Assembly (NCBI RefSeq): GCF_022818495.1
Contig: NZ_CP089291.1
Location: 558,001-622,000 of the forward strand
Length of the DNA stretch: 64,000 bases
Source of the DNA: Fodinisporobacter ferrooxydans
GTDB lineage: Bacteria; Bacillota; Bacilli; Tumebacillales; MYW30-H2
Reading direction: 5' to 3'
Every line of letters starts with the position of its first letter. Position 1 is the first letter of the stretch. Below are positions 1 to 64,000 of the stretch, piece by piece. The notes beneath the pieces are model-generated. The model was not told the origin of the DNA. It saw only the letters and a list, made by a program, of their open reading frames with translations, and did not search any database. Position numbers and translations under genes: made by a program.

Positions 1-2
1 TG

Positions 3-290
3 ATGAACCATTCCTATCCCGGTAATGTGCGGGAACTAAGAGGGTTGATTGAAGGATTATGTATCACAACGATAACTGAAGAAATTTGTCCGCAAGACTT
101 ACCGGAATATTTGCTGCTTTCCCAGGAAAAAGAAAACACCTCTCTCGAAGCTCAATTGCAAGTACTGGAGAAGCAAGTCATTTTACAAACATTAAAGAAT
201 GAAACAAGCATCCGCAAGGCAGCAAAGAAATTGCAAATCAGTCATGCAACACTCTTAAGGAAAATGCAGAAACTCGGGATACAATACTAG
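3..290 (+). CDS. Sigma-54-dependent-type transcriptional regulator, C-terminal end (partial)
   Basis: This is the last 95 residues of a bacterial enhancer-binding protein that begins before the window. The opening residues, NHSYPGNVRELRGLIEGL, are the hallmark end of the AAA+ sigma-54 interaction domain (the YPGNVREL motif). The last 40 residues contain a Fis-like helix-turn-helix (RKAAKKLQISHATLLRKMQKLGI), which binds upstream activator DNA. The family activates sigma-54 promoters, often for amino-acid use, but the sensor domain lies outside the window, so the signal is unknown. A strong terminator follows at once. The domain assignment is firm; the specific role is not. Confidence 0.85.
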   Translation: MNHSYPGNVRELRGLIEGLCITTITEEICPQDLPEYLLLSQEKENTSLEAQLQVLEKQVILQTLKNETSIRKAAKKLQISHATLLRKMQKLGIQY

Positions 291-315
291 CCAACTCCCG
301 CTGCGGGAGTTGGCT
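289..315 (+). terminator. Rho-independent terminator of the sigma-54 regulator
   Basis: A perfect 12-bp inverted repeat (289-300 and 304-315, loop CTG) overlaps the stop codon and is followed by a short T-rich run. It lies between two convergent genes and may also serve the aldo/keto reductase on the other strand, where the stem is likewise flanked by A/T. Confidence 0.8.
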
Positions 316-330
316 TTGTGCACTGATCCA

Positions 331-1308
331 TTAAAATCCAAGCACCGGGTGTGGGACATATGGTTCTTCCATGAATAAAATTTCCTCAGGCGTCAACTTG
401 ATCGAAAGCGCAGCTACCGCATCATCCAGATGATGCGATTTGGTTGCTCCAATGATCGGCGCTGTAACCGGTTCCTTTTGCAGCACCCAGGCAAGCGCCG
501 CTTGAGCACGTGGAACGCCCCGTTGCGCCGCAACCTCCGCCACCCGTTCGACTACTCTGCGATCCGCGTCAGCTGTAACCGCATAGAGTTTCTTCCCAAA
601 TTCATCCGTCTCGGAACGCGCACTCGTTTCCTCCCAGTCACGTGTCAGCCGTCCTCTTGCCAGTGGACTCCAAGGAATCACGCCGATTTTCTCTTCTTGG
701 CAAAGTGGCAGCATCTCTCGCTCCTCTTCACGGTACAAGAGGTTCAAGTAATTCTGCATCGTAACGAATCGGGTCCATCCGTTTCTTTCAGCGATATGTA
801 ACGCTTTGAGAAATTGCCATGCGTACATGGTGGAAGCGCCAATGTATCTTGCCTTCCCTGCCTTTACAACGTCATGCAGCGCTTCCATCGTCTCTTCGAT
901 CGGCGTATTGCAATCCCAGCGGTGGATCTGATACAAATCGACATAATCGGTTCCCAGCCGCCTCAGGCTGTTATCAATCTCACACATAATCGCCTTTCGC
1001 GAGAGCCCGGATCCATTGGGACCGGGACGCATACGACCGTGAACCTTTGTTGCGATCACTATTTCATCCCGCTTGGCGTAATCCCTCAAAGCGCGCCCGA
1101 CAATCTCCTCGCTCGTCCCATCCGAATAGACATTCGCAGTATCGAAGAAGTTAATGCCAAGCTCCAGCGCCTTTTTTATAGTAGGGCGACTTTGCTCTTC
1201 GTTCAGCACCCAGCGGTGATTCCCTCGCTCCGGTACACCAAAGCTCATACAGCCAAGACAAAGGCGGGATACATCCATGCCGGTATTGCCAAGCTTCACA
1301 TAGTCCAT
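331..1308 (-). CDS. Aldo/keto reductase
   Basis: A 325-residue NAD(P)H-dependent oxidoreductase of the aldo/keto reductase superfamily, probably cytosolic and acting on an unidentified aldehyde or ketone. The usual catalytic set is visible: Asp56 and Tyr61 in FFDTANVYSDG, a Lys near residue 88 in ATKVHG and a His near 129 in YQIHRWD. The C-terminal region (APIIGATKSHHLDDAV) matches the NADPH-binding end of YajO/YccK-type members, and the length is normal. The ATG start is preceded by AAGGGA at good spacing. It is monocistronic; the relic of a jetD gene lies just upstream of its start. Family certain, substrate unknown. Confidence 0.9.
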   Translation of the reverse strand: MDYVKLGNTGMDVSRLCLGCMSFGVPERGNHRWVLNEEQSRPTIKKALELGINFFDTANVYSDGTSEEIVGRALRDYAKRDEIVIATKVHGRMRPGPNGSGLSRKAIMCEIDNSLRRLGTDYVDLYQIHRWDCNTPIEETMEALHDVVKAGKARYIGASTMYAWQFLKALHIAERNGWTRFVTMQNYLNLLYREEEREMLPLCQEEKIGVIPWSPLARGRLTRDWEETSARSETDEFGKKLYAVTADADRRVVERVAEVAAQRGVPRAQAALAWVLQKEPVTAPIIGATKSHHLDDAVAALSIKLTPEEILFMEEPYVPHPVLGF

Positions 1309-1370
1309 TTTCTTATCCCTTCTTTCTATGAAATTGTTTGCAATGATCCATGCAAAATCGAGCTCACTTC

Positions 1371-1571
1371 CTAATCCATTCGTTTTAGCAAGTCTTTTAT
1401 TAAAAGTTCCAGGATCTGTTCCTGAAACACTTTTCTTTCCGTTCCTCTTATGCTCTGCAACAGTTGATTATCCCAAGGCATTTTCATTTGATTCAATAGT
1501 GAAAGTTCACTCGCTGTGAACAGCGGGTTGTGGCTGCGAACAGTCGGCAAATATTTTGGATTTAAAAAAAG
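1371..1571 (-). pseudogene. 3' fragment of a type III Wadjet jetD (DUF2399)
   Basis: About 60 residues encoded here align with the C-terminus of the intact type III JetD gene near 36.5 kb of this window. For example, NQMKMPWDNQLLQSI here corresponds to NQLDIPWDEQLLQTM there, and RKVFQEQILELLIKDLL to RKVFQEQVLDRLVQDFL. Nothing upstream continues the protein: the similarity ends near 1560, and the gene's nuclease core and the partner genes jetA, jetB and jetC are absent. It is therefore a relic of a second copy of this family or of a rearranged ancestor. It ends with a few residues (LKRMD) that the intact copy lacks. There is no sign that it is expressed. Confidence 0.8.
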
Positions 1572-1595
1572 CAAAAAGACCTGCTCTTGTCAACT

Positions 1596-2978
1596 TTATG
1601 CCATTTTGCCAAATTCCTCAAGCAGAAATGCCATGTACACAATTCCCTGCTCAAAATCATACAAGCGAATCGACTCATTTGGTGCATGTGCCCTTGAATT
1701 CACCCAACCGACCCCTGTGCTGACAACCGGCAATTGCAGTTGATGACCGAATTCATACATTGGACCTGTACCAGCGGCATTCGGTGCTAAAACAACTTCT
1801 GAGCCATATGCTTCTTGTGCGGTTTTCACAACAAGCGAAACAAACGGATCGGCGTAGTTGGAACGATAGGCCCGCTGGCCGTTGATCATTTCCACTCGAA
1901 CATCCATAAATCCATGCTTTTCCAGGTGAGTGCGGACACAGTGCAAAATATGTTCGGGATCTTGATTCGGAACGAGGCGGCAATCGATTTTTGCCTGCGT
2001 CCGTTTCGGCAAAACCGTTTTGCTGCCTTTGCCATAATACCCACTTTCGATTCCACAGATCGTCATCGTCGGTTCGAACACCATCGCTGCCCGCGGATCT
2101 TGCCCTTTGTCTTCCGTAATCAGCGGGCGTTTCAGCCCGTATAACGATTTGACGGATTCCTGATCGAATGGAAGCGACTTGACGGCTCGCATTTCTGCTT
2201 CAGTAGGCGGCAAAATTCCATCATAAAATCCCTCGACAAGAATTTTATGATCGACACTTCGCATCGATGCGAGCGCTTGTACGAGCCGCCATGCCGCATT
2301 ATCCACATACGCGCCTACAGATGAATGCATATCCACATCTGCACCGACACATGTGAATTGTAAATACGCCATCCCCTTCACACCGGCTACCATACTGACG
2401 CGCTCTTTTTCATCCTTATGTCCGAATTCCCAAATGCATGCATCTGCCCGAAATAACTCTTTATAGTTTGTGAGATAGGGTGCCAGATTGGGGCTTCCAA
2501 TCTCTTCTTCGCCTTCAATCATAAATTTCACGTTGCAAGGCAATCCGCCATCGAGTTCCTGCAAAACTTTAATGGCTGACAAACGCGCCACTAGGTCCCC
2601 TTTGTTATCCGATACACCGCGTGCATACAGTTTTCCATCGCGAATGGCCGGTTCAAACGGATCTGATTCCCACTCATCGTACGGTTCCGGCGGCTGTACA
2701 TCATAATGATTATAATAAAGCAATGTTTTGTCCCGATTGCCCTTTTCTCCGGCGGGAAAAAACCCATATATCACCGGGTTGCCTCCCAGATCATCAAGCA
2801 CGTGTACTGTGCCGCCTGCTCCCTTGATCATCTGCGCCACATGCCGAACCGTTTCCGGAATCGCCCGGTTTTGTGCCGATACAGACGGCAAACTTACATA
2901 GGATTTTAACTCTTCAATAAATGAAAATAGATTCTCTGATACTTGATTCCGCAACGCCTGCATACGTTTCTGGCTCAA
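1596..2978 (-). CDS. M20-family metallopeptidase / dipeptidase
   Basis: A zinc peptidase of the M20 family, about 460 residues, expected to hydrolyse di- or short peptides in the cytosol. Metal and catalytic motifs are present in order: YYNHYDVQPP near residue 92 (His/Asp), SDNKGD near 128, and EGEEEIGS near 158 (general-base Glu and metal Glu). The dimerisation lid domain follows and a C-terminal His lies in NSRAHAPNE. The start chosen is TTG at 2978, eight bases after GGAGG; a longer reading at 2993 would place the ribosome site inside the gene. It is the last gene of the peptide cluster, 24 bases after the S9 peptidase, so it probably finishes degradation of imported peptides. Substrate is not known. 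Confidence 0.88.
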   Translation of the reverse strand: MSQKRMQALRNQVSENLFSFIEELKSYVSLPSVSAQNRAIPETVRHVAQMIKGAGGTVHVLDDLGGNPVIYGFFPAGEKGNRDKTLLYYNHYDVQPPEPYDEWESDPFEPAIRDGKLYARGVSDNKGDLVARLSAIKVLQELDGGLPCNVKFMIEGEEEIGSPNLAPYLTNYKELFRADACIWEFGHKDEKERVSMVAGVKGMAYLQFTCVGADVDMHSSVGAYVDNAAWRLVQALASMRSVDHKILVEGFYDGILPPTEAEMRAVKSLPFDQESVKSLYGLKRPLITEDKGQDPRAAMVFEPTMTICGIESGYYGKGSKTVLPKRTQAKIDCRLVPNQDPEHILHCVRTHLEKHGFMDVRVEMINGQRAYRSNYADPFVSLVVKTAQEAYGSEVVLAPNAAGTGPMYEFGHQLQLPVVSTGVGWVNSRAHAPNESIRLYDFEQGIVYMAFLLEEFGKMA

Positions 2979-3002
2979 TTTGACAACCTCCAATAAATAA
3001 TT

Positions 3003-4940
3003 TCATTCTTTATTCCCAAGATATTGATTAAACCATCCGACGATATGATCCAATCGCTCAACACGATGTTCGGGTTGCCCGTTGCGTGATAAATCGTGAT
3101 TTTCATTTGGAAAACGTACCAATTCCGTTTCCACTCCAAGCCGTTTTAACGCAGTAAACCATTGTTCCGCTTGTTCCATCGGGCAGCGGAAATCTTCTTC
3201 GCTATGAATAATTTTTACAGGTGTTTGCACGCGATTTGCATAACGAATCGGTGAACGCGACAGGATGAATTCCTCGTCCTCCCAAATATCCGCACCGTCC
3301 AGTTCTTTTACGTTAAACCAAAAACCAATATCACTCGTGCCGATCATGCTGTGCAAATTGCAAATCGAACGTTGCGTAACCGCCGCTTTAAAAATATGTG
3401 TATGTGCAACCATCCAGTTCGTCATATAGCCGCCATAACTGCCGCCGGTGACAAACAGGTTGTTTCGGTCTACATAGGGAAGCCTGGCGACGGCATCGAC
3501 CGCATCGATCAGATCTTCGTAGTCCTTACCGCCCCAATCCCCGATCGATCCGCGCACAAAAGCTTCCCCGTATCCGTGGCTTCCGCGCGGATTGGTATAA
3601 AGCACGATATATCCGGAATTTGCAAGCACTTGAAATTCATGAAGGAACGTATTGCCATATGATGAATGAGGCCCACCGTGAATCTCCAGAACCAACGGAT
3701 ATCGTTGATCGGAAGAAAATCCGGGCGGTTTTAAAAGCCAGCCGTTAATCTCAAGCCCATCACGTGCTTGAAATTTCGTTCGTTCCGGAACGGATACGGT
3801 CAAACTCTTAAACAAAGGTGTGTTGTGATATGTAATTTGCTGAATTTCTTTATTTTGTTGGAGATACAATTCTGCAGGCGAAGCAGGTGTTTCCTTGGCA
3901 TATGCGATGACTCCTGAATGATAGGAAAAAGATGTAACAACTTGCGTGTCGCCTGGAGTTTCTTTTTGAATTTTCTCATCAAGCGTCACACTGTAAACAT
4001 AAACATCACCTTCATGTGTCGCTGTGAAGTAAATTTTTTGACTATCCATATCCCAGATTGGCGAGACTTCCGCCGTTTCATAGCGGGCATCCGTTCCAAC
4101 TTGGTTGCCAACCGGGCGGTCCAAAGACCGGGACAAGGAGCGCGCTTCGCCGCTGCCGGTGGAAACAACCCATAGTTCTGTGTTATATCCGCTGTCCTCT
4201 CCGTGTTCATGGCCAAAAAATGCGATCCATTTCCCATTCGGCGAATATACAGGATGTGATACACTCCCTTTCCCCTGATACGTTAAATCAATCAAACCGG
4301 TATCCAAATCAACCGTGTAAAGGGAAGGCGTCACCTCAACCTGATTCTCTTCCCGCCATGAGACAAACGCGATTTTCTTTCCATCCGGGGACACAGTTGG
4401 ATCCGTTTCGTCAAAATTTCCGTCCGTGATCTGTTGGGGGCCGCTTCCATCTACTTGTACAAGCCACAAATGAATCGGTTCGTCACCGTAAAACCCGTAT
4501 CCATTGCCCCGATAACGAAGCGTATTTACTACCCGGACATCACTTTTTTCGTTCGCATCATCTTTGCGGGCAGCTACGACTAATTGATTGTTTGGCATCC
4601 AGGAATAGGATTTTACACCTTTTTTAAAGAAAGTAAGTTGTTTTGGTTCCCCACCATCTGTCAACATCACAAACAATTGTGGTGTACCGCTTCTTGTCGA
4701 GACAAAAGCCAGATAAGACCCATCCTGAGAAAATTTCGGCAGCTTATCCTGCGCAAGTCCTTGTGTGAACGGAATATCACGGCCTGTTTTACGGTCATAT
4801 TTGCAAATTTGCGATTGATATTTGTTTTCCTCTTGGTTAATCGTTGTCTTAACATAAACAATCGATTGCCCATCAGGAGAGAATTGCGGGTCCCCGCTAA
4901 ATTGTAACGAAAATAATGTCTGTGTCGTAATCGGTCGCAT
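3003..4940 (-). CDS. S9 family prolyl oligopeptidase (acylaminoacyl-peptidase type)
   Basis: A 645-residue serine peptidase resembling YuxL. The N-terminal 380 residues form a beta-propeller with repeated FSPDGxxIxF-type blades. The C-terminal alpha/beta hydrolase carries GGSYGGYM (nucleophile Ser near residue 500), Asp in SEEDFRCP near 580 and His in NENHDLS near 610, a complete triad. No signal peptide is seen, so it is cytosolic and acts on oligopeptides. The ATG at 4940 lies seven bases after GGAGG; upstream in-frame starts (4958, 4946) sit on the ribosome site. It is downstream of the peptide transporter genes and upstream of the M20 peptidase, fitting a peptide-use operon. Confidence 0.9.
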   Translation of the reverse strand: MRPITTQTLFSLQFSGDPQFSPDGQSIVYVKTTINQEENKYQSQICKYDRKTGRDIPFTQGLAQDKLPKFSQDGSYLAFVSTRSGTPQLFVMLTDGGEPKQLTFFKKGVKSYSWMPNNQLVVAARKDDANEKSDVRVVNTLRYRGNGYGFYGDEPIHLWLVQVDGSGPQQITDGNFDETDPTVSPDGKKIAFVSWREENQVEVTPSLYTVDLDTGLIDLTYQGKGSVSHPVYSPNGKWIAFFGHEHGEDSGYNTELWVVSTGSGEARSLSRSLDRPVGNQVGTDARYETAEVSPIWDMDSQKIYFTATHEGDVYVYSVTLDEKIQKETPGDTQVVTSFSYHSGVIAYAKETPASPAELYLQQNKEIQQITYHNTPLFKSLTVSVPERTKFQARDGLEINGWLLKPPGFSSDQRYPLVLEIHGGPHSSYGNTFLHEFQVLANSGYIVLYTNPRGSHGYGEAFVRGSIGDWGGKDYEDLIDAVDAVARLPYVDRNNLFVTGGSYGGYMTNWMVAHTHIFKAAVTQRSICNLHSMIGTSDIGFWFNVKELDGADIWEDEEFILSRSPIRYANRVQTPVKIIHSEEDFRCPMEQAEQWFTALKRLGVETELVRFPNENHDLSRNGQPEHRVERLDHIVGWFNQYLGNKE

Positions 4941-4981
4941 ATTCATTCCTCCAGACAACTGTTTTTGTGGGGAAACGCATC

Positions 4982-5009
4982 CGGGAACTCATCATTTGGG
5001 GAGTTCCCG
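4982..5009. terminator. Intergenic hairpin between oppA and the S9 peptidase
   Basis: A perfect 9-bp stem (4982-4990 with 5001-5009) with a 10-base loop lies between the oppA stop and the peptidase start; an overlapping CCCGG-rich repeat follows. No T-tract follows on the minus strand, so it is more likely an mRNA stabiliser or partial attenuator protecting the abundant oppA message than a full terminator. Confidence 0.45.
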
Positions 5010-5084
5010 TGACGGGTTCCCGGGTAGCCGTCAAGCACCAAGCTGCTATACGAATCAAGCAATCTTTCGATCGTCGCGATTGAA

Positions 5085-6713
5085 TTATTTCACGCTCATA
5101 TAACGCACATCCGGGAATGTATCACTCGGATGGACAACGATACCATCTATTTTTTTATTGAATGCAAAGACGTTGGTATAGAAGAAGAGCGGCGCAACCG
5201 GTGCCTGATCAATGATCAACTGGTCTGCCTTGTGCATGTCATCCATGCGTTTCGAAACATCTGTTGTGGTTTCCGCTTCATTGACATATTTGTCGAATTG
5301 TTTGTTTTTCCACCGCGTATAGTTGCTGCCAAAGTCGCTTTTCAGAAGATCCAGCTCCGCACTTGGATCTGTGTAGCTTTGAATCCAGCCCATCCGGCCG
5401 ATTTGGAAATCGCCCTTTGTCAACTTGTCGAGATAAATTTTCCAATCTTCGTTTTGCAGTGTAACATCAACGCCAAGATTCTTTTTCCACATTTGTTGAA
5501 TCGCTTCTGCAATCTTTTTATTGTAGTCGACCGTGTTGTATTGATATGTGATCGGCGGCAATTGGCTGAGACCCTCTTCCTTCAGGCCTTGTGCCAAGAG
5601 TTGTTTTGCTTGTGCAACATCATCTTTAAATAAGTCGCCGCCTTCTTTGCGGAAATCTCCGTTTTTACCCGGATCCCCAGGCGGTACAAACGCATACGCA
5701 GGCGTTTCTCCTTGTTGCGTAACGTCCTTGACGAGAGATTGCCGGTCGATCGCAAGGCTGAGCGCTTTACGAATATTTACGTTGTCGAACGGCTTCTTCT
5801 GTGTATTAAATTCCAGCATATATGTGCCGGCAAGCGGATAAATCTTGGCTTCTCCGGACTGCAACAGCTTCGGTGTAAGAGTAGCCGGCAGCTTTACGTC
5901 CATATCGAGCTGGCCGCTTTTGAACATTTGATACTGTGTATTGAGGTCGTTGACGATAACACCTGTTACCTGATCCAATTTAATAGAATTTTTGTCCCAA
6001 TAGTTTTGGTTTTTCTGTAATACGAGTTTTTGTTGGTGCTGCCATGACGCAACTTTAAACGGACCGTCGCTGACAATGGTAGATGCATCTGCTGCCCATT
6101 TCGGATTTTTTTCCACAACTTTTTGATCAACCGGGAAATATGGGTGGAAAGCAGTCAGATCCAGGAAGAAAGGTACCGGAGTATTTAGTGTTACCTGGAG
6201 TGTATGGTCATCAATTGCTTTTACCGCTACTTGATCCGCACTGCCTTTGTTTGTATTGTATTCTTTCGCGCCTTTAATATAGTAGAGATAGTTTGCAAAC
6301 TGAGCGCCGGTTTTCGGATTGAGGATATGTTTCCATGCGTAAACAAAATCATTTGCCGTCACTGGATCACCGTTGCTCCATTTTGCATCACGCAGCTTAA
6401 ATGTCCAGACTGTGCCATTCTGAGAAGTCGACCAAGATTCCGCAATACCTGGTACGGGCTTATTGTCCGACCCCAAATGCGTAAGGCCTTCAAATGCTGC
6501 ATTGATCACGAAATCAGATGTCGTATCGGTTGCCATTGCCGGGTCGAGCGTCGGCGGTTCTGTGATCAAATCCAGCGAAACGCTTTGTTTGCCGGAGGAG
6601 CTGCCTCCGGAACCCGCTGCAGTCCCTGCAGCTGCACCGCCGCCGCAACCGGTTAGAAGTACAGATGTAGCCAGGAAGCCGCCTAACGTTTTATACAAAT
6701 ACTTTTTCTTCAT
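5085..6713 (-). CDS. oppA: Peptide ABC transporter substrate-binding lipoprotein (OppA/DppE type)
   Basis: A 542-residue extracytoplasmic solute-binding protein of family SBP_bac_5. It begins with a lipoprotein signal peptide: basic MKKKYLYK, a hydrophobic stretch and the lipobox LLTGC with Cys23, followed by a Gly/Ser-rich linker. Typical family motifs are seen, such as SWSTSQNGTVWTFKLRDAKW and FAFNKKIDGIVVHP near the end. The start at 6713 is preceded by GGGGG; the frame is open further upstream but those residues are not signal-like. It is membrane-anchored and hands oligopeptides to the OppBC permease. It lies last among the transporter genes, an arrangement that often goes with higher expression of the binding protein. 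Confidence 0.92.
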   Translation of the reverse strand: MKKKYLYKTLGGFLATSVLLTGCGGGAAAGTAAGSGGSSSGKQSVSLDLITEPPTLDPAMATDTTSDFVINAAFEGLTHLGSDNKPVPGIAESWSTSQNGTVWTFKLRDAKWSNGDPVTANDFVYAWKHILNPKTGAQFANYLYYIKGAKEYNTNKGSADQVAVKAIDDHTLQVTLNTPVPFFLDLTAFHPYFPVDQKVVEKNPKWAADASTIVSDGPFKVASWQHQQKLVLQKNQNYWDKNSIKLDQVTGVIVNDLNTQYQMFKSGQLDMDVKLPATLTPKLLQSGEAKIYPLAGTYMLEFNTQKKPFDNVNIRKALSLAIDRQSLVKDVTQQGETPAYAFVPPGDPGKNGDFRKEGGDLFKDDVAQAKQLLAQGLKEEGLSQLPPITYQYNTVDYNKKIAEAIQQMWKKNLGVDVTLQNEDWKIYLDKLTKGDFQIGRMGWIQSYTDPSAELDLLKSDFGSNYTRWKNKQFDKYVNEAETTTDVSKRMDDMHKADQLIIDQAPVAPLFFYTNVFAFNKKIDGIVVHPSDTFPDVRYMSVK

Positions 6714-6778
6714 GTGCTCATGTCCCCCTATTTCTCTTTCAAAATTAGTTATACCACCATTCTTCTTCCAAAATTGTC

Positions 6779-7714
6779 TTATGACTCTATCAAGTGGCAA
6801 GCGACGAGGTGACTCTCACCTCCCTTCAAGATGGGTTCTTCCTCACGGCAGCGATCCGTTGCAAACGGACAACGCGTATGGAAACGGCATCCACTGGGAA
6901 TGTTTGCAGGGCTTGGCACATCCCCGCTCAGCCGGACCCGCTCCCGTTTCTCCCCGAGTATCGGGATTGCCGAAAGCAATGCTTTCGTATATGGATGCTG
7001 TGGATAATTATAAATTTCCTCACAGTCGCCATATTCAACTAATTTGCCCAAGTACATGACACCGACGCGATCACTGATATATTGAACCATCGTCAAATCA
7101 TGGGAAATGAATATATATGTTAAACCAAACTCCTCTTGCAGTGATTGCAAAAGTGTCATCACTTGTGCCTGAATCGATACATCAAGTGCCGAAATCGGTT
7201 CATCTGCAATGATTAGTTCCGGCTGTACCGCCAGTGCCCGTGCAATCCCAATGCGCTGCCGCTGTCCACCGGAAAACTCGTGTGGATAGCGGGATAGATG
7301 GTCTTTTTTCAGCCCTACGCGAAGCGCCAAATCCAATACCCGCTCCCTTCGTTCCCGACCGCCGGCCAGACCATGAATATCAATACCTTCCGCAATCAAA
7401 TCTTCAATATTCATTCTAGGATCCAACGAAGCGTACGGATCCTGAAAAACCATTTGTACATTGCGGCGATATCGCTTGGCAGATTGGCCTTTGATACGCA
7501 GAACATTTTCATTTCGGTAGAGAATTTCTCCATCTGTTATCGGATTCAGCCCCAATATGAGCCGGCCCGTTGTAGATTTGCCACAACCGGATTCACCGAC
7601 AAGCCCAAGTGTTTCTCCTTTTGAAATTGAGAATGTAATTCCGTCTACCGCCCGAACAATACTTTTGCGAACTTTAAAATGCTTTTTTATGTTCCGTAAC
7701 TGTAAGAGTTCCAT
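6779..7714 (-). CDS. oppF: Oligopeptide ABC transporter ATP-binding protein OppF
   Basis: An ABC ATPase of 311 residues. Walker A (GESGCGKST), Q-loop, signature SGGQRQRIGIARAL, Walker B (LIIADEP) followed by ISALDVSIQAQ, and the H-loop ISHDL are all present. The C-terminus has the oligopeptide-transporter extension with the four-cysteine type region (GCRFHTRCPFATDRC), typical of OppD/OppF/DppF. The ATG at 7714 follows AAGGAAG; the gene overlaps the end of oppD by 28 bases, implying coupled translation. It forms a heterodimer with OppD and powers import through OppBC. Confidence 0.93.
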   Translation of the reverse strand: MELLQLRNIKKHFKVRKSIVRAVDGITFSISKGETLGLVGESGCGKSTTGRLILGLNPITDGEILYRNENVLRIKGQSAKRYRRNVQMVFQDPYASLDPRMNIEDLIAEGIDIHGLAGGRERRERVLDLALRVGLKKDHLSRYPHEFSGGQRQRIGIARALAVQPELIIADEPISALDVSIQAQVMTLLQSLQEEFGLTYIFISHDLTMVQYISDRVGVMYLGKLVEYGDCEEIYNYPQHPYTKALLSAIPILGEKRERVRLSGDVPSPANIPSGCRFHTRCPFATDRCREEEPILKGGESHLVACHLIES

Positions 7715-8679
7715 GGCTGTCTTCCTTCCCTTTGCGGATGCAGCAACCAGCAAGACGTTTCTTGGCGATCTGTTTTAAACACGGGTGGATTGTGCTCAGC
7801 GCAAATACGCATCGCATAGGGACAACGCGATGCAAACGAACAACCCACGGGCGGATGCAATAAATCCGGGGGATTTCCAGGAATCGGGACAAGCGCTGAC
7901 CGGTCACCCGGTTTTGGTTTTGAGTTTAAGAGACCGCGTGTATACGGGTGAGCCGGGTACTGAAGGACATCTTTCACGTTTCCAAATTCAATCACGCGAC
8001 CCGCGTACATCACCGCCACTTTATCGGCCGCTTCATGTACAACCGCCAAATCGTGTGTGATTAAAAGGACGCCCATGCCCATCTGCTGTTGTAATTCCTT
8101 TATCAGTTCAAGGATTTGTGCCTGAATGGTAACGTCGAGGGCAGTGGTAGGCTCGTCAGCAATCAAAAGTCTTGGCGAACAAGCGATCGCGATTGCGATC
8201 ACAGCCCGCTGACGCATCCCGCCACTATATTCATGGGGATAACTATCGGCGCGACGTCTTGGATCGGGTATGCCAACCTTCTCCAATAGTTCAACCGCCA
8301 AACCCTTCGCTTGATTGACCGAAAATTTTTTATGTCGGATCAACGCTTCAGCAATTTGATCCCCTATTTTCATCGTCGGATTCAAAGCAGTCATCGGGTC
8401 TTGAAAAACCATTCCGATTTCTCCGCCACGGATCCCTTGCATCTCTTTTTCCGTAAGCAGCATAAGGTTTTTTCCACGCCACAAAATTTCCCCGGAAACA
8501 CTGGAGTTTTTTGGGAGGAGTCTCATGACGCTTTGCACCGCAACACTTTTCCCGGAACCGGACTCTCCGACAATCGCCAACGTCTCTCCTTCTTCTATTT
8601 GGAGGGAAACGCCGCGTACGGCCTGTACCATTCCGTGCGGGGTCTGAAAATGAACCGTTAACTGCTTTAGTTCCAGCAT
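7687..8679 (-). CDS. oppD: Oligopeptide ABC transporter ATP-binding protein OppD
   Basis: An ABC ATPase of 330 residues, partner of OppF. Walker A is GESGSGKSV, the signature is YSGGMRQRAVIAIA, and Walker B LLIADEPTTALDVTIQAQ is followed by LLITHDLAVV. The C-terminal oligopeptide domain includes GCSFASRCPYAMRIC. The ATG at 8679 is preceded by GGGAGGAATAAGG, better than the longer reading from 8748. It lies 13 bases after oppC and overlaps oppF. Confidence 0.93.
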   Translation of the reverse strand: MLELKQLTVHFQTPHGMVQAVRGVSLQIEEGETLAIVGESGSGKSVAVQSVMRLLPKNSSVSGEILWRGKNLMLLTEKEMQGIRGGEIGMVFQDPMTALNPTMKIGDQIAEALIRHKKFSVNQAKGLAVELLEKVGIPDPRRRADSYPHEYSGGMRQRAVIAIAIACSPRLLIADEPTTALDVTIQAQILELIKELQQQMGMGVLLITHDLAVVHEAADKVAVMYAGRVIEFGNVKDVLQYPAHPYTRGLLNSKPKPGDRSALVPIPGNPPDLLHPPVGCSFASRCPYAMRICAEHNPPVFKTDRQETSCWLLHPQREGRQPWNSYSYGT

Positions 8680-8692
8680 CCTTATTCCTCCC

Positions 8693-9604
8693 TTACATTT
8701 TTGGATCCAATGCTTCGGACATGCCGTCTCCCAATACGTTAAACGCAAACATTGCCAGGGAAATCAGGATTGCCGGGAAAAACAAACGCCACGTATCGCC
8801 ATCAAGAATGGAAGATAGGCCGTCATTTGCCATCGTCCCCCAGCTGGCCAACGGCGCCGGCACGCCCAGTCCGAGAAAGCTGAGAACTGCTTCACCAAAA
8901 ATGGCAGATGGAATGGTCAACGTCATGTTTACCAAAATCGGACCAAACGTGTTTGGCACCAAATGCCGCCATAAAATGCGCGGAACAGACGCACCAAGGG
9001 AGCGAGCGACAAACACATAGTCAAGCTCCTTCAGTTGCAAAACCTGCCCGCGTACCAGCCGCGCCATATTCACCCAGCCGGTAACGGTCATAGCCACGAT
9101 AATCGTAAACAATCCGGGCCCCATTACAACCATCATGAGAATTACCATGAGCAGGTACGGAAGACCGTACAAAATCTCCACAATCCGCATCATGATTTCG
9201 TCGACTTTCCCACCGAAAAATCCGGAGATCCCGCCGTAGATAACACCAATGACCAAATCAATCAGCGCTGCCATAAATCCGATGAAGAGGGAGATACGGG
9301 CTCCATACCAACAACGGCTGAACACGTCCCGGCCCAAGTCATCTGTCCCAAACCAATGCATTCCGCTGGGGGGAAGGTTTTTTTGCGATAAAACCTGTGT
9401 ACTGTAGGAATATTTGGTCATATCCGGCCCAAATACTGCCATTATGATTAGGATTGCAATGACGGATAAACTGAACACAGCAAGTTTATTTTTCAAAAAA
9501 CGACGTCGGACGTCCTGCCGGTATGTTAACGTCGGACGCTCTGCTTCCTCTGGGAGAGCTTCGGCTGGCAAGGGGTCAAATAAATGTTCTGCATATTCTT
9601 GCAT
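8693..9604 (-). CDS. oppC: Oligopeptide ABC transporter permease OppC
   Basis: A 303-residue inner permease of the peptide importer. A cytosolic N-terminus is followed by a first membrane helix (LAVFSLSVIAILIIMAVFG), a periplasm-side domain and a five-helix BPD_transp_1 domain. The EAA loop is visible as ARSLGASVPRILWRHLVPN. The ATG at 9604 shares one base with the oppB stop (TGATG) and follows GGGGAGGAAAG. It pairs with OppB in the membrane. Confidence 0.93.
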   Translation of the reverse strand: MQEYAEHLFDPLPAEALPEEAERPTLTYRQDVRRRFLKNKLAVFSLSVIAILIIMAVFGPDMTKYSYSTQVLSQKNLPPSGMHWFGTDDLGRDVFSRCWYGARISLFIGFMAALIDLVIGVIYGGISGFFGGKVDEIMMRIVEILYGLPYLLMVILMMVVMGPGLFTIIVAMTVTGWVNMARLVRGQVLQLKELDYVFVARSLGASVPRILWRHLVPNTFGPILVNMTLTIPSAIFGEAVLSFLGLGVPAPLASWGTMANDGLSSILDGDTWRLFFPAILISLAMFAFNVLGDGMSEALDPKM

Positions 9605-10542
9605 CAAGCTTTCCTCCCCGTGACTTGAATTCGCGGGTCCACACATGCGTATGCAATATCAACCAAGAACAAAATGAAGATCAAAACTGCGCTGAAAAAT
9701 ACCGTCGTACCCAATATCATTGGATAGTCACGATTAGTGATAGCCGAAACATACAATTGACCGAGTCCAGGTATCCCAAAAATCTTTTCAACGACAAAAC
9801 TTCCGGTCAACACGTACGCCGCCAGCGGTCCAAGCATGGTCAAGACCGGCAGAATCGAATTTCGAATCATATGCTTCCAAATGATACGTGCAAACGGAAG
9901 TCCCTTCGCACGTGCAGTTCTCACATAATCTTGGCGCAATGTCTCCAACATCGAAGCGCGCATCATTCGTGCAAAATACGCGGTGGGAGTGACGGCCAGT
10001 GCAATGATCGGCATGATCTCTTGCGCAACAGTTCCCCAACCGGCAGCAGGCAAAATCCCCCATACGACACCCAGATAGTTGATTAATAATGTTGCAAGCA
10101 CAAAATTCGGAACAGATATGCCGAGAATGGCGAGCACCATGGCACTATAGTCCTGCCAGCCGTTTTGTTTAATCGCGGCAATTGCTCCAAACCCGACACC
10201 CAGAATGAATGCGATACATATAGCCCAAAGTCCGACTTGCATGGAAATCGGAAACCCTTGTCCGATAATCTGGTTTACCGACTGATCCTGCCATTGAATC
10301 GACGGCCCCAGATTCCCTTGCAGAAGAGATTTTAGGTAATCGAAATACTGCACGCCAAGCGGCTCATTCAAATGGTAGTAGTTCATCATGTTTTGAAAGA
10401 TTTCCGGACTCATGTTTTGCTCATTTGCAATTGGATTGCCAGGGATCGCGTGCATCAAGAAGAATGTCAACGTGATAATCACCCAAAGTGTTACAGCCAT
10501 CCAGAGTAACCGCTTTAGTGAATAAAACACCAAATTTTCCAC
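9604..10542 (-). CDS. oppB: Oligopeptide ABC transporter permease OppB
   Basis: A 312-residue permease with six predicted membrane helices, the first at the N-terminus (LLWMAVTLWVIITLTFFLM) followed by the conserved HAIPGNP motif. The EAA loop is ARAKGLPFARIIWKHMIRN. The start is GTG at 10542, directly after AGGAGCGGG. It is the first transporter gene and is coupled to oppC. Together with OppC it forms the peptide channel. Confidence 0.93.
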   Translation of the reverse strand: MENLVFYSLKRLLWMAVTLWVIITLTFFLMHAIPGNPIANEQNMSPEIFQNMMNYYHLNEPLGVQYFDYLKSLLQGNLGPSIQWQDQSVNQIIGQGFPISMQVGLWAICIAFILGVGFGAIAAIKQNGWQDYSAMVLAILGISVPNFVLATLLINYLGVVWGILPAAGWGTVAQEIMPIIALAVTPTAYFARMMRASMLETLRQDYVRTARAKGLPFARIIWKHMIRNSILPVLTMLGPLAAYVLTGSFVVEKIFGIPGLGQLYVSAITNRDYPMILGTTVFFSAVLIFILFLVDIAYACVDPRIQVTGRKA

Positions 10543-10645
10543 CCCGCTCCTATATTGAACTCCTTGTATCGCACTTCATTGCTTTTTGAACACAGGCTTT
10601 CATTGAAAGCCTTTACATTGCATAAATATCAAAACACTTTTCTGA

Positions 10646-11146
10646 TCAACCCCCGTTTTCATTCTCTTTACCTAGTATTTGATTGTTTCTGACAAACCTA
10701 AATTCATTTTTGAAAACTTCCATCTCTAGCATGACATTCGTTTTTCTGATGTTTGGGATTGTCTTAATCTTTTCTTTCAAAAAATTCAACAACGAATGGA
10801 GAGAATGGTTTACCACCTGTATCAATAATTGATACTCTCCGGTAGTCCAAGTAATAAAGCGAACTTCCGGCATTTCTTTCAGCAGTTCAATACTATTCAG
10901 CAATTCTGCTTCATCAATTGCAATTTGTACGATCGCAACAACTTGAAGTCCGAGCTTAATCGGGCTTACGACACCGACAATTTGAATAATACCGTTTTCT
11001 TTCAACTGAGATACCCGCAACCGAACCGTTCTCTCCGTTACGCCAACATCATCTGCAATTTCCTTGAATGATTTTCTACCATCTTCTTGCAAGTGTGAAA
11101 TAATCTTCAAATCTAGGTCATCGATATTTTCTATATGCATGCTCAT
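10646..11146 (-). CDS. Lrp/AsnC family transcriptional regulator
   Basis: A 166-residue regulator with an N-terminal winged helix (DDLDLKIISHLQEDGRKSFKEIADDVGVTERTVRLRVSQL, residues about 9-48) and a C-terminal RAM/AsnC effector domain (about 65-150), where amino acids or related ligands bind and oligomers form. It sits about 100 bases upstream of oppB on the same strand. The simplest inference is that it senses an amino acid and controls the peptide import and peptidase genes, as Lrp does for opp in enteric bacteria; this is not shown here. The ATG is preceded by GAGGGA. Confidence 0.9.
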   Translation of the reverse strand: MSMHIENIDDLDLKIISHLQEDGRKSFKEIADDVGVTERTVRLRVSQLKENGIIQIVGVVSPIKLGLQVVAIVQIAIDEAELLNSIELLKEMPEVRFITWTTGEYQLLIQVVNHSLHSLLNFLKEKIKTIPNIRKTNVMLEMEVFKNEFRFVRNNQILGKENENGG

Positions 11147-11522
11147 TTTGAGTCCCTCACAACTTGAATCGTTTTCATTAATGGTTTTATTAGAAACATC
11201 CCGTTATAAAGCTGCCACACCATAACAACTTCCAAAATTCCGATATTGATACTATTTTCGCATCTAAATGTTCTAATTTATACCTATATTTAAAATATAT
11301 ATCCATTTTTGGAAATTAGTCAATATATTTGCTGAAGTTTTTGAATTTTTCATTTACCCATTATGCGCTGCTATTTCCAAACATTAAACTCGGTATCTTT
11401 ACGTCAGGATTTGAATGGTTGGGGTCGTTAGGCTCATACTATATTTGTGGGTATCCTCTATACCATTGCACCAATTCGAAAGGCATCCAATTGTTATACA
11501 TTCATTTTCTTCCCAGTAGGTA
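11147..11522. other. AT-rich intergenic region upstream of the Lrp gene
   Basis: Very AT-rich DNA between the start of the Lrp gene and the patatin terminator. It should contain the Lrp promoter and possibly autoregulatory sites, but no clear -35/-10 pair or palindrome could be fixed. The only open frame (about 64 codons on the plus strand) has no convincing ribosome site or protein-like composition. Confidence 0.4.
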
Positions 11523-11554
11523 AAACAGACTCTTGGCAAGCCAAGAGTCTGTTT
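11523..11554 (-). terminator. Terminator of the patatin gene
   Basis: A perfect 14-bp inverted repeat (11523-11536 and 11541-11554) with a CAAG loop. On the minus strand it is followed by TTTTACC, so it should end transcripts from the patatin-like gene. Confidence 0.85.
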
Positions 11555-11625
11555 AAATTCTAAAGAGGATAGCAGCATAACACGAAAATTAGTACGGCCT
11601 ACCCGATATTGTTTGCTGATGATGA

Positions 11626-12522
11626 TTACTTTTGCTTTCGTACAAAATCCTCAGCAGCGTGATATCCAGATGCGTATAAAAAATCCTGATCCTCTTTTGT
11701 CAAATGAAATTGTGTGAATGAAATGCTTCCGGTAGGTATAAGGATTGTCCGGCTTGCATCTTGTTGATCGATATGCCGCAAGTCATGCGCTCGGAGCATG
11801 GTTTGGAAAATCGCCTCGAGTTTAGAAATTGGGCCTTTTATTCGTTTCGGAAAGCCATCGTTATCTTTTCCCTGAAAACGAAATCCGATTGTGGGTTGTC
11901 GAGATAAAGTTCCATTATCAAATAGCCAAATCGGATAATTGCTAAGAATTCCTCCATCCACAGCATAAATCTTTTCCTTCCTTTTTCTGATCTTCCATTT
12001 CACTGGTTGAAAGAAAAATGGGATGGATGAACTCATCTTAACGGCATTTGCAATTGGAAAATCCTTTTCCAATACTCCGTATTTCTTTAGATCGTCAGGT
12101 ATCACCAGCATACGGCCGTTCGTAATATCTGAAACAATAATTTTTAATTTCCCAGCAGGAAGATCACTAAATGTACGAACTCCTTTTTTGGCCAACAAGT
12201 CTCCCAGCCATTTTTCCAACGGGTCATTTCGATACATCCCGCAATACAACCAGATTTCCATCCATTTTCCTATGAAAGGAATCTTATAAAGCAATCCTTC
12301 CCCCAGAAATCTTCGATAATCCAATTCAAATACCAACTGTCGCAATTGTTCTCCAGTGTAACCGCTGGCAAGAAGCGCAGCAACAATGGCACCGGCTGAC
12401 GTTCCAGCCAAACCGTCCCAGACATATCCTCTTTGTTCCAATGCTTGAATCGCCCCAGCGAACGAAATTGCAAATATTCCACCGCCTTCAAAAACGGCAT
12501 TCACACGCACATATATCCCCAC
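11626..12522 (-). CDS. Patatin-like phospholipase (RssA/YchK type)
   Basis: A 298-residue lipid acyl hydrolase. The patatin signature elements are all visible: the glycine-rich oxyanion loop (FEGGGIFAISFAGAI), the nucleophile elbow GTSAG with Ser42, and the DGG motif near residue 189 giving the catalytic Asp of the Ser-Asp dyad. The length is typical of single-domain bacterial members. No signal peptide or clear membrane helix is visible, so a cytosolic or membrane-peripheral location is likely. The gene is monocistronic and ends in a strong terminator. Substrate and role are unknown. Confidence 0.9.
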   Translation of the reverse strand: MGIYVRVNAVFEGGGIFAISFAGAIQALEQRGYVWDGLAGTSAGAIVAALLASGYTGEQLRQLVFELDYRRFLGEGLLYKIPFIGKWMEIWLYCGMYRNDPLEKWLGDLLAKKGVRTFSDLPAGKLKIIVSDITNGRMLVIPDDLKKYGVLEKDFPIANAVKMSSSIPFFFQPVKWKIRKRKEKIYAVDGGILSNYPIWLFDNGTLSRQPTIGFRFQGKDNDGFPKRIKGPISKLEAIFQTMLRAHDLRHIDQQDASRTILIPTGSISFTQFHLTKEDQDFLYASGYHAAEDFVRKQK

Positions 12523-12731
12523 CTTCCATTTCGCAGTTGTTTTTTCAGATTACGTCATTACAGAGTACATCAGTACCATGTTAAGAAAGACGGAGATTGT
12601 CTTATGACAAAAATAGCATCATTTTTTCGCATACAAAAAGAGAACACGACAAACTGACTCATAATTTCGACTTCCTAGAAATAGTTTAAGAATGTTGAGA
12701 TTACAAATTCTTGCCTTTTGGGGAGTCGATC

Positions 12732-13640
12732 ATGAGAACGTTAGCTGAACAACTTGGCTATCAAAGGACAGATCGTGTGCTGATCATTAATTGTGACGAT
12801 CTCGGTATGTGTCATTCGGCGAATGAAGCAGCATTCGTCAGCCTTTTGCATGGTTTGGCAACATCCGCGACCATTATGATTCCTTGTCCTTGGGCGTACG
12901 ATGCAATTCAACGCTGGCACCAACACCGCAATCTGGCTATCGGTATCCATTTAACATTGACGAGCGAATGGGAAACCTATCGCTGGCGTCCGATTGCACC
13001 GAGTTGGAAAGTTCCCGGATTAATTGATCCAGACGGATTCATGTGGCGATCCATCACAGATGTCTATACACATGCAACACCTGAAGAAGTATATTTGGAA
13101 TGTAAATCTCAAATTGAACAAGGAATTGACTGGGGATTAGACATTACACATCTGGATTCGCATATGGGAGTTATGCAGATACATCCATGCTATTTGCAAG
13201 TATATGCTCAATTGGCTGGCGAGTACCGCCTGCCGCTGCGAATGGCTTCCCAGAACGATTATGCCGCAATTGGACTTCCTGATATACGGAATCGTGTGGC
13301 GGAAACAGGCATTATATTTTGTGACAATCTTATTTTACCTGAACACAAGTATAAAGATGAAACCATGAAAGAATTTGTCTTACGGAAACTTTCAGAACTC
13401 CCTTTTGGGATCAGTGAGTTTTTTATTCATGCAAGTATAATGACTCCTGAATTACAAGCGATTGTTGACAATTGGCAAATGCGTTGCGATGAATTTTGCC
13501 TGTTTACAGCGGATAGGGACATTCAATCGAAAATCATTCAAGAAAGAATTTTCTTTACAACGTATCGATTGCTCCGTGATCATCAACGTCGAAAAACCGA
13601 ATATTGGATTTCTCGGAGATGTGACAGGTGCGAATCCTAG
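12732..13640 (+). CDS. ChbG/YdjC-family carbohydrate deacetylase
   Basis: A 302-residue protein of the YdjC/ChbG/HpnK family of metal-dependent deacetylases, which remove acetyl groups from N-acetylated sugars. Seen motifs are NCDDLGMC near the N-terminus (metal Asp pair), GIHLTLTSEW (metal His), and THLDSHMGVMQIHP (HxxH-like metal site). The ATG at 12732 is set by GGGGAG seven bases upstream, rather than the TTG at 12711. It is monocistronic and divergent from the patatin gene. Family firm, sugar substrate not known. Confidence 0.88.
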   Translation: MRTLAEQLGYQRTDRVLIINCDDLGMCHSANEAAFVSLLHGLATSATIMIPCPWAYDAIQRWHQHRNLAIGIHLTLTSEWETYRWRPIAPSWKVPGLIDPDGFMWRSITDVYTHATPEEVYLECKSQIEQGIDWGLDITHLDSHMGVMQIHPCYLQVYAQLAGEYRLPLRMASQNDYAAIGLPDIRNRVAETGIIFCDNLILPEHKYKDETMKEFVLRKLSELPFGISEFFIHASIMTPELQAIVDNWQMRCDEFCLFTADRDIQSKIIQERIFFTTYRLLRDHQRRKTEYWISRRCDRCES

Positions 13641-13732
13641 ATATGGTAGTATTATCGCAAAGAACAATTTTAAAATCGTTGTTACATTATTTTTAGTTTT
13701 GTGAAATACAAGTAGACTTGTTAAAATAAAAA

Positions 13733-13752
13733 GCCTCCCTATTTAGGAAGGC
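13733..13752 (-). terminator. Terminator of the small secreted-protein gene
   Basis: On the minus strand a 7-bp stem with one G-U pair (GCCTTCC and GGGAGGC) and a 6-base loop is followed by TTTTTATTTT. It ends transcription of the minus-strand gene next to it and sits opposite the deacetylase tail. Confidence 0.7.
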
Positions 13753-13828
13753 GTTATAAAGACTCCCAGACTATTCCAATATCCATGCTGTCCATTAAAA
13801 TTAGTAAATGCCTTATAATCGCCGCTAC

Positions 13829-14161
13829 CTAATGTGCCTTGAACTGTAATTCCTGCACACCGGTGTCATGATCAGAAAATTGTATGATCCCGCCTGGTGT
13901 TGTACAATCCGGTCCCAATACCCCTTGTGCAATCCCTGTATCGCTATAATTAACTGGATTTGTCGCATGTTGTGGCAAGGATGGATCGTAGGACGGATTT
14001 GGCTTTCCGAATAATGCTTGATTTGAGGTATTTCCTGAGCTGGATACAAATTGGATATCCGGTAGCCCTGACATATCCTCTGCAGCATATGCGGTATATG
14101 GAGCTGCAGCAAGTGACACTAAACCCATCAACGCTAGTATCCGGAGAATAAGCTTTGATAT
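13829..14161 (-). CDS. Small secreted protein with a non-standard (ATA) apparent start
   Basis: Unrecognised protein. Reading from 14161 gives a textbook signal peptide (SKLILRILALMGLVSLAAA, cleavage after TAYA) and then a mature part of about 83 residues rich in Ser, Asn, Gly and Pro, with no cysteine pattern apart from one Cys. A perfect AGGAGG lies seven bases before an ATA codon at 14161; no ATG, GTG or TTG is in frame until TTG at 14131 and ATG at 14128, which would cut off the charged part of the signal. Either ATA is used, or ATG has mutated to ATA and the gene is silent. A terminator follows the stop. No function can be given. Confidence 0.6.
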   Translation of the reverse strand: MSKLILRILALMGLVSLAAAPYTAYAAEDMSGLPDIQFVSSSGNTSNQALFGKPNPSYDPSLPQHATNPVNYSDTGIAQGVLGPDCTTPGGIIQFSDHDTGVQELQFKAH

Positions 14162-14183
14162 ACCAATTCCTCCTATTTAATCG

Positions 14184-14402
14184 TTAAGTGTAGCCAGGGC
14201 AGCCACGGTTGGGGTAAAATTCCTTTCGGATTTCTTCTTTATATGCATCAAGCAATTTTAATAAAGCCGGTTCGCCTTCAAGTTTGACTGAAACATACGC
14301 CTGAACTTCTTTATTGGCTTTGATTGTCTCATGCAATAGTTCAATAAGCTCATCTTTCGAATATTTTTTAACTTGCGTTTAATTTGAAAAGAAGTTAACA
14401 TT
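14184..14402 (-). pseudogene. DUF6155-like gene with a one-base frameshift
   Basis: From ATG 14402 the frame reads MLTSFQIKRKLK and then runs out of frame in an A6 tract (minus strand, near 14360). In the shifted frame it continues KKYSKDELIELLHETIKAN and on to KEFYPNRGCPGYT, then TAA at 14184. One extra A would join the two parts into a 73-residue protein resembling the DUF6155 family (SKDELI...FFPNRG pattern), whose function is unknown. It starts 18 bases after the DUF1186 gene stop, suggesting a two-gene operon. It may be a pseudogene, a slippage-expressed gene or a sequencing error in the homopolymer. Confidence 0.55.
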
Positions 14403-14419
14403 ACGATCTACCTTAGGTA

Positions 14420-15334
14420 TCATTTTCCGCAGCACTTTTTATATTTTTTGCCACTTCCACATGTGCACGGGTCGTTGCGGCCTATTTTTTCAATCTTTAT
14501 CGCCGGATTTCTTTTTGGTTCACGGTAATCTCTACTACTTTCTATCTTTGAAAAAGAATTTTCTGACGGATGATATCGATCTTGATGAAAACAAGCCCAC
14601 CCTTGCAGTTCCTTGATTGTGTCTGTTATAAGCTGAAATCTGTAGTCTTGTTGATTGCTTTGTAAGACATCTTCTTTTGTTCTTCTGAGCGTTGTATCGA
14701 TGCTATCCATTCCAATGACAAATGCTTCAATAATCCTTTTGTCATATAAGCGCCTAATATCTCCATAAACCTCTTCAGGATAGAGATCATTACAGCAGCA
14801 TGCGATCTCTGCATTAAAATAATAGCTTGTATCTGTAAGCTTATCATTCAATAACTGCTTAAAATAGTCCATAACGAATTCTCTGGATAGTTGACCGTTA
14901 AAAACCAAAATTACGAGAGAAATCAATGCTTGTCCGCGCGCATACTCATTTGCTTCTGTATTCTCGATTAAACTCATTAACGATTTGATATCTCCATTGA
15001 ATACAGACGCGAGTATTCTCCCAATATCTTCAGTTATAGCATCCCCAAATATATTTTCACAAATGTCGCTGGGCTGGGATAAAATATCGATCATGATCGG
15101 AAAAAGTTCTTTTACCTGGAACTGAGCCAACAAGTAATACGAATAAATAAAGTCCATTCGAGCAGGGCGATCTATTACCTTCGTATAGTCCTCTTTAAGT
15201 CCGTTCATAATTTGGAGCAAGTAAGGAATAGCCTCTTCTTTGCGTTCAATAATCTCATGCAATTCGTTACGTGGAAACTTTCCATCATTATAACGAATAG
15301 CCGCTAACAAAAGCTCCATTTTCTTTGCCTCCAT
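14420..15334 (-). CDS. DUF1186 protein with C-terminal SEC-C zinc motif
   Basis: A 304-residue cytosolic protein. The N-terminal 220 residues are helical and resemble DUF1186 (HEAT-like: [31 protein letters not shown]). The extreme C-terminus is a SEC-C motif, [19 protein letters not shown], which binds one zinc ion through C-x-C...C-C and in SecA contacts SecB or ribosomes. The role is not known; SEC-C proteins of this type often bind other proteins. The ATG start is the only good one, with weak AAGAAAATGG-type context. Confidence 0.8.
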
Positions 15335-15487
15335 TACTATCTATAATCTTTAATTCCTTTAATATATCAATCATTCAACACAATAAACCACTGTTTCCTC
15401 TGACTTATTGAAATCCTTACTCTCCTTACTCACCGAAATTTTTTGGCGGATAGGATCTGTAAGCCAAAAATATCGGAAATCCTGCGT

Positions 15488-15745
15488 TTATCGATCGTTC
15501 AGTTTCATCAATTTTTCCCGAAAAGCAGGTTTCTTGGGGTATTTGGCAAGCAGCATACGTGTTGTTTGCAAAGTCTCCGCTTGCCCACCTGCTTTTTGAA
15601 GCATTCGAATGATACGGCAAACATCCTGATAGTGCTTTCTCGTATTCGAGTGGTCAGCTGTCTATTCAATATACAATTGGAACAGTTTCTTCACTTCAGC
15701 AGGAAATTGCTGAATTAAGTACGGATAAAATCGTTCAAATCAACC
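15488..15745 (-). pseudogene. 3' fragment of a SWIM-type gene
   Basis: About 85 codons read YPYLIQQFPAEVKKLF and end in AKYPKKPAFREKLMKLNDR. They match closely, in DNA and protein, the end of the gene at 33644-34579 of this window. An in-frame TAG replaces the Ser in the IESTAE position, and nothing upstream of 15745 continues the gene, so this is a relic of a duplicated or rearranged copy. Confidence 0.8.
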
Positions 15746-15761
15746 CGTAAAACGCTATAAA

Positions 15762-15778
15762 CCCGCTCAATGAGCGGG
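15762..15778 (-). terminator. Weak hairpin after the retropepsin-like gene
   Basis: A 7-bp GC-rich stem (15762-15768 and 15772-15778) with an AAT loop; on the minus strand TTTATAG follows. It could terminate the retropepsin module transcript, though the T-tract is short. Confidence 0.4.
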
Positions 15779-15861
15779 GTATGTATGGTGGAGGCGATCC
15801 GTATCCGCGATTCCACATGACATGTTAATTAGGATGTTTGAAGAGGTCCTGTAACTCTCAT

Positions 15862-16251
15862 CTAGTTTACCGAGTAGATCTTCATATTAACTGTATCAAT
15901 GACAAGCTTTGCTAACCGAATAAAATCGAAACCCAAAATTCCTTGGATGTCGATACCGTAATCCATCGCTCCAATTTCAATTTTACACGGGCTCACAAAA
16001 GAATCTCCTAGAGTCACAGAGTCAAACCATTTCGTGAATACGATTTCAGTTCCGCCAACCCCGTGAATGACTGCTGTCTTATCCGTTTCTTCCGGCTTAA
16101 CACCAATTTCCGATACTATATCAGCATTAAGTATCGTTCCTGCTGAACCGGTATCCAACAATACATTCTTTACACAAAGGCGACGCCCTGAAAAGACGAC
16201 GTCTATATCAATAATTGGAAGACCATGCATCAATCTAATCTCTATAGCCAT
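15862..16251 (-). CDS. Retropepsin-like aspartic protease
   Basis: A 129-residue clan AA aspartic protease, the size of a retroviral protease monomer, so it should act as a homodimer. The catalytic motif is LLDTGSAG (Asp33), followed by the flap region and the C-terminal GILGFDFIRLA hydrophobic-Gly motif. The N-terminal part (IRLMHGLPIIDIDVVFSGRR) is the usual first beta hairpin. There is no signal peptide or membrane segment. The gene overlaps the end of the 85-residue gene upstream by 10 bases, implying coupled translation. A decayed copy of the same pair lies near 47.4 kb. The substrate is unknown; the partner protein is an obvious candidate. Confidence 0.82.
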   Translation of the reverse strand: MAIEIRLMHGLPIIDIDVVFSGRRLCVKNVLLDTGSAGTILNADIVSEIGVKPEETDKTAVIHGVGGTEIVFTKWFDSVTLGDSFVSPCKIEIGAMDYGIDIQGILGFDFIRLAKLVIDTVNMKIYSVN

Positions 16252-16499
16252 CTTTTAAATCCAATCCATTTTTCTTCAATTTTCAAATCAGGACGTGAGG
16301 TGTGAAGAAAGTAAATTTCCCTCTCAGGTTGACTCCGATGAAGTTCCTTATACCGCTTCATTGCTTCCAAAGAATCCTCAAAACGGTCAATAAGCGTAAC
16401 CGAATCAATACACCGAAACCCATTTTTTGAATACGCATCCGCAGCTTCGAATACAACCCACTCATCCGGAAATCTTTCCCTAACTTCTTCCCAGCGCAT
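16242..16499 (-). CDS. Conserved 85-residue partner of the retropepsin-like protease
   Basis: Unrecognised 85-residue protein, mixed charge, no membrane segment. Recognisable stretches are FPDEWVVFEA near the start, LIDRFEDSLEAMKRYKELHRSQP in the middle and YFLHTSRPDLKIEEKWIGF near the end. The same pattern appears in the decayed copy at 47472-47657 (VIDRFGDSKIAMKRYYELHR, FFHTSR, QKWSG), so the protein is a true gene conserved together with the protease. The ATG follows GAGGTGAGAGG. It could be an adaptor, inhibitor or substrate of the protease; nothing in the sequence decides. Confidence 0.75.
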   Translation of the reverse strand: MRWEEVRERFPDEWVVFEAADAYSKNGFRCIDSVTLIDRFEDSLEAMKRYKELHRSQPEREIYFLHTSRPDLKIEEKWIGFKRWL

Positions 16500-16639
16500 A
16501 TCCTCTCACCTCGGCAATCATGATTGCTATAAGTATACCACAAAAACTCGCACGTCCTACCTGACTACGGTGATCAATTCGGGAATTTCCGCTCTTTCTT
16601 CTATATCCATGAATATTTAGATGACAATGATGAATAGAG

Positions 16640-16845
16640 ATCATCTCAATGTTTCCTGATTTCTGCAATACCATCTCAAGTTTTCTGCGGTATGGACAGG
16701 TTGCTGAGGTTATGAGCAGACGATGTCCCCAAATATCATCCGGTACAGCAAATTCCTTTTGAGCGAGCGGATGGTTCTCTGGCATCAATACAGCAAACTC
16801 TTCTTTACTGGACAGTGAAAAGTTTTTGTCGAAAAATTGTTGGAT
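16640..16845 (-). pseudogene. LysR substrate-binding domain fragment
   Basis: In frame the strand reads SKEEFAVLMPENHPLAQKEF and then CPYRRKLEMVLQKSGN, a clear piece of a LysR-family effector domain (VxPxxHPLA and C-YR pattern). The DNA-binding domain and the C-terminal half are absent: the 5' side is replaced by the group II intron and the 3' side stops near EMISI and runs into the retropepsin module promoter region. It is a broken gene. Confidence 0.7.
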
Positions 16846-16955
16846 ATAGGAATAGCTAAGGAGAGTCTTCAACATGACTTGGTCAGTTCTCCTTTTCGCC
16901 CTCCTTCGCACCGTACGTGATTCTTTCGAATCATACGGCGCTCCATCATGACCTT

Positions 16956-18473
16956 CTACATGAGACGATTCAACTTTTCTCTGAAGGATAGAATCTTTTT
17001 CCAGATCTTCTTGCCTAACGAGGCATAATCCTCTTGGCTATGAATCTGTCTGTGGCAATGTTCATGTACCGCGGCTAAATTGTTGACTCGATTGACGGAA
17101 GCCTGCGGGAGGTGAGGGTCAATATGGTGGATGTGTAGATTGAACGGTTGTAGTTCTTCGTCACAGACCCTGCATTTCCCTTTGTCCCGGTTATAAGCAT
17201 AAGCTCGATTCAGGAAGTATTCGAAGTTGTATCTCTTGTCGGTCGCGCCTTTGCTGATGATTTTAGAAAAGTGCAGAGATAACAGCTCATCTGCCCGTGC
17301 CCGCAAGGGTGTCTTTCCTGTTCGTTCCCGATACAGCTTTCGACCTTCTATCGTGAAGGGGGATTCCTCCGGATTCTTGAGTTGCGTTTTCTTCCACTTA
17401 CAAAATGCCAACGAAGTGATGCCGATATTCGCATGCTTGTACGTTACGGCTGGAATGCCCATTGTATAATCTGCGTGGACACTTGCGAGATTGTTCACTT
17501 CGTTGGCGGGAAGCCAAATGCCGCCGTATTTGTCCAATACCCTCTTTGCTTTCCATTTCAGGTTGTATGCATATTTGCTCAAGATGATGTTGACCCACGT
17601 GGTGCATTGATAATATTGGATGATTCCCCTGATCGTTGCGTTGACGACATTGATTTCATGGATGAGAGCTTCTTTGTTCTTGCAGCGTTTCAGGGTATTC
17701 AATTTCTGGTGGAGTTCCCTCGCTTTGCTTTTCAGCCGAGTTCGGTCGGGCATGGTTCGCGTCACATAGCCGGTTCGTGATTTGCCTTTGATCATCTTGC
17801 ATTCACAGCCGAGGAAATGGATCGGCTTCTCTCGGACGTTGGTGATGACTGTCTTCTCTACCGATAATGCCAGTTTGAGATTCGATCGTAAGTAATTGCT
17901 GATTCGTTGTTTCCATTTCTCCGCATTCCGTTTGGTGTCGGTCGCGAGTATCCAGTCATCGGCGTAGCGAACGAGATAAGCAGGCTTGAGGCGGCTCCTT
18001 TTCTTGAGGGCTTCCTGCTGAGTGCTTGGCGTTGCATACGTCTGTTTGGTTTTCTTGTTTTCCCATTCCCGGGTCACCCACTGATCGAACGAGTGGAGAT
18101 ACACGTTGGCAAGTAGCGGTGAGATGATGCCCCCCTGTACCGTTCCCAGCGGGTTGATCTGAATTTCATCCATGATTCCCGTTTTGAGCATCGCTTTGAT
18201 GATCATAAGCACTCGTTGATCGCGTATTCCCATGCCGTATAATTGTTTACACAGTTTGTTGTGGTTGACGCAATCGAAGAATTTGGAAATATCTCCTTCT
18301 ACGATCCAGGGGTATCCCGTGACATAGAGGATTCGCGTCGTTCTTTCCAGTGCCATATGCGCATCCCGCATCGGGCGGAATCCGTAAGAATGCTTAAAGA
18401 ATTGCGCTTCCATGATCGGTTCCAGAATGATTCTTACACATTCCTGTACGATGCGGTCGATGATGGCGGGCAC
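16956..18473 (-). pseudogene. ltrA: Group II intron reverse transcriptase/maturase, C-terminal part with HNH domain
   Basis: About 505 codons of a group II intron-encoded protein. It starts abruptly at PAIIDRIVQECVRIILEPI (RT block 1-2), continues with GYPWIVEGDISKFFD, LGTVQGGIISPLLANVYL and the active site LVRYADDWIL near residue 169, a thumb and maturase (domain X) region, and ends in an HNH endonuclease (CRVC...HIHHIDP...NLAAVHEHCHRQIH). The first 110 or so residues lie 3.0 kb away at 21425-21847, separated by an inserted element. Without rejoining, the RT lacks its N-terminus, so it is scored as broken. Confidence 0.88.
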
Positions 18474-18478
18474 GGTCA

Positions 18479-18817
18479 GTGCAAATTACACAATCATTCA
18501 GTCAGTCTTTGGGATTTCTAACAATTACCCACCCTTTCCACCCCCTTCACGATCAATCGTTTCAAATTTTAAAAGTGAAAGAAGTAAATGGAACCCGCAT
18601 GTACTCCATTCATACCGATTCGGGTATTGTTTGTATCCCTGAATCCTGGACCGATCGTCACTTGCCTTCGATTCAGGCTATTTCCCGTGCTCCTAACTCC
18701 CCACTTTACCTAGGGACTCTAAAAGAATTAATTGATTTCATTAAGAGAAAGGATGATCTCCAAACTCGTAAGAATATTATGATTGACAACTTGTCCCATA
18801 TGGAGGTATTTTCTTAA
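18479..18817 (+). CDS. DUF5372-like protein of the recombinase element
   Basis: Small protein (up to 112 residues) with the pattern FLTITHPFHPLHDQSFQIL followed by a beta-rich stretch ending in CIPESWTD. It resembles DUF5372, a family found beside this class of recombinase. The start is uncertain: GTG at 18479 lies at the very edge of the element and has no ribosome site; TTG near 18509 is an alternative. Its role is unknown; the fixed linkage suggests help in recombination or regulation of the recombinase. Confidence 0.65.
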   Translation: MQITQSFSQSLGFLTITHPFHPLHDQSFQILKVKEVNGTRMYSIHTDSGIVCIPESWTDRHLPSIQAISRAPNSPLYLGTLKELIDFIKRKDDLQTRKNIMIDNLSHMEVFS

Positions 18818-18818
18818 T

Positions 18819-19190
18819 ATGAATACTACTGATAAGAAATCAAGACCCTATCGTCAAGAATCGACTGAACAACTATTAACTCGTAGTCAACAAATAGTAG
18901 AGTCCTTATTTGATCCTAGCCAGATCCTTCGCGGTTCTCTTATCACACGCAACATCAAATGTGGTAAATCGGCCTGTCGCTGTTCCACCGGTGAAGGCCA
19001 TCCTAGTTTCTACCTATCTACTATCCATCAGGGACGCACCCGACTCGATTATGTCCCGGCTTCCTGGGAGCCATGGGTACGTGAAAGATTAGACAATTAT
19101 CATATCTTGCAGGAACTTATCGTAGAACTGACAGAAATCAACCTAGAGCTTTTACGCCGTCGTGAAAAAAGCGAGTTCCTGCAGAAATAA
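18819..19190 (+). CDS. DUF6788-like protein of the recombinase element
   Basis: A protein of about 123 residues with a C-x-K-x-x-C-x-C cluster (NIKCGKSACRCSTGEGHPSFYLS), then a helical tail. This resembles DUF6788, which commonly precedes recombinases of this type. ATG 18819 is chosen because the similarity begins there and GGAGG lies 12 bases upstream; the longer reading from 18783 overlaps the previous gene. The cysteines may bind zinc. Function unknown. Confidence 0.7.
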   Translation: MNTTDKKSRPYRQESTEQLLTRSQQIVESLFDPSQILRGSLITRNIKCGKSACRCSTGEGHPSFYLSTIHQGRTRLDYVPASWEPWVRERLDNYHILQELIVELTEINLELLRRREKSEFLQK

Positions 19191-19206
19191 TTCTGGAGGG
19201 GATTGT

Positions 19207-19340
19207 ATGTCTAGTTCTGCTTTAGCTGCTTTAGTGGGTAACGACAGCAACAAGGTAGAAGAATTCGTTTCTGTGTTCGCGAATATGCTGAGCTCATTCA
19301 TAGCGGCATGGCATGGGGAGGAGGAAATAGCAAATGAATC
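19207..19340 (+). CDS. Possible short ORF leading into the recombinase gene
   Basis: ATG 19207 has a strong ribosome site (GGAGGGG) and opens MSSSALAALVGNDSNKVEEF, an acidic, helical-looking peptide. The frame stays open to 19707, out of frame with and overlapping the recombinase gene that starts at 19334. Only the first 43 or so codons lie outside the recombinase gene; the real end is unclear. It could be a leader peptide coupling translation, or a small regulator. Not recognised. Confidence 0.4.
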
Positions 19341-21397
19341 AGACGATATCGTCCATGAAAGTACATCCACAACACCTGGATCGGAAAGCACTGATCTACA
19401 TTCGCCAGTCGACCTTAGCTCAAGTCCGATTTCACAGGGAGAGCACGGAGCGACAGTATGCCCTTCAGGAGAAGGCTCTGAGTCTGGGGTGGACACAGGA
19501 TCAAATTCAACTGATCGACGAGGATTTAGGTTTATCCGGTGGGCAAGGTTCCAAAAGGCAAGGATTTCAACGACTTGTAGCCCAGGTCTCACTCGGGGAA
19601 GTAGGTGCGATTTTTGGTCTCGAAGTTTCTCGCCTGGCTCGTTCTTCCGCAGACTTATTGCGCCTACTCGAACTGTGCAGTATATTCGACACCATCGTAG
19701 TGGATGAAGACGGCATCTATGACTTGAGTGATTTCAATGATCGTCTCATTTTGGGTTTTAAGGGTACGATGAGTGAAGCAGAGTTACACTTTTTGCGCTC
19801 ACGTCTCATTGGTGGGAAGAAGAATAAAGCCCATAAAGGAGAGCTGCGCTTTCCCTTACCCGTAGGCTATTGTCACGATGTGGACGGCAACACCGTGATT
19901 GACCCGGATGAGGAGGTACAGAATGCCGTGCGTCATATCTTTACTGCCTTTCGGGCAACAGGCAGTGCGTATGGTGTGGTTCAGTTTTTTTCGCAAAACC
20001 ATCTTCGTTTTCCGAAAAGAGCATACGGTGGTGTTTGGGCAGGAAAGCTTATCTGGGGTACGTTAACCCACGGTCGTGTATTGGGGATACTCTATAACCC
20101 TGCTTATACGGGCGCTTATGTGTTTGGTCGCTACAAGGATCGAAAACAATTGGATGAGCAGGGCTTGTTTGTTCATCGCATCGTTCGTTTACCCAAAGAC
20201 CAATGGGAGGTGCTTATTCACGACCATCATCCTGGGTATATTTCATGGTCAGAGTACGAAGAAAATCTCAAACAACTGCAGCAAAATCGAACAAACGCAG
20301 AAGTGAGTGGTCCAGCGAGGGAAGGGATTGCCCTACTTCAGGGAATCATCGTGTGCGGAAAGTGCGGTCGCCGCATGTCTGTTCGTTATACAGGAAATGG
20401 CGGGATCGCTCCACGGTATGAATGTAAAGCAAGATGGGAAAATGGCGATCGTGCCACTTGTTCTTCCCTTCGCTCTGAACCGGTAGATCAAGCCATTGCC
20501 GCCAGAGTTCTAGAGGCTGTACAACCTGCTCAACTTGAACTCGCCTTACGCTCATTCGACAAGGTTCTAAGCGAAGAAGATAAAGTGGAAACAAGTTGGA
20601 AACTTTCCTTGGAAAGAGCCCAGTATGAGGTGGATCGTGCACAACGCCAGTACGACCTTGCTGAACCGGAAAACCGATTAGTGACACGTGCCCTGGAAGC
20701 GAGGTGGAATGAAAAAATGGCGACACTCAACCAAATTCGTGAAGAATACGAGCATTACTGCTCAAGTCGTGCATGGCGACCGACAGAGCAAGATAAGCAA
20801 GATATTCTATCTTTAGCGGAAAACTTGCCACGTATTTGGCGTGCGACAACAACCGAGATAAAGGACCGTAAAAGAATCCTACGTCTATTAATCGAGGATG
20901 TCACTGTTTTTTGTGAGCCTGGTCAAGCGGATATTCGTTTAGGGATCCGCTGGCGCAATCAATGCCATGAGGTTGTTCACACGACCAAGCCCTTGCCGCA
21001 TCACTTGGCGCGCAAGCATTCGATGGAGACGATTGATCGTATTCGAGAATTAGCCCGCGATATGACAGACACTCAAATTGCAGCACATTTCAACCAATCC
21101 GGATACCGAACTCCTGAAGGTAAGCCATTTACCACTGACTCTATTCAGTGGCTACGATATCGCTACCGCATTCCTGGGCCTTCAAAACAAAGCAATGAAT
21201 GGACCGTAAAAGAAGTAGCTCTTCACTTTGGTGTAAGCACTCATGTGGTCTATTATTGGCTGAATAAAGGTTTATTAAAGGCAACCAAAATAGCACCGGG
21301 ATGGCCATGGAAAATTAAACTTGATGAACACACTAAGAGGACTCTGTCGGATTGGATTTCTCATTCAGGCCATATTTCAAAACGTTCAAAAACATAA
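19334..21397 (+). CDS. Large serine recombinase
   Basis: A 687-residue site-specific recombinase. The N-terminal resolvase domain has IYIRQSTLAQ with catalytic Ser25 and EVSRLARSSADLLRLLELC. It is followed by the recombinase domain (GYCHDVDGNTVIDPDEEVQ...), a zinc ribbon (VCGKCGRRMSVRY...YECKARWENG...C, near residues 338-375), a coiled coil (about 430-480), and a C-terminal MerR-like helix-turn-helix (WTVKEVALHFGVSTHVVYYWLNKGLL). The long length and domains match recombinases that move small elements with DUF5372/DUF6788 partners. Ribosome site GGGGAGGAGG. All catalytic features look intact, so the element may still be active. Confidence 0.9.
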   Translation: MNQTISSMKVHPQHLDRKALIYIRQSTLAQVRFHRESTERQYALQEKALSLGWTQDQIQLIDEDLGLSGGQGSKRQGFQRLVAQVSLGEVGAIFGLEVSRLARSSADLLRLLELCSIFDTIVVDEDGIYDLSDFNDRLILGFKGTMSEAELHFLRSRLIGGKKNKAHKGELRFPLPVGYCHDVDGNTVIDPDEEVQNAVRHIFTAFRATGSAYGVVQFFSQNHLRFPKRAYGGVWAGKLIWGTLTHGRVLGILYNPAYTGAYVFGRYKDRKQLDEQGLFVHRIVRLPKDQWEVLIHDHHPGYISWSEYEENLKQLQQNRTNAEVSGPAREGIALLQGIIVCGKCGRRMSVRYTGNGGIAPRYECKARWENGDRATCSSLRSEPVDQAIAARVLEAVQPAQLELALRSFDKVLSEEDKVETSWKLSLERAQYEVDRAQRQYDLAEPENRLVTRALEARWNEKMATLNQIREEYEHYCSSRAWRPTEQDKQDILSLAENLPRIWRATTTEIKDRKRILRLLIEDVTVFCEPGQADIRLGIRWRNQCHEVVHTTKPLPHHLARKHSMETIDRIRELARDMTDTQIAAHFNQSGYRTPEGKPFTTDSIQWLRYRYRIPGPSKQSNEWTVKEVALHFGVSTHVVYYWLNKGLLKATKIAPGWPWKIKLDEHTKRTLSDWISHSGHISKRSKT

Positions 21398-21424
21398 GAT
21401 TTACATACCCTAATTCTTTTTTCA

Positions 21425-21847
21425 CTACAAATCCAAAACATATTTGAGGAGTGTGCAGTATGAATAAACCGTCGGAATCCCCAGCGGGCGTTTCTCCGAT
21501 TTTCCGGGTTTCGGGATATACTTCCTCCGAATGGGATGCGGTTCGTGTCTGGTTAGGCTGGCTTGTACCCGTGCAATGATCTCGGGGTAGTCCTTTTCCA
21601 GAATATGCTCGCGCATCGTTTCCCCGTCGCTGCCCGGTGTTTCGCTGCCTTTGTTGCTCTTGATGTTATGAATGGCGGTGAGAATGGTTATTTCCGATTT
21701 CATGTATTCCAGCAGTCCTTTGAACCGGGGTTTTCCTCCCCGATTCAGGGCGGCTTTGGTTTCGATATACAGGAAATCCAGCAGATTTCTCAGATCGATT
21801 TCGGATGATAGATTCTTGTGTTCAGATAAGTTAGATGGTTGAGCCAA
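21425..21847 (-). pseudogene. ltrA: Group II intron reverse transcriptase, N-terminal part
   Basis: This is the missing beginning of the maturase at 16956-18473. It reads SLTRHEPHPIRRKYIPKP followed by KRPLGIPTV (RT block 0/1), then about 13 unrelated codons from the inserted element up to a TAG. It was separated from the C-terminal part by the serine-recombinase element. Confidence 0.85.
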
Positions 21848-22625
21848 AGCATCACCCCCCTTGTAGAGGATTTTACTTTGGGTTGAGTCAGGTATGCGCA
21901 GCGGCTTCCCTAACGGTTGAATGATTCATGTAAAAAAAAAACTTCAGTCATGACTATGCCCCTTCGCTCGGGGTCGTTTTCTCCTCCTTCGCATATCGCT
22001 ATGCGTAGTGACTAACGGCGACCAGTCATCACTACTACGGGCTGATGTCCCCTGAATGCGGCAGCCATTTCCTTCTGCTTAGAAGCATTAGAGTTCTCTC
22101 TCCTTGACATCCTCTTTCAGGGTTCCGCTGTTTCCTGTATTCTAGTCTTGTAGGATTCCCTTAGGTCTCTCTTATAGCCCGCCAGCCGTCCTTTTATCCA
22201 GGGTTGGGGGATGCAGGACTTCTATCCTTTATGGGATAGAGATCGTGGTCGGCATTTTCTATTACCGTCCCGATGACTGAGCCCCTTATCAGGGGCGTGC
22301 AACTTCATTTTGTTGTCACTGGTTCTTTCGAGCCGTACACTCAGAGATTCGTCGGTGTCGATGGACACATTCTAACCATAGAATTCCATGACCCCCCGTC
22401 TACTTTACTTGCCATCTCAGGCTCGTGTTTCGCCGTCCTCAGCGAGCTCTCATACGGGACAAGAGAGAACTTGACCGCATGTCGCGGGGCTTAGGGTAGG
22501 AACGCCAACCTTCGTTCTAAGCAGGTACTTCCCCTGCCTATTTGAATACAGAATTCGATTGCCGGAGGCAATCGCTCGCTTTTATTGAGCGTTTCCGCTC
22601 AGGTTGTGGCGAGAACAGCGCGCAC
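21848..22625 (-). ncRNA. Group II intron 5' RNA domains
   Basis: A stretch of about 780 bases without a gene. On the minus strand it begins GTGCG and is rich in short GC stems, as expected for intron domains I to III. A run of ten T just before the maturase start is notable. No protein-coding frame here has a credible composition. Confidence 0.7.
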
Positions 22626-22626
22626 A

Positions 22627-23291
22627 GAAAAATAACCCAATCAGGCGATCTCGTGATATCCTTAAGGTTCTCAAGCCAGAAAGGAGATCAGATCGCTGAA
22701 AGGGTTACACTTGCTAGTTTACCCGATTTCGTGGCGATTGACCATACGATGCTAACATTTATGAATGAAGTTTTGTCTGCGTTCCGAGCTTGCTTTTCCC
22801 GAAAAGCCGCATATATCTTTGGCCATCTGTTTGGCGCCATCGGCATCCTTATGGGGACACCTCGGAAGTGGTTCTGCCTCCCGTAATTCATGAACTTGCA
22901 GGATGGTGTGAAATCCATCTTCGGCTGGGAACATCCAGCTGAGCGACAGGACTCCCATGTTGTGCAGATGATCGATCAGGGATTTGTAGCCGCCCAGGCG
23001 TTCGGGAAAGCAATCCTGCTCTTGGATCGCTACTTCCTGTCCATTCTTGTGAGCACCGATCTTAACTTGGCGGCGACGGACATCATCGAGTGATACGGAT
23101 ACCGTTTCAAGATCGAATGCACGTTCCGGGAAATGAAGCAAGCCATCGGCGGATTCAGCTACCATTTCTGGAGCAAGTCCATGCCGAAGCTGAAACGGTA
23201 TCGCAAGAAGGGAGAATCCCATCCAGTAGAACAGGCTATCGATGATAAGCAACGTACCCACATATGGAATAATGAAATAGCATACAAGTAA
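22627..23291 (+). pseudogene. Decayed IS4-family transposase
   Basis: A shrunken transposase on the plus strand, all in one frame but with two in-frame stops (near 22884 and 23091) and internal deletions. Pieces are FMNEVLSAFRACFSRKAAY joined directly to IFGHLFGAIGIL, then MNLQDGVKSIFGW, FGKAILLLDRYFLSI and finally RFKIECTFREMKQAIGGFSY. The last piece carries the IS4 YREK signature with correct spacing (Y-2-R-3-E-6-K). The left end (22627-22715) is also present, inverted, near 46.5 kb. The group II intron begins two bases outside this end. Confidence 0.8.
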
Positions 23292-23343
23292 ACCCTAACT
23301 GGGGTAATGTTTGTTGATACAGGCACAGAGAAAGGGAGATATA

Positions 23344-24816
23344 ATGAAAGAGAATATTGTTAAGGTAGAGGCGGGATGGAACTTTGACAACAGTTATGCT
23401 CGTTTGCCGAAATCCTTTTTTACGACAATCAATCCAACTCCTGTAAGCTCACCGAAGTTGATTATTCTTAATAAATCGCTTTCAGGATCCCTGGGTTTGG
23501 ACGTTCAAGCTCTGGAAAGCAAGGATGGCGTCGCGGTGTTTGCCGGCAATCAAGTTCCCGAAGGCGCTTCTCCGCTTGCTCAAGCTTATGCAGGACATCA
23601 ATTCGGGCATTTTACGATGCTAGGGGACGGCCGTGCAGTTCTGCTCGGAGAACAGCTGACTCCTGATGGCGAACGATTTGATATTCAGCTTAAGGGTTCA
23701 GGCAGAACACCATACTCTCGTGGAGGTGATGGTCGAGCGGCGCTTGGGCCGATGCTACGTGAATACATTATTAGCGAAGCAATGCATGCGCTTACCATTC
23801 CTACTACCCGCAGCCTGGCAGTCGTGACAACAGGTGAGTCCGTATTCCGCCAAAACGAATTGACAGGCGCCGTTTTGACTCGCGTGGCCGCTAGTCATCT
23901 GCGCGTTGGTACTTTTCAATATGTAGCAAAATGGTGCAAACCGGAGGATCTCCGTTTACTCGCGGATTACACACTACAAAGACATTTTCCAGAAGTTTAC
24001 GCCGAGGAGAATCGCTATCTTGCCCTGCTTCAGGAAGTGATTAAAAAACAGGCCTCACTGATTGCCAAGTGGCAGCTCGTTGGTTTTATTCATGGAGTAA
24101 TGAACACCGACAACATGGCGCTTAGCGGGGAAACAATTGACTACGGTCCTTGCGCCTTCATGGATACATATGATCCGAAAACTGTGTTCAGTTCCATTGA
24201 CCGTCAAGGCCGTTACGCCTTTGGCAATCAACCGTATATTGCCGCGTGGAATCTCGCAAGATTGGCCGAAAACTTATTGCCGTTGCTACATGATAACGAG
24301 GAACGGGCTGTCAAAATCGCCGAGGATGCAATATCAAATTTTAGTAAGTTGTATTACAGTCATTGGCTTGCTGGAATGAGAGCGAAACTCGGAATCTTTG
24401 ATGAAGATGCGCAGGATGAAACCCTTATAAAAAATCTGCTCCAGTTGATGCAGAAATATGGCGCTGACTACACGAATACCTTCCTTGCATTAACTTTTGA
24501 AAATTTGGATGATACCGTCCTGTTTGACTCCACTGAATTTAAACAGTGGCATGAGCAGTGGCAGATCAGACGGAACAGGCAAAAGGAACTCAAAGCTTCC
24601 TCACATGAGTTGATGCGCAAGAGCAATCCGGCGGTAATCCCACGCAATCACCGAGTAGAAGAGGCTCTAGAAGCTGCGGAGAGAGGAGACATCAGTGTGA
24701 TGAAGAGACTGCTGGATGTGCTGTCGAGCCCCTATGCGCACTCTCCTGAACAAGCCGAATACGCAGCACTACCTGAACGAACAGGCCAACCTTACCGGAC
24801 CTTTTGTGGTACCTGA
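23344..24816 (+). CDS. selO: Protein adenylyltransferase SelO (YdiU/UPF0061)
   Basis: A 490-residue pseudokinase-fold enzyme that transfers AMP from ATP onto protein Ser, Thr or Tyr residues. Family motifs are all seen: [15 protein letters not shown], the nucleotide-binding [41 protein letters not shown] (metal Asn/Asp), DYGPCAFMD, and the conserved C-terminal end (YRTFCGT), so the gene is complete. ATG 23344 follows AAAGGGAG. It stands alone between the IS4 relic and the first Wadjet operon and is not obviously linked to either. Confidence 0.93.
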
Positions 24817-24876
24817 TTTAGAAACACATGAACAACATTCAATTATAAAAAGCTCCACGATTTATTTACCGAAAAA

Positions 24877-24891
24877 GGCATGCGATGTGCC
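24877..24891. terminator. Short bidirectional terminator between selO and the Wadjet operon
   Basis: A 4-5 bp stem (GGCA 24877-24880, TGCC 24888-24891) is flanked by T-rich DNA on both sides: TTTATT after it on the plus strand and TTTTT on the minus strand. It is weak but well placed between two convergent transcripts. Confidence 0.4.
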
Positions 24892-24892
24892 C

Positions 24893-25129
24893 TTATTTTA
24901 TTCCTGCACAAATTTCCGTTTGACCCGCAACTTCAAAATGTACACCATCTTCTTCAACCGACACTCCTTTCGGGATGATTTTTGAAATTTCAACTATCTC
25001 ATCGTACTTATTACTCTCATATTTTGCCTGCCGATACAATCTGCAACACTTAAACTGTACCGGCATACTTTCAAGATCCTTCCCTGTTAGCAAATGAGTC
25101 AACAATGGATGAATCTGTGCGTTTGCCAT
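24893..25129 (-). CDS. Hypothetical protein of 78 residues downstream of jetD
   Basis: Unrecognised small soluble protein (starts MANAQIHPLLTHLL, ends EVAGQTEICAGIK) with three cysteines and an amphipathic N-terminus. It starts 42 bases after the jetD stop on the same strand and ends at a hairpin with a T-tract, so it may be the last gene of the first Wadjet operon. The ribosome site (AGGAAG, 12 bases upstream) is weak. It may also be a chance frame. Confidence 0.4.
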   Translation of the reverse strand: MANAQIHPLLTHLLTGKDLESMPVQFKCCRLYRQAKYESNKYDEIVEISKIIPKGVSVEEDGVHFEVAGQTEICAGIK

Positions 25130-25171
25130 TTGATCGCAATTCTTCCTATCGCTGTAAATTGTTCGTTTCTT

Positions 25172-26635
25172 CTAAACCAAAAAGGCTTCTTGCTCCAAAG
25201 TGCCCCCAACTTCGAGCAGCTTCCGGATCAGCCGTTGCCATATTTCATAGTGTGGATTCGCCAATAATCCTTCCAATCGAACTCGGTACTCTTCGTCAAA
25301 AGGTTCGACAAACTCAATCAAGTCATCGACCCACTGCGGTTCCATCCTCCAGGGATGCACATGCGGCCAAACGGAATCTCGGAGTGTCTGAAAAATCAAT
25401 ATGCCTCCATAATCGAGATCACCCCAATGAAGAAACACTGGATTTTGTCTATCATTTTGAATCGAAATTTCCATTTGCACTTGCTTAGATTCTTCCACTT
25501 GCACTTGTGTAAACTCTGCCAATTTACGCAGAAAACGCCGTTTACCGGGACTTGGGAAACCACCGAGATAAATCACGAGCTCGTCCTGCTTTCGTTCATG
25601 TCGGATATAGTGGCGATAATTGGTTCGGTTTTCAATCGTTACAATTCGACTGATCGGCAGGGCAATGATCTGCAAATGATCGATTACCTCCGTATCCAAA
25701 GCCAAGCCAAAAGGAAAATCAGCACAATCCAACTTTAAATTCATGTCAATAGAAAGTTCCAAGCAATCAAACTTCCGGTTGAGACTGGATTCAATCGGAC
25801 TCTTGCCATTTCCCCATTGAAGTGATTCGTTTCGAAGAGATTCGCCCCAAACTCCAAAAACGATCGGTCCGCAAAAAGCGATGTCTTCATGTGAAACTGC
25901 TATGCCAATCTCCGAAAGCAAATACGCGTCCAATTCAACCGTATTTTCAGCAATATGCAGATCTCTTGGAAAAGCCGTATACTCCCAATAATGGCGCAGC
26001 AAACTGACGATTCTGGAACGGACTTGCGTTTCGAACGCTTTACTGGACTTTAAATACCGTTTGGAAAACAGACGCATCGGCAGCACCTCGTCCCCCTTGT
26101 CGACGATTCCGGCGAGTGTTTTCAAGAGCAATGAACGTTTGTCTTGTTGTACAGGGATCAGAGACCCTGGTATCGACTGATTCCGATCCATATAGGACTT
26201 GACGTCGGCTATCCATGCCTGTATCCACGACGGCAGCAAGTTCCCGAATCGATCAATCAACTGTAACAGCTCCTTGCGAACTGTTTCGAGTTCATCCGCT
26301 TTTGGCCTCCGTCCGAGCAGACGATAAGCTGAATCAATCCCTTCCCAACAAAGCAGGACGCGGGCAAGCATATTGCCGACTTCAAAACGGCCCCATTCCA
26401 GTTCTACGATTCCTTCCTTCGCCCACTCTTGCAGCCCCCGATGAAGTTCCCGGCGTTCGTCTGCATCCATGCCTCCTGATTTGTACTTGGGAACGACAGC
26501 GTCTGTCATCGCTAATTGGATCCGTCTTGCTGTCCGTTCCCCGCGTACAAATGCCGTACTCGATTCATATTTATCCAGCAATTTGTGTAATATCGTAAGC
26601 GCATAATCACTTCCAGCTTGCGACATCTTACACAC
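25172..26635 (-). CDS. jetD: Wadjet system nuclease subunit JetD (DUF2220 type)
   Basis: A 487-residue Toprim-type nuclease subunit of the first Wadjet operon. The Toprim Glu lies in RIVTIENRTNY and the metal-binding acidic motif in HWGDLDYGGILIF, both in the C-terminal half, matching DUF2220. The N-terminal half is helical with winged-helix character and is expected to dock on the JetABC complex. In characterised systems JetD cuts circular DNA after JetABC has extruded it into loops. The gene overlaps the jetC stop by 8 bases. A start at MSQAG (26626) is possible. Both catalytic motifs look intact. Confidence 0.88.
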   Translation of the reverse strand: MCKMSQAGSDYALTILHKLLDKYESSTAFVRGERTARRIQLAMTDAVVPKYKSGGMDADERRELHRGLQEWAKEGIVELEWGRFEVGNMLARVLLCWEGIDSAYRLLGRRPKADELETVRKELLQLIDRFGNLLPSWIQAWIADVKSYMDRNQSIPGSLIPVQQDKRSLLLKTLAGIVDKGDEVLPMRLFSKRYLKSSKAFETQVRSRIVSLLRHYWEYTAFPRDLHIAENTVELDAYLLSEIGIAVSHEDIAFCGPIVFGVWGESLRNESLQWGNGKSPIESSLNRKFDCLELSIDMNLKLDCADFPFGLALDTEVIDHLQIIALPISRIVTIENRTNYRHYIRHERKQDELVIYLGGFPSPGKRRFLRKLAEFTQVQVEESKQVQMEISIQNDRQNPVFLHWGDLDYGGILIFQTLRDSVWPHVHPWRMEPQWVDDLIEFVEPFDEEYRVRLEGLLANPHYEIWQRLIRKLLEVGGTLEQEAFLV

Positions 26636-29600
26636 TCACCTTTTCTTTCGCCATATCAAACTCCAATACTTTCGTTTGGCTTTGAATACGTGTTACGATC
26701 AATGTCCGATCGACAAGCGGGGCAATATCTGCCAATTTCTCTGTTGGTGCCGATAATATGACCTGCAGGCCGAGATCATGAATCAATCGAATACTCTCGC
26801 GAATACGCTGGTGGTCCATCTTGCTATATGCTTCATCAAACACGATCAGCCGTAACGTATTGTCTGTTCCTGGCCGTCCCACCCGATATAATTGCATGAA
26901 GGATGCCAGTACCGAGATATAAAACGGGGTTTGCGTCTCACCGCCAGACTTTTTGGCAATGACACGCGACAACCGCGACTCACGCCCTTCTTCGTCTTTC
27001 ACGATTAAATCGAAGTTGAGATATGTCCGATAATCCGTGAACTTCTCCAGATTTTTTTCGAGTTCTGTCATGGCGTATGGATCTGTCTCGTCCACATCGA
27101 TAATATTGCGGAACAATTCTTCTACTACTTCACCATGTTTTTCTTGAAAGCTTTGTGAAAAGAGTCCATACCCTTCCATTAAGAGCTCGTCCATGATCAT
27201 CTGGTAAAACCGGAGATATTGAGCATTCGGTGTGATTTGGAAGCGATATTGATCCCGACCGAACGAGATGCCTTTTAAAGCCGCATTTAATTCACGGATT
27301 TGGCTTTCCACGGTATAGATGTTGCTTTGCAGCTTGCTGACAAAGTCCTCTTGAAACTGAATTTGGGCACGTTCTTTGGCCTGCCTGATCTTCTCTTCAT
27401 ACTCAGTCAGTTGAGAGTCAATAAGGCGCTGCAACTCGGTTTGATATGCTTCATTGTCTGCACGCTGAATATCAAACCCTGCCTGAAAATCTCGATTGAA
27501 ATCCGCGCGCAGCTTTACAAGCTCTGTCCACAAAGTGTCTTTGCGATTGCGATCCACTTGCATTTGCCGTCCGAAATTGAAAAGAATGGTCGTCGGCGAT
27601 CCGAGCCGCTGCATTTCTTGTTGGAATCTCGGTTCACCCTTTTCCATTACGAAAGCTCCAGTAAAGGAGTCTTCAATGTTTTTCGCAGCCTCATTGCGAT
27701 CCATTTCCAATTTCCTTCGCCGCTCGCCTTCCAATTGATCCAACTTGATTTCCAATTTGGTTTTTTCACTTATCGCATGTTCTTTCTGTTGCTCCACTTG
27801 TTTGATCTGTTTTTCACAATCTCGAATTTTATCATCCAAATCCAATAAATATGACAAATCGAGTGAACCTAAATCATGCAATACTTGACGGAGTTCGGTC
27901 TGCAGTACAGGAACCCGAATTAATTCCCTCTGCGCATCTCCAACGTCGCGAAGATCCCCTTCAGACGGTGGTGTCATACTTGCCCACTTTGCGGCAGATT
28001 GCACGCGCGGCGACCACATTTCCACCAATTCCTCAACCACTGCCAGTCGGGCAGATTTCAGCTCCAACTGCTGTGCCAACGCCCGTTTCCCGATAAACAG
28101 ATTCTCCCAACGTTTTGGATCCATTTGGCGCGCGACATAATTTTGATAGAGCATGCCGTCCGCCGTAACAGCTGTCCGATGGTTGCGCAGCTGCTCGATT
28201 TTCTCAACTTTCATTACCCGGCCTAACAAAAAGTCGGCATACACGCGTGCAAAAGCATCTTCTGTTTCAATCTCCTCAGCGAGACTGCCCGATAGACGCT
28301 CCGGTTTCTGTTCAAGGATACGCCCTATATCGACAATGCCGACATCGTAGATGTGCTGCTCGCGTTTAACGGAATCATACACTTCCAATGCCAACTGAAA
28401 ATATTCCGGCGGTACCAAGAGATAAAACCGTTGTGTATGCAAATAGCCTTCAATGGCTCTGTGCCAAGTTGGATCAGGGATCTCCAACGCCTCGGCAAAG
28501 ATTGTGACAGGTATGTCGGCACCCGTTTTCGTGCGTAAGCTTGTCATGATCGCCCGCTGCAGTTCTGTAACTTTTCTATCATACGGTTTGATGCCCTTTT
28601 TTAATTCTGCAATGACAGCCTTTAGTTCTGCCTGCTCCTGATTTAACCGAGCCAGTTCATCTGCAATTTTTCTATGGATTGTCCCGAGCGAATTCGCAGC
28701 ATTTGCAAGCAGGAGTTGTACATCTGCGAACTCATCTACATTTAGTTCACAACTTGTAGGGTCGAAAGTGTTCAGACTTACACCAGAGAGATCGACTGGT
28801 TTACGAAGCATCTGCATCGCTTGGCCGATGCGACTGCTTGCGGCCTGGATGTCAGCAGATAAATCATCCTGGGTATCGCCAGTTATCCATTGCTCCCATG
28901 ATAATGCTTGTTTAACACCCGCTGCCACGGCCGACCAGCGTGCGGAAAGGTCTAGCAACATTCGCTCTTGCCGTTGAATCGATTGAAAAATGGAAACAAA
29001 TTCAGCATGCAACAGTTGTTTTTTATTTTCCAAACTCTGCTGTTTCACAAAAATATCCGATTGCACACGTTCATCTCGCCATGTATCTCGTAGATTTTGA
29101 AGATCTATTTGACGTTCTTCATGGCGCTTGATCTCTTGGTGAAGCTCCGACAGCCTATGTTTGCTTGTCAATACTTCATGCTCCAACTGCTCTAATTGAG
29201 TTTCAATTTCAACGACTTTTGCACGATCGACAAGGTATTGATACACTTGCAGCCTTTCCTCTACGGTTGACAAGGATTCCGCTTGCTGCCCGATCTGTGT
29301 AAGTGCATCGACTTTTTTGCGAACATGGCGCAGTTCGTCTTCCATTCGTCGGTAATGCCGGATATTTTCACGCATATCTTCAATATCCAATCGATGCTCG
29401 ACATCACAAACGAACTCCGATATAAACCCTGCAACATCCATAATCGGCGAAAAGGGTACCGCCTTTCGAAAGAGTCGAAAAAACTTTTCCCCAATGTTGC
29501 CCATGTGGCTGCGGAACATGTCCTGGTATCGTTTATTGGTTTCATAGAGTTCAAATTTGCCCTTGCCTTTTTTACTGCCCCATTGCCGCAGCTCCTGAAT

Positions 29601-30044
29601 ACTGAGCGGTGTTTCCTCACGAATGAAATGAAAAGAAGGCAATTCATCAAGCAGCGAAAAGAACCGATGGTTATAGGTTCCATCAGGATCACAATCAAAT
29701 ATGATCCCCATGCATAAATGTTTCTTTTTTACCGTATCGTAAAATTCCGCCACAACGTAACTGGAAAATGTTTCATCGGCCCGTAAGTACACAATTCCAC
29801 TGTCTTCCGCATCCGCTACTTCCCCGAACAAATATCCCTTTAAACTGCGGCGCGAGTTATCATTTGCCGCTTTATTGAAAAAATGGCCGCTCGTGTCTCC
29901 CAATATGAGCATCTGTAAAGCATCGAGAATCGTTGACTTCCCAGCCCCATTCTTGCCGGTAAGAAACGTAATCTGCTGAAGGTTCAGCACTTCATGTACG
30001 ATGTAGTGCCAATTGATGAGAACAAGCTTTTCCAATCGTTTCAT
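26628..30044 (-). CDS. jetC: Wadjet SMC-like ATPase JetC (type II)
   Basis: A 1138-residue SMC/MukB-like ATPase that should extrude DNA loops as the motor of the complex. Walker A is GKNGAGKSTIL (residues 30-40). Two long coiled-coil regions (about 220-480 and 690-930) flank a hinge-like middle. The C-terminal head has the signature KKSGGETQTPFYISVLASF and Walker B LRLIVFDEAYSKMD. The ATG at 30044 overlaps the jetB stop (ATGA). Length and arrangement fit JetC of the DUF5716/DUF4194 type. No frameshift seen. Confidence 0.9.
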   Translation of the reverse strand: MKRLEKLVLINWHYIVHEVLNLQQITFLTGKNGAGKSTILDALQMLILGDTSGHFFNKAANDNSRRSLKGYLFGEVADAEDSGIVYLRADETFSSYVVAEFYDTVKKKHLCMGIIFDCDPDGTYNHRFFSLLDELPSFHFIREETPLSIQELRQWGSKKGKGKFELYETNKRYQDMFRSHMGNIGEKFFRLFRKAVPFSPIMDVAGFISEFVCDVEHRLDIEDMRENIRHYRRMEDELRHVRKKVDALTQIGQQAESLSTVEERLQVYQYLVDRAKVVEIETQLEQLEHEVLTSKHRLSELHQEIKRHEERQIDLQNLRDTWRDERVQSDIFVKQQSLENKKQLLHAEFVSIFQSIQRQERMLLDLSARWSAVAAGVKQALSWEQWITGDTQDDLSADIQAASSRIGQAMQMLRKPVDLSGVSLNTFDPTSCELNVDEFADVQLLLANAANSLGTIHRKIADELARLNQEQAELKAVIAELKKGIKPYDRKVTELQRAIMTSLRTKTGADIPVTIFAEALEIPDPTWHRAIEGYLHTQRFYLLVPPEYFQLALEVYDSVKREQHIYDVGIVDIGRILEQKPERLSGSLAEEIETEDAFARVYADFLLGRVMKVEKIEQLRNHRTAVTADGMLYQNYVARQMDPKRWENLFIGKRALAQQLELKSARLAVVEELVEMWSPRVQSAAKWASMTPPSEGDLRDVGDAQRELIRVPVLQTELRQVLHDLGSLDLSYLLDLDDKIRDCEKQIKQVEQQKEHAISEKTKLEIKLDQLEGERRRKLEMDRNEAAKNIEDSFTGAFVMEKGEPRFQQEMQRLGSPTTILFNFGRQMQVDRNRKDTLWTELVKLRADFNRDFQAGFDIQRADNEAYQTELQRLIDSQLTEYEEKIRQAKERAQIQFQEDFVSKLQSNIYTVESQIRELNAALKGISFGRDQYRFQITPNAQYLRFYQMIMDELLMEGYGLFSQSFQEKHGEVVEELFRNIIDVDETDPYAMTELEKNLEKFTDYRTYLNFDLIVKDEEGRESRLSRVIAKKSGGETQTPFYISVLASFMQLYRVGRPGTDNTLRLIVFDEAYSKMDHQRIRESIRLIHDLGLQVILSAPTEKLADIAPLVDRTLIVTRIQSQTKVLEFDMAKEKVSV

Positions 30045-30742
30045 TCCATCTCACCTTCCTTCTCATCGATCGATGCGATCCGATCTTGCACTTCGACGTC
30101 CAAATCTTCTTCAAGATCCATTAACTCTTCTTCTGGATCGTCAAATTTCCCTTGATCCAGCATTTCATACAGTTGACTGATTCGCTCATCAGACACCAAC
30201 ATGCGAATCGTCGGATAGACAATCCAGCGACTATCCGGCTGAAATCCTTCACCGTCAATTCTTTCCATGATCGATAATTTTCGCAGCTTCATGAAAGCAG
30301 CTTGCAACCGTGTCACCGCCAATTTCTTCTCGATAAACCCGAATGCCCGCAGTTTTTCGTATACATCACGCAGCCAGATGACAATTTCTCTGCGGCCTGA
30401 TACTTGCTCCAGTTGTTCATCGTAAATAAGCCGCAAAACATATAGAATATATGTTGTGAGTTTGTCCGCATTTTTCCTGTTTCGTCCAAATCTGTTGTAC
30501 AATGCCATCACGCCCCGCAGGCTATCTACCTGCAGTGCCCATCCGCTGACACTGAGATACGCATCAAGCATCGGCTTGACCCTCTCAGCAAACCTATACT
30601 CGCGACTGCCTGTCAACCGTCCCTCTTTTGCATCCCATACGTCTCGCACCAAGAATGTTTGATCAAACAATATGCTTAGGAGTCGCGAAAATTGTTCTCT
30701 ATCCCGATCTGACAATGCTTCATATTCTCTTTGCCAATCCAC
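30041..30742 (-). CDS. jetB: Wadjet subunit JetB (DUF4194, MukE-like)
   Basis: A 233-residue protein of the DUF4194 family, the MukE/kite-like subunit that binds the kleisin and the SMC heads. It is mostly helical with a winged-helix region (IEKKLAVTRLQAAFMKLRKLSIMERI) and a strongly acidic C-terminus (FDDPEEELMDLEEDLDVEV). It starts 83 bases after jetA and overlaps jetC by 4 bases, so translation is coupled. Confidence 0.87.
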   Translation of the reverse strand: MDWQREYEALSDRDREQFSRLLSILFDQTFLVRDVWDAKEGRLTGSREYRFAERVKPMLDAYLSVSGWALQVDSLRGVMALYNRFGRNRKNADKLTTYILYVLRLIYDEQLEQVSGRREIVIWLRDVYEKLRAFGFIEKKLAVTRLQAAFMKLRKLSIMERIDGEGFQPDSRWIVYPTIRMLVSDERISQLYEMLDQGKFDDPEEELMDLEEDLDVEVQDRIASIDEKEGEME

Positions 30743-30825
30743 TGATGTGCCCCCATTCCAGCAGGTTGCTCATAAAATTGTTGCAAAAGGCAATAAAATT
30801 ACTAGTAAGACTCATTAAAACTCTT

Positions 30826-32325
30826 TCACAACGAATGATGTGATTTTTCCCCAATTAATCGCTTGAATGTCAATGCCGGGATTCTATAACCATTTACGAT
30901 CACCGCATCCGCTTCATCGTCCCATGCAAGGCTATACGGGATATCCGATTCATCTGCCTTGATGACCGCAACCATCGTCCGCAAAAAATCTTCCACTTCA
31001 TCGATTGTTAATGCGTGAGCCTCCAAGATGCCTTCTGCTGGCATTTGCGAAAGGATAAACTCGATAATATGTTCATTGGAGAACAGTGATTTAGCCCGTT
31101 CGATCAATTCGTCCGCTTCAGCAGCAAAAAGCACGTCCGGTACTTTGTCCTTCGTTTTCAGCGGTTGCGTTTTTCCACGTTGCCGACGTGTCGGCTCTGT
31201 GAATAGTCCATAAGAATCCGTATATTCTACCCGGAAAATAGGCAGTTTCTCCATCTCGGGCAAGATGCTTGATGTGGACATCTGCTCAGTATCTTGCAAC
31301 TTGGGCAAATGTTTTAAAAGCTCCACAAGCTTACCTTTCGTATTTCGATCCGAATTGAGCAAATATTGAATGCGTTCAACCGAAGCTCGACTGTATGCGC
31401 TATTTCGGCGATCGATTTCATGCAGAAAAGAATCCATCGTTTCAAAACTGTCTAGAATGAACTGGATCATCCGGATGATCTCATAACGGGCCGTATCATC
31501 TTGTATTCCGCTGCGATGTGTCCGCATGGATTGTACAAGCAAATCAAGCACTTCACTATCCTGCAGCCATTCGCGCAATAGAGAAAGAATCCGGGGCCGG
31601 AACCGGTGCACGCTATCGACTGTTTTCAATGGATGATACGTTTTTGCCGCCACAAGCACTTGGTATTCATCGAAATGCTCCTCCAATAATCCACGTATGT
31701 CCTGTCGTTCCTGTAAACTTTGATAGAATTTGTGGATGTTATGCAGCAAAGCCCGCAAGCTAGCCAGCAAATCCTGCGTATGATCATATGCACTTTGCAG
31801 CGCCGGAAACATATAATCTCGTTCTTCATTCGCCGTCCGCAAAACCGAATATGTGCTATATACAAACGAGTTGTATGGCTTGTCGATCGGGTGGACAATA
31901 CTATGAAGCACATCCAGCACCAAAATCGCATAATCAGGTACAATCAAGAGCTCGTCAAGAGAATTTTCGTCAGGAACGGATGTCAACCACTTGCACTCTA
32001 GTAATCTTCGAATTAATGCGTGTGCTTGACCAGATAACGTTTGTTCCCCTTCCATTCCCGTCAATTCGTTATTCCCATACAAATTGTCCGGTTGCTGACG
32101 AATGAAAGAATTATCTATCGAAACCTCAACCTGCTCATCTTGTAATTCCATTAAATCTGCAACCATATGATCGACCAGATACGCTGCCAAGTCTCCTCTT
32201 TTGAAACGCAAATTACCCTGATAGCATTCCCGCAGAACCATCAAGGCACGAAAATATATATGTTTATTTTTGGAGGACAAAATCGAAAAAAACGAATCTC
32301 CTACTATTTCGAATAAGCCTTGCAC
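30826..32325 (-). CDS. jetA: Wadjet subunit JetA (DUF5716, MukF/kleisin-like)
   Basis: The kleisin-like subunit of the first Wadjet system, about 499 residues. The family N-terminus is plain: GLFEIVGDSFFSILSSKNKHIYFRALMVL, a winged helix, followed by a long helical middle and a C-terminal winged helix (SLAWDDEADAVIVNGYRIPALTFKRLIG). The start chosen is GTG at 32325, preceded at eight bases by AGGG and lying about 20 bases after a sigma-A promoter. A longer open frame to 32547 adds 74 residues that do not belong to the family and would begin upstream of the promoter. First gene of the operon jetA-jetB-jetC-jetD. Confidence 0.87.
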   Translation of the reverse strand: MQGLFEIVGDSFFSILSSKNKHIYFRALMVLRECYQGNLRFKRGDLAAYLVDHMVADLMELQDEQVEVSIDNSFIRQQPDNLYGNNELTGMEGEQTLSGQAHALIRRLLECKWLTSVPDENSLDELLIVPDYAILVLDVLHSIVHPIDKPYNSFVYSTYSVLRTANEERDYMFPALQSAYDHTQDLLASLRALLHNIHKFYQSLQERQDIRGLLEEHFDEYQVLVAAKTYHPLKTVDSVHRFRPRILSLLREWLQDSEVLDLLVQSMRTHRSGIQDDTARYEIIRMIQFILDSFETMDSFLHEIDRRNSAYSRASVERIQYLLNSDRNTKGKLVELLKHLPKLQDTEQMSTSSILPEMEKLPIFRVEYTDSYGLFTEPTRRQRGKTQPLKTKDKVPDVLFAAEADELIERAKSLFSNEHIIEFILSQMPAEGILEAHALTIDEVEDFLRTMVAVIKADESDIPYSLAWDDEADAVIVNGYRIPALTFKRLIGEKSHHSL

Positions 32326-32347
32326 TCGTTTCACCCTATCAGATAAT

Positions 32348-32375
32348 ATTATATTTATAGTACCTGATTGGGCAA
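32348..32375 (-). promoter_or_regulatory. Sigma-A promoter of the first Wadjet operon
   Basis: On the minus strand TTGCCC (32375-32370), a 16-base spacer and TATAAT (32353-32348). It places transcription start near 32341, just ahead of the JetA ribosome site, and supports the GTG start at 32325. It lies inside a relic sequence that also occurs near 54.3 kb. Confidence 0.65.
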
Positions 32376-32728
32376 TATCTGTACATGAAGTGGATGGAAT
32401 TGGTGACACGGAAGAAATAGAGCCGACTTCCATATCGAACCGCGCATCTGTAAAGCCGGATATGCGACGGATACGCATAGCAGAGCGATGACTTGTGATA
32501 TAGGAGACGTATCGCATTTGTTGTTTGCCTCTCTCAACTTCCAGCAACTTTTTTCATGCAATTAGTCTTTCCAAAAACTAGCTTTTTCAAACTCGGGTTT
32601 TTGCTAAATGATAAAACAACTAAAAGCACCAAAGAATCGATCGCATCCTAAGAGAATAATCGGCCGAGTATAGCGATTTATGCTAAACTGGGATAGAACA
32701 TCTTGTAAGCAGTAAGGGGATCGTGTCG

Positions 32729-33523
32729 ATGAATCTGGTATCTTGGAATGTCAATGGTTTGAGATCCTGCGTAAATAAAGGATTTCACGAGTATTTCAAC
32801 CATATCGGGGCAGATATATTCTGCCTTCAGGAGACGAAACTGCAAGAAGGGCAAATTAGCCTGGAGCTTGGCGAGGAATATAGGCAGTACTGGAATTACG
32901 CCCTGAAGAAGGGATATTCCGGGACTGCCGTATTTACGAAGATTCAGCCGCTTTCGGTACGTTATGGCCTGGAAGAGGAGACAGAACCCGAGGGGCGGAT
33001 TATTACTCTTGAGTTTGACTCCTTCTATCTTGTTAATGTATACACTCCCAATGCTAAGCGTGATCTGTCAAGACTTGCATATAGACTGGAATGGGAAGAT
33101 CGGTTTCGAAACTTTCTTCTGCAGCTTGACGATCGGAAACCCGTTATCATTTGCGGTGATTTGAATGTTGCGCACCAGGAGATCGACCTCAAGAATGCGA
33201 AGGGGAATCGCGGCAATTCCGGCTTTACCGAGGAAGAACGGGAAAAGATGAGTCTGCTCCTGGACTCCGGCTTCACGGATTCCTTCAGATATCTTTATCC
33301 TGAACGAACCGATGCCTACTCTTGGTGGTCGAATATGCCGAAGGTGAGAGAGCGGAACGTCGGATGGCGAATCGATTATTTTCTCGTTTCAACGAGACTG
33401 CGTCCCTTCATTGTCGACGCACGAATTGATTCCAACGTATTGGGGAGCGATCACTGCCCCGTTGTGCTGGAATTGGCCAATTTTAACGAATCCCTTTTCC
33501 TTCCACGGGACACAATCGGATAG
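32729..33523 (+). CDS. exoA: Exodeoxyribonuclease III (AP endonuclease)
   Basis: A 264-residue Mg-dependent AP endonuclease / 3'-5' exonuclease of base-excision repair. Motifs: WNVNGLRS (Asn), CLQETKL (metal Glu), NVYTPNA, ICGDLNVAH (Asp, Asn), and SDHCPV at the end (catalytic His). All catalytic residues are present. The ATG at 32729 is spaced 8 bases from AGGGGA; a GTG at 32723 is too close. It is divergent from jetA and stands between the two Wadjet operons. It is a housekeeping enzyme; any part in defence is speculation. Confidence 0.92.
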   Translation: MNLVSWNVNGLRSCVNKGFHEYFNHIGADIFCLQETKLQEGQISLELGEEYRQYWNYALKKGYSGTAVFTKIQPLSVRYGLEEETEPEGRIITLEFDSFYLVNVYTPNAKRDLSRLAYRLEWEDRFRNFLLQLDDRKPVIICGDLNVAHQEIDLKNAKGNRGNSGFTEEEREKMSLLLDSGFTDSFRYLYPERTDAYSWWSNMPKVRERNVGWRIDYFLVSTRLRPFIVDARIDSNVLGSDHCPVVLELANFNESLFLPRDTIG

Positions 33524-33643
33524 GATACGCTCCGTCGATATAAGGCTGAACGCGATGAATGAGCGTAAGTCACTGCAACAGTATCGACTCCTGTCCTCGC
33601 GTAAACAAAAACCCTTGCCAGAAAAAACTTTGCACATGAACGG

Positions 33644-34579
33644 TTATCGATAGTTCAGTTTCATCAGTTCTTCCCGGAAAGCTGGTTTCCTGGGATATTT
33701 GGCAAGCAGCATATTTGTAATTTGCAAAGCCTCCGCTTGCCCGCCCGCTTTTTGCAGCATTCGAATGATCCGGCAAACATCCTGATAGTGCTTTCTCGTA
33801 TTCGCGTGTTCAGCTGTGGATTCAATATGCAATTGAAACAGCTTCTTCACTTCAGTAGGAAATTGCCGAATCAGGTGCGGATAAAATTGTTCAATTCTGG
33901 CAGGTTGTTTTTTCACATATTCCAAGAGCCGCTCCGTTTCACGCTCCTCTACAAGAATCCTAGTATAAATAGCACTATGCCAACCGTTATTTTCCATTTT
34001 CTGCAGCATGCTTTGATAAACAGCCTGCCATTCTTCTGCCGGATAGCTGTCTTTAAGCGGTTTATAATAGGAGAAGTCTCCTTCGAGCACAAGTTCCTTA
34101 CCGATTTGCTGCTGCAATTCCATTTTCCCAGACCGTCGGCAGGCTTCATACCGAAGTCCTTTCCATTTCGTTACCAGACCGCGCAGACCTTTGGCTAGAT
34201 CCTGTGCTTCACCTTCTTCGGCTAGTCTGATGGCTTCATCATATTGCCGTTTCTTTAGTGCGTTCCGTATTGCCAATTCCCGAAAACCAGAAAAATGAAG
34301 ATTGCTTGTCAGAAATTTTCCCGCTTGTTTCCGGCTCCCATACTCTTGAATGAACTGGTAACGAATCATGGCCAAACGCTCCGCAAAGTAATTTCCGCTC
34401 CAAGATCCTTCCTGTTGTCCGGAACTAAATTGAGAAGTATGTTCTTCCCATTCTCTTCGCAATTCAGCGGTTACAGCCAAACTGGATGCACTTTTCAGTA
34501 AAGACAATTGCCAATCCGGCCATCCGTCAAGCTGAGGATGTTTGGATTCCTTGAGCAGCATATGGAACAATTCACCCAA
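33644..34579 (-). pseudogene. C-terminal part of a SWIM zinc-finger-family gene, 5'-truncated
   Basis: About 311 codons, helical repeats ending in QITNMLLAKYPRKPAFREEL. This resembles the C-terminal region of SWIM zinc-finger family proteins of Bacillales (arginine-rich helices, YPRKPAF end). The N-terminal half with the CxC...CxH SWIM motif is missing: in frame, the reading starts right after a TAG near 34605, next to the right end of the IS110 element, and the only start is a TTG without a ribosome site. A second, smaller fragment of the same gene is at 15488-15745. Family assignment is moderate. Confidence 0.6.
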
Positions 34580-34741
34580 ATCCTGTTGTGGAATCTCCCA
34601 CTATAAAGTAATGTTTTCTCCTGTTTTCTCGCTCATTCTTAGTTTTACAACTTTGACACCTAGAGAGTGTTGGTGAAAGATTGCATAGAACCCATATTTT
34701 TCTGTAAAGGCCGGTGGCAGGAATAAGCTTGAAATCATTGT

Positions 34742-35077
34742 TTTCCAAACTGTGGATAAAATGGTATGATCGCACAGTGGATCTCCACGTTCTCCCTCGG
34801 GGTTTACCCTCCCATGTCACGCTGGGTCTATGCCCTTACATTCCTTCGTTCTACCTCTCAAGGGGTGGAGGCCGATTCTTGCTCCTCGACTGGGTCGTTG
34901 CCCTTATGGATAAAATCCTTCGGCTTCTCCGGTGCTTCCGTTGTCAAAGTTGTGCACATCTGAATAATCGAGTTTTCAGTTTGTTGATAATGTTGAATTT
35001 GTGAAATATCCAGTTGTGGATATTTCATTTATTAAAAACCAGATACTAAGCTGTTGATACGTGTTCTATTTTTTATT
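34742..35077 (-). ncRNA. Candidate bridge RNA region of the IS110 element
   Basis: Non-coding DNA downstream of the transposase. On the minus strand it begins with a perfect 11-bp hairpin (35002-35012 with 35017-35027, CAAC loop) and continues into a GC-richer, stem-rich stretch (34780-34960) with pieces such as GGGCAACGACCC and GTGGAGATCCAC. IS110/IS1111 elements encode a bridge RNA in such a terminal non-coding region, with two loops that pair to target and donor DNA. The loops could not be assigned here by eye. Three TTATCCACA-like sites also occur in it. Confidence 0.45.
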
Positions 35078-36376
35078 TTATGCTGCACTTTGTTGTAGCT
35101 GGGCTTGTCGGACTGGCCCCAGTACATCGTTTGCGTTATACTCTTTCTGCTTTGTCCCCAATGTATAAAGTACGCGAACCAGTTTTCCACATAAGGCGAT
35201 GATCGACTGCTTCTTTTTTAACGGATTCTGACTACGTGTCGTGTAATACTTGTGCAGCTCTTTAAATTCTTCGTTTTTGGCCACCATCGGTAGCATGGCG
35301 CGAAACAAGATGCCTCTTAATCGAGAACGACCCCGCTTGCTGATCCCCGTTTTCCCCTTCCGTTTTCCAGAACTATTCTCAGTCAAATTCAGTCCAGCCA
35401 AGCGGATGATTTGCTGTCCGTGATCATAGTTGTTGAGATCGCCAACCTCCGCTAGGAAACCGGCGACGGTCAGAACACCAACCCCTGGGATGCTCAGCAT
35501 CTGCCGAGTTCCGGGGATCTTCTCAAGAATCTGCAAGACTTGCGCCATAATGGTTTCTTCCTGCTTGCCATACAGATCGTACTGCTGCAGCAAGATAGTC
35601 AGCTCGATTCGAGCCGCTGCCAGTCCCTCGGTAAGCCCGATGGAAGCCGTTGCGGTCGCATAGAGCTGCTCCGCTCTCTTAATGCCCACCCCACGCTTGA
35701 TTTCCGTCTTCCAATGTGAGAGAACGCCTCTGGCGCCTACGGAGACAATCTCCTCTGGAGTTGGAAACTGACGCATGGTCATGAGGGACGCTTTCCCTTC
35801 CCAGTCCTTAAATACCTGTGGATACTCTGGAAAGTAGCGGTCAAACCAGTTTGTGATCCGTGTTTTCACTTGAATCAAGCTCACCATGACCTTCTCGCGA
35901 AGATTCATCAGAATGCGTAATTCTGCGTATTCCTTGGTCGGTAAGTTAGGTTCTGAGTACTTTCCATTCCGAATGAGGTCGGCAATGACTTTTGCATCCT
36001 TGTAGTCGCTTTTGGTCTGTGAGTTGTCCTCGAGCTCCTTGCTCTTGTTCACATGATGCGGATTGACAACAACAACCTGAATGCCTTGCTCCTTCAAAAA
36101 CGCCGCTAACGGGAACCAGTAGTGTCCAGTCGGTTCAATGCCGAATATAATGTCTGTTTTCTCATGAATTCGGCCAAGCTCCTTCATCCACGCTGCCAGC
36201 TTCGTCAGCCCTTCCTGGTCGTTGTGAAATACACAGTCCTTCCCAAGCTCAATTCCACGGAAATCCACAGCTCGAGCTACGTGTATCTTCTTTGCGATGT
36301 CAGCTCCAACCACCAATGTTTTCTCGGTAATTCTTGTAATCCGTTGATTCTGTTTCTGCTTCGTCTTATACTTCAT
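35078..36376 (-). CDS. IS110-family transposase (RNA-guided recombinase type)
   Basis: A 432-residue DEDD/serine recombinase of the IS110 family. The RuvC-like domain shows GADIAKK (Asp), FGIEPTGHYW (Glu) and SDYKDAKVIADL (Asp pair). The C-terminal transposase_20 domain has SIPGVGVLTVAGFLAEVGD and GLNLTENSSGKRKGK with the expected catalytic Ser. A coiled coil lies between. Full length, no stop or shift, so it may be functional. Its promoter lies just upstream at 36427-36455. Confidence 0.92.
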   Translation of the reverse strand: MKYKTKQKQNQRITRITEKTLVVGADIAKKIHVARAVDFRGIELGKDCVFHNDQEGLTKLAAWMKELGRIHEKTDIIFGIEPTGHYWFPLAAFLKEQGIQVVVVNPHHVNKSKELEDNSQTKSDYKDAKVIADLIRNGKYSEPNLPTKEYAELRILMNLREKVMVSLIQVKTRITNWFDRYFPEYPQVFKDWEGKASLMTMRQFPTPEEIVSVGARGVLSHWKTEIKRGVGIKRAEQLYATATASIGLTEGLAAARIELTILLQQYDLYGKQEETIMAQVLQILEKIPGTRQMLSIPGVGVLTVAGFLAEVGDLNNYDHGQQIIRLAGLNLTENSSGKRKGKTGISKRGRSRLRGILFRAMLPMVAKNEEFKELHKYYTTRSQNPLKKKQSIIALCGKLVRVLYTLGTKQKEYNANDVLGPVRQAQLQQSAA

Positions 36377-36426
36377 GTGAGCGCCTCTTTTCGTATGTAG
36401 GTATTGTTCTGCGTCGAACGTTTCCT

Positions 36427-36455
36427 AGTATACAAGAGGTGCTTTTTTCGTTCAA
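36427..36455 (-). promoter_or_regulatory. Promoter of the IS110 transposase
   Basis: On the minus strand TTGAAC (36455-36450), a 17-base spacer and TATACT (36432-36427), a near-consensus sigma-A promoter about 50 bases ahead of the transposase start. Confidence 0.75.
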
Positions 36456-36484
36456 AGCTTAAATTACTTCATTACAGGAATTGC

Positions 36485-38029
36485 TCATACTAGAAAGTCT
36501 TGCACCAATCGGTCCAAGACCTGTTCCTGAAACACTTTCCTGCCGGTTTCTTTCATCGTTTGCAAAAGCTGTTCATCCCAGGGAATGTCCAACTGATTCA
36601 AAAGTTTATGCTCGTTTTCCGTGAAATTTGGGTTGTCATTTCGAACAGCTGATAGATACGTTTCTGTATCCATACGCCATGGAATCAATTGACTCCCATA
36701 TCTCTTCATCAACCCGACCGCCATGGATAACCCTTTTACATCAAAATCTCCACTATAATAAATTCGGGGCTGATCATTTGCATATGTCATTTTATCCAAT
36801 AACCGTAATGCGGCTAGAGATGGTTGACCGCTTGTGCAGATCAATAGATGTGCCTTTCGATCTGGTCGGCCTGCGATTAAATCAATCATCGTACCAAAAA
36901 TAGATGGATTTTCTACAACCATAATGTTCGGCCTGTCTGAAAGATCTTCTGCTTCCAATCGTTCAACTGCAGCTAATGGCAAAGCAATGGGCATTCCCTC
37001 AAACTTTTTGATTCCTGCAACCCAGACGATCGAACTGATATCATCCAGTATAATTCCGGACAAAGCATACTGTTCCCGGGTCCATTCAGCATGTGACATA
37101 TCTTCCACATTTTCCGAATCGTCAACAGCATCTGTGCCCTTTAAGCTTTCGTCCGGTGCTAATCGTTCAGCGTTATCCATTGTGTCAATATTTATTGCTG
37201 TACTATTTGTACGATCCCATTTCACATTCGACGCATACCGTGTCAATTCCGGATTCGACTGCCACGATTCAAACCACGCAAGCATCCCCCAGTAAAACAA
37301 TCTGCCAGACAATGTATTACGATCCAATCGATGGGGATCACCGGTTGTCCTTGCGGCAAATATCGGCAATCGTTCACCTTTTGCCGGTAATGCCAGCAAT
37401 GCCGAAATCGTCGTTCGCAGATTCGGGCTGTCATTTTTTTCACGATATTCCTGATAAATCTCCAAGAATGTGCGATACCCATAACCAGTCCCGCTCTGTA
37501 ATTGTCTGATCCATTTTTCGATTGCTTCAGGATTCGCTCTTTGGCATACTTCACCATTTGAAGCCTCGAAATGTAAGATTTCGATTGCCCAATTACAGAA
37601 CTGTTCCCAATTTTTCTGTTCTTCGTCCAGTTGTTCCTGTCGAGTCGACCAATTCTCTCCACACAAAAGACGCAAACAATCGACGGTGGAAACTTGAAAG
37701 TGGGTTTGCTGCAGTGCCTGTTCCAAATCCGTCATCCGGAAGCGAAACTCTGATGCACCATACAAATTGACGGCAAACAAACCTTCGAGTGCTTGCCGTT
37801 CCTCCTCGCCAAGCTGGGTCAAACGGATCGAGCCGGCAATCCGCCCATAACTTTCATATTTTTTGCAAACCAGCATCCACATCCGGCGAAATCCAACCTG
37901 CCCAATATATTCTTTACATTCCGTTAACAAATCCGCCTTTGACCACGCCTTTAACGAATCAGGAGAATTTGCGTAACCAGACACATCGCCCCCTCCATTA
38001 CTCATCCTGCCAGATCCCTGCAGCTTCAT
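36485..38029 (-). CDS. jetD: Wadjet type III nuclease subunit JetD (DUF2399)
   Basis: A 514-residue Toprim-type nuclease subunit (TIGR02679-like). The C-terminal Toprim core shows PNIMVVENPSIFGTMIDL (Glu) and IYYSGDFDVKGLSMAVGLM (Asp-x-Asp), both intact. The N-terminal part is a helical winged-helix region (DUF3323-like). The ATG at 38029 overlaps the jetC stop (ATGA) and follows GAGAGGAAG. The last residues (VQDFLV) end four bases from the probable IS110 boundary; a relic copy at 1.4 kb has a slightly longer tail, so insertion may have trimmed the C-terminus by a few residues. It is the last gene of the second Wadjet operon. Confidence 0.87.
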   Translation of the reverse strand: MKLQGSGRMSNGGGDVSGYANSPDSLKAWSKADLLTECKEYIGQVGFRRMWMLVCKKYESYGRIAGSIRLTQLGEEERQALEGLFAVNLYGASEFRFRMTDLEQALQQTHFQVSTVDCLRLLCGENWSTRQEQLDEEQKNWEQFCNWAIEILHFEASNGEVCQRANPEAIEKWIRQLQSGTGYGYRTFLEIYQEYREKNDSPNLRTTISALLALPAKGERLPIFAARTTGDPHRLDRNTLSGRLFYWGMLAWFESWQSNPELTRYASNVKWDRTNSTAINIDTMDNAERLAPDESLKGTDAVDDSENVEDMSHAEWTREQYALSGIILDDISSIVWVAGIKKFEGMPIALPLAAVERLEAEDLSDRPNIMVVENPSIFGTMIDLIAGRPDRKAHLLICTSGQPSLAALRLLDKMTYANDQPRIYYSGDFDVKGLSMAVGLMKRYGSQLIPWRMDTETYLSAVRNDNPNFTENEHKLLNQLDIPWDEQLLQTMKETGRKVFQEQVLDRLVQDFLV

Positions 38030-41000
38030 TCTTCCTCTCGAGCTGCAGCAACTTCGTTCAGCGCTTCCCAATCTTGATCGCCCATCAATCGTCTCTGAAC
38101 ACCATTCCAGTAGTAAGGAATCAACGTGACAAAATCTACATCCTGTGGACGGTAAATTTCATAAATGGACAATGACGGCACCGTATCATAACATCCCCAT
38201 AAGACCTGGCTCGTCATCATATAATCGAATTGCATCTCGGTCAGCAATTGGAACATATCGCGCATATTTTCATCGTCGACACCGGCAAACGCTTCATCCA
38301 ATGTAATGATACGGGGAGCATCAGGGCTCGAATCTTTATAACGTGAATCCGTCGCTGCGAACAATGGAATATACATTGCCATCGCCCGTTCCCCACCACT
38401 CATGGTATTAAAGCGGGAGTCGGTCAACTCGCGCCAAGATTGGCTGCCTTTGCGAACATACAGGGTAAAGGCAAACCAGTTGCGATAATCGAGCAGTTCC
38501 TGGATCCACCTGCGGAGTCCTTCACCTTCCGCCGCATCTTCCTTCGCCCATTGAATACGGGAACGAAAATGTTCCACCATTTGCTCAATCTCTTCGTCCA
38601 ATAATGTACTCGGATGTTTGCGCAACAGCCTGACCAGTTGTTCCGTATCCAGTTCCCGTTCGTTGTGTGCCGCTTTCGGCTTCCAATCCAATGATAGGAC
38701 AAGTCCGCTGGACGTTTTTCTGCTTTCCATGAATTGATTCATTACCCGCACCCATTGTTCCGCACGATTGATTTTATCCTTGATCGCACGGCCCACACTA
38801 TGAATCAGGATCTGTTCATACAGTTCCCGGTCCTTTTCATCGATCAGCAACTTCTGCTGTTCTTCCAGCCGTACCAGCTCACGCAAAAGCATCCGCGGTG
38901 TCCATGGCTGATTGCGATCCCGCAGCGATTCGATTAGGATCCGGTTGTATATGGAATCATACCGTTGTTCCAGCGAATAATCGAGCAACGCATTTTTTGC
39001 CAATGTGAATGCATCTTGCAAATGGTACTCCAACTGTTGGATCTTGCGGGATTCATAACGGGAACGGAAAAGGACACGGATCGCTTGGGCTGTTTTCAAA
39101 CATGCTTGCATAGATTCCATATCATCTGCCGTTTTCTTGATCGGATGATCCAGTTCAAATCCGACAAGCTGCAGGTTCCATTCGGTACGCCATATTTGCA
39201 AACCGTCCTGCAAATCCTGCTCCTTCTGTTCCAGTTCACTGCGTTTTTGTTGCAATTTTTCCCCTGTGGCTCCACGCTCGCTTTCCAAAGTACGGAGCTT
39301 TGCATTGCAATCATCAATCGTCTGCTTCCATTCTGCCTTCCTGCTTTGCAATGCCTGCAAACGTTCATACACATCATAGAGCCCCAACTCTTGCACCAAT
39401 TTTGTCAATGCATGAGCGGAAGCTTGTTGCTGTTTTTCGCGTTCCTGCAAGTGTTCCAACTGTTCCTGTTCCATCCGGATACGTTCCGATACTTCTTCCA
39501 ATTCTTCTTGGAGTTGTTCCGCTTCCACACGCATTCTTCCAAGAATCACAAGTGTAGATTTCAAACTGTTGCCCAAACGTTCATAGTCTTGCAGGATTTC
39601 GAGGGCATCCTGAAAGTCTTTTTCTCTCTTTAATCGCGACCATTTGGCTGTTTTTTCAAGTACCACCCGTTGCTGTTCACGCCAATTGTGCGTGGCTTCC
39701 TTATATGCCACACTGCAATCCGCTTCAATTTTTTGTGCATGCTCATAAAAAGCTTTTGCTTCCTGCAGCATCTTGTATACAGATCGCAACTCATCTTCAG
39801 GCGGTAAAGCGAGCAGTTCTGCACGGATTTGCTCCGATTGTACCTGCAGGTCCTGAATATGCAAAAGAAGGGAATCCATCTCGTCTGACAGGATTTTTAT
39901 ATTCTCTTCCAGTTTCTGAATCGCAGCCAACCTCGTCTGTCTGCGCGCTTCGGCACCGATCCATTCAGCCCGCTCCTTGCCAGCGACTTGTCCGGACAGA
40001 GGTCCTAAATGAAATGAGCCTGATTCAGTAATCGAAGCTCCCGTGGTCATTTCTTCACCTACTTGAATCGTTCGCAGCACGTCATCGATGTGACACTTTG
40101 TCAGACCACATTCCGCGCTTGGGGTAGGTTCCAGATAGTCGGCCAATGTATGTCCATACAGTACTGGCGATGGCCGAAGCCAGGATTCCTCTTCCTGATC
40201 CAATATCTCAATCGCGTCAGGGGATATCCAGGCATCCAATAGTCCAGCATGGTGTAAGGCAGTTTCCAATACAGCCTTTGTCCGCTCACCGACATGGGGC
40301 TTGAATTCACACAATGCATACAGCGGTCCTCCAACATTGTTACTCGATTCCATGCGACGCTTGCGGGCGTTTTTTCTTGCCTCACTGCGCTCCGGTTCCG
40401 GTTCCCTTTGCTCTTTCCAAGCTTGCAACTCCACTTGCAGTTGATTCAAGTTTTCTCGTTTCAGTTTACATTCATGCTCTGCCTGCAATCGTTGCGCGGT
40501 GAGTTCGGCTTGGGCCCATTGTTCCGATTTTTTGCAAGGTTCTACAATTTCTTCGTAAGCCAACTCCGGATATCTTTGCAAGCGCTGCAGCATGGTGTGA
40601 AACGCTTCTTCCGCTACCGGCAAACGTTGCAGGCTCTTGAACCAGGCAAGCAACCGATCTTCGTGGGCGATGATCGCTGTCTGCAGTGCCTCTTCTTTTG
40701 CACGGACTGTCCGTTCCGCCGCATCCCGTTTTTCCCGCGCAACGCTCATGCTGGTTTCTGCGTCTTTCATCTTCGCAGCAAGATCACGTTCCTTCACACA
40801 TTCCTGCAATACATGTTTCAATTGTTCGCGATACACCGCCAGATCCCGCCGCCAACTCGCCCACACCTGCTCGGGCACGGCCTCATCCAACCGCTTCCAC
40901 TGACGTTCGTATAGATCATGATCGTAAAATTCCACATCTTTCGCGAGATCGTCCAACTCTCGTTGCAGTGTTTGCTGCTCCGGCAATTGCTGTTCCAACT

Positions 41001-42168
41001 GCTGGGTGACGTCCAGCAAACGATTTTCTTTTTTGTCTTTCTCCTGTTGCCCGGCCCGTAATCTTGCGTTTGTTTGATTCAGTCCCTGTTGTGTTTCTTG
41101 CAGTCGTTCTTGCATCGCCTTAAGCTCATGTTGCTTTTCCATTGCCTCCGAACGATTCAGCAGCTCGATTTCTGTCTCGGTCGCCATGAGTTGCTCATTG
41201 GCTTCATTCAGCGCATTGCTGTTTTGTTCGTATTGCTCCATCAGGCGGTTCCACGCCTGTTCTTGCTCCGATACCTCTACAGCTTTCTGTTTGCGCAATT
41301 CTTCTTCCTGCAGCAGCAGCACAGACTGATTGAATAAGCGATATTCATTATACTGATCATAGCTGTCTGCCAACTTTTGCGCTTCTGAGCGGTGCAGGCT
41401 CAATTCATCCAAGCGGTCACTGATCTCATCCATATCTTCGAGCACTTCCGAAAGCGGACGCAGCTCTTCTTCGCTCAACGGCGGCAATGCATCATTAAGG
41501 ATCCCGTAAATGGTTGACGGTTTGAAATCTTTGGACAGCTTGGGGGAACGCAACTGGATCATCAAATCCAAAAGTTCTTTGTATGCTTCCGGATCGGAAA
41601 ATCCGAATAACAATTTATTTATGAGCTGACGGTATTCTCCCTGTTCGCGGACGACTTTTCCTCCGTCTCCGATCACAACTTCCAATCCGGTCCGGTCTAA
41701 AGGCACTTTTTGCCCATGTTTCTCAAACAGATCCACATCATATAGGAAGATATCCTTGCCGATCCGGCGTTGGTCTGTAACCGCAAATCCCCAGAAGCCG
41801 ACTTGTGCCGCTCCACGTCTGGCACGCAAGCCAATCCCGACTGTCAGGTATTTATCGGTCACAGGCTGATGAAACTCCAGATACAAATATCCAGTCCGAT
41901 CCTGGATTCCGCTTTCCGATTCACCGAGTAAATAAAATTCGATTTTTCGATCCTTGGAACCAAACGGGTCCAGTCGTGACGGACGTTTGTCGCCATCAAG
42001 CACCAACGGCAAAAAACTCTGCATCGTAACCGATTTTCCAGATCCGTTAGTACCGCGGAAAATCAACCGGCCATCTGACAAATGGAAGACTTCATCCGCA
42101 TGGTAATACCAAAAATTAAAAATACCCGCACGATTCATGCACCATCTATTGAATTGCATTTTACTCAT
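38026..42168 (-). CDS. jetC: Wadjet type III SMC-like ATPase JetC (TIGR02680-like)
   Basis: A 1380-residue MukB-like ATPase. The head opens RAGIFNFWYYHADEVFHL with Walker A FRGTNGSGKSVTMQSF (near residue 40) and RLDPFGSKDRKIEFYLLGE, all typical of TIGR02680. Very long coiled coils follow (roughly 290-480 and 750-1010). The C-terminal head has TMSGGERAMAMYIPLFAA and Walker B PRIITLDEAFAGVD. The ATG at 42168 is three bases after AAGGAGCGA and overlaps jetB by 8 bases; a longer frame to 42339 lies inside jetB. It is the DNA-loop-extruding motor. Confidence 0.9.
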   Translation of the reverse strand: MSKMQFNRWCMNRAGIFNFWYYHADEVFHLSDGRLIFRGTNGSGKSVTMQSFLPLVLDGDKRPSRLDPFGSKDRKIEFYLLGESESGIQDRTGYLYLEFHQPVTDKYLTVGIGLRARRGAAQVGFWGFAVTDQRRIGKDIFLYDVDLFEKHGQKVPLDRTGLEVVIGDGGKVVREQGEYRQLINKLLFGFSDPEAYKELLDLMIQLRSPKLSKDFKPSTIYGILNDALPPLSEEELRPLSEVLEDMDEISDRLDELSLHRSEAQKLADSYDQYNEYRLFNQSVLLLQEEELRKQKAVEVSEQEQAWNRLMEQYEQNSNALNEANEQLMATETEIELLNRSEAMEKQHELKAMQERLQETQQGLNQTNARLRAGQQEKDKKENRLLDVTQQLEQQLPEQQTLQRELDDLAKDVEFYDHDLYERQWKRLDEAVPEQVWASWRRDLAVYREQLKHVLQECVKERDLAAKMKDAETSMSVAREKRDAAERTVRAKEEALQTAIIAHEDRLLAWFKSLQRLPVAEEAFHTMLQRLQRYPELAYEEIVEPCKKSEQWAQAELTAQRLQAEHECKLKRENLNQLQVELQAWKEQREPEPERSEARKNARKRRMESSNNVGGPLYALCEFKPHVGERTKAVLETALHHAGLLDAWISPDAIEILDQEEESWLRPSPVLYGHTLADYLEPTPSAECGLTKCHIDDVLRTIQVGEEMTTGASITESGSFHLGPLSGQVAGKERAEWIGAEARRQTRLAAIQKLEENIKILSDEMDSLLLHIQDLQVQSEQIRAELLALPPEDELRSVYKMLQEAKAFYEHAQKIEADCSVAYKEATHNWREQQRVVLEKTAKWSRLKREKDFQDALEILQDYERLGNSLKSTLVILGRMRVEAEQLQEELEEVSERIRMEQEQLEHLQEREKQQQASAHALTKLVQELGLYDVYERLQALQSRKAEWKQTIDDCNAKLRTLESERGATGEKLQQKRSELEQKEQDLQDGLQIWRTEWNLQLVGFELDHPIKKTADDMESMQACLKTAQAIRVLFRSRYESRKIQQLEYHLQDAFTLAKNALLDYSLEQRYDSIYNRILIESLRDRNQPWTPRMLLRELVRLEEQQKLLIDEKDRELYEQILIHSVGRAIKDKINRAEQWVRVMNQFMESRKTSSGLVLSLDWKPKAAHNERELDTEQLVRLLRKHPSTLLDEEIEQMVEHFRSRIQWAKEDAAEGEGLRRWIQELLDYRNWFAFTLYVRKGSQSWRELTDSRFNTMSGGERAMAMYIPLFAATDSRYKDSSPDAPRIITLDEAFAGVDDENMRDMFQLLTEMQFDYMMTSQVLWGCYDTVPSLSIYEIYRPQDVDFVTLIPYYWNGVQRRLMGDQDWEALNEVAAAREEE

Positions 42169-43387
42169 TCGCTCCTTTCCAATTATAAATACCGTTCCAT
42201 CGCATGAATGCCGGATACAATCGAATCGTATGCGGATCATCGACGTTTCCGAAATTCCATTCTGCCAGGTGTTGCAACAGCTCGTCCGCCAAGGAACTTG
42301 TAGTTTTTTCACGATACGCCTTGCTCCAGTATTCACCATGGAATCCCTTCAACCGGCTTAAAACCCCTTCAAAATCTGTACGCGTCAGCAGCAAATTGCC
42401 GCATTCATCTTGTTCAAAGAATCCTGGCGTTTTGAATAACATTCGGCGTATTTCACCAGCGAGCAGCATCATCAGATCCGACTCACTGCCAAGCGTCGGG
42501 AACAAATCCATCTCCCCAGTAAGTTCTGTCCACGTAAATACCAACCCTTCGCGAAAGCGCCGGCCTTCCAAGCCAAACATGGTTCGCATCTGATCAATCA
42601 ACCACGAACGTTGGATCTGTACGTAACGTTTTTCTTCATCCGTCCACTGCCAGTCATAAACGACCGGCTCTTGCATCAGTCTGCGGAAAATCGTTTGCCG
42701 CCGTGCTTGGACATCCGAATTTCCCGCTGATAAAGTTGCATATTCCGCTTCAGGCAGCGCAACCGTTGGCGCAATCAATTCCTCCATCGAATCATAAGCC
42801 ATCAATTCTTTTGGAAAACGTCGCAATACGTAGCGAGCCAACGGGGATGCTTCATACAATACGTTTTGGTCGCCACCTTCACGCGCCCAATCGGTTTCTT
42901 CACCTTCCACCACGACCAACACATCCAGTTCCCGTAATTTTTTTAACGCCCTTGCCATCGATAGGCGATGCTCATACAAGGTCCAATCCAAATATACTTC
43001 TGACGATAGAAGGTGATCACGAATGGCATCCACCATTTCGGATAACAAAAATTGTTCCGACTCGTTCCGTCCCTCCATGTACCAAAGACCGTATGTGAAC
43101 AATGCGTAATCACGAGGACTGTGGAATGAGTCAATTCGCATCCACGGCTGAAACGACCCTGGGATTTTTTCCAATTTAACAAATGTCCGTGTCACAATCA
43201 GGCTAAAACCCGCGTGTTCATGAAACCAATCTCGCAACCGTTCATACTGATGTTTGACTGCCAAATACAACTCCGGATCCTTTTCTTTCCTGATCCAATG
43301 TCTATTCAGGAGTGCCTGGGCCGCCTGTCGAAATTCCGCTTGCAGTTGTTCCTGTTGACGAACCCTGCCCCTTCTACGCATTCTCAC
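42161..43387 (-). CDS. jetB: Wadjet type III subunit JetB (DUF2398)
   Basis: A 408-residue protein of the DUF2398/TIGR02678 family, the MukE-like subunit. Features seen are an arginine-rich start, FSLIVTRTFVKLEKIPGSFQPWM, DYALFTYGLWYMEGRNESEQFLLSEM and a helical C-terminal half. The start is GTG at 43387, overlapping the jetA stop (GTGA) and eight bases after GAGGTG; an ATG at 43381 is the alternative. Confidence 0.87.
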   Translation of the reverse strand: MRMRRRGRVRQQEQLQAEFRQAAQALLNRHWIRKEKDPELYLAVKHQYERLRDWFHEHAGFSLIVTRTFVKLEKIPGSFQPWMRIDSFHSPRDYALFTYGLWYMEGRNESEQFLLSEMVDAIRDHLLSSEVYLDWTLYEHRLSMARALKKLRELDVLVVVEGEETDWAREGGDQNVLYEASPLARYVLRRFPKELMAYDSMEELIAPTVALPEAEYATLSAGNSDVQARRQTIFRRLMQEPVVYDWQWTDEEKRYVQIQRSWLIDQMRTMFGLEGRRFREGLVFTWTELTGEMDLFPTLGSESDLMMLLAGEIRRMLFKTPGFFEQDECGNLLLTRTDFEGVLSRLKGFHGEYWSKAYREKTTSSLADELLQHLAEWNFGNVDDPHTIRLYPAFMRWNGIYNWKGANE

Positions 43388-44892
43388 TTACCACTCACCT
43401 CTTTTACGACAAAGCCAAAATCGGGCATTTCGAGCGTCCCGTCTTCGCAAGTCAAATATGCCCTTTTTCCATCACCCGGAACTTGCAAGACGATTTCCAG
43501 ACCATCCGGCGTCCGCGTCGTACGTGAACGATTGGCGATACAACGACTGATCCAGAACAAAAGAAATTTACGTTCCAAGCTTGTCAATCGCTCCAATTCA
43601 CTTACCTTGAACGTCCCCAACCGCAACCACTTTTGCAAAATATCGTTCTCCAGTGATTTTTCTGCGAGAAATGCCTGCTTAGCTTTTTGTTGCTGTTCTT
43701 TTCGATCCCGGATCGCTTCTGTGCCACCCGTTTTCCTATGCACGCGGCTGCGTGATCTCAATTCACGGATGATTGGCACTTCATCCCACATCGACATATC
43801 AGCGGAGTCAGATGTCCGTTCGCCCTCCCCTTGAAAATGTCTTGTTTTGTACAGTCCGTACGTATGTGCAAACAGCCGCTCGGCATCTGTCAGCTCATCG
43901 AGACGCAAAAACCATTGGCCCAGATAATCCAATTCCCTTTTTCGGCTGATTCCGAAACGGTGTTTTTCTTGAATCGCAAGCGCGGCTTTCACCATCTTGG
44001 CGATGCTGTCTTTGGTTGCACGCTCCAGAAATACTACATCGCTTTGTTCCATGTCCTTGCCTGTGAACCAATGCACAAATATCGACCATTCCTCCATATG
44101 CCGTTCAAACCGTTCTTCGTCCGGTATCATCTCTTCCAATGAAGGCAGTCTGGCTTCATCTGCAACAACTTTTTGTACAAAACGATTCCAAACGTCAGCT
44201 TCCGTCTCACGCAGCACCGCTTCCAGTTGCCCGCCCGTACGCTGCAATACGACGATAAAATTGCGTAAATAGTGTGTCAATGTGTCCTTAAAGACCAGAA
44301 ACTGATCTGTCAGCATCAACTCTTCCGCTTTGCCTGTTTGCAGACTCGCAAGATAGTCGGATGCATTCTCATGCAACTGACGGAAGGCAAGCTGCAAATC
44401 GTTCCATAACAGCAACGCTTCTCCGTCTTTCCAATCGTCTGTATCCCGAATTTGCCTGACATATCCCGACAATCGCTCCAGTAACGTCGGTTCCAGTGAT
44501 CCCCCATACCCTTGAATGTTTTCGAGACTTTCCAACATGCGTTCGATCTCAATCGTATAGGGAGTAATCTGATACCGGTAGCGTTTGCGCAAATATTCTT
44601 CAATCGTTGTTGCCCGTCCACCGTCATGACGGCTGTTCAGATTTTTCCATTCTGTCAGCACTTCCAAGTCCCGTTGACATTGTTCCAACGTATAACCAGA
44701 CAATAACTCCCAATTCATGACACCTTCATGTACTTCTTCAACCTTCAACCAATATTTCAATTTGCTGTGATTTTCATAGAAATAACGAAGAATCAATCGG
44801 TACCTTGCCACATTGTCCGCATTCAGATACTTTGTCTCGGGTACCGGCTTTGTCCACAGTTCTTTTACTTGCTTTCGATTCACCGCACTCAT
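43384..44892 (-). CDS. jetA: Wadjet type III subunit JetA (DUF2397)
   Basis: A protein of about 502 residues in the DUF2397/TIGR02677 family, the MukF/kleisin-like subunit and first gene of the second Wadjet operon. Diagnostic stretches are KYLNADNVARYRLILRYFYE near the start, SGYTLEQCQRDLEVLTEWKNL (winged helix) and RTTRTPDGLEIVLQVPGDGKRAYL near the end. The start is uncertain: ATG 44892 begins the conserved part but AGAGG sits right against it; GTG 44883 would be better spaced; a longer frame begins at 44967. The operon has four genes with 4-8 base overlaps. Confidence 0.85.
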   Translation of the reverse strand: MSAVNRKQVKELWTKPVPETKYLNADNVARYRLILRYFYENHSKLKYWLKVEEVHEGVMNWELLSGYTLEQCQRDLEVLTEWKNLNSRHDGGRATTIEEYLRKRYRYQITPYTIEIERMLESLENIQGYGGSLEPTLLERLSGYVRQIRDTDDWKDGEALLLWNDLQLAFRQLHENASDYLASLQTGKAEELMLTDQFLVFKDTLTHYLRNFIVVLQRTGGQLEAVLRETEADVWNRFVQKVVADEARLPSLEEMIPDEERFERHMEEWSIFVHWFTGKDMEQSDVVFLERATKDSIAKMVKAALAIQEKHRFGISRKRELDYLGQWFLRLDELTDAERLFAHTYGLYKTRHFQGEGERTSDSADMSMWDEVPIIRELRSRSRVHRKTGGTEAIRDRKEQQQKAKQAFLAEKSLENDILQKWLRLGTFKVSELERLTSLERKFLLFWISRCIANRSRTTRTPDGLEIVLQVPGDGKRAYLTCEDGTLEMPDFGFVVKEVSGK

Positions 44893-45084
44893 CCTCTGCA
44901 AAACTATCGAATCTATCTCTTGATTACTATAATAGATTTCCGGCACGATAAACACCATCCACACCACATTAAATTATGGTATTAGGATGGACCATTTAAT
45001 CGGAATACAGGCATAAAAATACAAATTTTACCTATAAAGGAATTTAAATATATATTTCACCGAATTTCTACTTATCCCTTCAGA

Positions 45085-45197
45085 TAATTTGCAGACAATA
45101 TAATAATAAAAAATTATTATCATGATTCCAATTATCTATTTTACTTATCAAACATAACGGGCTATGCTTTCTATGTATTCAACATGGGGGTGTGAGA
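45085..45197 (+). promoter_or_regulatory. AT-rich leader of the yeiH-like gene
   Basis: Contains an AT inverted repeat (TAATAAT...ATTATTA, about 45107-45125) that loosely recalls a Fur/PerR-type box, but the fit is poor and the repeat may be chance in AT-rich DNA. No clear promoter was fixed. Confidence 0.25.
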
Positions 45198-46265
45198 ATG
45201 AAACAGAACTCATCTGTACTAGTACAATGTAAGCCAGGAAAAGCCGAAAAAGATCGTTCAGATTTCAGTAAAGGAAGGCTATCACGGTGGCTTTGGCTGG
45301 GGGGAATTGCTTTTACATTTGTCATTGCACTTTTGGGTTTAGGATTGTCAAAACTTTCGATATTTGACCGGGTAGGACAACTCGCTTGTGCAATCCTTAT
45401 CGCAGTAGCGTACAGACAGGTTGCTGGTTATCCAGAGTCGATTCGTCTGGGAATACAATTTTCAGCAAAAAAATTATTGCGATATGCCATCGTTTTGTTT
45501 GGCTTGAAGTTGAACATCGACGTAATTTTGCATCAAGGATTGTGGCTGTTGGTACGTGATACAGGAACGATTGTTTTTGCCATAACCGTGACGGTGCTCA
45601 TTGCAAAATTGTTCAAAGCTGATAAATCTTTATCGTTCCTCCTTGGCATTGGGACGGGCGTATGCGGAGCGGCTGCCATTGCTGCTGTTTCTCCGATTCT
45701 GAGAGCGAAAGAAGAGGACACAGCAATTGGTGCGGGTATTATCGCACTGATGGGTACGGTGTTTGCCATTGTGTACACTGTCATTCGGCCTTTTCTTGGA
45801 CTCTCGCCAACAAATTATGGAATTTGGTCTGGCGTTAGTCTTCACGAAATCGCCCATGTCGCATTAGCTGCGGCTCCTGCTGGTCAGAACGCTTTAGCCA
45901 TTGCGCTGTTGGCTAAACTGGGGCGTGTATTCTTGCTGGTTCCTCTCAGCTTTATCCTTGTAGCTTGGATGAAATACAAAGGTAAAGGGGAGTCGGAAGC
46001 TGCAAAAATTGAATTCCCGTGGTTTCTCATTGGGTTTATTTTAATGAGCCTTGTGGGTAGCTACGTTCTTGGAAAATACATTTTTCTTTCTGCAGTAGTC
46101 ATGAATGACATCGCGATCGTCACTAACTTTGTATTGACTATGGCAATGGTTGGACTGGGGTTAAACGTAAGTTTCAAAGACTTGCGTTCAAAGGCACTGC
46201 GACCACTCATTGCGATGACGATTACCTCGATACTTTTGTCGACGTTTACCTTTTTCACTGTTTGA
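45198..46265 (+). CDS. YeiH-family putative sulfate/sulfonate exporter
   Basis: A 355-residue integral membrane protein of the YeiH/UPF0324 family with about ten predicted membrane helices. Conserved stretches are SAKKLLRYAIVLFGLKLNI, LLGIGTGVCGAAAIAAVSPI and SLHEIAHVALAAAPAG. Family members are linked to export of sulfur compounds or taurine-like substrates; the substrate here is not known. ATG 45198 follows GGGGGTG at good spacing. It is probably co-transcribed with the truncated universal stress protein 26 bases downstream. Confidence 0.87.
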   Translation: MKQNSSVLVQCKPGKAEKDRSDFSKGRLSRWLWLGGIAFTFVIALLGLGLSKLSIFDRVGQLACAILIAVAYRQVAGYPESIRLGIQFSAKKLLRYAIVLFGLKLNIDVILHQGLWLLVRDTGTIVFAITVTVLIAKLFKADKSLSFLLGIGTGVCGAAAIAAVSPILRAKEEDTAIGAGIIALMGTVFAIVYTVIRPFLGLSPTNYGIWSGVSLHEIAHVALAAAPAGQNALAIALLAKLGRVFLLVPLSFILVAWMKYKGKGESEAAKIEFPWFLIGFILMSLVGSYVLGKYIFLSAVVMNDIAIVTNFVLTMAMVGLGLNVSFKDLRSKALRPLIAMTITSILLSTFTFFTV

Positions 46266-46291
46266 TTATCCTACCGAAAAGAGGAATATAA

Positions 46292-46510
46292 ATGAAAAAA
46301 GTATTGTTTGCAACCGACGGATCTAAAGCGTCTGAAGCTGCACAAGATAAGGCTGTAGAACACTTAAGGGTATGGCCAGAATCTACACTTACCATACTTT
46401 ATGTTACAGACAGGGACGCCATGGTAAGCGGCCCCTCTGGAGAAGCAAGGACGAAAGTGATACAAAATAGAATCGAAACATTTTACCATGGTATTGCAAA
46501 TAGCAAATGA
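46292..46510 (+). pseudogene. Universal stress protein, 3'-truncated
   Basis: The first 70 or so residues of a UspA-fold protein: MKKVLFATDGSKASEAAQDKA with the nucleotide-loop Asp, then the LTILYVTDRD strand. The usual length is about 140 residues, and the second half with the GxxGxxG(9)GS ATP-binding motif is missing. The frame ends at a TGA exactly where the IS4-type relic begins, so insertion cut the gene. Confidence 0.8.
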
Positions 46511-46519
46511 ATCGAGTAA

Positions 46520-46615
46520 ATTAACGAATGTAACCCTTTCAGCGATTGATCTCCTTTTTGGTGTGGACACCTAAGGATATCATACCTTCGCTTGATTGGG
46601 TTAATTTTCCATAAA
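46520..46615 (-). mobile_element. End fragment of the same IS4-type element
   Basis: On the minus strand about 95 bases match the left end of the IS4 relic at 22627-22715: a shared start around TAACCCAATCA, then TGATATCCTTA, then AAGGAGATCA and CGCTGAAAGGGTTACA. No transposase part remains. It marks an old insertion that truncated the stress-protein gene. Confidence 0.7.
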
Positions 46616-46651
46616 GAACTTTTCACTGTCCAGTAATTTCATTATAGTGTG

Positions 46652-46796
46652 TGTTCAAAAAGTGGTTAAGTAAGACACAAGGAGTGCAAAGCCGAAGCAC
46701 GAAAAGGCGACGGAGTGTACGTGTTTGGTACATGAGTAAGCCTTTTTGGGATTCGGCAAAGCAATCCGCCGTGGAGTTTTGACTACTTTTTGAACA
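46652..46796. repeat. 145-bp MITE-like inverted-repeat element
   Basis: Terminal inverted repeats of 15 bp with one mismatch (TGTTCAAAAAGTGGT at 46652-46666 and its complement at 46782-46796) enclose a GC-richer, stem-forming core without a gene. Size and structure fit a miniature inverted-repeat element. Confidence 0.65.
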
Positions 46797-47098
46797 TCCT
46801 CTTATAGCATAAAATTAGTTTACTTTGGTATAAAAAGTGGTTTACAATTATAAATGTTTCGATATGATTAAACTAGCACTAGAATTAGGTAAAGTGAACT
46901 TATACTAAATTTAGCTGTTTTAGGCGCGGAACTTGTAGAAATATTGTCAAAGTAACTAATTAATTTGATTCAGAAAATGTATAACAATAATGAACGAGAT
47001 AAGGGCTCAGGATTATGAAATTGACTCAAATAAAAATGTAGAGTTTGGCAGTACATTGGTATATTTCTTAGACAACTCTTGATATGTAACTAATTCCG
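46797..47098. other. AT-rich stretch without recognised features
   Basis: About 300 bases of low-GC DNA. No frame, repeat, promoter or RNA could be supported. Confidence 0.4.
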
Positions 47099-47323
47099 TT
47101 ATTTACGAATTTTACGTATCAAAAGTATCGCAGTAACAATTGCAGTAATGATTAGGCTTATTGACAAGGATCTACGTAACACATCGAAAATGTATTCACG
47201 AAGAGGAAGAGTGTACGTAGTACCATCTAGTGTGGAATGAAAAGAATCCGGAATAAAGATGATGCTCAAAGAGAGTGTCAAGAGAAATGTATAGCACCAT
47301 GTTTTAATCACAATTTTCTCCAT
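47099..47323 (-). CDS. Small two-helix membrane protein
   Basis: Unrecognised 74-residue protein with two hydrophobic segments (TWCYTFLLTLSLSIIFI near the start and LSISLIITAIVTAILLI near the end) and a basic C-terminus (RKIRK). A strong ribosome site (AGGAGGT, eight bases before ATG 47323) supports it as a real gene. The protein should span the membrane twice with both ends inside. No function can be given; its surroundings are relics. Confidence 0.65.
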   Translation of the reverse strand: MEKIVIKTWCYTFLLTLSLSIIFIPDSFHSTLDGTTYTLPLREYIFDVLRRSLSISLIITAIVTAILLIRKIRK

Positions 47324-47344
47324 CGTTCATAACCTCCTATTACC

Positions 47345-47475
47345 ACTGCATCTGAGTTAAAAACAGTTCCCGCCGAACCAGTATCGATTCATACATTTTT
47401 CAATTGAAGTTCCTTATTTCGAAAGCAAATCGCTACTTCAACAAAGGGCAAACCATACGTTACATCCATATTCAT
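47345..47475 (-). pseudogene. Decayed retropepsin-like protease
   Basis: From ATG 47475 the frame reads MNMDVTYGLPFVEVAICFR and KNV, then a TGA, then IDTGSAGTVFNSDAV. It corresponds to the first 45 residues of the intact protease at 15862-16251. The Leu before the catalytic Asp has become a stop codon and the rest is missing. Confidence 0.8.
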
Positions 47476-47690
47476 CTTGGCCCCTGTACGCCCGACCATT
47501 TCTGACGAAGCTGCAATTTTGTGCGGGATGTATGAAAAAATCCATACTCTTTGTACGGTTCCACTCGATGCAATTCATAATAACGCTTCATAGCGATTTT
47601 GGAATCGCCAAAACGATCAATGACTGCTACTTCATCAATAAAATAATCATCATTCAAAATTTATATAGAGCCTTTTCAAAAAGCTCCGAG
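47472..47690 (-). pseudogene. Decayed copy of the 85-residue protease partner
   Basis: The frame VAVIDRFGDSKIAMKRYYEL followed by FFHTSRTKLQLRQKWSG matches the intact 85-residue protein at 16242-16499. The N-terminal part upstream of 47657 (ELFEKALYKF) is still visible but a TGA interrupts it. It overlaps the decayed protease start just as in the intact pair, so the two-gene module was inherited as a unit. Confidence 0.75.
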
Positions 47691-48001
47691 ACAGTATCGT
47701 AACCACTTCTTTTTAGATAAAAAGTAGCCTAAGACTTTGGTGACACCCATAGTTAAAAAATTAACGCGAATCGCAAATCCCTACTGGTTATGCTGAGGAA
47801 GTGTCACAATGGCATTCAAATAGGGGAGAACAGGGATTGAACCTGTAATGGCAACAATCAATATCGACATCCTAATTATACCATTTATGAACCCAATATC
47901 CTAGAGTGGACTCAGTTGTGCAGCCACATATCAGTCTCATTGTGGGACCATTTTTGTACTTTTCCTTATATCAAACCATTTGTATCATTCTCCGTGCATT
48001 G
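47691..48001. other. Gene-free stretch with a tRNA-like 3' end
   Basis: No open frame of note. On the minus strand near 47822-47852 a T-arm-like motif (ACAGG-TTCAATC-CCTGT) is followed by TCTCCCC, like the 3' end of a tRNA gene, but no matching 5' acceptor strand or anticodon arm was found. It may be a remnant attachment site. Confidence 0.35.
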
Positions 48002-49324
48002 CTATTTAACAAATGGAACATCCAGCTTTTGTTTCGTTATCATCTTTCGATTCTCAATTTGAAGGATTTTCTTGTAACGAACTATATAGAGCCCGAACCC
48101 AAGAGAGATCCATAACAATCCTACAAACACTCCAGAGCCTCCAACTGGAATCAGCAATACAATACAAATTGCAAGAGCCAGAAGTGGAGTAAACGGATAA
48201 AAGGGAACTTGGAATTGGTCGCTTCTCTCTTGACTTATCACCTTTCGCCTGGAAATAAAGAATACAACCATCGTAAAAATGAATGTCAACAGATATAAAA
48301 ATCCAGTTGCTGATACAGCAAAATTGATGGAACTAAAAATCGTGAACGCTATTTGAATCCCTACTCCCAGCACAATCGACCAAACCGGCGTCTCCGTACG
48401 TGGGTGTACGAATGAAAGGATCTTGGGCAATAAGCCGTTCCGTCCCATGGCAAAAGCCGTTCTTGAAATCGACAGGATGAAAGCGTTCGCTGTAGCAGGA
48501 AGCGCAATGACAATCACAATGTTAACCAGAAGCGGTCCAAAACTCCCCAAAAACCGCTGGCTGGCAAGTGCAACCGGGACCGTAGATGCACCAAGTTCTT
48601 GCCACGGAACCACTCCCACCGATACAAACAGCAGGCCAAGATACAAGATTAGAACAATCACAATCGATGAAAAAATGGCCTTCGGAATTGTACGTTTCGG
48701 GTCTCTAATTTCTTCACCGGCGGCGACAATTCCATCCCAACCTACCATCGAAAGGAATCCAACCAAAGCTGCACCCACGATTCCTTCAAGTCCGTTGGGA
48801 GCAAACGGTGTAAACAGAGCATAATTCACATGTGCCCATCCAAGAAGAAAAAAGCTCACCAACAACACAATCTCAACGACAACGATCCCAACTTGTACAA
48901 TACCGCTGTACTTGACTCCCAAGATGTTAAGAACACCTAACATCAGCAGGAGAATCACGGCACTCAAGATGGGTGGAACGCCAATGAGAGAATGCAAATA
49001 GTGACCAAATCCTTGTGAAACAAAGCTGCTGGCAGCAAGCCACGCCCCCCAATAGGACCATCCAATTAAGGTTCCCATGAGAGGTCCCATTGTTTCTCGA
49101 ACATATTCATAGGAGCCACCGGCCCTTGGATACCTAGATGCCAATTCCGCATAGCACAATCCTAGAAGAATCTCTAAAATCGCCGCCAAAATAAACGAAA
49201 CGATCACCGAGGGTCCTGCCTTCCCGGTTGCCACACCGCTCAATACAAAGATCCCTGCTCCGACCATGGCACCGATACCAAGCGCAGTTGCCTCTTTCCA
49301 CCCAAGTCTTCTGTTGAGTTCCAT
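48002..49324 (-). CDS. APC-family amino acid permease
   Basis: A 440-residue transporter with about 12 membrane helices. The first helix carries the APC substrate/ion motif (GIGAMVGAGIFVLSGVATG), followed by ELASRYPRAGGSYEYVRETMG and FVGWDGIVAAGEEIRDPKRTIPKAI-type segments. It belongs to the amino acid/polyamine permeases; the substrate is not known. It is downstream of the DUF2000 gene, 54 bases apart, on the same strand, divergent from a MocR regulator, which suggests control by pyridoxal-linked amino-acid sensing. Confidence 0.9.
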   Translation of the reverse strand: MELNRRLGWKEATALGIGAMVGAGIFVLSGVATGKAGPSVIVSFILAAILEILLGLCYAELASRYPRAGGSYEYVRETMGPLMGTLIGWSYWGAWLAASSFVSQGFGHYLHSLIGVPPILSAVILLLMLGVLNILGVKYSGIVQVGIVVVEIVLLVSFFLLGWAHVNYALFTPFAPNGLEGIVGAALVGFLSMVGWDGIVAAGEEIRDPKRTIPKAIFSSIVIVLILYLGLLFVSVGVVPWQELGASTVPVALASQRFLGSFGPLLVNIVIVIALPATANAFILSISRTAFAMGRNGLLPKILSFVHPRTETPVWSIVLGVGIQIAFTIFSSINFAVSATGFLYLLTFIFTMVVFFISRRKVISQERSDQFQVPFYPFTPLLALAICIVLLIPVGGSGVFVGLLWISLGFGLYIVRYKKILQIENRKMITKQKLDVPFVK

Positions 49325-49378
49325 CCTAACACCCTTTCTTCGTGGGAATGAATCAACATCCCTATTCCCCTCATCCCA

Positions 49379-49798
49379 TCATCGTAAAAGCGGTAGACTT
49401 CCGCTTAATTTATTGACTTTTTTCGGCTTGCCATAAATGGCAAGCCCCACATACTGCAAATCATCGCCGTACAAAGAAATCTTTTCTGTATAGTCCTCGT
49501 AAGTTGTTGTCGTTTGAGCGGCATTTGTAACATCCACAACCAACAGATCGGAAAATTCTTCTGTGTACAGTTTTTCCCGCATTTCTCTGATCTTCTCTCG
49601 GGTTCCTTTCAACATAGGAATGGGAATCGTGGTGATTCCAGTATGTAAGTATCCTGTTCCGTCATACACATCCGGACCAATGATGCCCTCAATTTTTTGG
49701 CCAAGAGTCAAGGCCAAGACAGCTGCCGTATTAGCAATCAGCCCAAGAGGTAATTCTTCATCTATCACCATCACACATTTCGATTCTTTCAATTCCAT
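49379..49798 (-). CDS. DUF2000 family protein
   Basis: A 139-residue cytosolic protein of the DUF2000 family: KCVMVIDEELPLGLIANTAA at the start and GTGYLHTGITTIPIPMLKG in the middle. The fold is related to peptidyl-tRNA hydrolase-like proteins; the reaction is not established. First gene of a two-gene operon with the APC permease, facing the MocR regulator gene across a 130-base control region. The ribosome site is GGGAGGA. Confidence 0.82.
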   Translation of the reverse strand: MELKESKCVMVIDEELPLGLIANTAAVLALTLGQKIEGIIGPDVYDGTGYLHTGITTIPIPMLKGTREKIREMREKLYTEEFSDLLVVDVTNAAQTTTTYEDYTEKISLYGDDLQYVGLAIYGKPKKVNKLSGSLPLLR

Positions 49799-49855
49799 TT
49801 CTTCCGTGTCCTCCCTTTTGTGAAATTGACTTGAAATATCCTGAGAATTACAATA

Positions 49856-49882
49856 GCACTACAAGTGGTTCTCCTGTAGTGC
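49856..49882. promoter_or_regulatory. Inverted repeat in the divergent control region (possible MocR operator)
   Basis: GCACTACA (49856-49863) and TGTAGTGC (49875-49882) form a perfect 8-bp inverted repeat with an 11-base spacer between the DUF2000 gene and the MocR gene. MocR regulators often bind repeated sites in such divergent regions. A TTGACA at 49898-49903 points toward the MocR gene. Confidence 0.5.
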
Positions 49883-49930
49883 CAGTAGCAATTGTTTTTG
49901 ACAGTACCATTTATAAGGTGTTGATAATCT

Positions 49931-51361
49931 ATGCTGTGGTTACCGATTGACAGAAATTCCGACCTTCCATTGTTTCGTCAGGTCTATACCGAAATACGAG
50001 CAAAAATTTTGCATGGTGAACTTCACGGAGGCGAGCGCCTACCAAGTACTCGGGAATTGGCATCCGAACTTCAAGTATCGAGAAATGTAATTTTAGAAGC
50101 GTTCGATTTGCTTTTGGCGGAAGGATTTATTGAAGCAAAGCAAGGATCCGGAACTTTCATCACGCACGGAGCACATTTGAATCAAGAACATTTTTACGCA
50201 CCTTTACTAGAGCAAACGAAACAAGAACCGGCGTATCAAAAAGACATGATTGACTTTCGCTCTGGCATTCCTGCCCTTGACCTCTTTCCAAAAAAGCTTT
50301 GGGGAAGACTTTCGTCTAAGGTATGCGTGGATTTGCCTGAAACCGCAATGTGCTATGATAAACCGGAAGGTCGTCCGGAATTAAGAGAGGCTTTGAGCAA
50401 GTATCTTCTTCGAATGAGGGGAGTCACCTGCCACCCCGATCAAATCGTGATCACTTCCGGCACGACACAGGCATTATCGATCGTTGCAAAACTGCTTGCC
50501 GCCGAAGGGCGTGAGGTGATTGTGGAAGATCCCATCACACACGAAGTTCAAACCATTTTTATTTCACACGGTTTTTCCTTGCAACCAATACCTGTAGATC
50601 AAAACGGAATGCAAACGGAACAAATCCCCCCTACTTGTAAACCTGCCTTCGTGTACGTAACGCCGTCCCATCAATTTCCACTTGGCGCGACGCTACCCAT
50701 CAAACGACGGATCGACCTGATTCGATTCGCAAGAATGAGTAACTGTTTTATCGTGGAAGACGATTATGACAGTGAGTACAGGTACGAAGGCCCACCCATT
50801 AGTTCCTTGCAAGGGTTGGATCCCAAACGTGTCGTATACCTCGGTACATTCAGTAAAACGGTGCTTCCTTCCCTTCGAATCGGATTCATGGTTTTACCCT
50901 GGAGTTTAATAGAGCAAGTTCGAAAGTTGAAATGGTTAGCAGACCTCCACACTCCATCCATAGACCAACTGATCCTTGCCCGGTTTATTGAGGATGGACA
51001 CTTTGACCGTCACGTCTCGAAGATGAAGAAAATCTACCGAAACCTCCGGAATACGTTAGTAAGGAGTCTGAAGATTACGTTCGGCGACAAAGTGCAGATC
51101 TTCGGTGACTCAACGGGAATGCACCTTGTGGCACGATTTGAAGGAATTGAATTCACCAACTGCGTGTTGGAGGAAATGAACGCACACGGGGTTCAGGTGT
51201 ATCCGGTTGAAGCTCATGTTATCAAGAAGGGCCGTCGCCTTAATGAAAGCATTCTTGGCTATGGCAATTTATCAGTGGAAAAAATCGAAGAGGGCGTTCG
51301 TAGGATGTATGAGGCAATATCAGTGCAAAACCAGAACAATAGGCGAGAAAACACTTGCTAA
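49931..51361 (+). CDS. MocR-family (GntR/aminotransferase) transcriptional regulator
   Basis: A 476-residue fusion of an N-terminal GntR winged helix (LPLFRQVYTEIRAKILHGEL, LPSTRELASELQVSRNVILEAF) and a class I aminotransferase-like domain that binds pyridoxal phosphate. The PLP-lysine motif is visible as LGTFSKTVLPSLRIGF, and YVTPSHQFPLG and DDYDSEYRYEGPP match the family. Such regulators sense amino acids or vitamin B6 compounds. It is divergent from DUF2000-permease and probably controls that operon. Confidence 0.92.
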   Translation: MLWLPIDRNSDLPLFRQVYTEIRAKILHGELHGGERLPSTRELASELQVSRNVILEAFDLLLAEGFIEAKQGSGTFITHGAHLNQEHFYAPLLEQTKQEPAYQKDMIDFRSGIPALDLFPKKLWGRLSSKVCVDLPETAMCYDKPEGRPELREALSKYLLRMRGVTCHPDQIVITSGTTQALSIVAKLLAAEGREVIVEDPITHEVQTIFISHGFSLQPIPVDQNGMQTEQIPPTCKPAFVYVTPSHQFPLGATLPIKRRIDLIRFARMSNCFIVEDDYDSEYRYEGPPISSLQGLDPKRVVYLGTFSKTVLPSLRIGFMVLPWSLIEQVRKLKWLADLHTPSIDQLILARFIEDGHFDRHVSKMKKIYRNLRNTLVRSLKITFGDKVQIFGDSTGMHLVARFEGIEFTNCVLEEMNAHGVQVYPVEAHVIKKGRRLNESILGYGNLSVEKIEEGVRRMYEAISVQNQNNRRENTC

Positions 51362-51409
51362 GTTCCCGCCTACGCCCAGCAAGTTTAATTTTAAGATTCA
51401 AGTGCCACA

Positions 51410-51780
51410 CTAAAGCCGTGATCTTTCCCGGCATGAATCCCTGTTGTCTTTGTAAGATGAAATATTCTTAGCATCAACGGTATATGTACACTTTAATTCA
51501 AGGTCTCTTGCAACTTCATGGAGCTTAGTTGGGATGAAGTTCATCTGCGACAAGTTCCCCCGTACGACCCGTTCCAAATACGGAACTCTTCTAAGCCTCC
51601 ATTCTTCTACCAGCTTTGGGGAGATCTTATCCATCTTTATCAATAAATCCTGCGGGCACACATACCCTTTTTCCCATACAGTTGGTGAACCGTGTGCCGG
51701 ACCTTTTTCTGCAATTCTTGTCGATTCGTAAGGAAAGCCCCCTTTTTCAACGGCAGATCATCCTGATTCTATGCGTATAG
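51410..51780 (-). pseudogene. Frameshifted small hypothetical gene
   Basis: Two adjoining frames join at a GGGAAAAAGGG tract near 51665: first KKGAFLTNRQELQKKVRHTV, then YVCPQDLLIKMDKISPKLVE, leading into WRLRRVPYLERVVRGNLSQM. Together they look like one protein of about 110 residues of an unnamed Bacillales family. No start codon is in frame at the 5' side, and one base is missing at the junction. It lies just downstream of the TOTE gene on the same strand. Confidence 0.5.
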
Positions 51781-51805
51781 AGCGTCCTGAGTATAGTTCT
51801 TGAAT

Positions 51806-54243
51806 CTATTCAACACCCGTGTATCCCATCATTTTATAGCCTTTAACTCTTTTTTTGTACATGCTCAACAGTACCGGAACCTGAGAGTCGACGTAATCGT
51901 ATATTTGAACGTCTTTCTTGTTTACATGCGAACGATGCAATCGCCCAGCATATTGCTGTAAAGTTCCCTTCCAAGAGATAGGGTAAACTAAAAACAGCGT
52001 GTCCAAACGTGCATCATCGAATCCTTCACCAATTAATTTTCCAGTAGCAATCAGCACTCGTTCTTCGTGATCCGGAACGTTCGCAATTCGTTGGCGCAGT
52101 TGCTCACGTTCCTTCTTGCCCATTCCTCCGCGCAAAACAATAACGTTCTTGGCAAATTTCTCAAGTCGCTTTTGAAAATACTCAACATGCGCAGTGCGCT
52201 CAGTTAAAAGAATGGGTGATCTTCCCTGGTCCAAACATTTTAACAAGTCATCGAAAATCATTTCGTTTCTCGCTTCATCATCAATCAGCATTTGATAAAT
52301 ATCCTGTATTCCAGGACTGGAAACTTGCGGTGATAAACGAAATTGGGTATATCTTGGTATAACTCTATGCTCCATTCCTCGTGTGGCTATCTGTGACTTT
52401 GCATCCACACAAAACCGAATCGGTCCGCATTGCATAAAAACAATGGGATGATGCCCATTCTGTCGGATCGGGGTTGCAGTCAAGCCAAGAACATATTTCG
52501 CTTTGGCTTTCTTTAATACTTGCTCATAACTGAAGGCAGAAATATGGTGGCACTCATCTACAATGATTTGTCCATATTCATTAATGTATTCTTTGATAAT
52601 CCCTTTTTGGTTCAAGCTCTGTATAACAGCAATATCGATCTGTCCGGTACGTTTTTCCTTTCCGCCGCCGATAAGACCGATATGTTTCTTTTCTGTATCC
52701 AAAAAGATACTAAGCCGCTCATTCCATTGATCCATGAGTTCTCGCCTATGGACAAGAATCAATGTGTTGACTTTTCTTTGTGCAATAATGGATGCGGCGA
52801 CAATCGTTTTTCCGAAACCCGGAATCGCTGATAGGATCCCTGTCTCTTTCGTCAAAATCGCTCTCGTGGCTGCGTCTTGTACCATTGTAAGAGTTCCAGT
52901 AAATGTTGCATGAATCGGGATCCCTGTTGTGCGTTCATCCCTTATGATTGGTTTGATTGCATACGTGTTTAATAGATCCAAGATTTCTTGCAAACAACCT
53001 CTCGGAAGTGCAATGTGTTTTGGAAACTCTTCCGTGCAACTGATCACTCGCGGCTTACCGTATGTTGGGAGCCTCATCGCTTGAGTCTTGTAAAAATCTG
53101 GGTTCTGAAAAGCCGCCAGACGTGAGATTTGGCTGATTAAGATGGGTGGCAGATCACTTTTCTCCATATATATCATATTTGAAATAACGATAGTTGCTTT
53201 ATCCGGAAGCGGCCCCTCAATAACTTTCTCTTTTAGGACTTGCGTTCTCTGATCCCATGGCTTTTCATTGTAATTTTGATCGGAATAACCTACGCTAAGA
53301 ATAGATAAGTTTCTATCCGCTTCTTTTACAAATTCGGCAACTTGTTTCTTGCTCATTTTCTTAATTTGAGATAAAAACTGCCATTGATCTGCGTAAGGTT
53401 GCATATGCTCATCGACAAAGACACTATTTCCATTCTTTCTGGGAACCCCTTGCAATGGGAGGGCGATTAAATTCCCCAGCCCCCCTTTTGGGAGTGTATC
53501 CTGATTGGGAAAAAGTCGATCATAGGATCGTAGGCCAATTTGATTTGTTCTTTCCATGGTTTGGGTTAGAAGTGCACATCCCAGTTTTCTGGCTAATCCC
53601 GCATCAATAGCCTCCTCAAAAAAGATCCAAATGTGACCACCTTGTCCCGATCTCGACCTCTCCAAAACTGCAGGAACGCCAAGCTCCTTGCAGACACTCA
53701 TAACCGCCAGTGCATCATCTTTCCAGTTTTGCTTATCAAAATCGATTGCAAGGAACCAGCAGGTCTCATCGGGCAGCATGGGATATACACCAATCGTCCT
53801 GTTGATTTTAGCTTCGAGATGGTGACGAATGACTTCATCCGTTACAGGCAAAAAATTTTGGTGTGGGCATTCTGAACATTTTACGTGCGGTTTTTTGCAA
53901 ATATCCGTCCATTCATTTCCGCAAGCCGGTGAGTAGCCAGACCTCCCGGATTTGTTTTCCCAACGGACTGGGAAAACATCTTGGCGGCCTTTGAATAGGT
54001 TGCGAAATAAAAAATTTTCTCGGAAGATGACGAATATTTATGAACCACCGAGTTGTTGTTAAATTCTTGCGATTGATCCATATTATCGACTTTAGCGGGA
54101 GAAAAACAAGCAGTTTCTTCTATAGGTAAAGATGAACCTAATCCTGCGAATTTTGATAATTCTCTTTTCAGATTTGCGTTTTCTTCCCTTAAACGTTGAA
54201 TTTCCATTAAAGCTTCCTGAAGTTGTTCCTCATAGTCGATCAT
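51806..54243 (-). pseudogene. TOTE-type primase-helicase with one frameshift
   Basis: Three parts in order: an N-terminal coiled coil (YEEQLQEALMEIQRLREENA), an archaeo-eukaryotic primase domain (CWFLAIDFDKQNWKDDA with catalytic Asp, SGQGGHIWIFFEE) and a superfamily 2 helicase (GFGKTIVAA, IIVDECHH, LGLTATPIR, QYAGRLHR). This matches the TOTE conflict-system family. The open part 51806-53851 holds primase and helicase. The first 75 codons (53881-54243) are out of frame: after SSSSEKI at a T6 tract near 54012 the frame must shift by one base to read NLFKGRQDVFPVRWENKSG, then a Cys cluster, then PVTDE. All catalytic motifs are intact. Slippage, error or recent inactivation are all possible. Confidence 0.8.
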
Positions 54244-54284
54244 GTTTACACCCTTTATTGCTTTTCCCTATCAGGATCATTTTA

Positions 54285-54400
54285 TTTTTATAGTACCTGA
54301 TTTCGTGATATGTGTACACGCGGTGGATAGAATTGGCGGAGCAGCAGAAATTGAAGAGAGCCACTTACAATTGGTACGACATATACGGAACCCAAAATGG
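54285..54400. repeat. Relic shared with the jetA upstream region
   Basis: About 85 bases here (TTTATAGTACCTGATT..., VDxIGxxxEIE in plus-strand translation) resemble 32347-32435, the region just upstream of the first jetA. Both look like leftovers of one sequence; neither strand gives a clear protein. Origin not recognised. Confidence 0.4.
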
Positions 54401-54489
54401 AGAGGTTACCCGATCAAACGCCAAACGTCCACACTGATGGTTCAGTCACATGATTCTTATCATCCCTAACCATCTCGAACAACTCGACC

Positions 54490-54612
54490 TCACAATTGAA
54501 TAGAAGTGATAAAAGCGTAAGTCCTTTGACCTGGCTCTCTCGAATTTTGTCCCGTGTTCTTCAATTTTTCTGCAACAGAAGCAGGAATATTTTTTATTTC
54601 GCCCATCACAAT
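54490..54612 (-). pseudogene. AbiEii (nucleotidyltransferase toxin) 5' fragment
   Basis: Reads MGEIKNIPASVAEKLKN, the typical start of AbiEii, and then loses frame and similarity after about 20-40 codons. Its ATG shares bases with the AbiEi-like stop (TGATG), the normal AbiE order. The toxin is not functional. Confidence 0.5.
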
Positions 54613-54854
54613 AGCACCTCAAGATATTTTAGAAGAACTGTTTTGATACGCAATTTTTCAGCACAGTTCACAAGTTTTGTTATGTTTTTTTCTGGTCTTT
54701 GTAGATAATTACGCAGACCTTCCTTCATAATATCAATGCCAATTTTCTCCCGATAACGGATAATGTCACAGATCGTTTTTTCTCGATCATATATTTTGAC
54801 TTTATTCCCTTCGATTTCGATCTCATCAATCCCAAATTGATACTGTATTTTCAA
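54606..54854 (-). pseudogene. AbiEi-like antitoxin, C-terminal fragment
   Basis: About 82 codons: FGIDEIEIEGNKVKIYDREK, TICDIIRYREKIGID and a tail ending KTVLLKYLEVLL. This is the C-terminal domain of the AbiEi antitoxin of type IV toxin-antitoxin systems, normally about 200 residues with an N-terminal winged helix, which is missing here. It sits ahead of an AbiEii fragment, so it is the relic of one abortive-infection operon. Confidence 0.7.
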
Positions 54855-54975
54855 AAAAATGCATAATTTTAATTGGCGGTTAGGATGGCAAACTTGACTT
54901 TTTAGCCCTCCTATAGATAGCAGCTTGATATTCCCAGGTATTGTAAGTCGTTAAATCATAGTGCGGCGGAGGTTC

Positions 54976-55092
54976 TTTGACGGACAGTAGGAGGAGTGCT
55001 TCCTCGTATCCATAAGAGTCGATGGATAGGAAACGAAGTATAAAGAGACGAGGAGCCAGGATACGAAGACTACTTTTGCCACATCCGTCAAA
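54976..55092. repeat. 117-bp structured inverted-repeat element
   Basis: TTTGACGGA (54976-54984) and TCCGTCAAA (55084-55092) bound a purine-rich sequence with internal complementary parts (GTATCC/GGATAC, CCTCGT/ACGAGG). No gene. It looks like a small mobile or structured repeat different from the one at 46.7 kb. Confidence 0.5.
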
Positions 55093-55271
55093 CTATTTGA
55101 AACAATCCGCTCACTCTAGTGGAAAAATCAAGATTCGTGATTCGAAGAAATGAAGATAAATTAAAAATGGTCTATCTAACTAATGTACTATACAAAAAAG
55201 ATAAATATAAAGAAGAGATATGTAATCAAGAAACCGAATAACGAAGCGTAAATCAAAACACTAATCCGGTG
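55093..55271. other. AT-rich stretch without recognised features
   Basis: Low-GC DNA between the repeat and the toxin-like gene. Nothing could be supported beyond a possible terminator region for the toxin-antitoxin pair. Confidence 0.3.
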
Positions 55272-55595
55272 TTAATCTTCGTCCGGGTCGATCCCCCAAA
55301 ATACATAAGCGGATATTCCCGTATTGGCGTAAAAACATGCTTCTACCAGAACAACATTTTCCTTTTCGAGCACGTCATACACAATGATTACATTGTTGAG
55401 CATTATCCAATAATAATCGTCGTATTCAAAACCCGGGAAGTGAACGATGTCCCCTTTCTTTTCCGGGGCTTCGCTTAAAACATATTTTGATTTCTTAAAT
55501 ATCTCCTGCGGAGTTACCTTCTTTAAAAACTTTTTAAGTGTCGCTAGATAGCGTCTTGCATCGTCGCTCCATAGAACTTTGTATCTATCAGCCAT
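55272..55595 (-). CDS. ParE/RelE-like toxin of a toxin-antitoxin pair
   Basis: A 107-residue basic-start protein: RYKVLWSDDARRYLATLKKF is the N-terminal helix-rich part of RelE/ParE folds and NNVIIVYDVLEKENVVLVEACFYANTG forms the C-terminal beta sheet. Its stop is at 55272. It overlaps the upstream 102-residue gene by 8 bases; GAGGT precedes the ATG at good spacing. ParE members block gyrase and RelE members cut mRNA; which applies is not clear. The acidic C-terminus (GIDPDED) is unusual for the family. Confidence 0.6.
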   Translation of the reverse strand: MADRYKVLWSDDARRYLATLKKFLKKVTPQEIFKKSKYVLSEAPEKKGDIVHFPGFEYDDYYWIMLNNVIIVYDVLEKENVVLVEACFYANTGISAYVFWGIDPDED

Positions 55596-55896
55596 TTTTG
55601 TTTACCTCATGAACCAAACGGTCGAACTCTTTCTCATCTTCACTGTACGAAGAAAGCCCTTGTGCAGACCTTTTAATTTTCGCATTTTTGATCTGTTTCA
55701 AAATCTCAACATTTTCAGAAATAGCTTTTGTCATACGTTTTCTTTGATCTTCAGCCAAGTTATCCGAATCGTACTCTTCCTCGTTCGGAATCGTTCTCCC
55801 GAACTCTTCCTTCATGAGACGAATCAAAACACTTTCTTCAATTATTTCTTTGTCCCCAACGTATTTATCAAGAATTTCTCGAGTAATGAATTTCAT
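55588..55896 (-). CDS. Probable antitoxin paired with the ParE/RelE-like gene
   Basis: A 102-residue acidic, helical protein (KFITREILDKYVGDKEIIEE at the start; AKIKRSAQGLSSYSEDEKEF near the end). It is not recognised as a standard antitoxin with an N-terminal DNA-binding domain. Position, acidity and overlap with the toxin-like gene suggest it neutralises that protein. The first 30 residues might form a small helix-turn-helix. Antitoxin role is inferred from context. Confidence 0.5.
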   Translation of the reverse strand: MKFITREILDKYVGDKEIIEESVLIRLMKEEFGRTIPNEEEYDSDNLAEDQRKRMTKAISENVEILKQIKNAKIKRSAQGLSSYSEDEKEFDRLVHEVNKNG

Positions 55897-55917
55897 ATTG
55901 TATCACCACCATCTTAA

Positions 55918-56718
55918 TTATAAACGATTTTTGAGGATAAGAAAATTTTCACCAACATAGAAGCGAACACTCCTCCCGCCCGCTTTGACATGACAAAAGA
56001 ATGCCCACCGCACCTGAGGAAATAGGGTCTTAGCCGTCCGGAGAAAGCACCCTGCCGCCCAAAACCCCACTTCCTCGACCCCGATACACGCTAACGCTTT
56101 GTATCTTGGCATGGATCGGCGGGATAAAAGAAAAACGTGAGCGGAAAATAAAAAACGACAGATAAAATTGATTAAAATCCAATGAATCCGTCAAAAAGGA
56201 TACCGAGGATGCCACCTAGCCAAATCAATGTTATGTGACTTCAACTCCGGTCAAAGAAGTACATCCTGATGCAAAAGCCCGGAGAATAAGAAAAATTGTC
56301 AAACCTTTTGGAAACGCGAATAAAGGTGCTGCTGGAGCATACCACCCCCGTAAACCACTAGATGGTAAAATCCCACTATAACTGACACAAACATGCCCAA
56401 TATAAAATGTAGGTAGGATACATCTGGAAGTTGGCTGATTCTCTCAGACCACGCAAATTGATTAAACAGGTCATGAGAACGCAAAAAACAGACAGCGGAA
56501 CCGAGTATGGAAGCTGCATAGATACAGCGGAAGTAATTGCCGCAATTCCTGAAGTGACCGAAACGCAACTGCCAAAGTATAGCCAACCAACTTAACTTAC
56601 ATTTCGGGCTAACTAAATCAATCTTAAGAACAGGTTGGATTAATCCAAACCTAGCCAAACATTCTTTTCTTACGCTTCCTTCTTCAGGTTTCAATAAAAG
56701 ATCGCATGATTAATCAAA
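55918..56718. other. Rearranged stretch with no firm gene
   Basis: A minus-strand frame (56299-56694, 131 codons) has two hydrophobic segments near its end (FILGMFVSVIVGFYHLVVYG) but an improbable first half and only a TTG start; a short plus-strand frame (VIAAIPEVTETQLPKYSQPT) also ends here. Neither is recognised. The stretch looks like gene debris. Confidence 0.35.
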
Positions 56719-56943
56719 CTATATTTCATGCGATAATAGGACGACAATAACGGTTGGAAATGTAGGAGAAGAATTTAACGGAATATCATACAAAATCACA
56801 ATGGGTCTTGCGAAATGAATATCCTGACCATCGGCATCAGGAATGGCGATCAAATTATCTTTGATAGTATTTATTTCACCTCGGTCAAAGGCCCTATTGT
56901 CAATCAGATCGCTTATAAATCTACTCGGTTTCACTGAAGGCAC
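56719..56943 (-). pseudogene. PemK/MazF-like toxin fragment
   Basis: A 74-codon frame with RGEINTIKDNLIAIPDADGQ, ARPIVILYDIPLNSS and PTFPTVIVVLLSH, resembling the N-terminal half of a PemK/MazF endoribonuclease (RGDI...RPVVVL...). The C-terminal half is missing and the start is unclear. It lies just left of the IS701 insertion, which may have cut its partner gene. Confidence 0.45.
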
Positions 56944-56989
56944 TTATTTACTCTCTCACGTATAGGCGACAATTCATCCATTTCTTTAA

Positions 56990-59190
56990 CACTACAACGT
57001 AGTCTATTTTGACCACTCAAGCGGTACTTTTATGACGCTTTTTTCTGTGTGAACGGTAGGCTTTGGCGTTTGATTTTTGGTAATACGCAACATCCCGCAC
57101 CGCTTTTCTGATGGCGGACGGGTCTTGTGTTAGCGCGGCTATGATTAGGATCAATGCTTGCCGCATTGTCAAGATGGAATGGCTGTCGCCGTTTTCGTTT
57201 TTTTTTGAAACTGTTTGCGTACTTCCAATACAAATAGATGCGCAACCATCACGAGCAACATGTGCCTATGCCAGCCTATGTAGGATCGCGTTTCGTAATG
57301 AGCCATTCCGAGAAAGCTTTTACACTCTTGGAAGCTTTGCTCGATTGGCCAACGTAAGGTTGCGGCATGGTGCAACTCGCGGACGTCGATGTCTTCTGGA
57401 GCATTGCAAACAGCGTATTTGATCCGTCCATCTTCATACTTGCGGATATAGAGCCAGAGCTCCTCACCATCCTTGCCATCTTGCAGTTCAATAACACGGC
57501 AATATTTGACCAACGTACGCACCGGTCCCTTGGAGCCTTCCATTAATACAATTTCTTCCCAGGGCAAAGATTCATCTTGTGCAAGGGAAGAGACCGGGAC
57601 GGCCGGAACAGAAGGAACCAGCTTGGTTGGCGGTTTCCCGCGACCTTTGCGTTCTGGCAGCGCCCAGTTCGGACGTTCCCGGAATACACGCTGATTGCTG
57701 TGGATATCCGCAAAGAACAAGACGGACTCAGGCAGGCCTTTCCGAAATTCGGCATCGCAGCCGAAAGCTCCATCGCAACCAATCCATTTGAACTGGAAAG
57801 CGTGATGTTTTACGGATTCCTGGATCATTTCAAGTGCAAGTTGCGGCTTGGTGCGAAACTCAGTTGTTTCCGGAATGCCGCATGATGACCAGTACGCCTT
57901 GCGCTCACCATCGAACCACGCCTCGGGCAGATACAGCCTGGCGTCCAGCAAACCGTAGCCGCCGATCCCGGAATAACCGATGAATACGCCAGCTTGGCAG
58001 TTTTCGACTTTCCCTTTGCTGCCGCAATATTGTCGCCAGACGCCTGCAGATTTGGTTCCTTTCTTGCCAAAATCGGAGCCGTCTATTGTAATCATACCGT
58101 TTGGATCGTTTGCGATAGTGCAGACCCTGCTCTGATAGGTTCGCTTCATTTGCTGGTCATCCCACGGGGCGTCTTTAAGAAAGAGCTGCAGCGTGCGAAC
58201 TGCCTTTTCATCTTCATACCGCAAGGCAATCGGTTCGATGCTTTTGCGATCCAGGTCGCTAAGCAGCCCTTTGATATAGGTTCCGCCGTTTTGCTGCTGA
58301 TCACTGCGAGAAAAGCAGGATGAATAGCGATTCAGGTACTCGGACAGAGCAGATCCCAAATCGGCGACAGATTGTTCATTTAATCCGGCCTCGGTAAACA
58401 AATCCGGACTCCAATCAGGCGTACTTAGCATCATATCCCATAACCTCACGCGCTCCAAATTGGGATTCGGTCGCAGAGGATATTGGGAAATCAGTTGCAG
58501 CAGTTTGCGATTTATCAGGTAAAAGAAAACCCCTTTGCGGTTGCCGTGATAAACAAAGGTTTTCCCCACCTTGCCAAAGCCGCGAGTTTCACCCAAGTAT
58601 CGCCAGTTGGCGGCTTTGTAGCAGGTGCCTTGATAGCGAGTAAAATCTACGAAGGTTTCCACGGCATAGGGTTGATCGCCATAAATCCTTGGCCAGTCAC
58701 ACTGAAGCAGGCGAAGAGATTGTGATAAGATATGAGAAGCCAGATTCTTAATGCGAATCCAAGGCAGAATGAGAAAACGGTTATTGTTGACGATATGATT
58801 GAGAAGATTAAGTCTTCCAGTTTCTCCCCAACCCAAATAACTGTCCCTTACGCCGATTTTTAAAGAAGCACGATGAAAGCTAATTGCGGCGATAGGCATG
58901 TCTTTAAACAGCACCAGATACTTGATTCTGGGACCGATCATTTTGTCATAGCCAAGATAATGCCATGTACGAACCATATGGTTCCAGACGCTTTCATCCT
59001 CGGTTCCGTTAACCAAGACGAATGAAAGAGGTTGAAAGTCTCTCAACTTCCCTACAATAGGCTGCTGGTTTGTCCAGTAATCGTACATGCTGCATCCGTC
59101 CTGTCTTTGATGTACCCAACGACCGAATCCCGCTTTCAGCATACACTAATTTCAGGAGTTTGTCTACCGTTTTTAGACTACGTTGTAGTG
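56990..59190 (-). mobile_element. Complete IS701-family insertion sequence
   Basis: A 2201-bp element with perfect 17-bp terminal inverted repeats (CACTACAACGTAGTCTA at 56990-57006 and its complement at 59174-59190). It is flanked on both sides by TTAA (56986-56989 and 59191-59194), a 4-bp target duplication. It encodes one transposase on the minus strand. Intact ends and frame suggest recent insertion. Confidence 0.9.
57169..59142 (-). CDS. IS701-family transposase with N-terminal DruA (DUF4338) domain
   Basis: A 657-residue protein with two parts. Residues about 40-250 form a DUF4338 domain (WNHMVRTWHYLGYDKMIGPR, KNLASHILSQSLRLLQCDW), the domain named DruA in Druantia defence systems. Residues about 340-640 form a DDE transposase of the IS701 type: Asp near 352 in MITIDGSDFGKKG, Asp near 456 in WIGCDGAFGCD, Glu near 602 in WPIEQSFQECKSFLG. 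A short linker joins them. The start may be at MYDYWTNQQ (about 59085). The frame fills the element, so it is the transposase of this IS. DUF4338 is probably a DNA-binding helper domain here. Confidence 0.85.
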   Translation of the reverse strand: MLKAGFGRWVHQRQDGCSMYDYWTNQQPIVGKLRDFQPLSFVLVNGTEDESVWNHMVRTWHYLGYDKMIGPRIKYLVLFKDMPIAAISFHRASLKIGVRDSYLGWGETGRLNLLNHIVNNNRFLILPWIRIKNLASHILSQSLRLLQCDWPRIYGDQPYAVETFVDFTRYQGTCYKAANWRYLGETRGFGKVGKTFVYHGNRKGVFFYLINRKLLQLISQYPLRPNPNLERVRLWDMMLSTPDWSPDLFTEAGLNEQSVADLGSALSEYLNRYSSCFSRSDQQQNGGTYIKGLLSDLDRKSIEPIALRYEDEKAVRTLQLFLKDAPWDDQQMKRTYQSRVCTIANDPNGMITIDGSDFGKKGTKSAGVWRQYCGSKGKVENCQAGVFIGYSGIGGYGLLDARLYLPEAWFDGERKAYWSSCGIPETTEFRTKPQLALEMIQESVKHHAFQFKWIGCDGAFGCDAEFRKGLPESVLFFADIHSNQRVFRERPNWALPERKGRGKPPTKLVPSVPAVPVSSLAQDESLPWEEIVLMEGSKGPVRTLVKYCRVIELQDGKDGEELWLYIRKYEDGRIKYAVCNAPEDIDVRELHHAATLRWPIEQSFQECKSFLGMAHYETRSYIGWHRHMLLVMVAHLFVLEVRKQFQKKTKTATAIPS

Positions 59191-59194
59191 TTAA

Positions 59195-59593
59195 TGATTG
59201 TTTTGTTATATTCTTCGACAGTTCCCCATTCACGCAAATCTAATTTTTCAAGATTTTCCTTAGTTCATCCAAGGTGAATTTGGGCTTCTTCGGTCTGTTG
59301 AGAATTCCCCTGTTCAACGACGTATCTCGCAAAATAGAGTTACCACCGAAAATTCGATTTTCTTTTTCTTGAATTGTTATCAATTGTGAAAATAGAAAAA
59401 GACAGATGGGAAATCGTTGATTTTCCTTTGCCAAATACAATTGAATAAGTTAATAAATTTTTGCCACTTTGATTCATCAATCTTTTGATCTCCTGTATGA
59501 ATACCTCGTGTTGATTGCAGCAAACTCAGTGTTTCAAATCTGTCTAAGCCGCTCCCTCGCTTCCAAGAAAGTGCGAATAGTTTCGTACTTTCT
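59195..59593. other. Region between IS701 and ssrA
   Basis: Across the IS, with the TTAA copy removed, the minus strand reads on as DLREWGTVEEYNKTIIKEMD and further to VNKCLQ, a small gene split by the insertion (ends near 56942). Further right, a perfect-looking 15-bp hairpin (59563-59577 with 59582-59596) overlaps the last two bases of the tmRNA acceptor strand. Otherwise no gene. Confidence 0.45.
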
Positions 59594-59977
59594 TGGAGGC
59601 GAGGGGAGTCGAACCCCTGTCCGAAGACCTTGCTACATACGCTTCTACGGGTGTAGTCATACTACTTGAGATTCGCCATCAGGCCGCGGCATGACACGCT
59701 GTCTTTCAGGCTAGCCCGCGCAAGTTTCATCGGTGGTCCACGAGCAGAGACCATCGACTATCCCACTAGAGTGACGTTACCAGCACCACATGGGCGATGA
59801 TGCTAATAACGGATTAGCTGATGTTAGGCAGCTAACGCAAGCCCCGCGTTACGGGATTTGAAAGAAACTACGTTGTTTTTAGCGTTTAATTTAAGTCCGC
59901 GTTTTTTACGTGGCCTCGCAGCCCCACGACCCGCCACCTATGCTCAAACAATCCCCGTCGAATCCAAAAACGCCCCC
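59594..59977 (-). ncRNA. ssrA: Transfer-messenger RNA (tmRNA)
   Basis: Rescues stalled ribosomes and tags the unfinished protein, together with SmpB. On the minus strand the 5' end GGGGGCG pairs with CGCCTCC at the 3' end (one G-U), with the T-loop GGTTCGACTCC nearby and the pseudoknot-rich middle. The tag frame runs from GCT near 59881 to TAA and encodes AKNNVVSFKSRNAGLALAA, ending in the usual ALAA degron. CCA is not encoded: the acceptor is followed by AAGAAAG after the discriminator A. It lies upstream of the accessory region and downstream of smpB, the common Firmicute layout. Confidence 0.93.
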
Positions 59978-60357
59978 ATGTATAAGAAAATTAGAACGCT
60001 AAGGTTGACATGATAAGTTGAGCAAAACTAAAGTTTAACTAATCCTTTGCAATGACAAATTGCCGCCTGAAAGCAACCTTCTTGCTGTTTTCTTGCTGTT
60101 TCGCGGCAACAAAAATACTATAACACATTTTGACGTGAATATGTGACGTAATCTGTTGGAAATTGTGTTAAAAAGCTGAATAATTAGATCAAACAAACCA
60201 ACTAAATCAATTCCATAAATCGCATGTTAATTCGTATGCGTTCAGAACTTGTTACTTTTCCGGATAAAGTGAATCTTGGATCAGGTGAAGCCTATAATCT
60301 TTCTGATTTTTAATCTACAGATTCTTAATCCGTTCCATTCACCCATTTTTTCGAAAA
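59978..60357. other. Spacer between ssrA and smpB
   Basis: About 380 bases, AT-rich. It should hold the ssrA promoter (a TATACAT lies just ahead of the 5' end on the minus strand) and the smpB terminator region. No further gene is seen. Confidence 0.4.
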
Positions 60358-60831
60358 TCACATTTTCTGCCGATCTCGAAATGCTCGTTCGATTTCACGT
60401 GCCGCATCCCGCTTTGCAATCGATTCACGTTTGTCGAAAAGTTTCTTCCCTTTTCCGATGCCAAGCAAAACTTTGCAGTATCCGTTTTTGGGATACAATT
60501 TTAGCGGAACCAAGGTATATCCTTTTTCTTTGGACAATCCGATCAATTTCGCAATTTCTTTGCGATGCATAAGCAGCTTGCGAGTCCGTAAAGGATCCCT
60601 ATTGTAACGATTTCCTTGTTCAAATGGGCTGATGTGCATGTTATGAAGAAATACTTCTCCATTTTGCACGCGTGCAAAGCTATCCTTTAGATTCGCTTTC
60701 CCATGACGAATGGACTTGATTTCCGTACCTGTCAAAACAATCCCGGCCTCATACGTTTCTTCGATAAAATAATCGTGTGTGGCTTTTTTGTTTTGTGCGT
60801 ATACGTGTTCACCATCATTCTTTTTCGCCAT
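60358..60831 (-). CDS. smpB: SsrA-binding protein SmpB
   Basis: A 157-residue OB-fold protein that binds tmRNA and brings it to the stalled ribosome. It starts [21 protein letters not shown] and contains [33 protein letters not shown] and [19 protein letters not shown], with the basic C-terminal tail (RDRQKM) that enters the mRNA channel. ATG 60831 follows AAGGAGAG; the longer frame to 60906 has no such site. It sits between rnr and ssrA, so the trans-translation genes and RNase R, which degrades the released mRNA, are together. Confidence 0.95.
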
Positions 60832-61573
60832 GATGCACTCTCCTTGCTCTAACACTTGTACTGCCATCCATCTGATTTTAGGTTGTCTGCACTCTACATG
60901 TGCCATTCAACAAAACTTTAAACATACAGCCATACTGCTCAACACACAATACTACTTAAAACATTCAACACCGCTTTCATCCCAAACAGTTCATAAAATC
61001 AGATAATGTGTAACTATTAGTATATCATATATTCTATTCCCTCGGCAATATATCCCATTTTGTCAAACTTACGTTCACATATCCCTCAAGTACATGTTCA
61101 TGGTTTAAGTGCAGGTTTAAGTGCATGTTCAAGAAGTATTTTTTATCGATCATATTTCATCTTAAATGAATATGACACCAGAATAAACCACATCAAAAGA
61201 TAGCCCATCACGTTTCACGCGAGATACTATTTTTGGAATGATGTTCTTGCATTGATTCATAAGCTCTATCTTTATATGCTCGTCTGTTCATCATTTCGGT
61301 GATCGCCCCCTACTCAAAACATCTCATTGTTTATGCATCTTACCATTGAGACGACCACCAATTCATTGCAATCATGAAGTGCCTTGCTTCAAATCAAAAG
61401 CGAACTCACTTTTACAATTCACTTTTACAATTCACTTTTACAACTCACTTCTTGGCTTCCAATTCTATTCTTACCTTTTATTTCTTACCTTTTATTCCTC
61501 ACCAATTTCTTACGGCTTAGGACTTTTACAGATCCAGTCTGCATGAACACGCAACTACCTGCAACACACCGGC
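60832..61573. other. Repeat-bearing spacer between rnr and smpB
   Basis: A gene-free 740-base stretch. It contains three tandem copies of a 13-bp unit (CTCACTTTTACAA/TTCACTTTTACAA, 61405-61443), two of a 14-bp unit (TTCTTACCTTTTAT, 61468-61495) and a short GTTTAAGTGCA pair near 61103. No RNA or gene recognised. Confidence 0.6.
61405..61495. repeat. Tandem short repeats downstream of rnr
   Basis: Three copies of a 13-bp unit (61405-61417, 61418-61430, 61431-61443) and, after 24 bases, two copies of a 14-bp unit (61468-61481, 61482-61495). Both are pyrimidine-rich on the plus strand; copy number probably varies between strains. Confidence 0.7.
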
Positions 61574-64000
61574 TTACTTCTTGCGGTTCCGTTTCTTCGC
61601 CGCCATTTTGGCAACTTTCTTTAGCCCTGATTTGTGGCTTTTTCGCTTTCCGTGTTCACGGCTTGGCTGTTCCAAAGGATTTGGCACTGGGGCAAAATCA
61701 TCTCCAAACTCTTCATCCCAGTCTGCCAGGGATTTTTGCGTCAAATCGAATTCTTCCGCTGTTTCCACTTTGAATAAAGGCTCTTTTAGCGAACGTCGTT
61801 TTCCCTTTGCCTCTTTGAATGTCTTGCGGTTTGCATCTTCAATGGCAGGTTTTGCTGCTGATTTCCCATTGTCATCACGTTTCGGCCGCGCTTCTTCATT
61901 TCGCTTGCCAAATGGATCCAACATATAGTCATCTGCCGTGTGGCCAAGGCGATCGCTGGGTGCTGCCTGGGATTTTCCGTACTTCAGAAAATTTTCCTCG
62001 TCAGAGCGTCTTTTCCGTCGATTGGATGTTTGACTTGAACGCTCATTTGTTCGTTTCCCTTTTCCTCTGGTACGGCTATATCCCGGTTCCAGCATAGTGA
62101 CAACCGTCGATTTGTCATATTTCTTGTCCCGTTTTTTCTTGCCTTTGCGGGTTGGGTCCCATACCCGGTCGGCATTGCGATCGGAAGCGACTGCCCGAGT
62201 ATCTTCATAGCGCCGTTTCCGTCGAATCGATTTGGCATCTGTAATCAATTCGAAATCGATGGTGATCGTTTCCTTGCTTGCGCCGATGACGCGAATTCGA
62301 ACAGCGTCGCCAATCCGATAGATATTCCCTGTACGCTCACCGACAAGGGCATACTGCTTCTCATGGTAATTGTAATAATCGTCGTTCAAATAGCTGACAT
62401 GAACAAGCCCTTCAATGGAATTTTCCAATTCGACAAACATGCCGAATGCTGTGACACCGCTGATGATGCCGTCAAATTCTTCTCCGATTTTGTCCAGCAT
62501 AAATTCGACTTTCTTCAAATTATCCGTTTCCCGTTCCGCTTCCACTGCCAGCCGTTCCCGCTCGGAGGATTGTTTTGCGATATCCGCCATATGTTCGGAC
62601 AAATATTGATGGCGTTTTTCTCCCAAACGTCCGTGCAAGACCATTTCCCGGATAATTCGATGTATCACCAAATCCGGGTAGCGCCGAATCGGTGATGTAA
62701 AGTGTGTGTAATACTCGGCAGATAAACCGAAATGTCGAGCGGATTCAGCCGCATATTTGGCCTGCCGCAAAGATCGCAGCATAACAGTGCTGATAATTCG
62801 TTCTTCCGGCGTATCTTTTACCTTATCCAGTATTTCCTGCAAAGACCGCGGATGAATGCGATTGCCGATGCCTTTCAAATGGTAGCCAAAATTATGGATA
62901 AATTCATTGAAATTTATCATTTTTTCCATATCCGGATCTTCGTGAATCCGATACAGGAAGGGAACCTGCAGCCAATAAAAATGCTCCGCCACTGTCTCAT
63001 TGGCAGCCAACATAAACTCTTCAATGATTTGTTCTGCAATGGAACGTTCCCGCTTTTTGATCTCTACCGGCTTTCCTTCTTCATTCACGATGATTTTGGT
63101 CTCTTGAAAATCAAAATCGACAGCTCCGCGATTCATGCGCCGATTCCGCAATTTCATCGCCAGGTCTTGCATCATGCGAAAATCATCGACCAATTCTTCA
63201 TAGCGCTCGATCAGTTCCGAGTCTTGGTCGATGAGAATTTTTCGCACATTGGTATATGTCATTCGTTCATTTGTCTTAATTACACTTGGATAAATGTCAT
63301 GGCGAACCATGTCCAAATCCGGTGTAAATTCCATGTCACACGTAAGCGTCAATCGATCCACCTGGGGATTCAAGGAGCAAATCCCATTGGATAACCGATG
63401 TGGCAGCATCGGTATGACGCGGTCTACCAAATAGACGCTGCAGCCGCGGCGATACGCCTCTTTATCCAAAACGGAACCTTCCTGAACATAATATCCCACA
63501 TCTGCAATATGCACACCCAATAGATAATTGCCATTCGGCAAACGTTCCACCGAGACAGCGTCATCCAGATCTTTGGCATCTTCCCCGTCAATCGTCACCA
63601 TACGGCGATTCCGCAAATCCCGTCTGCCTCTGATCTCCTCTTCCGCAATCTCTGTCGGGATCTTTTCCGCTGCTGCCAATACTTCCGGCGGAAAGGCTTC
63701 CGGCAGCCCGTATTTTCGGATCACGGACAAAATATCCACACCCGGATCGTTGGGATTCCCGAGAATTTCTACAATTTGTCCCTGGGAATTCTTCACTCCA
63801 TTGGAGTATTTGGTGATATCGACAACGACTTTCTGTCCATCTTCGGCATCGTTCAAATCTTCCTCTGATATAAAAATATCATTGCCAAAGCGCCTGTCAT
63901 CCGGAGTTACGAATCCGTATTTCGGATATTTTGTCAATGTGCCGACAATTTGGGATGTTCCTCGTTCGATAATGCGGATAATTTCCCCTTCCAAACGCGG
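61574..64000 (-). CDS. rnr: Ribonuclease R (5' end outside the window)
   Basis: A 3'-5' exoribonuclease that degrades structured RNA and the mRNA released by trans-translation. The window holds about 808 codons. The order is cold-shock-like domain (LTKYPKYGFVTPDDRRFGND), RNB catalytic domain (VTIDGEDAKDLDDAVSV with the metal Asp residues, VHIADVGYYV, LPHRLSNGICSLNP), S1 domain (FDGIISGVTAFGMFVELEN, EGLVHVSYL), and a long Lys/Arg-rich tail ending KKRNRKK. The frame runs past 64000 in the upstream direction, so the N-terminal residues and the start codon are not seen. It precedes smpB and ssrA on the same strand. Confidence 0.93.
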   Translation of the reverse strand, partial: PRLEGEIIRIIERGTSQIVGTLTKYPKYGFVTPDDRRFGNDIFISEEDLNDAEDGQKVVVDITKYSNGVKNSQGQIVEILGNPNDPGVDILSVIRKYGLPEAFPPEVLAAAEKIPTEIAEEEIRGRRDLRNRRMVTIDGEDAKDLDDAVSVERLPNGNYLLGVHIADVGYYVQEGSVLDKEAYRRGCSVYLVDRVIPMLPHRLSNGICSLNPQVDRLTLTCDMEFTPDLDMVRHDIYPSVIKTNERMTYTNVRKILIDQDSELIERYEELVDDFRMMQDLAMKLRNRRMNRGAVDFDFQETKIIVNEEGKPVEIKKRERSIAEQIIEEFMLAANETVAEHFYWLQVPFLYRIHEDPDMEKMINFNEFIHNFGYHLKGIGNRIHPRSLQEILDKVKDTPEERIISTVMLRSLRQAKYAAESARHFGLSAEYYTHFTSPIRRYPDLVIHRIIREMVLHGRLGEKRHQYLSEHMADIAKQSSERERLAVEAERETDNLKKVEFMLDKIGEEFDGIISGVTAFGMFVELENSIEGLVHVSYLNDDYYNYHEKQYALVGERTGNIYRIGDAVRIRVIGASKETITIDFELITDAKSIRRKRRYEDTRAVASDRNADRVWDPTRKGKKKRDKKYDKSTVVTMLEPGYSRTRGKGKRTNERSSQTSNRRKRRSDEENFLKYGKSQAAPSDRLGHTADDYMLDPFGKRNEEARPKRDDNGKSAAKPAIEDANRKTFKEAKGKRRSLKEPLFKVETAEEFDLTQKSLADWDEEFGDDFAPVPNPLEQPSREHGKRKSHKSGLKKVAKMAAKKRNRKK

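Follow-up and report, generated by a model that had tools for sequence, protein, structure and literature searches.

The analysis of a 64,000-nucleotide stretch of the Fodinisporobacter ferrooxydans genome (hereafter the window) identified two small overlapping genes, A and P, which are best explained as forming one translationally coupled and separately transcribed two-gene module and, judged from their profile matches, represent a further member of the named anti-phage candidate PDC-M08. Gene A (16242..16499, minus strand) encodes 85 amino acids and gene P (15862..16251, minus strand) a retropepsin-like aspartic protease of 129 amino acids with the catalytic residues D33-T34-G35. The 3' end of A lies on the 5' end of P over 10 bp (16242..16251, minus strand), hence the two reading frames and their 10-base overlap reported in an earlier note on this DNA are present. 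The product of A matches the PADLOC-DB 2.0.0 profile PDLC04400 of the PDC-M08A family (E 6.5e-35, profile positions 1-84 of 86), P matches the profile PDLC04405 of the PDC-M08B family in the same database version (E 6.3e-45, profile positions 2-125 of 127), and the second intact copy in this genome (L003) gave the same two matches. The earlier suggestion of a possibly undescribed system does not hold with regard to discovery, because both genes are already named in PADLOC-DB 2.0.0 as PDC-M08A and PDC-M08B. The PDC candidates were reportedly found as genes embedded within known defence systems and published on bioRxiv. A search of the open full-text literature (5.39 million papers), a scope to which the preprint behind the PDC names does not belong, returned nothing on the name and function of PDC-M08; the same literature gave only a fungal paper (by title) for retropepsins in phage defence, no paper on an aspartic protease with antiphage abortive infection, and a single review on cell death for aspartyl proteases in phage-related defence islands. 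In PMC11811056, the PDC systems are termed unpublished candidate systems.

The linkage of the two genes was analyzed in 76 regions (L123-L198) around matches to A or P in relatives and phylum samples, which were classified with profiles of both genes; a gene was judged by hand to be full when a single frame covered at least 71/78 (A) or 112/123 (P) model positions. The survey yielded 35 near-full-length proteases, from which inspection of the ends removed four damaged copies (frameshifts in L127 and L141, a replaced N-terminus in L145, a changed C-terminus in L195) and one region (L174) in which A is cut by the contig end. Among the 30 intact proteases whose upstream flank could be assessed, 28 directly follow an intact A. 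Homologues of A and P thus do not usually occur apart, and the 85-codon frame is conserved in other genomes, so that the joint inheritance proposed in the earlier note has held up and neither of the objections raised there, genes living mostly apart or a first frame lacking conservation, applies. The remaining two intact proteases (L143 and L154, in which the upstream frames were read) are free of any A, which indicates that A is not strictly needed. The L143 protease carries DSG in place of DTG, and the truncated L145 is likewise a PDC-M08B-type protease without gene A. Seen from gene A, 50 sites clear of contig ends contain a near-full-length copy, at which P is intact in 28, broken in 14 and undetectable in eight, with A itself being doubtful at four of these eight (no standard start codon in L150, location inside a longer ORF in L151, an altered C-terminus in L169 and a missing start in L182). 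The A-like domain of L151 (71/78 model positions) represents the N-terminus of an ORF of 191 amino acids (7979-8551), which has neither a protease beside it nor a Pfam match at 1e-5.

The two genes are not only neighbours, they are also tightly coupled, as had been supposed from the window copy. In 23 of the 28 intact pairs A, the first gene, overlaps P by 1-20 bp, and this gene order is the same in many genomes. With start codons chosen by script, the spacing ranges from -20 to +2, and exactly 4 bp of overlap are shared by 12/28 pairs. The leader of the window gene A (16500..16561, minus strand) combines an extended -10 box (TGGTATACT), a ribosome-binding-like element (GGTGAGAGG) and a perfect 14-bp palindrome (GCAATCATGATTGC). 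In 33 of 61 loci, an extended -10 box of this kind precedes A by 15-62 nt, the other 28 being without the pattern, compared with 2.4 expected from simple shuffles and 2/61 in the stretch 215-262 nt upstream; hence, about half of the loci look like an own transcription unit. A shared operator is not visible among 32 leaders, since palindromes with arms of at least 6 bp occur in seven of them, including the window 14-mer, and are unalike.

Both genes are under purifying selection in relatives. In one close clade of Bacillus-type copies, the dN/dS values for A range from 0.05 to 0.20, with one comparison at 0.35, and those for P from 0.06 to 0.10. Nevertheless, P is damaged or lost more often than A. 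At 20 sites only one of the two genes is clearly intact, and at 18 of them this gene is A (one-sided p 0.0002 with equal odds, p 0.0035 if lesions scale with gene length), a count classed by hand that draws some sites from related genomes, holds the same-genus, non-independent pairs L157/L165, L175/L195 and L188/L198, and leaves out the contig-end sites L173, L174, L176 and L185 as well as sites with both genes broken. The four doubtful A genes were set aside here; adding them would give A at 22 of 24 sites. An earlier, looser count had given A at 20 of 24 sites (p 0.0008 and 0.013). A similar picture emerged from seven close relatives (L074, L075, L076, L078, L080, L082, L083), where A reads through in all seven, though with its last residues changed in L083, and P is intact in four and lost via a nonsense codon in L075, a frameshift in L076 and a deletion in L083. 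Cells evidently tolerate A in the absence of P, so a role of A as a toxin eliminated by P is unlikely. The decay pattern fits P as the costly part of the module, and the two lone proteases speak against a strict antitoxin role of A. Several lesions affect the catalytic DTG codons themselves: single-base indels fall exactly there in L126 (~8203), L134 (~7867) and L177 (~953), an insertion splits P at DTG in L183 (6420/9735), and in the window relic a stop (~47386) precedes the Asp by two codons. These lesions were noticed post hoc and read by eye among the loci listed, and damaged copies bear several lesions; the cluster is unexplained and might reflect a hotspot, selection or chance.

At the protein level, P is well defined. 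It matches Asp_protease_2 (4e-10) and gag-asp_proteas (2.9e-8), each above the Pfam cut-off, and it shows no hydrophobic N-terminus, in agreement with the initial description of a retropepsin-like protease without signal peptide. Its monomer model (pLDDT 91.6) displays a single-domain retropepsin fold, assigned by Foldseek with probability 1.00 to APRc and HIV proteases. In 28 chosen sequences, an alignment that includes the 5'-frameshifted 4,731k copy, the residues D33, T34 and G35, the flap glycines G64, G66 and G67, and a G-x-D motif near the C-terminus are invariant. Gene A, for its part, had zero matches in Pfam or NCBIfam at E values up to 1. Its model (mean pLDDT 89) shows a helix-strand-strand-helix-strand arrangement with a low-confidence tail at residues 80-85, and five residues (M1, W3, P11, A46, T67) do not vary among 28 aligned sequences. 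No credible fold relative was obtained with Foldseek (best E 0.14 in PDB, 0.029 for a DUF2188 protein among viral models), nor a credible relative with the sequence profile against PDB (best E 0.18). Thus, A has a confidently predicted model without clear structural relative, which is no proof of a new fold.

Collectively, these observations lead us to favour, with somewhat less than even confidence, the predicted function that A restrains or directs the cytosolic retropepsin P in a phage-defence module. In such a module P would act in the cytosol as a homodimeric aspartic protease that burdens or endangers the cell, and A, being made first, would bind P and either keep it inactive or tie it to a chosen substrate. 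Phage infection would then lift the control of A over P, and the freed protease might cleave a host or phage protein, by which the infection would be stopped. The more specific version, an immune or addiction module in which a retropepsin effector is checked by a small new-fold A protein until phage infection releases the protease to carry out regulated proteolysis or to kill the cell, is conceivable, yet we consider it doubtful.

Alternatively, A could be a substrate adaptor or specificity factor, which takes hold of a phage or host protein and delivers it to P such that both genes are needed for activity. The tight pairing and coupling of A and P would suit this function, as would alignments of the A model with the protease adaptor ClpS in VIA-align, which reached Z 2.8-3.5 over 47-48 residues. 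However, Z values this low are common among unrelated folds according to the tool, the best row (Z 3.8) is a designed protein, and the 18 sites at which A is clearly intact but has no intact protease beside it are odd for a factor useful only together with P, which makes this explanation rather unlikely. Still less probable, and in our opinion quite improbable, is that A serves as the substrate of P, the cleavage of which would liberate an active fragment and thereby work as a small proteolytic switch. Coupled translation and the low-confidence C-terminal tail would be in line with such a role, but A is modelled as a compact protein and is conserved where P is dead, with a dN/dS of 0.13 for two loci of this kind, part of the branch possibly being older than the loss of P.

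Of the six A-P loci in the F. ferrooxydans genome (4.86 Mb, one contig), four are damaged. The two clearly intact ones are the window locus (574k) and the locus at 994k. At 4,731k A is intact and P is frameshifted near its 5' end, its 122-amino-acid ORF opening with an unrelated start; P is frameshifted at 1,150k and broken at 4,054k, and the locus at 605k corresponds to a relic in the window. An extra A fragment is located at 3,537k. The relic had been placed at 47345-47690 with the same order and overlap as the intact pair; it is real (about 47338-47654) and has the same order, but its overlap comprises 4 bp (ATGA) and not 10. The relic A (47472..47654, minus strand) covers model positions ~26-77 and runs on to its stop, while the relic P (47338..47475, minus strand), overlapping it by these 4 bp, retains the first ~44 model positions with one stop codon, situated two codons ahead of the catalytic Asp. 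An origin of the relic as local duplicate of the intact pair was ruled out, since the A fragment of the relic shares 74-75% identity with the copies of Paenibacillus hemerocallicola and P. ginsengarvi (L067, L068) and only 54% with the intact window A. It follows that the two window copies were acquired separately.

The distribution of the pair is patchy. Among 61 relatives, A is present in 13 and P in 12; among 398 phylum genomes the numbers are 32 for A and 40 for P, the last of these including weak matches that may be other proteases. The figures for A count the F. ferrooxydans genome itself in both sets. The PDC-M08A family is absent from 14 control genomes. A contig scan of 84,980 species found at least 19 loci, all in Bacillota genera by title, which is a lower bound from a single narrow pattern and contains little information on other phyla. 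The pair is rare in mobile-element collections. Of the 72,556 plasmids and 50,697 phage records screened with these queries, two and three, respectively, contain A; P was detected in four plasmids. Among seven loci on viral contigs, six hold both A and P; intact pairs are carried by the C. difficile phage-plasmid phiCDIF1296T (phi141-phi140) and by the Alicyclobacillus plasmid p1, on which P is annotated as retropepsin-like, and a Priestia plasmid match consists of A with no P after it. The A-P pair appears to be a horizontally spreading module.

The window is a defence island in which two sets of Wadjet genes are found. It contains a complete Wadjet type I (JetA-D, JetA1-D1; 25172-32547), a complete Wadjet type II (JetA-D, JetA2-D2; 36485-44967) and a TOTE conflict-system primase-helicase (51806-53851), and furthermore a reverse transcriptase (group II-like by our own label), a serine recombinase and an IS110-family transposase, which agrees with the location among defence and mobile genes described before. 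Just upstream of the pair, an ORF (16480-16911) resembles a LysR substrate-binding fragment by eye and has no Pfam match at 1e-5; a reverse transcriptase (16956-18473) beside it recurs at ~1,155k in the same genome (L126). In the survey the neighbourhoods are mixed and include many ordinary metabolic genes. No third component recurs among the 801 ORFs surrounding 75 of the sites, the two largest clusters being ABC-transporter-ATPase-like and phage-integrase-like proteins (named from sequence) at 10 of 75 sites each. Genes resembling nucleotidyltransferase/HEPN toxin-antitoxin systems, equally named from sequence and with NTP_transf_2 and HEPN in the Pfam tally, are located near the pair in L131, L156 and L165. 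PADLOC models matched by 150 neighbour ORFs (45 sites) amounted to 197, compared with 24 for 138 control ORFs (45 same-genome regions), a comparison of random ORFs out of 180 each that counts models and not proteins among the best 25 families, with many models being redundant (PDC-S05) and the mean lengths differing. It points towards defence; however, we do not rely on it.

The ROK, transporter and metabolic genes found in the mixed neighbourhoods could also indicate that the pair represents ordinary accessory regulator or stress genes with no defence role. Its rarity on plasmids and phages in the collections searched and the two intact proteases that stand alone would support such an assignment. 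On the other hand, the occurrence of A in 32 of 398 phylum genomes, the presence of six copies in a single genome, four of them damaged, the separate acquisition of the two window copies and the defence-island setting argue against it, and we regard it as unlikely. Returning to A as the protein that restrains or directs P in phage defence, the survey provides testable features of PDC-M08, namely the gene order, the promoter-like box, A outlasting P and the key residues. The own extended -10 promoter in many copies, A as the first gene, its persistence beyond P and its confident model are new here. The active-site Asp of P and W3, P11, A46 and T67 of A are the residues to be changed in future work.

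Compared with known systems, the window pair is closest to PDC-M08 itself, because both genes match its two components and adjoin on one strand, and no difference from these components was found. The window pair lies beside and not inside the Wadjet gene sets, with the pair at 15.9 kb, the Wadjet sets at 25.2-32.5 kb and 36.5-45.0 kb, and the relic at 47.4 kb of the window. Two phage protein families are also matched, phrog_21241 (labelled protease) by P with 1.5e-13 and phrog_21859 (labelled unknown function) by A with 1.2e-5. The module resembles type II toxin-antitoxin systems in having two small coupled genes with the putative protector A first, and in that this putative protector is more often intact when the module decays. 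No conserved operator palindrome was seen in its leaders (7/32 with palindromes, unalike). We know of no type II toxin-antitoxin module with a retropepsin, and a search of the open full-text literature found no paper that brings the two together. The closest solved fold to P is APRc of Rickettsia conorii (PDB 5c9f; TM 0.70-0.71, E 8.2e-7), followed by HIV proteases; APRc shares 19% identity with P over 127 alignment columns, and to our knowledge it has no partner gene A. By sequence, the P profile matched best to the retropepsin domain of Ddi1 among solved structures (E 8e-7). Ddi1 is a eukaryotic protein in which the retropepsin domain belongs to a larger protein, whereas P is a free-standing bacterial protein with the partner A. 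If the proposed function is true, a retropepsin-fold effector would tie bacterial immunity to a protease family that is mainly known from retroviruses and Ddi1.
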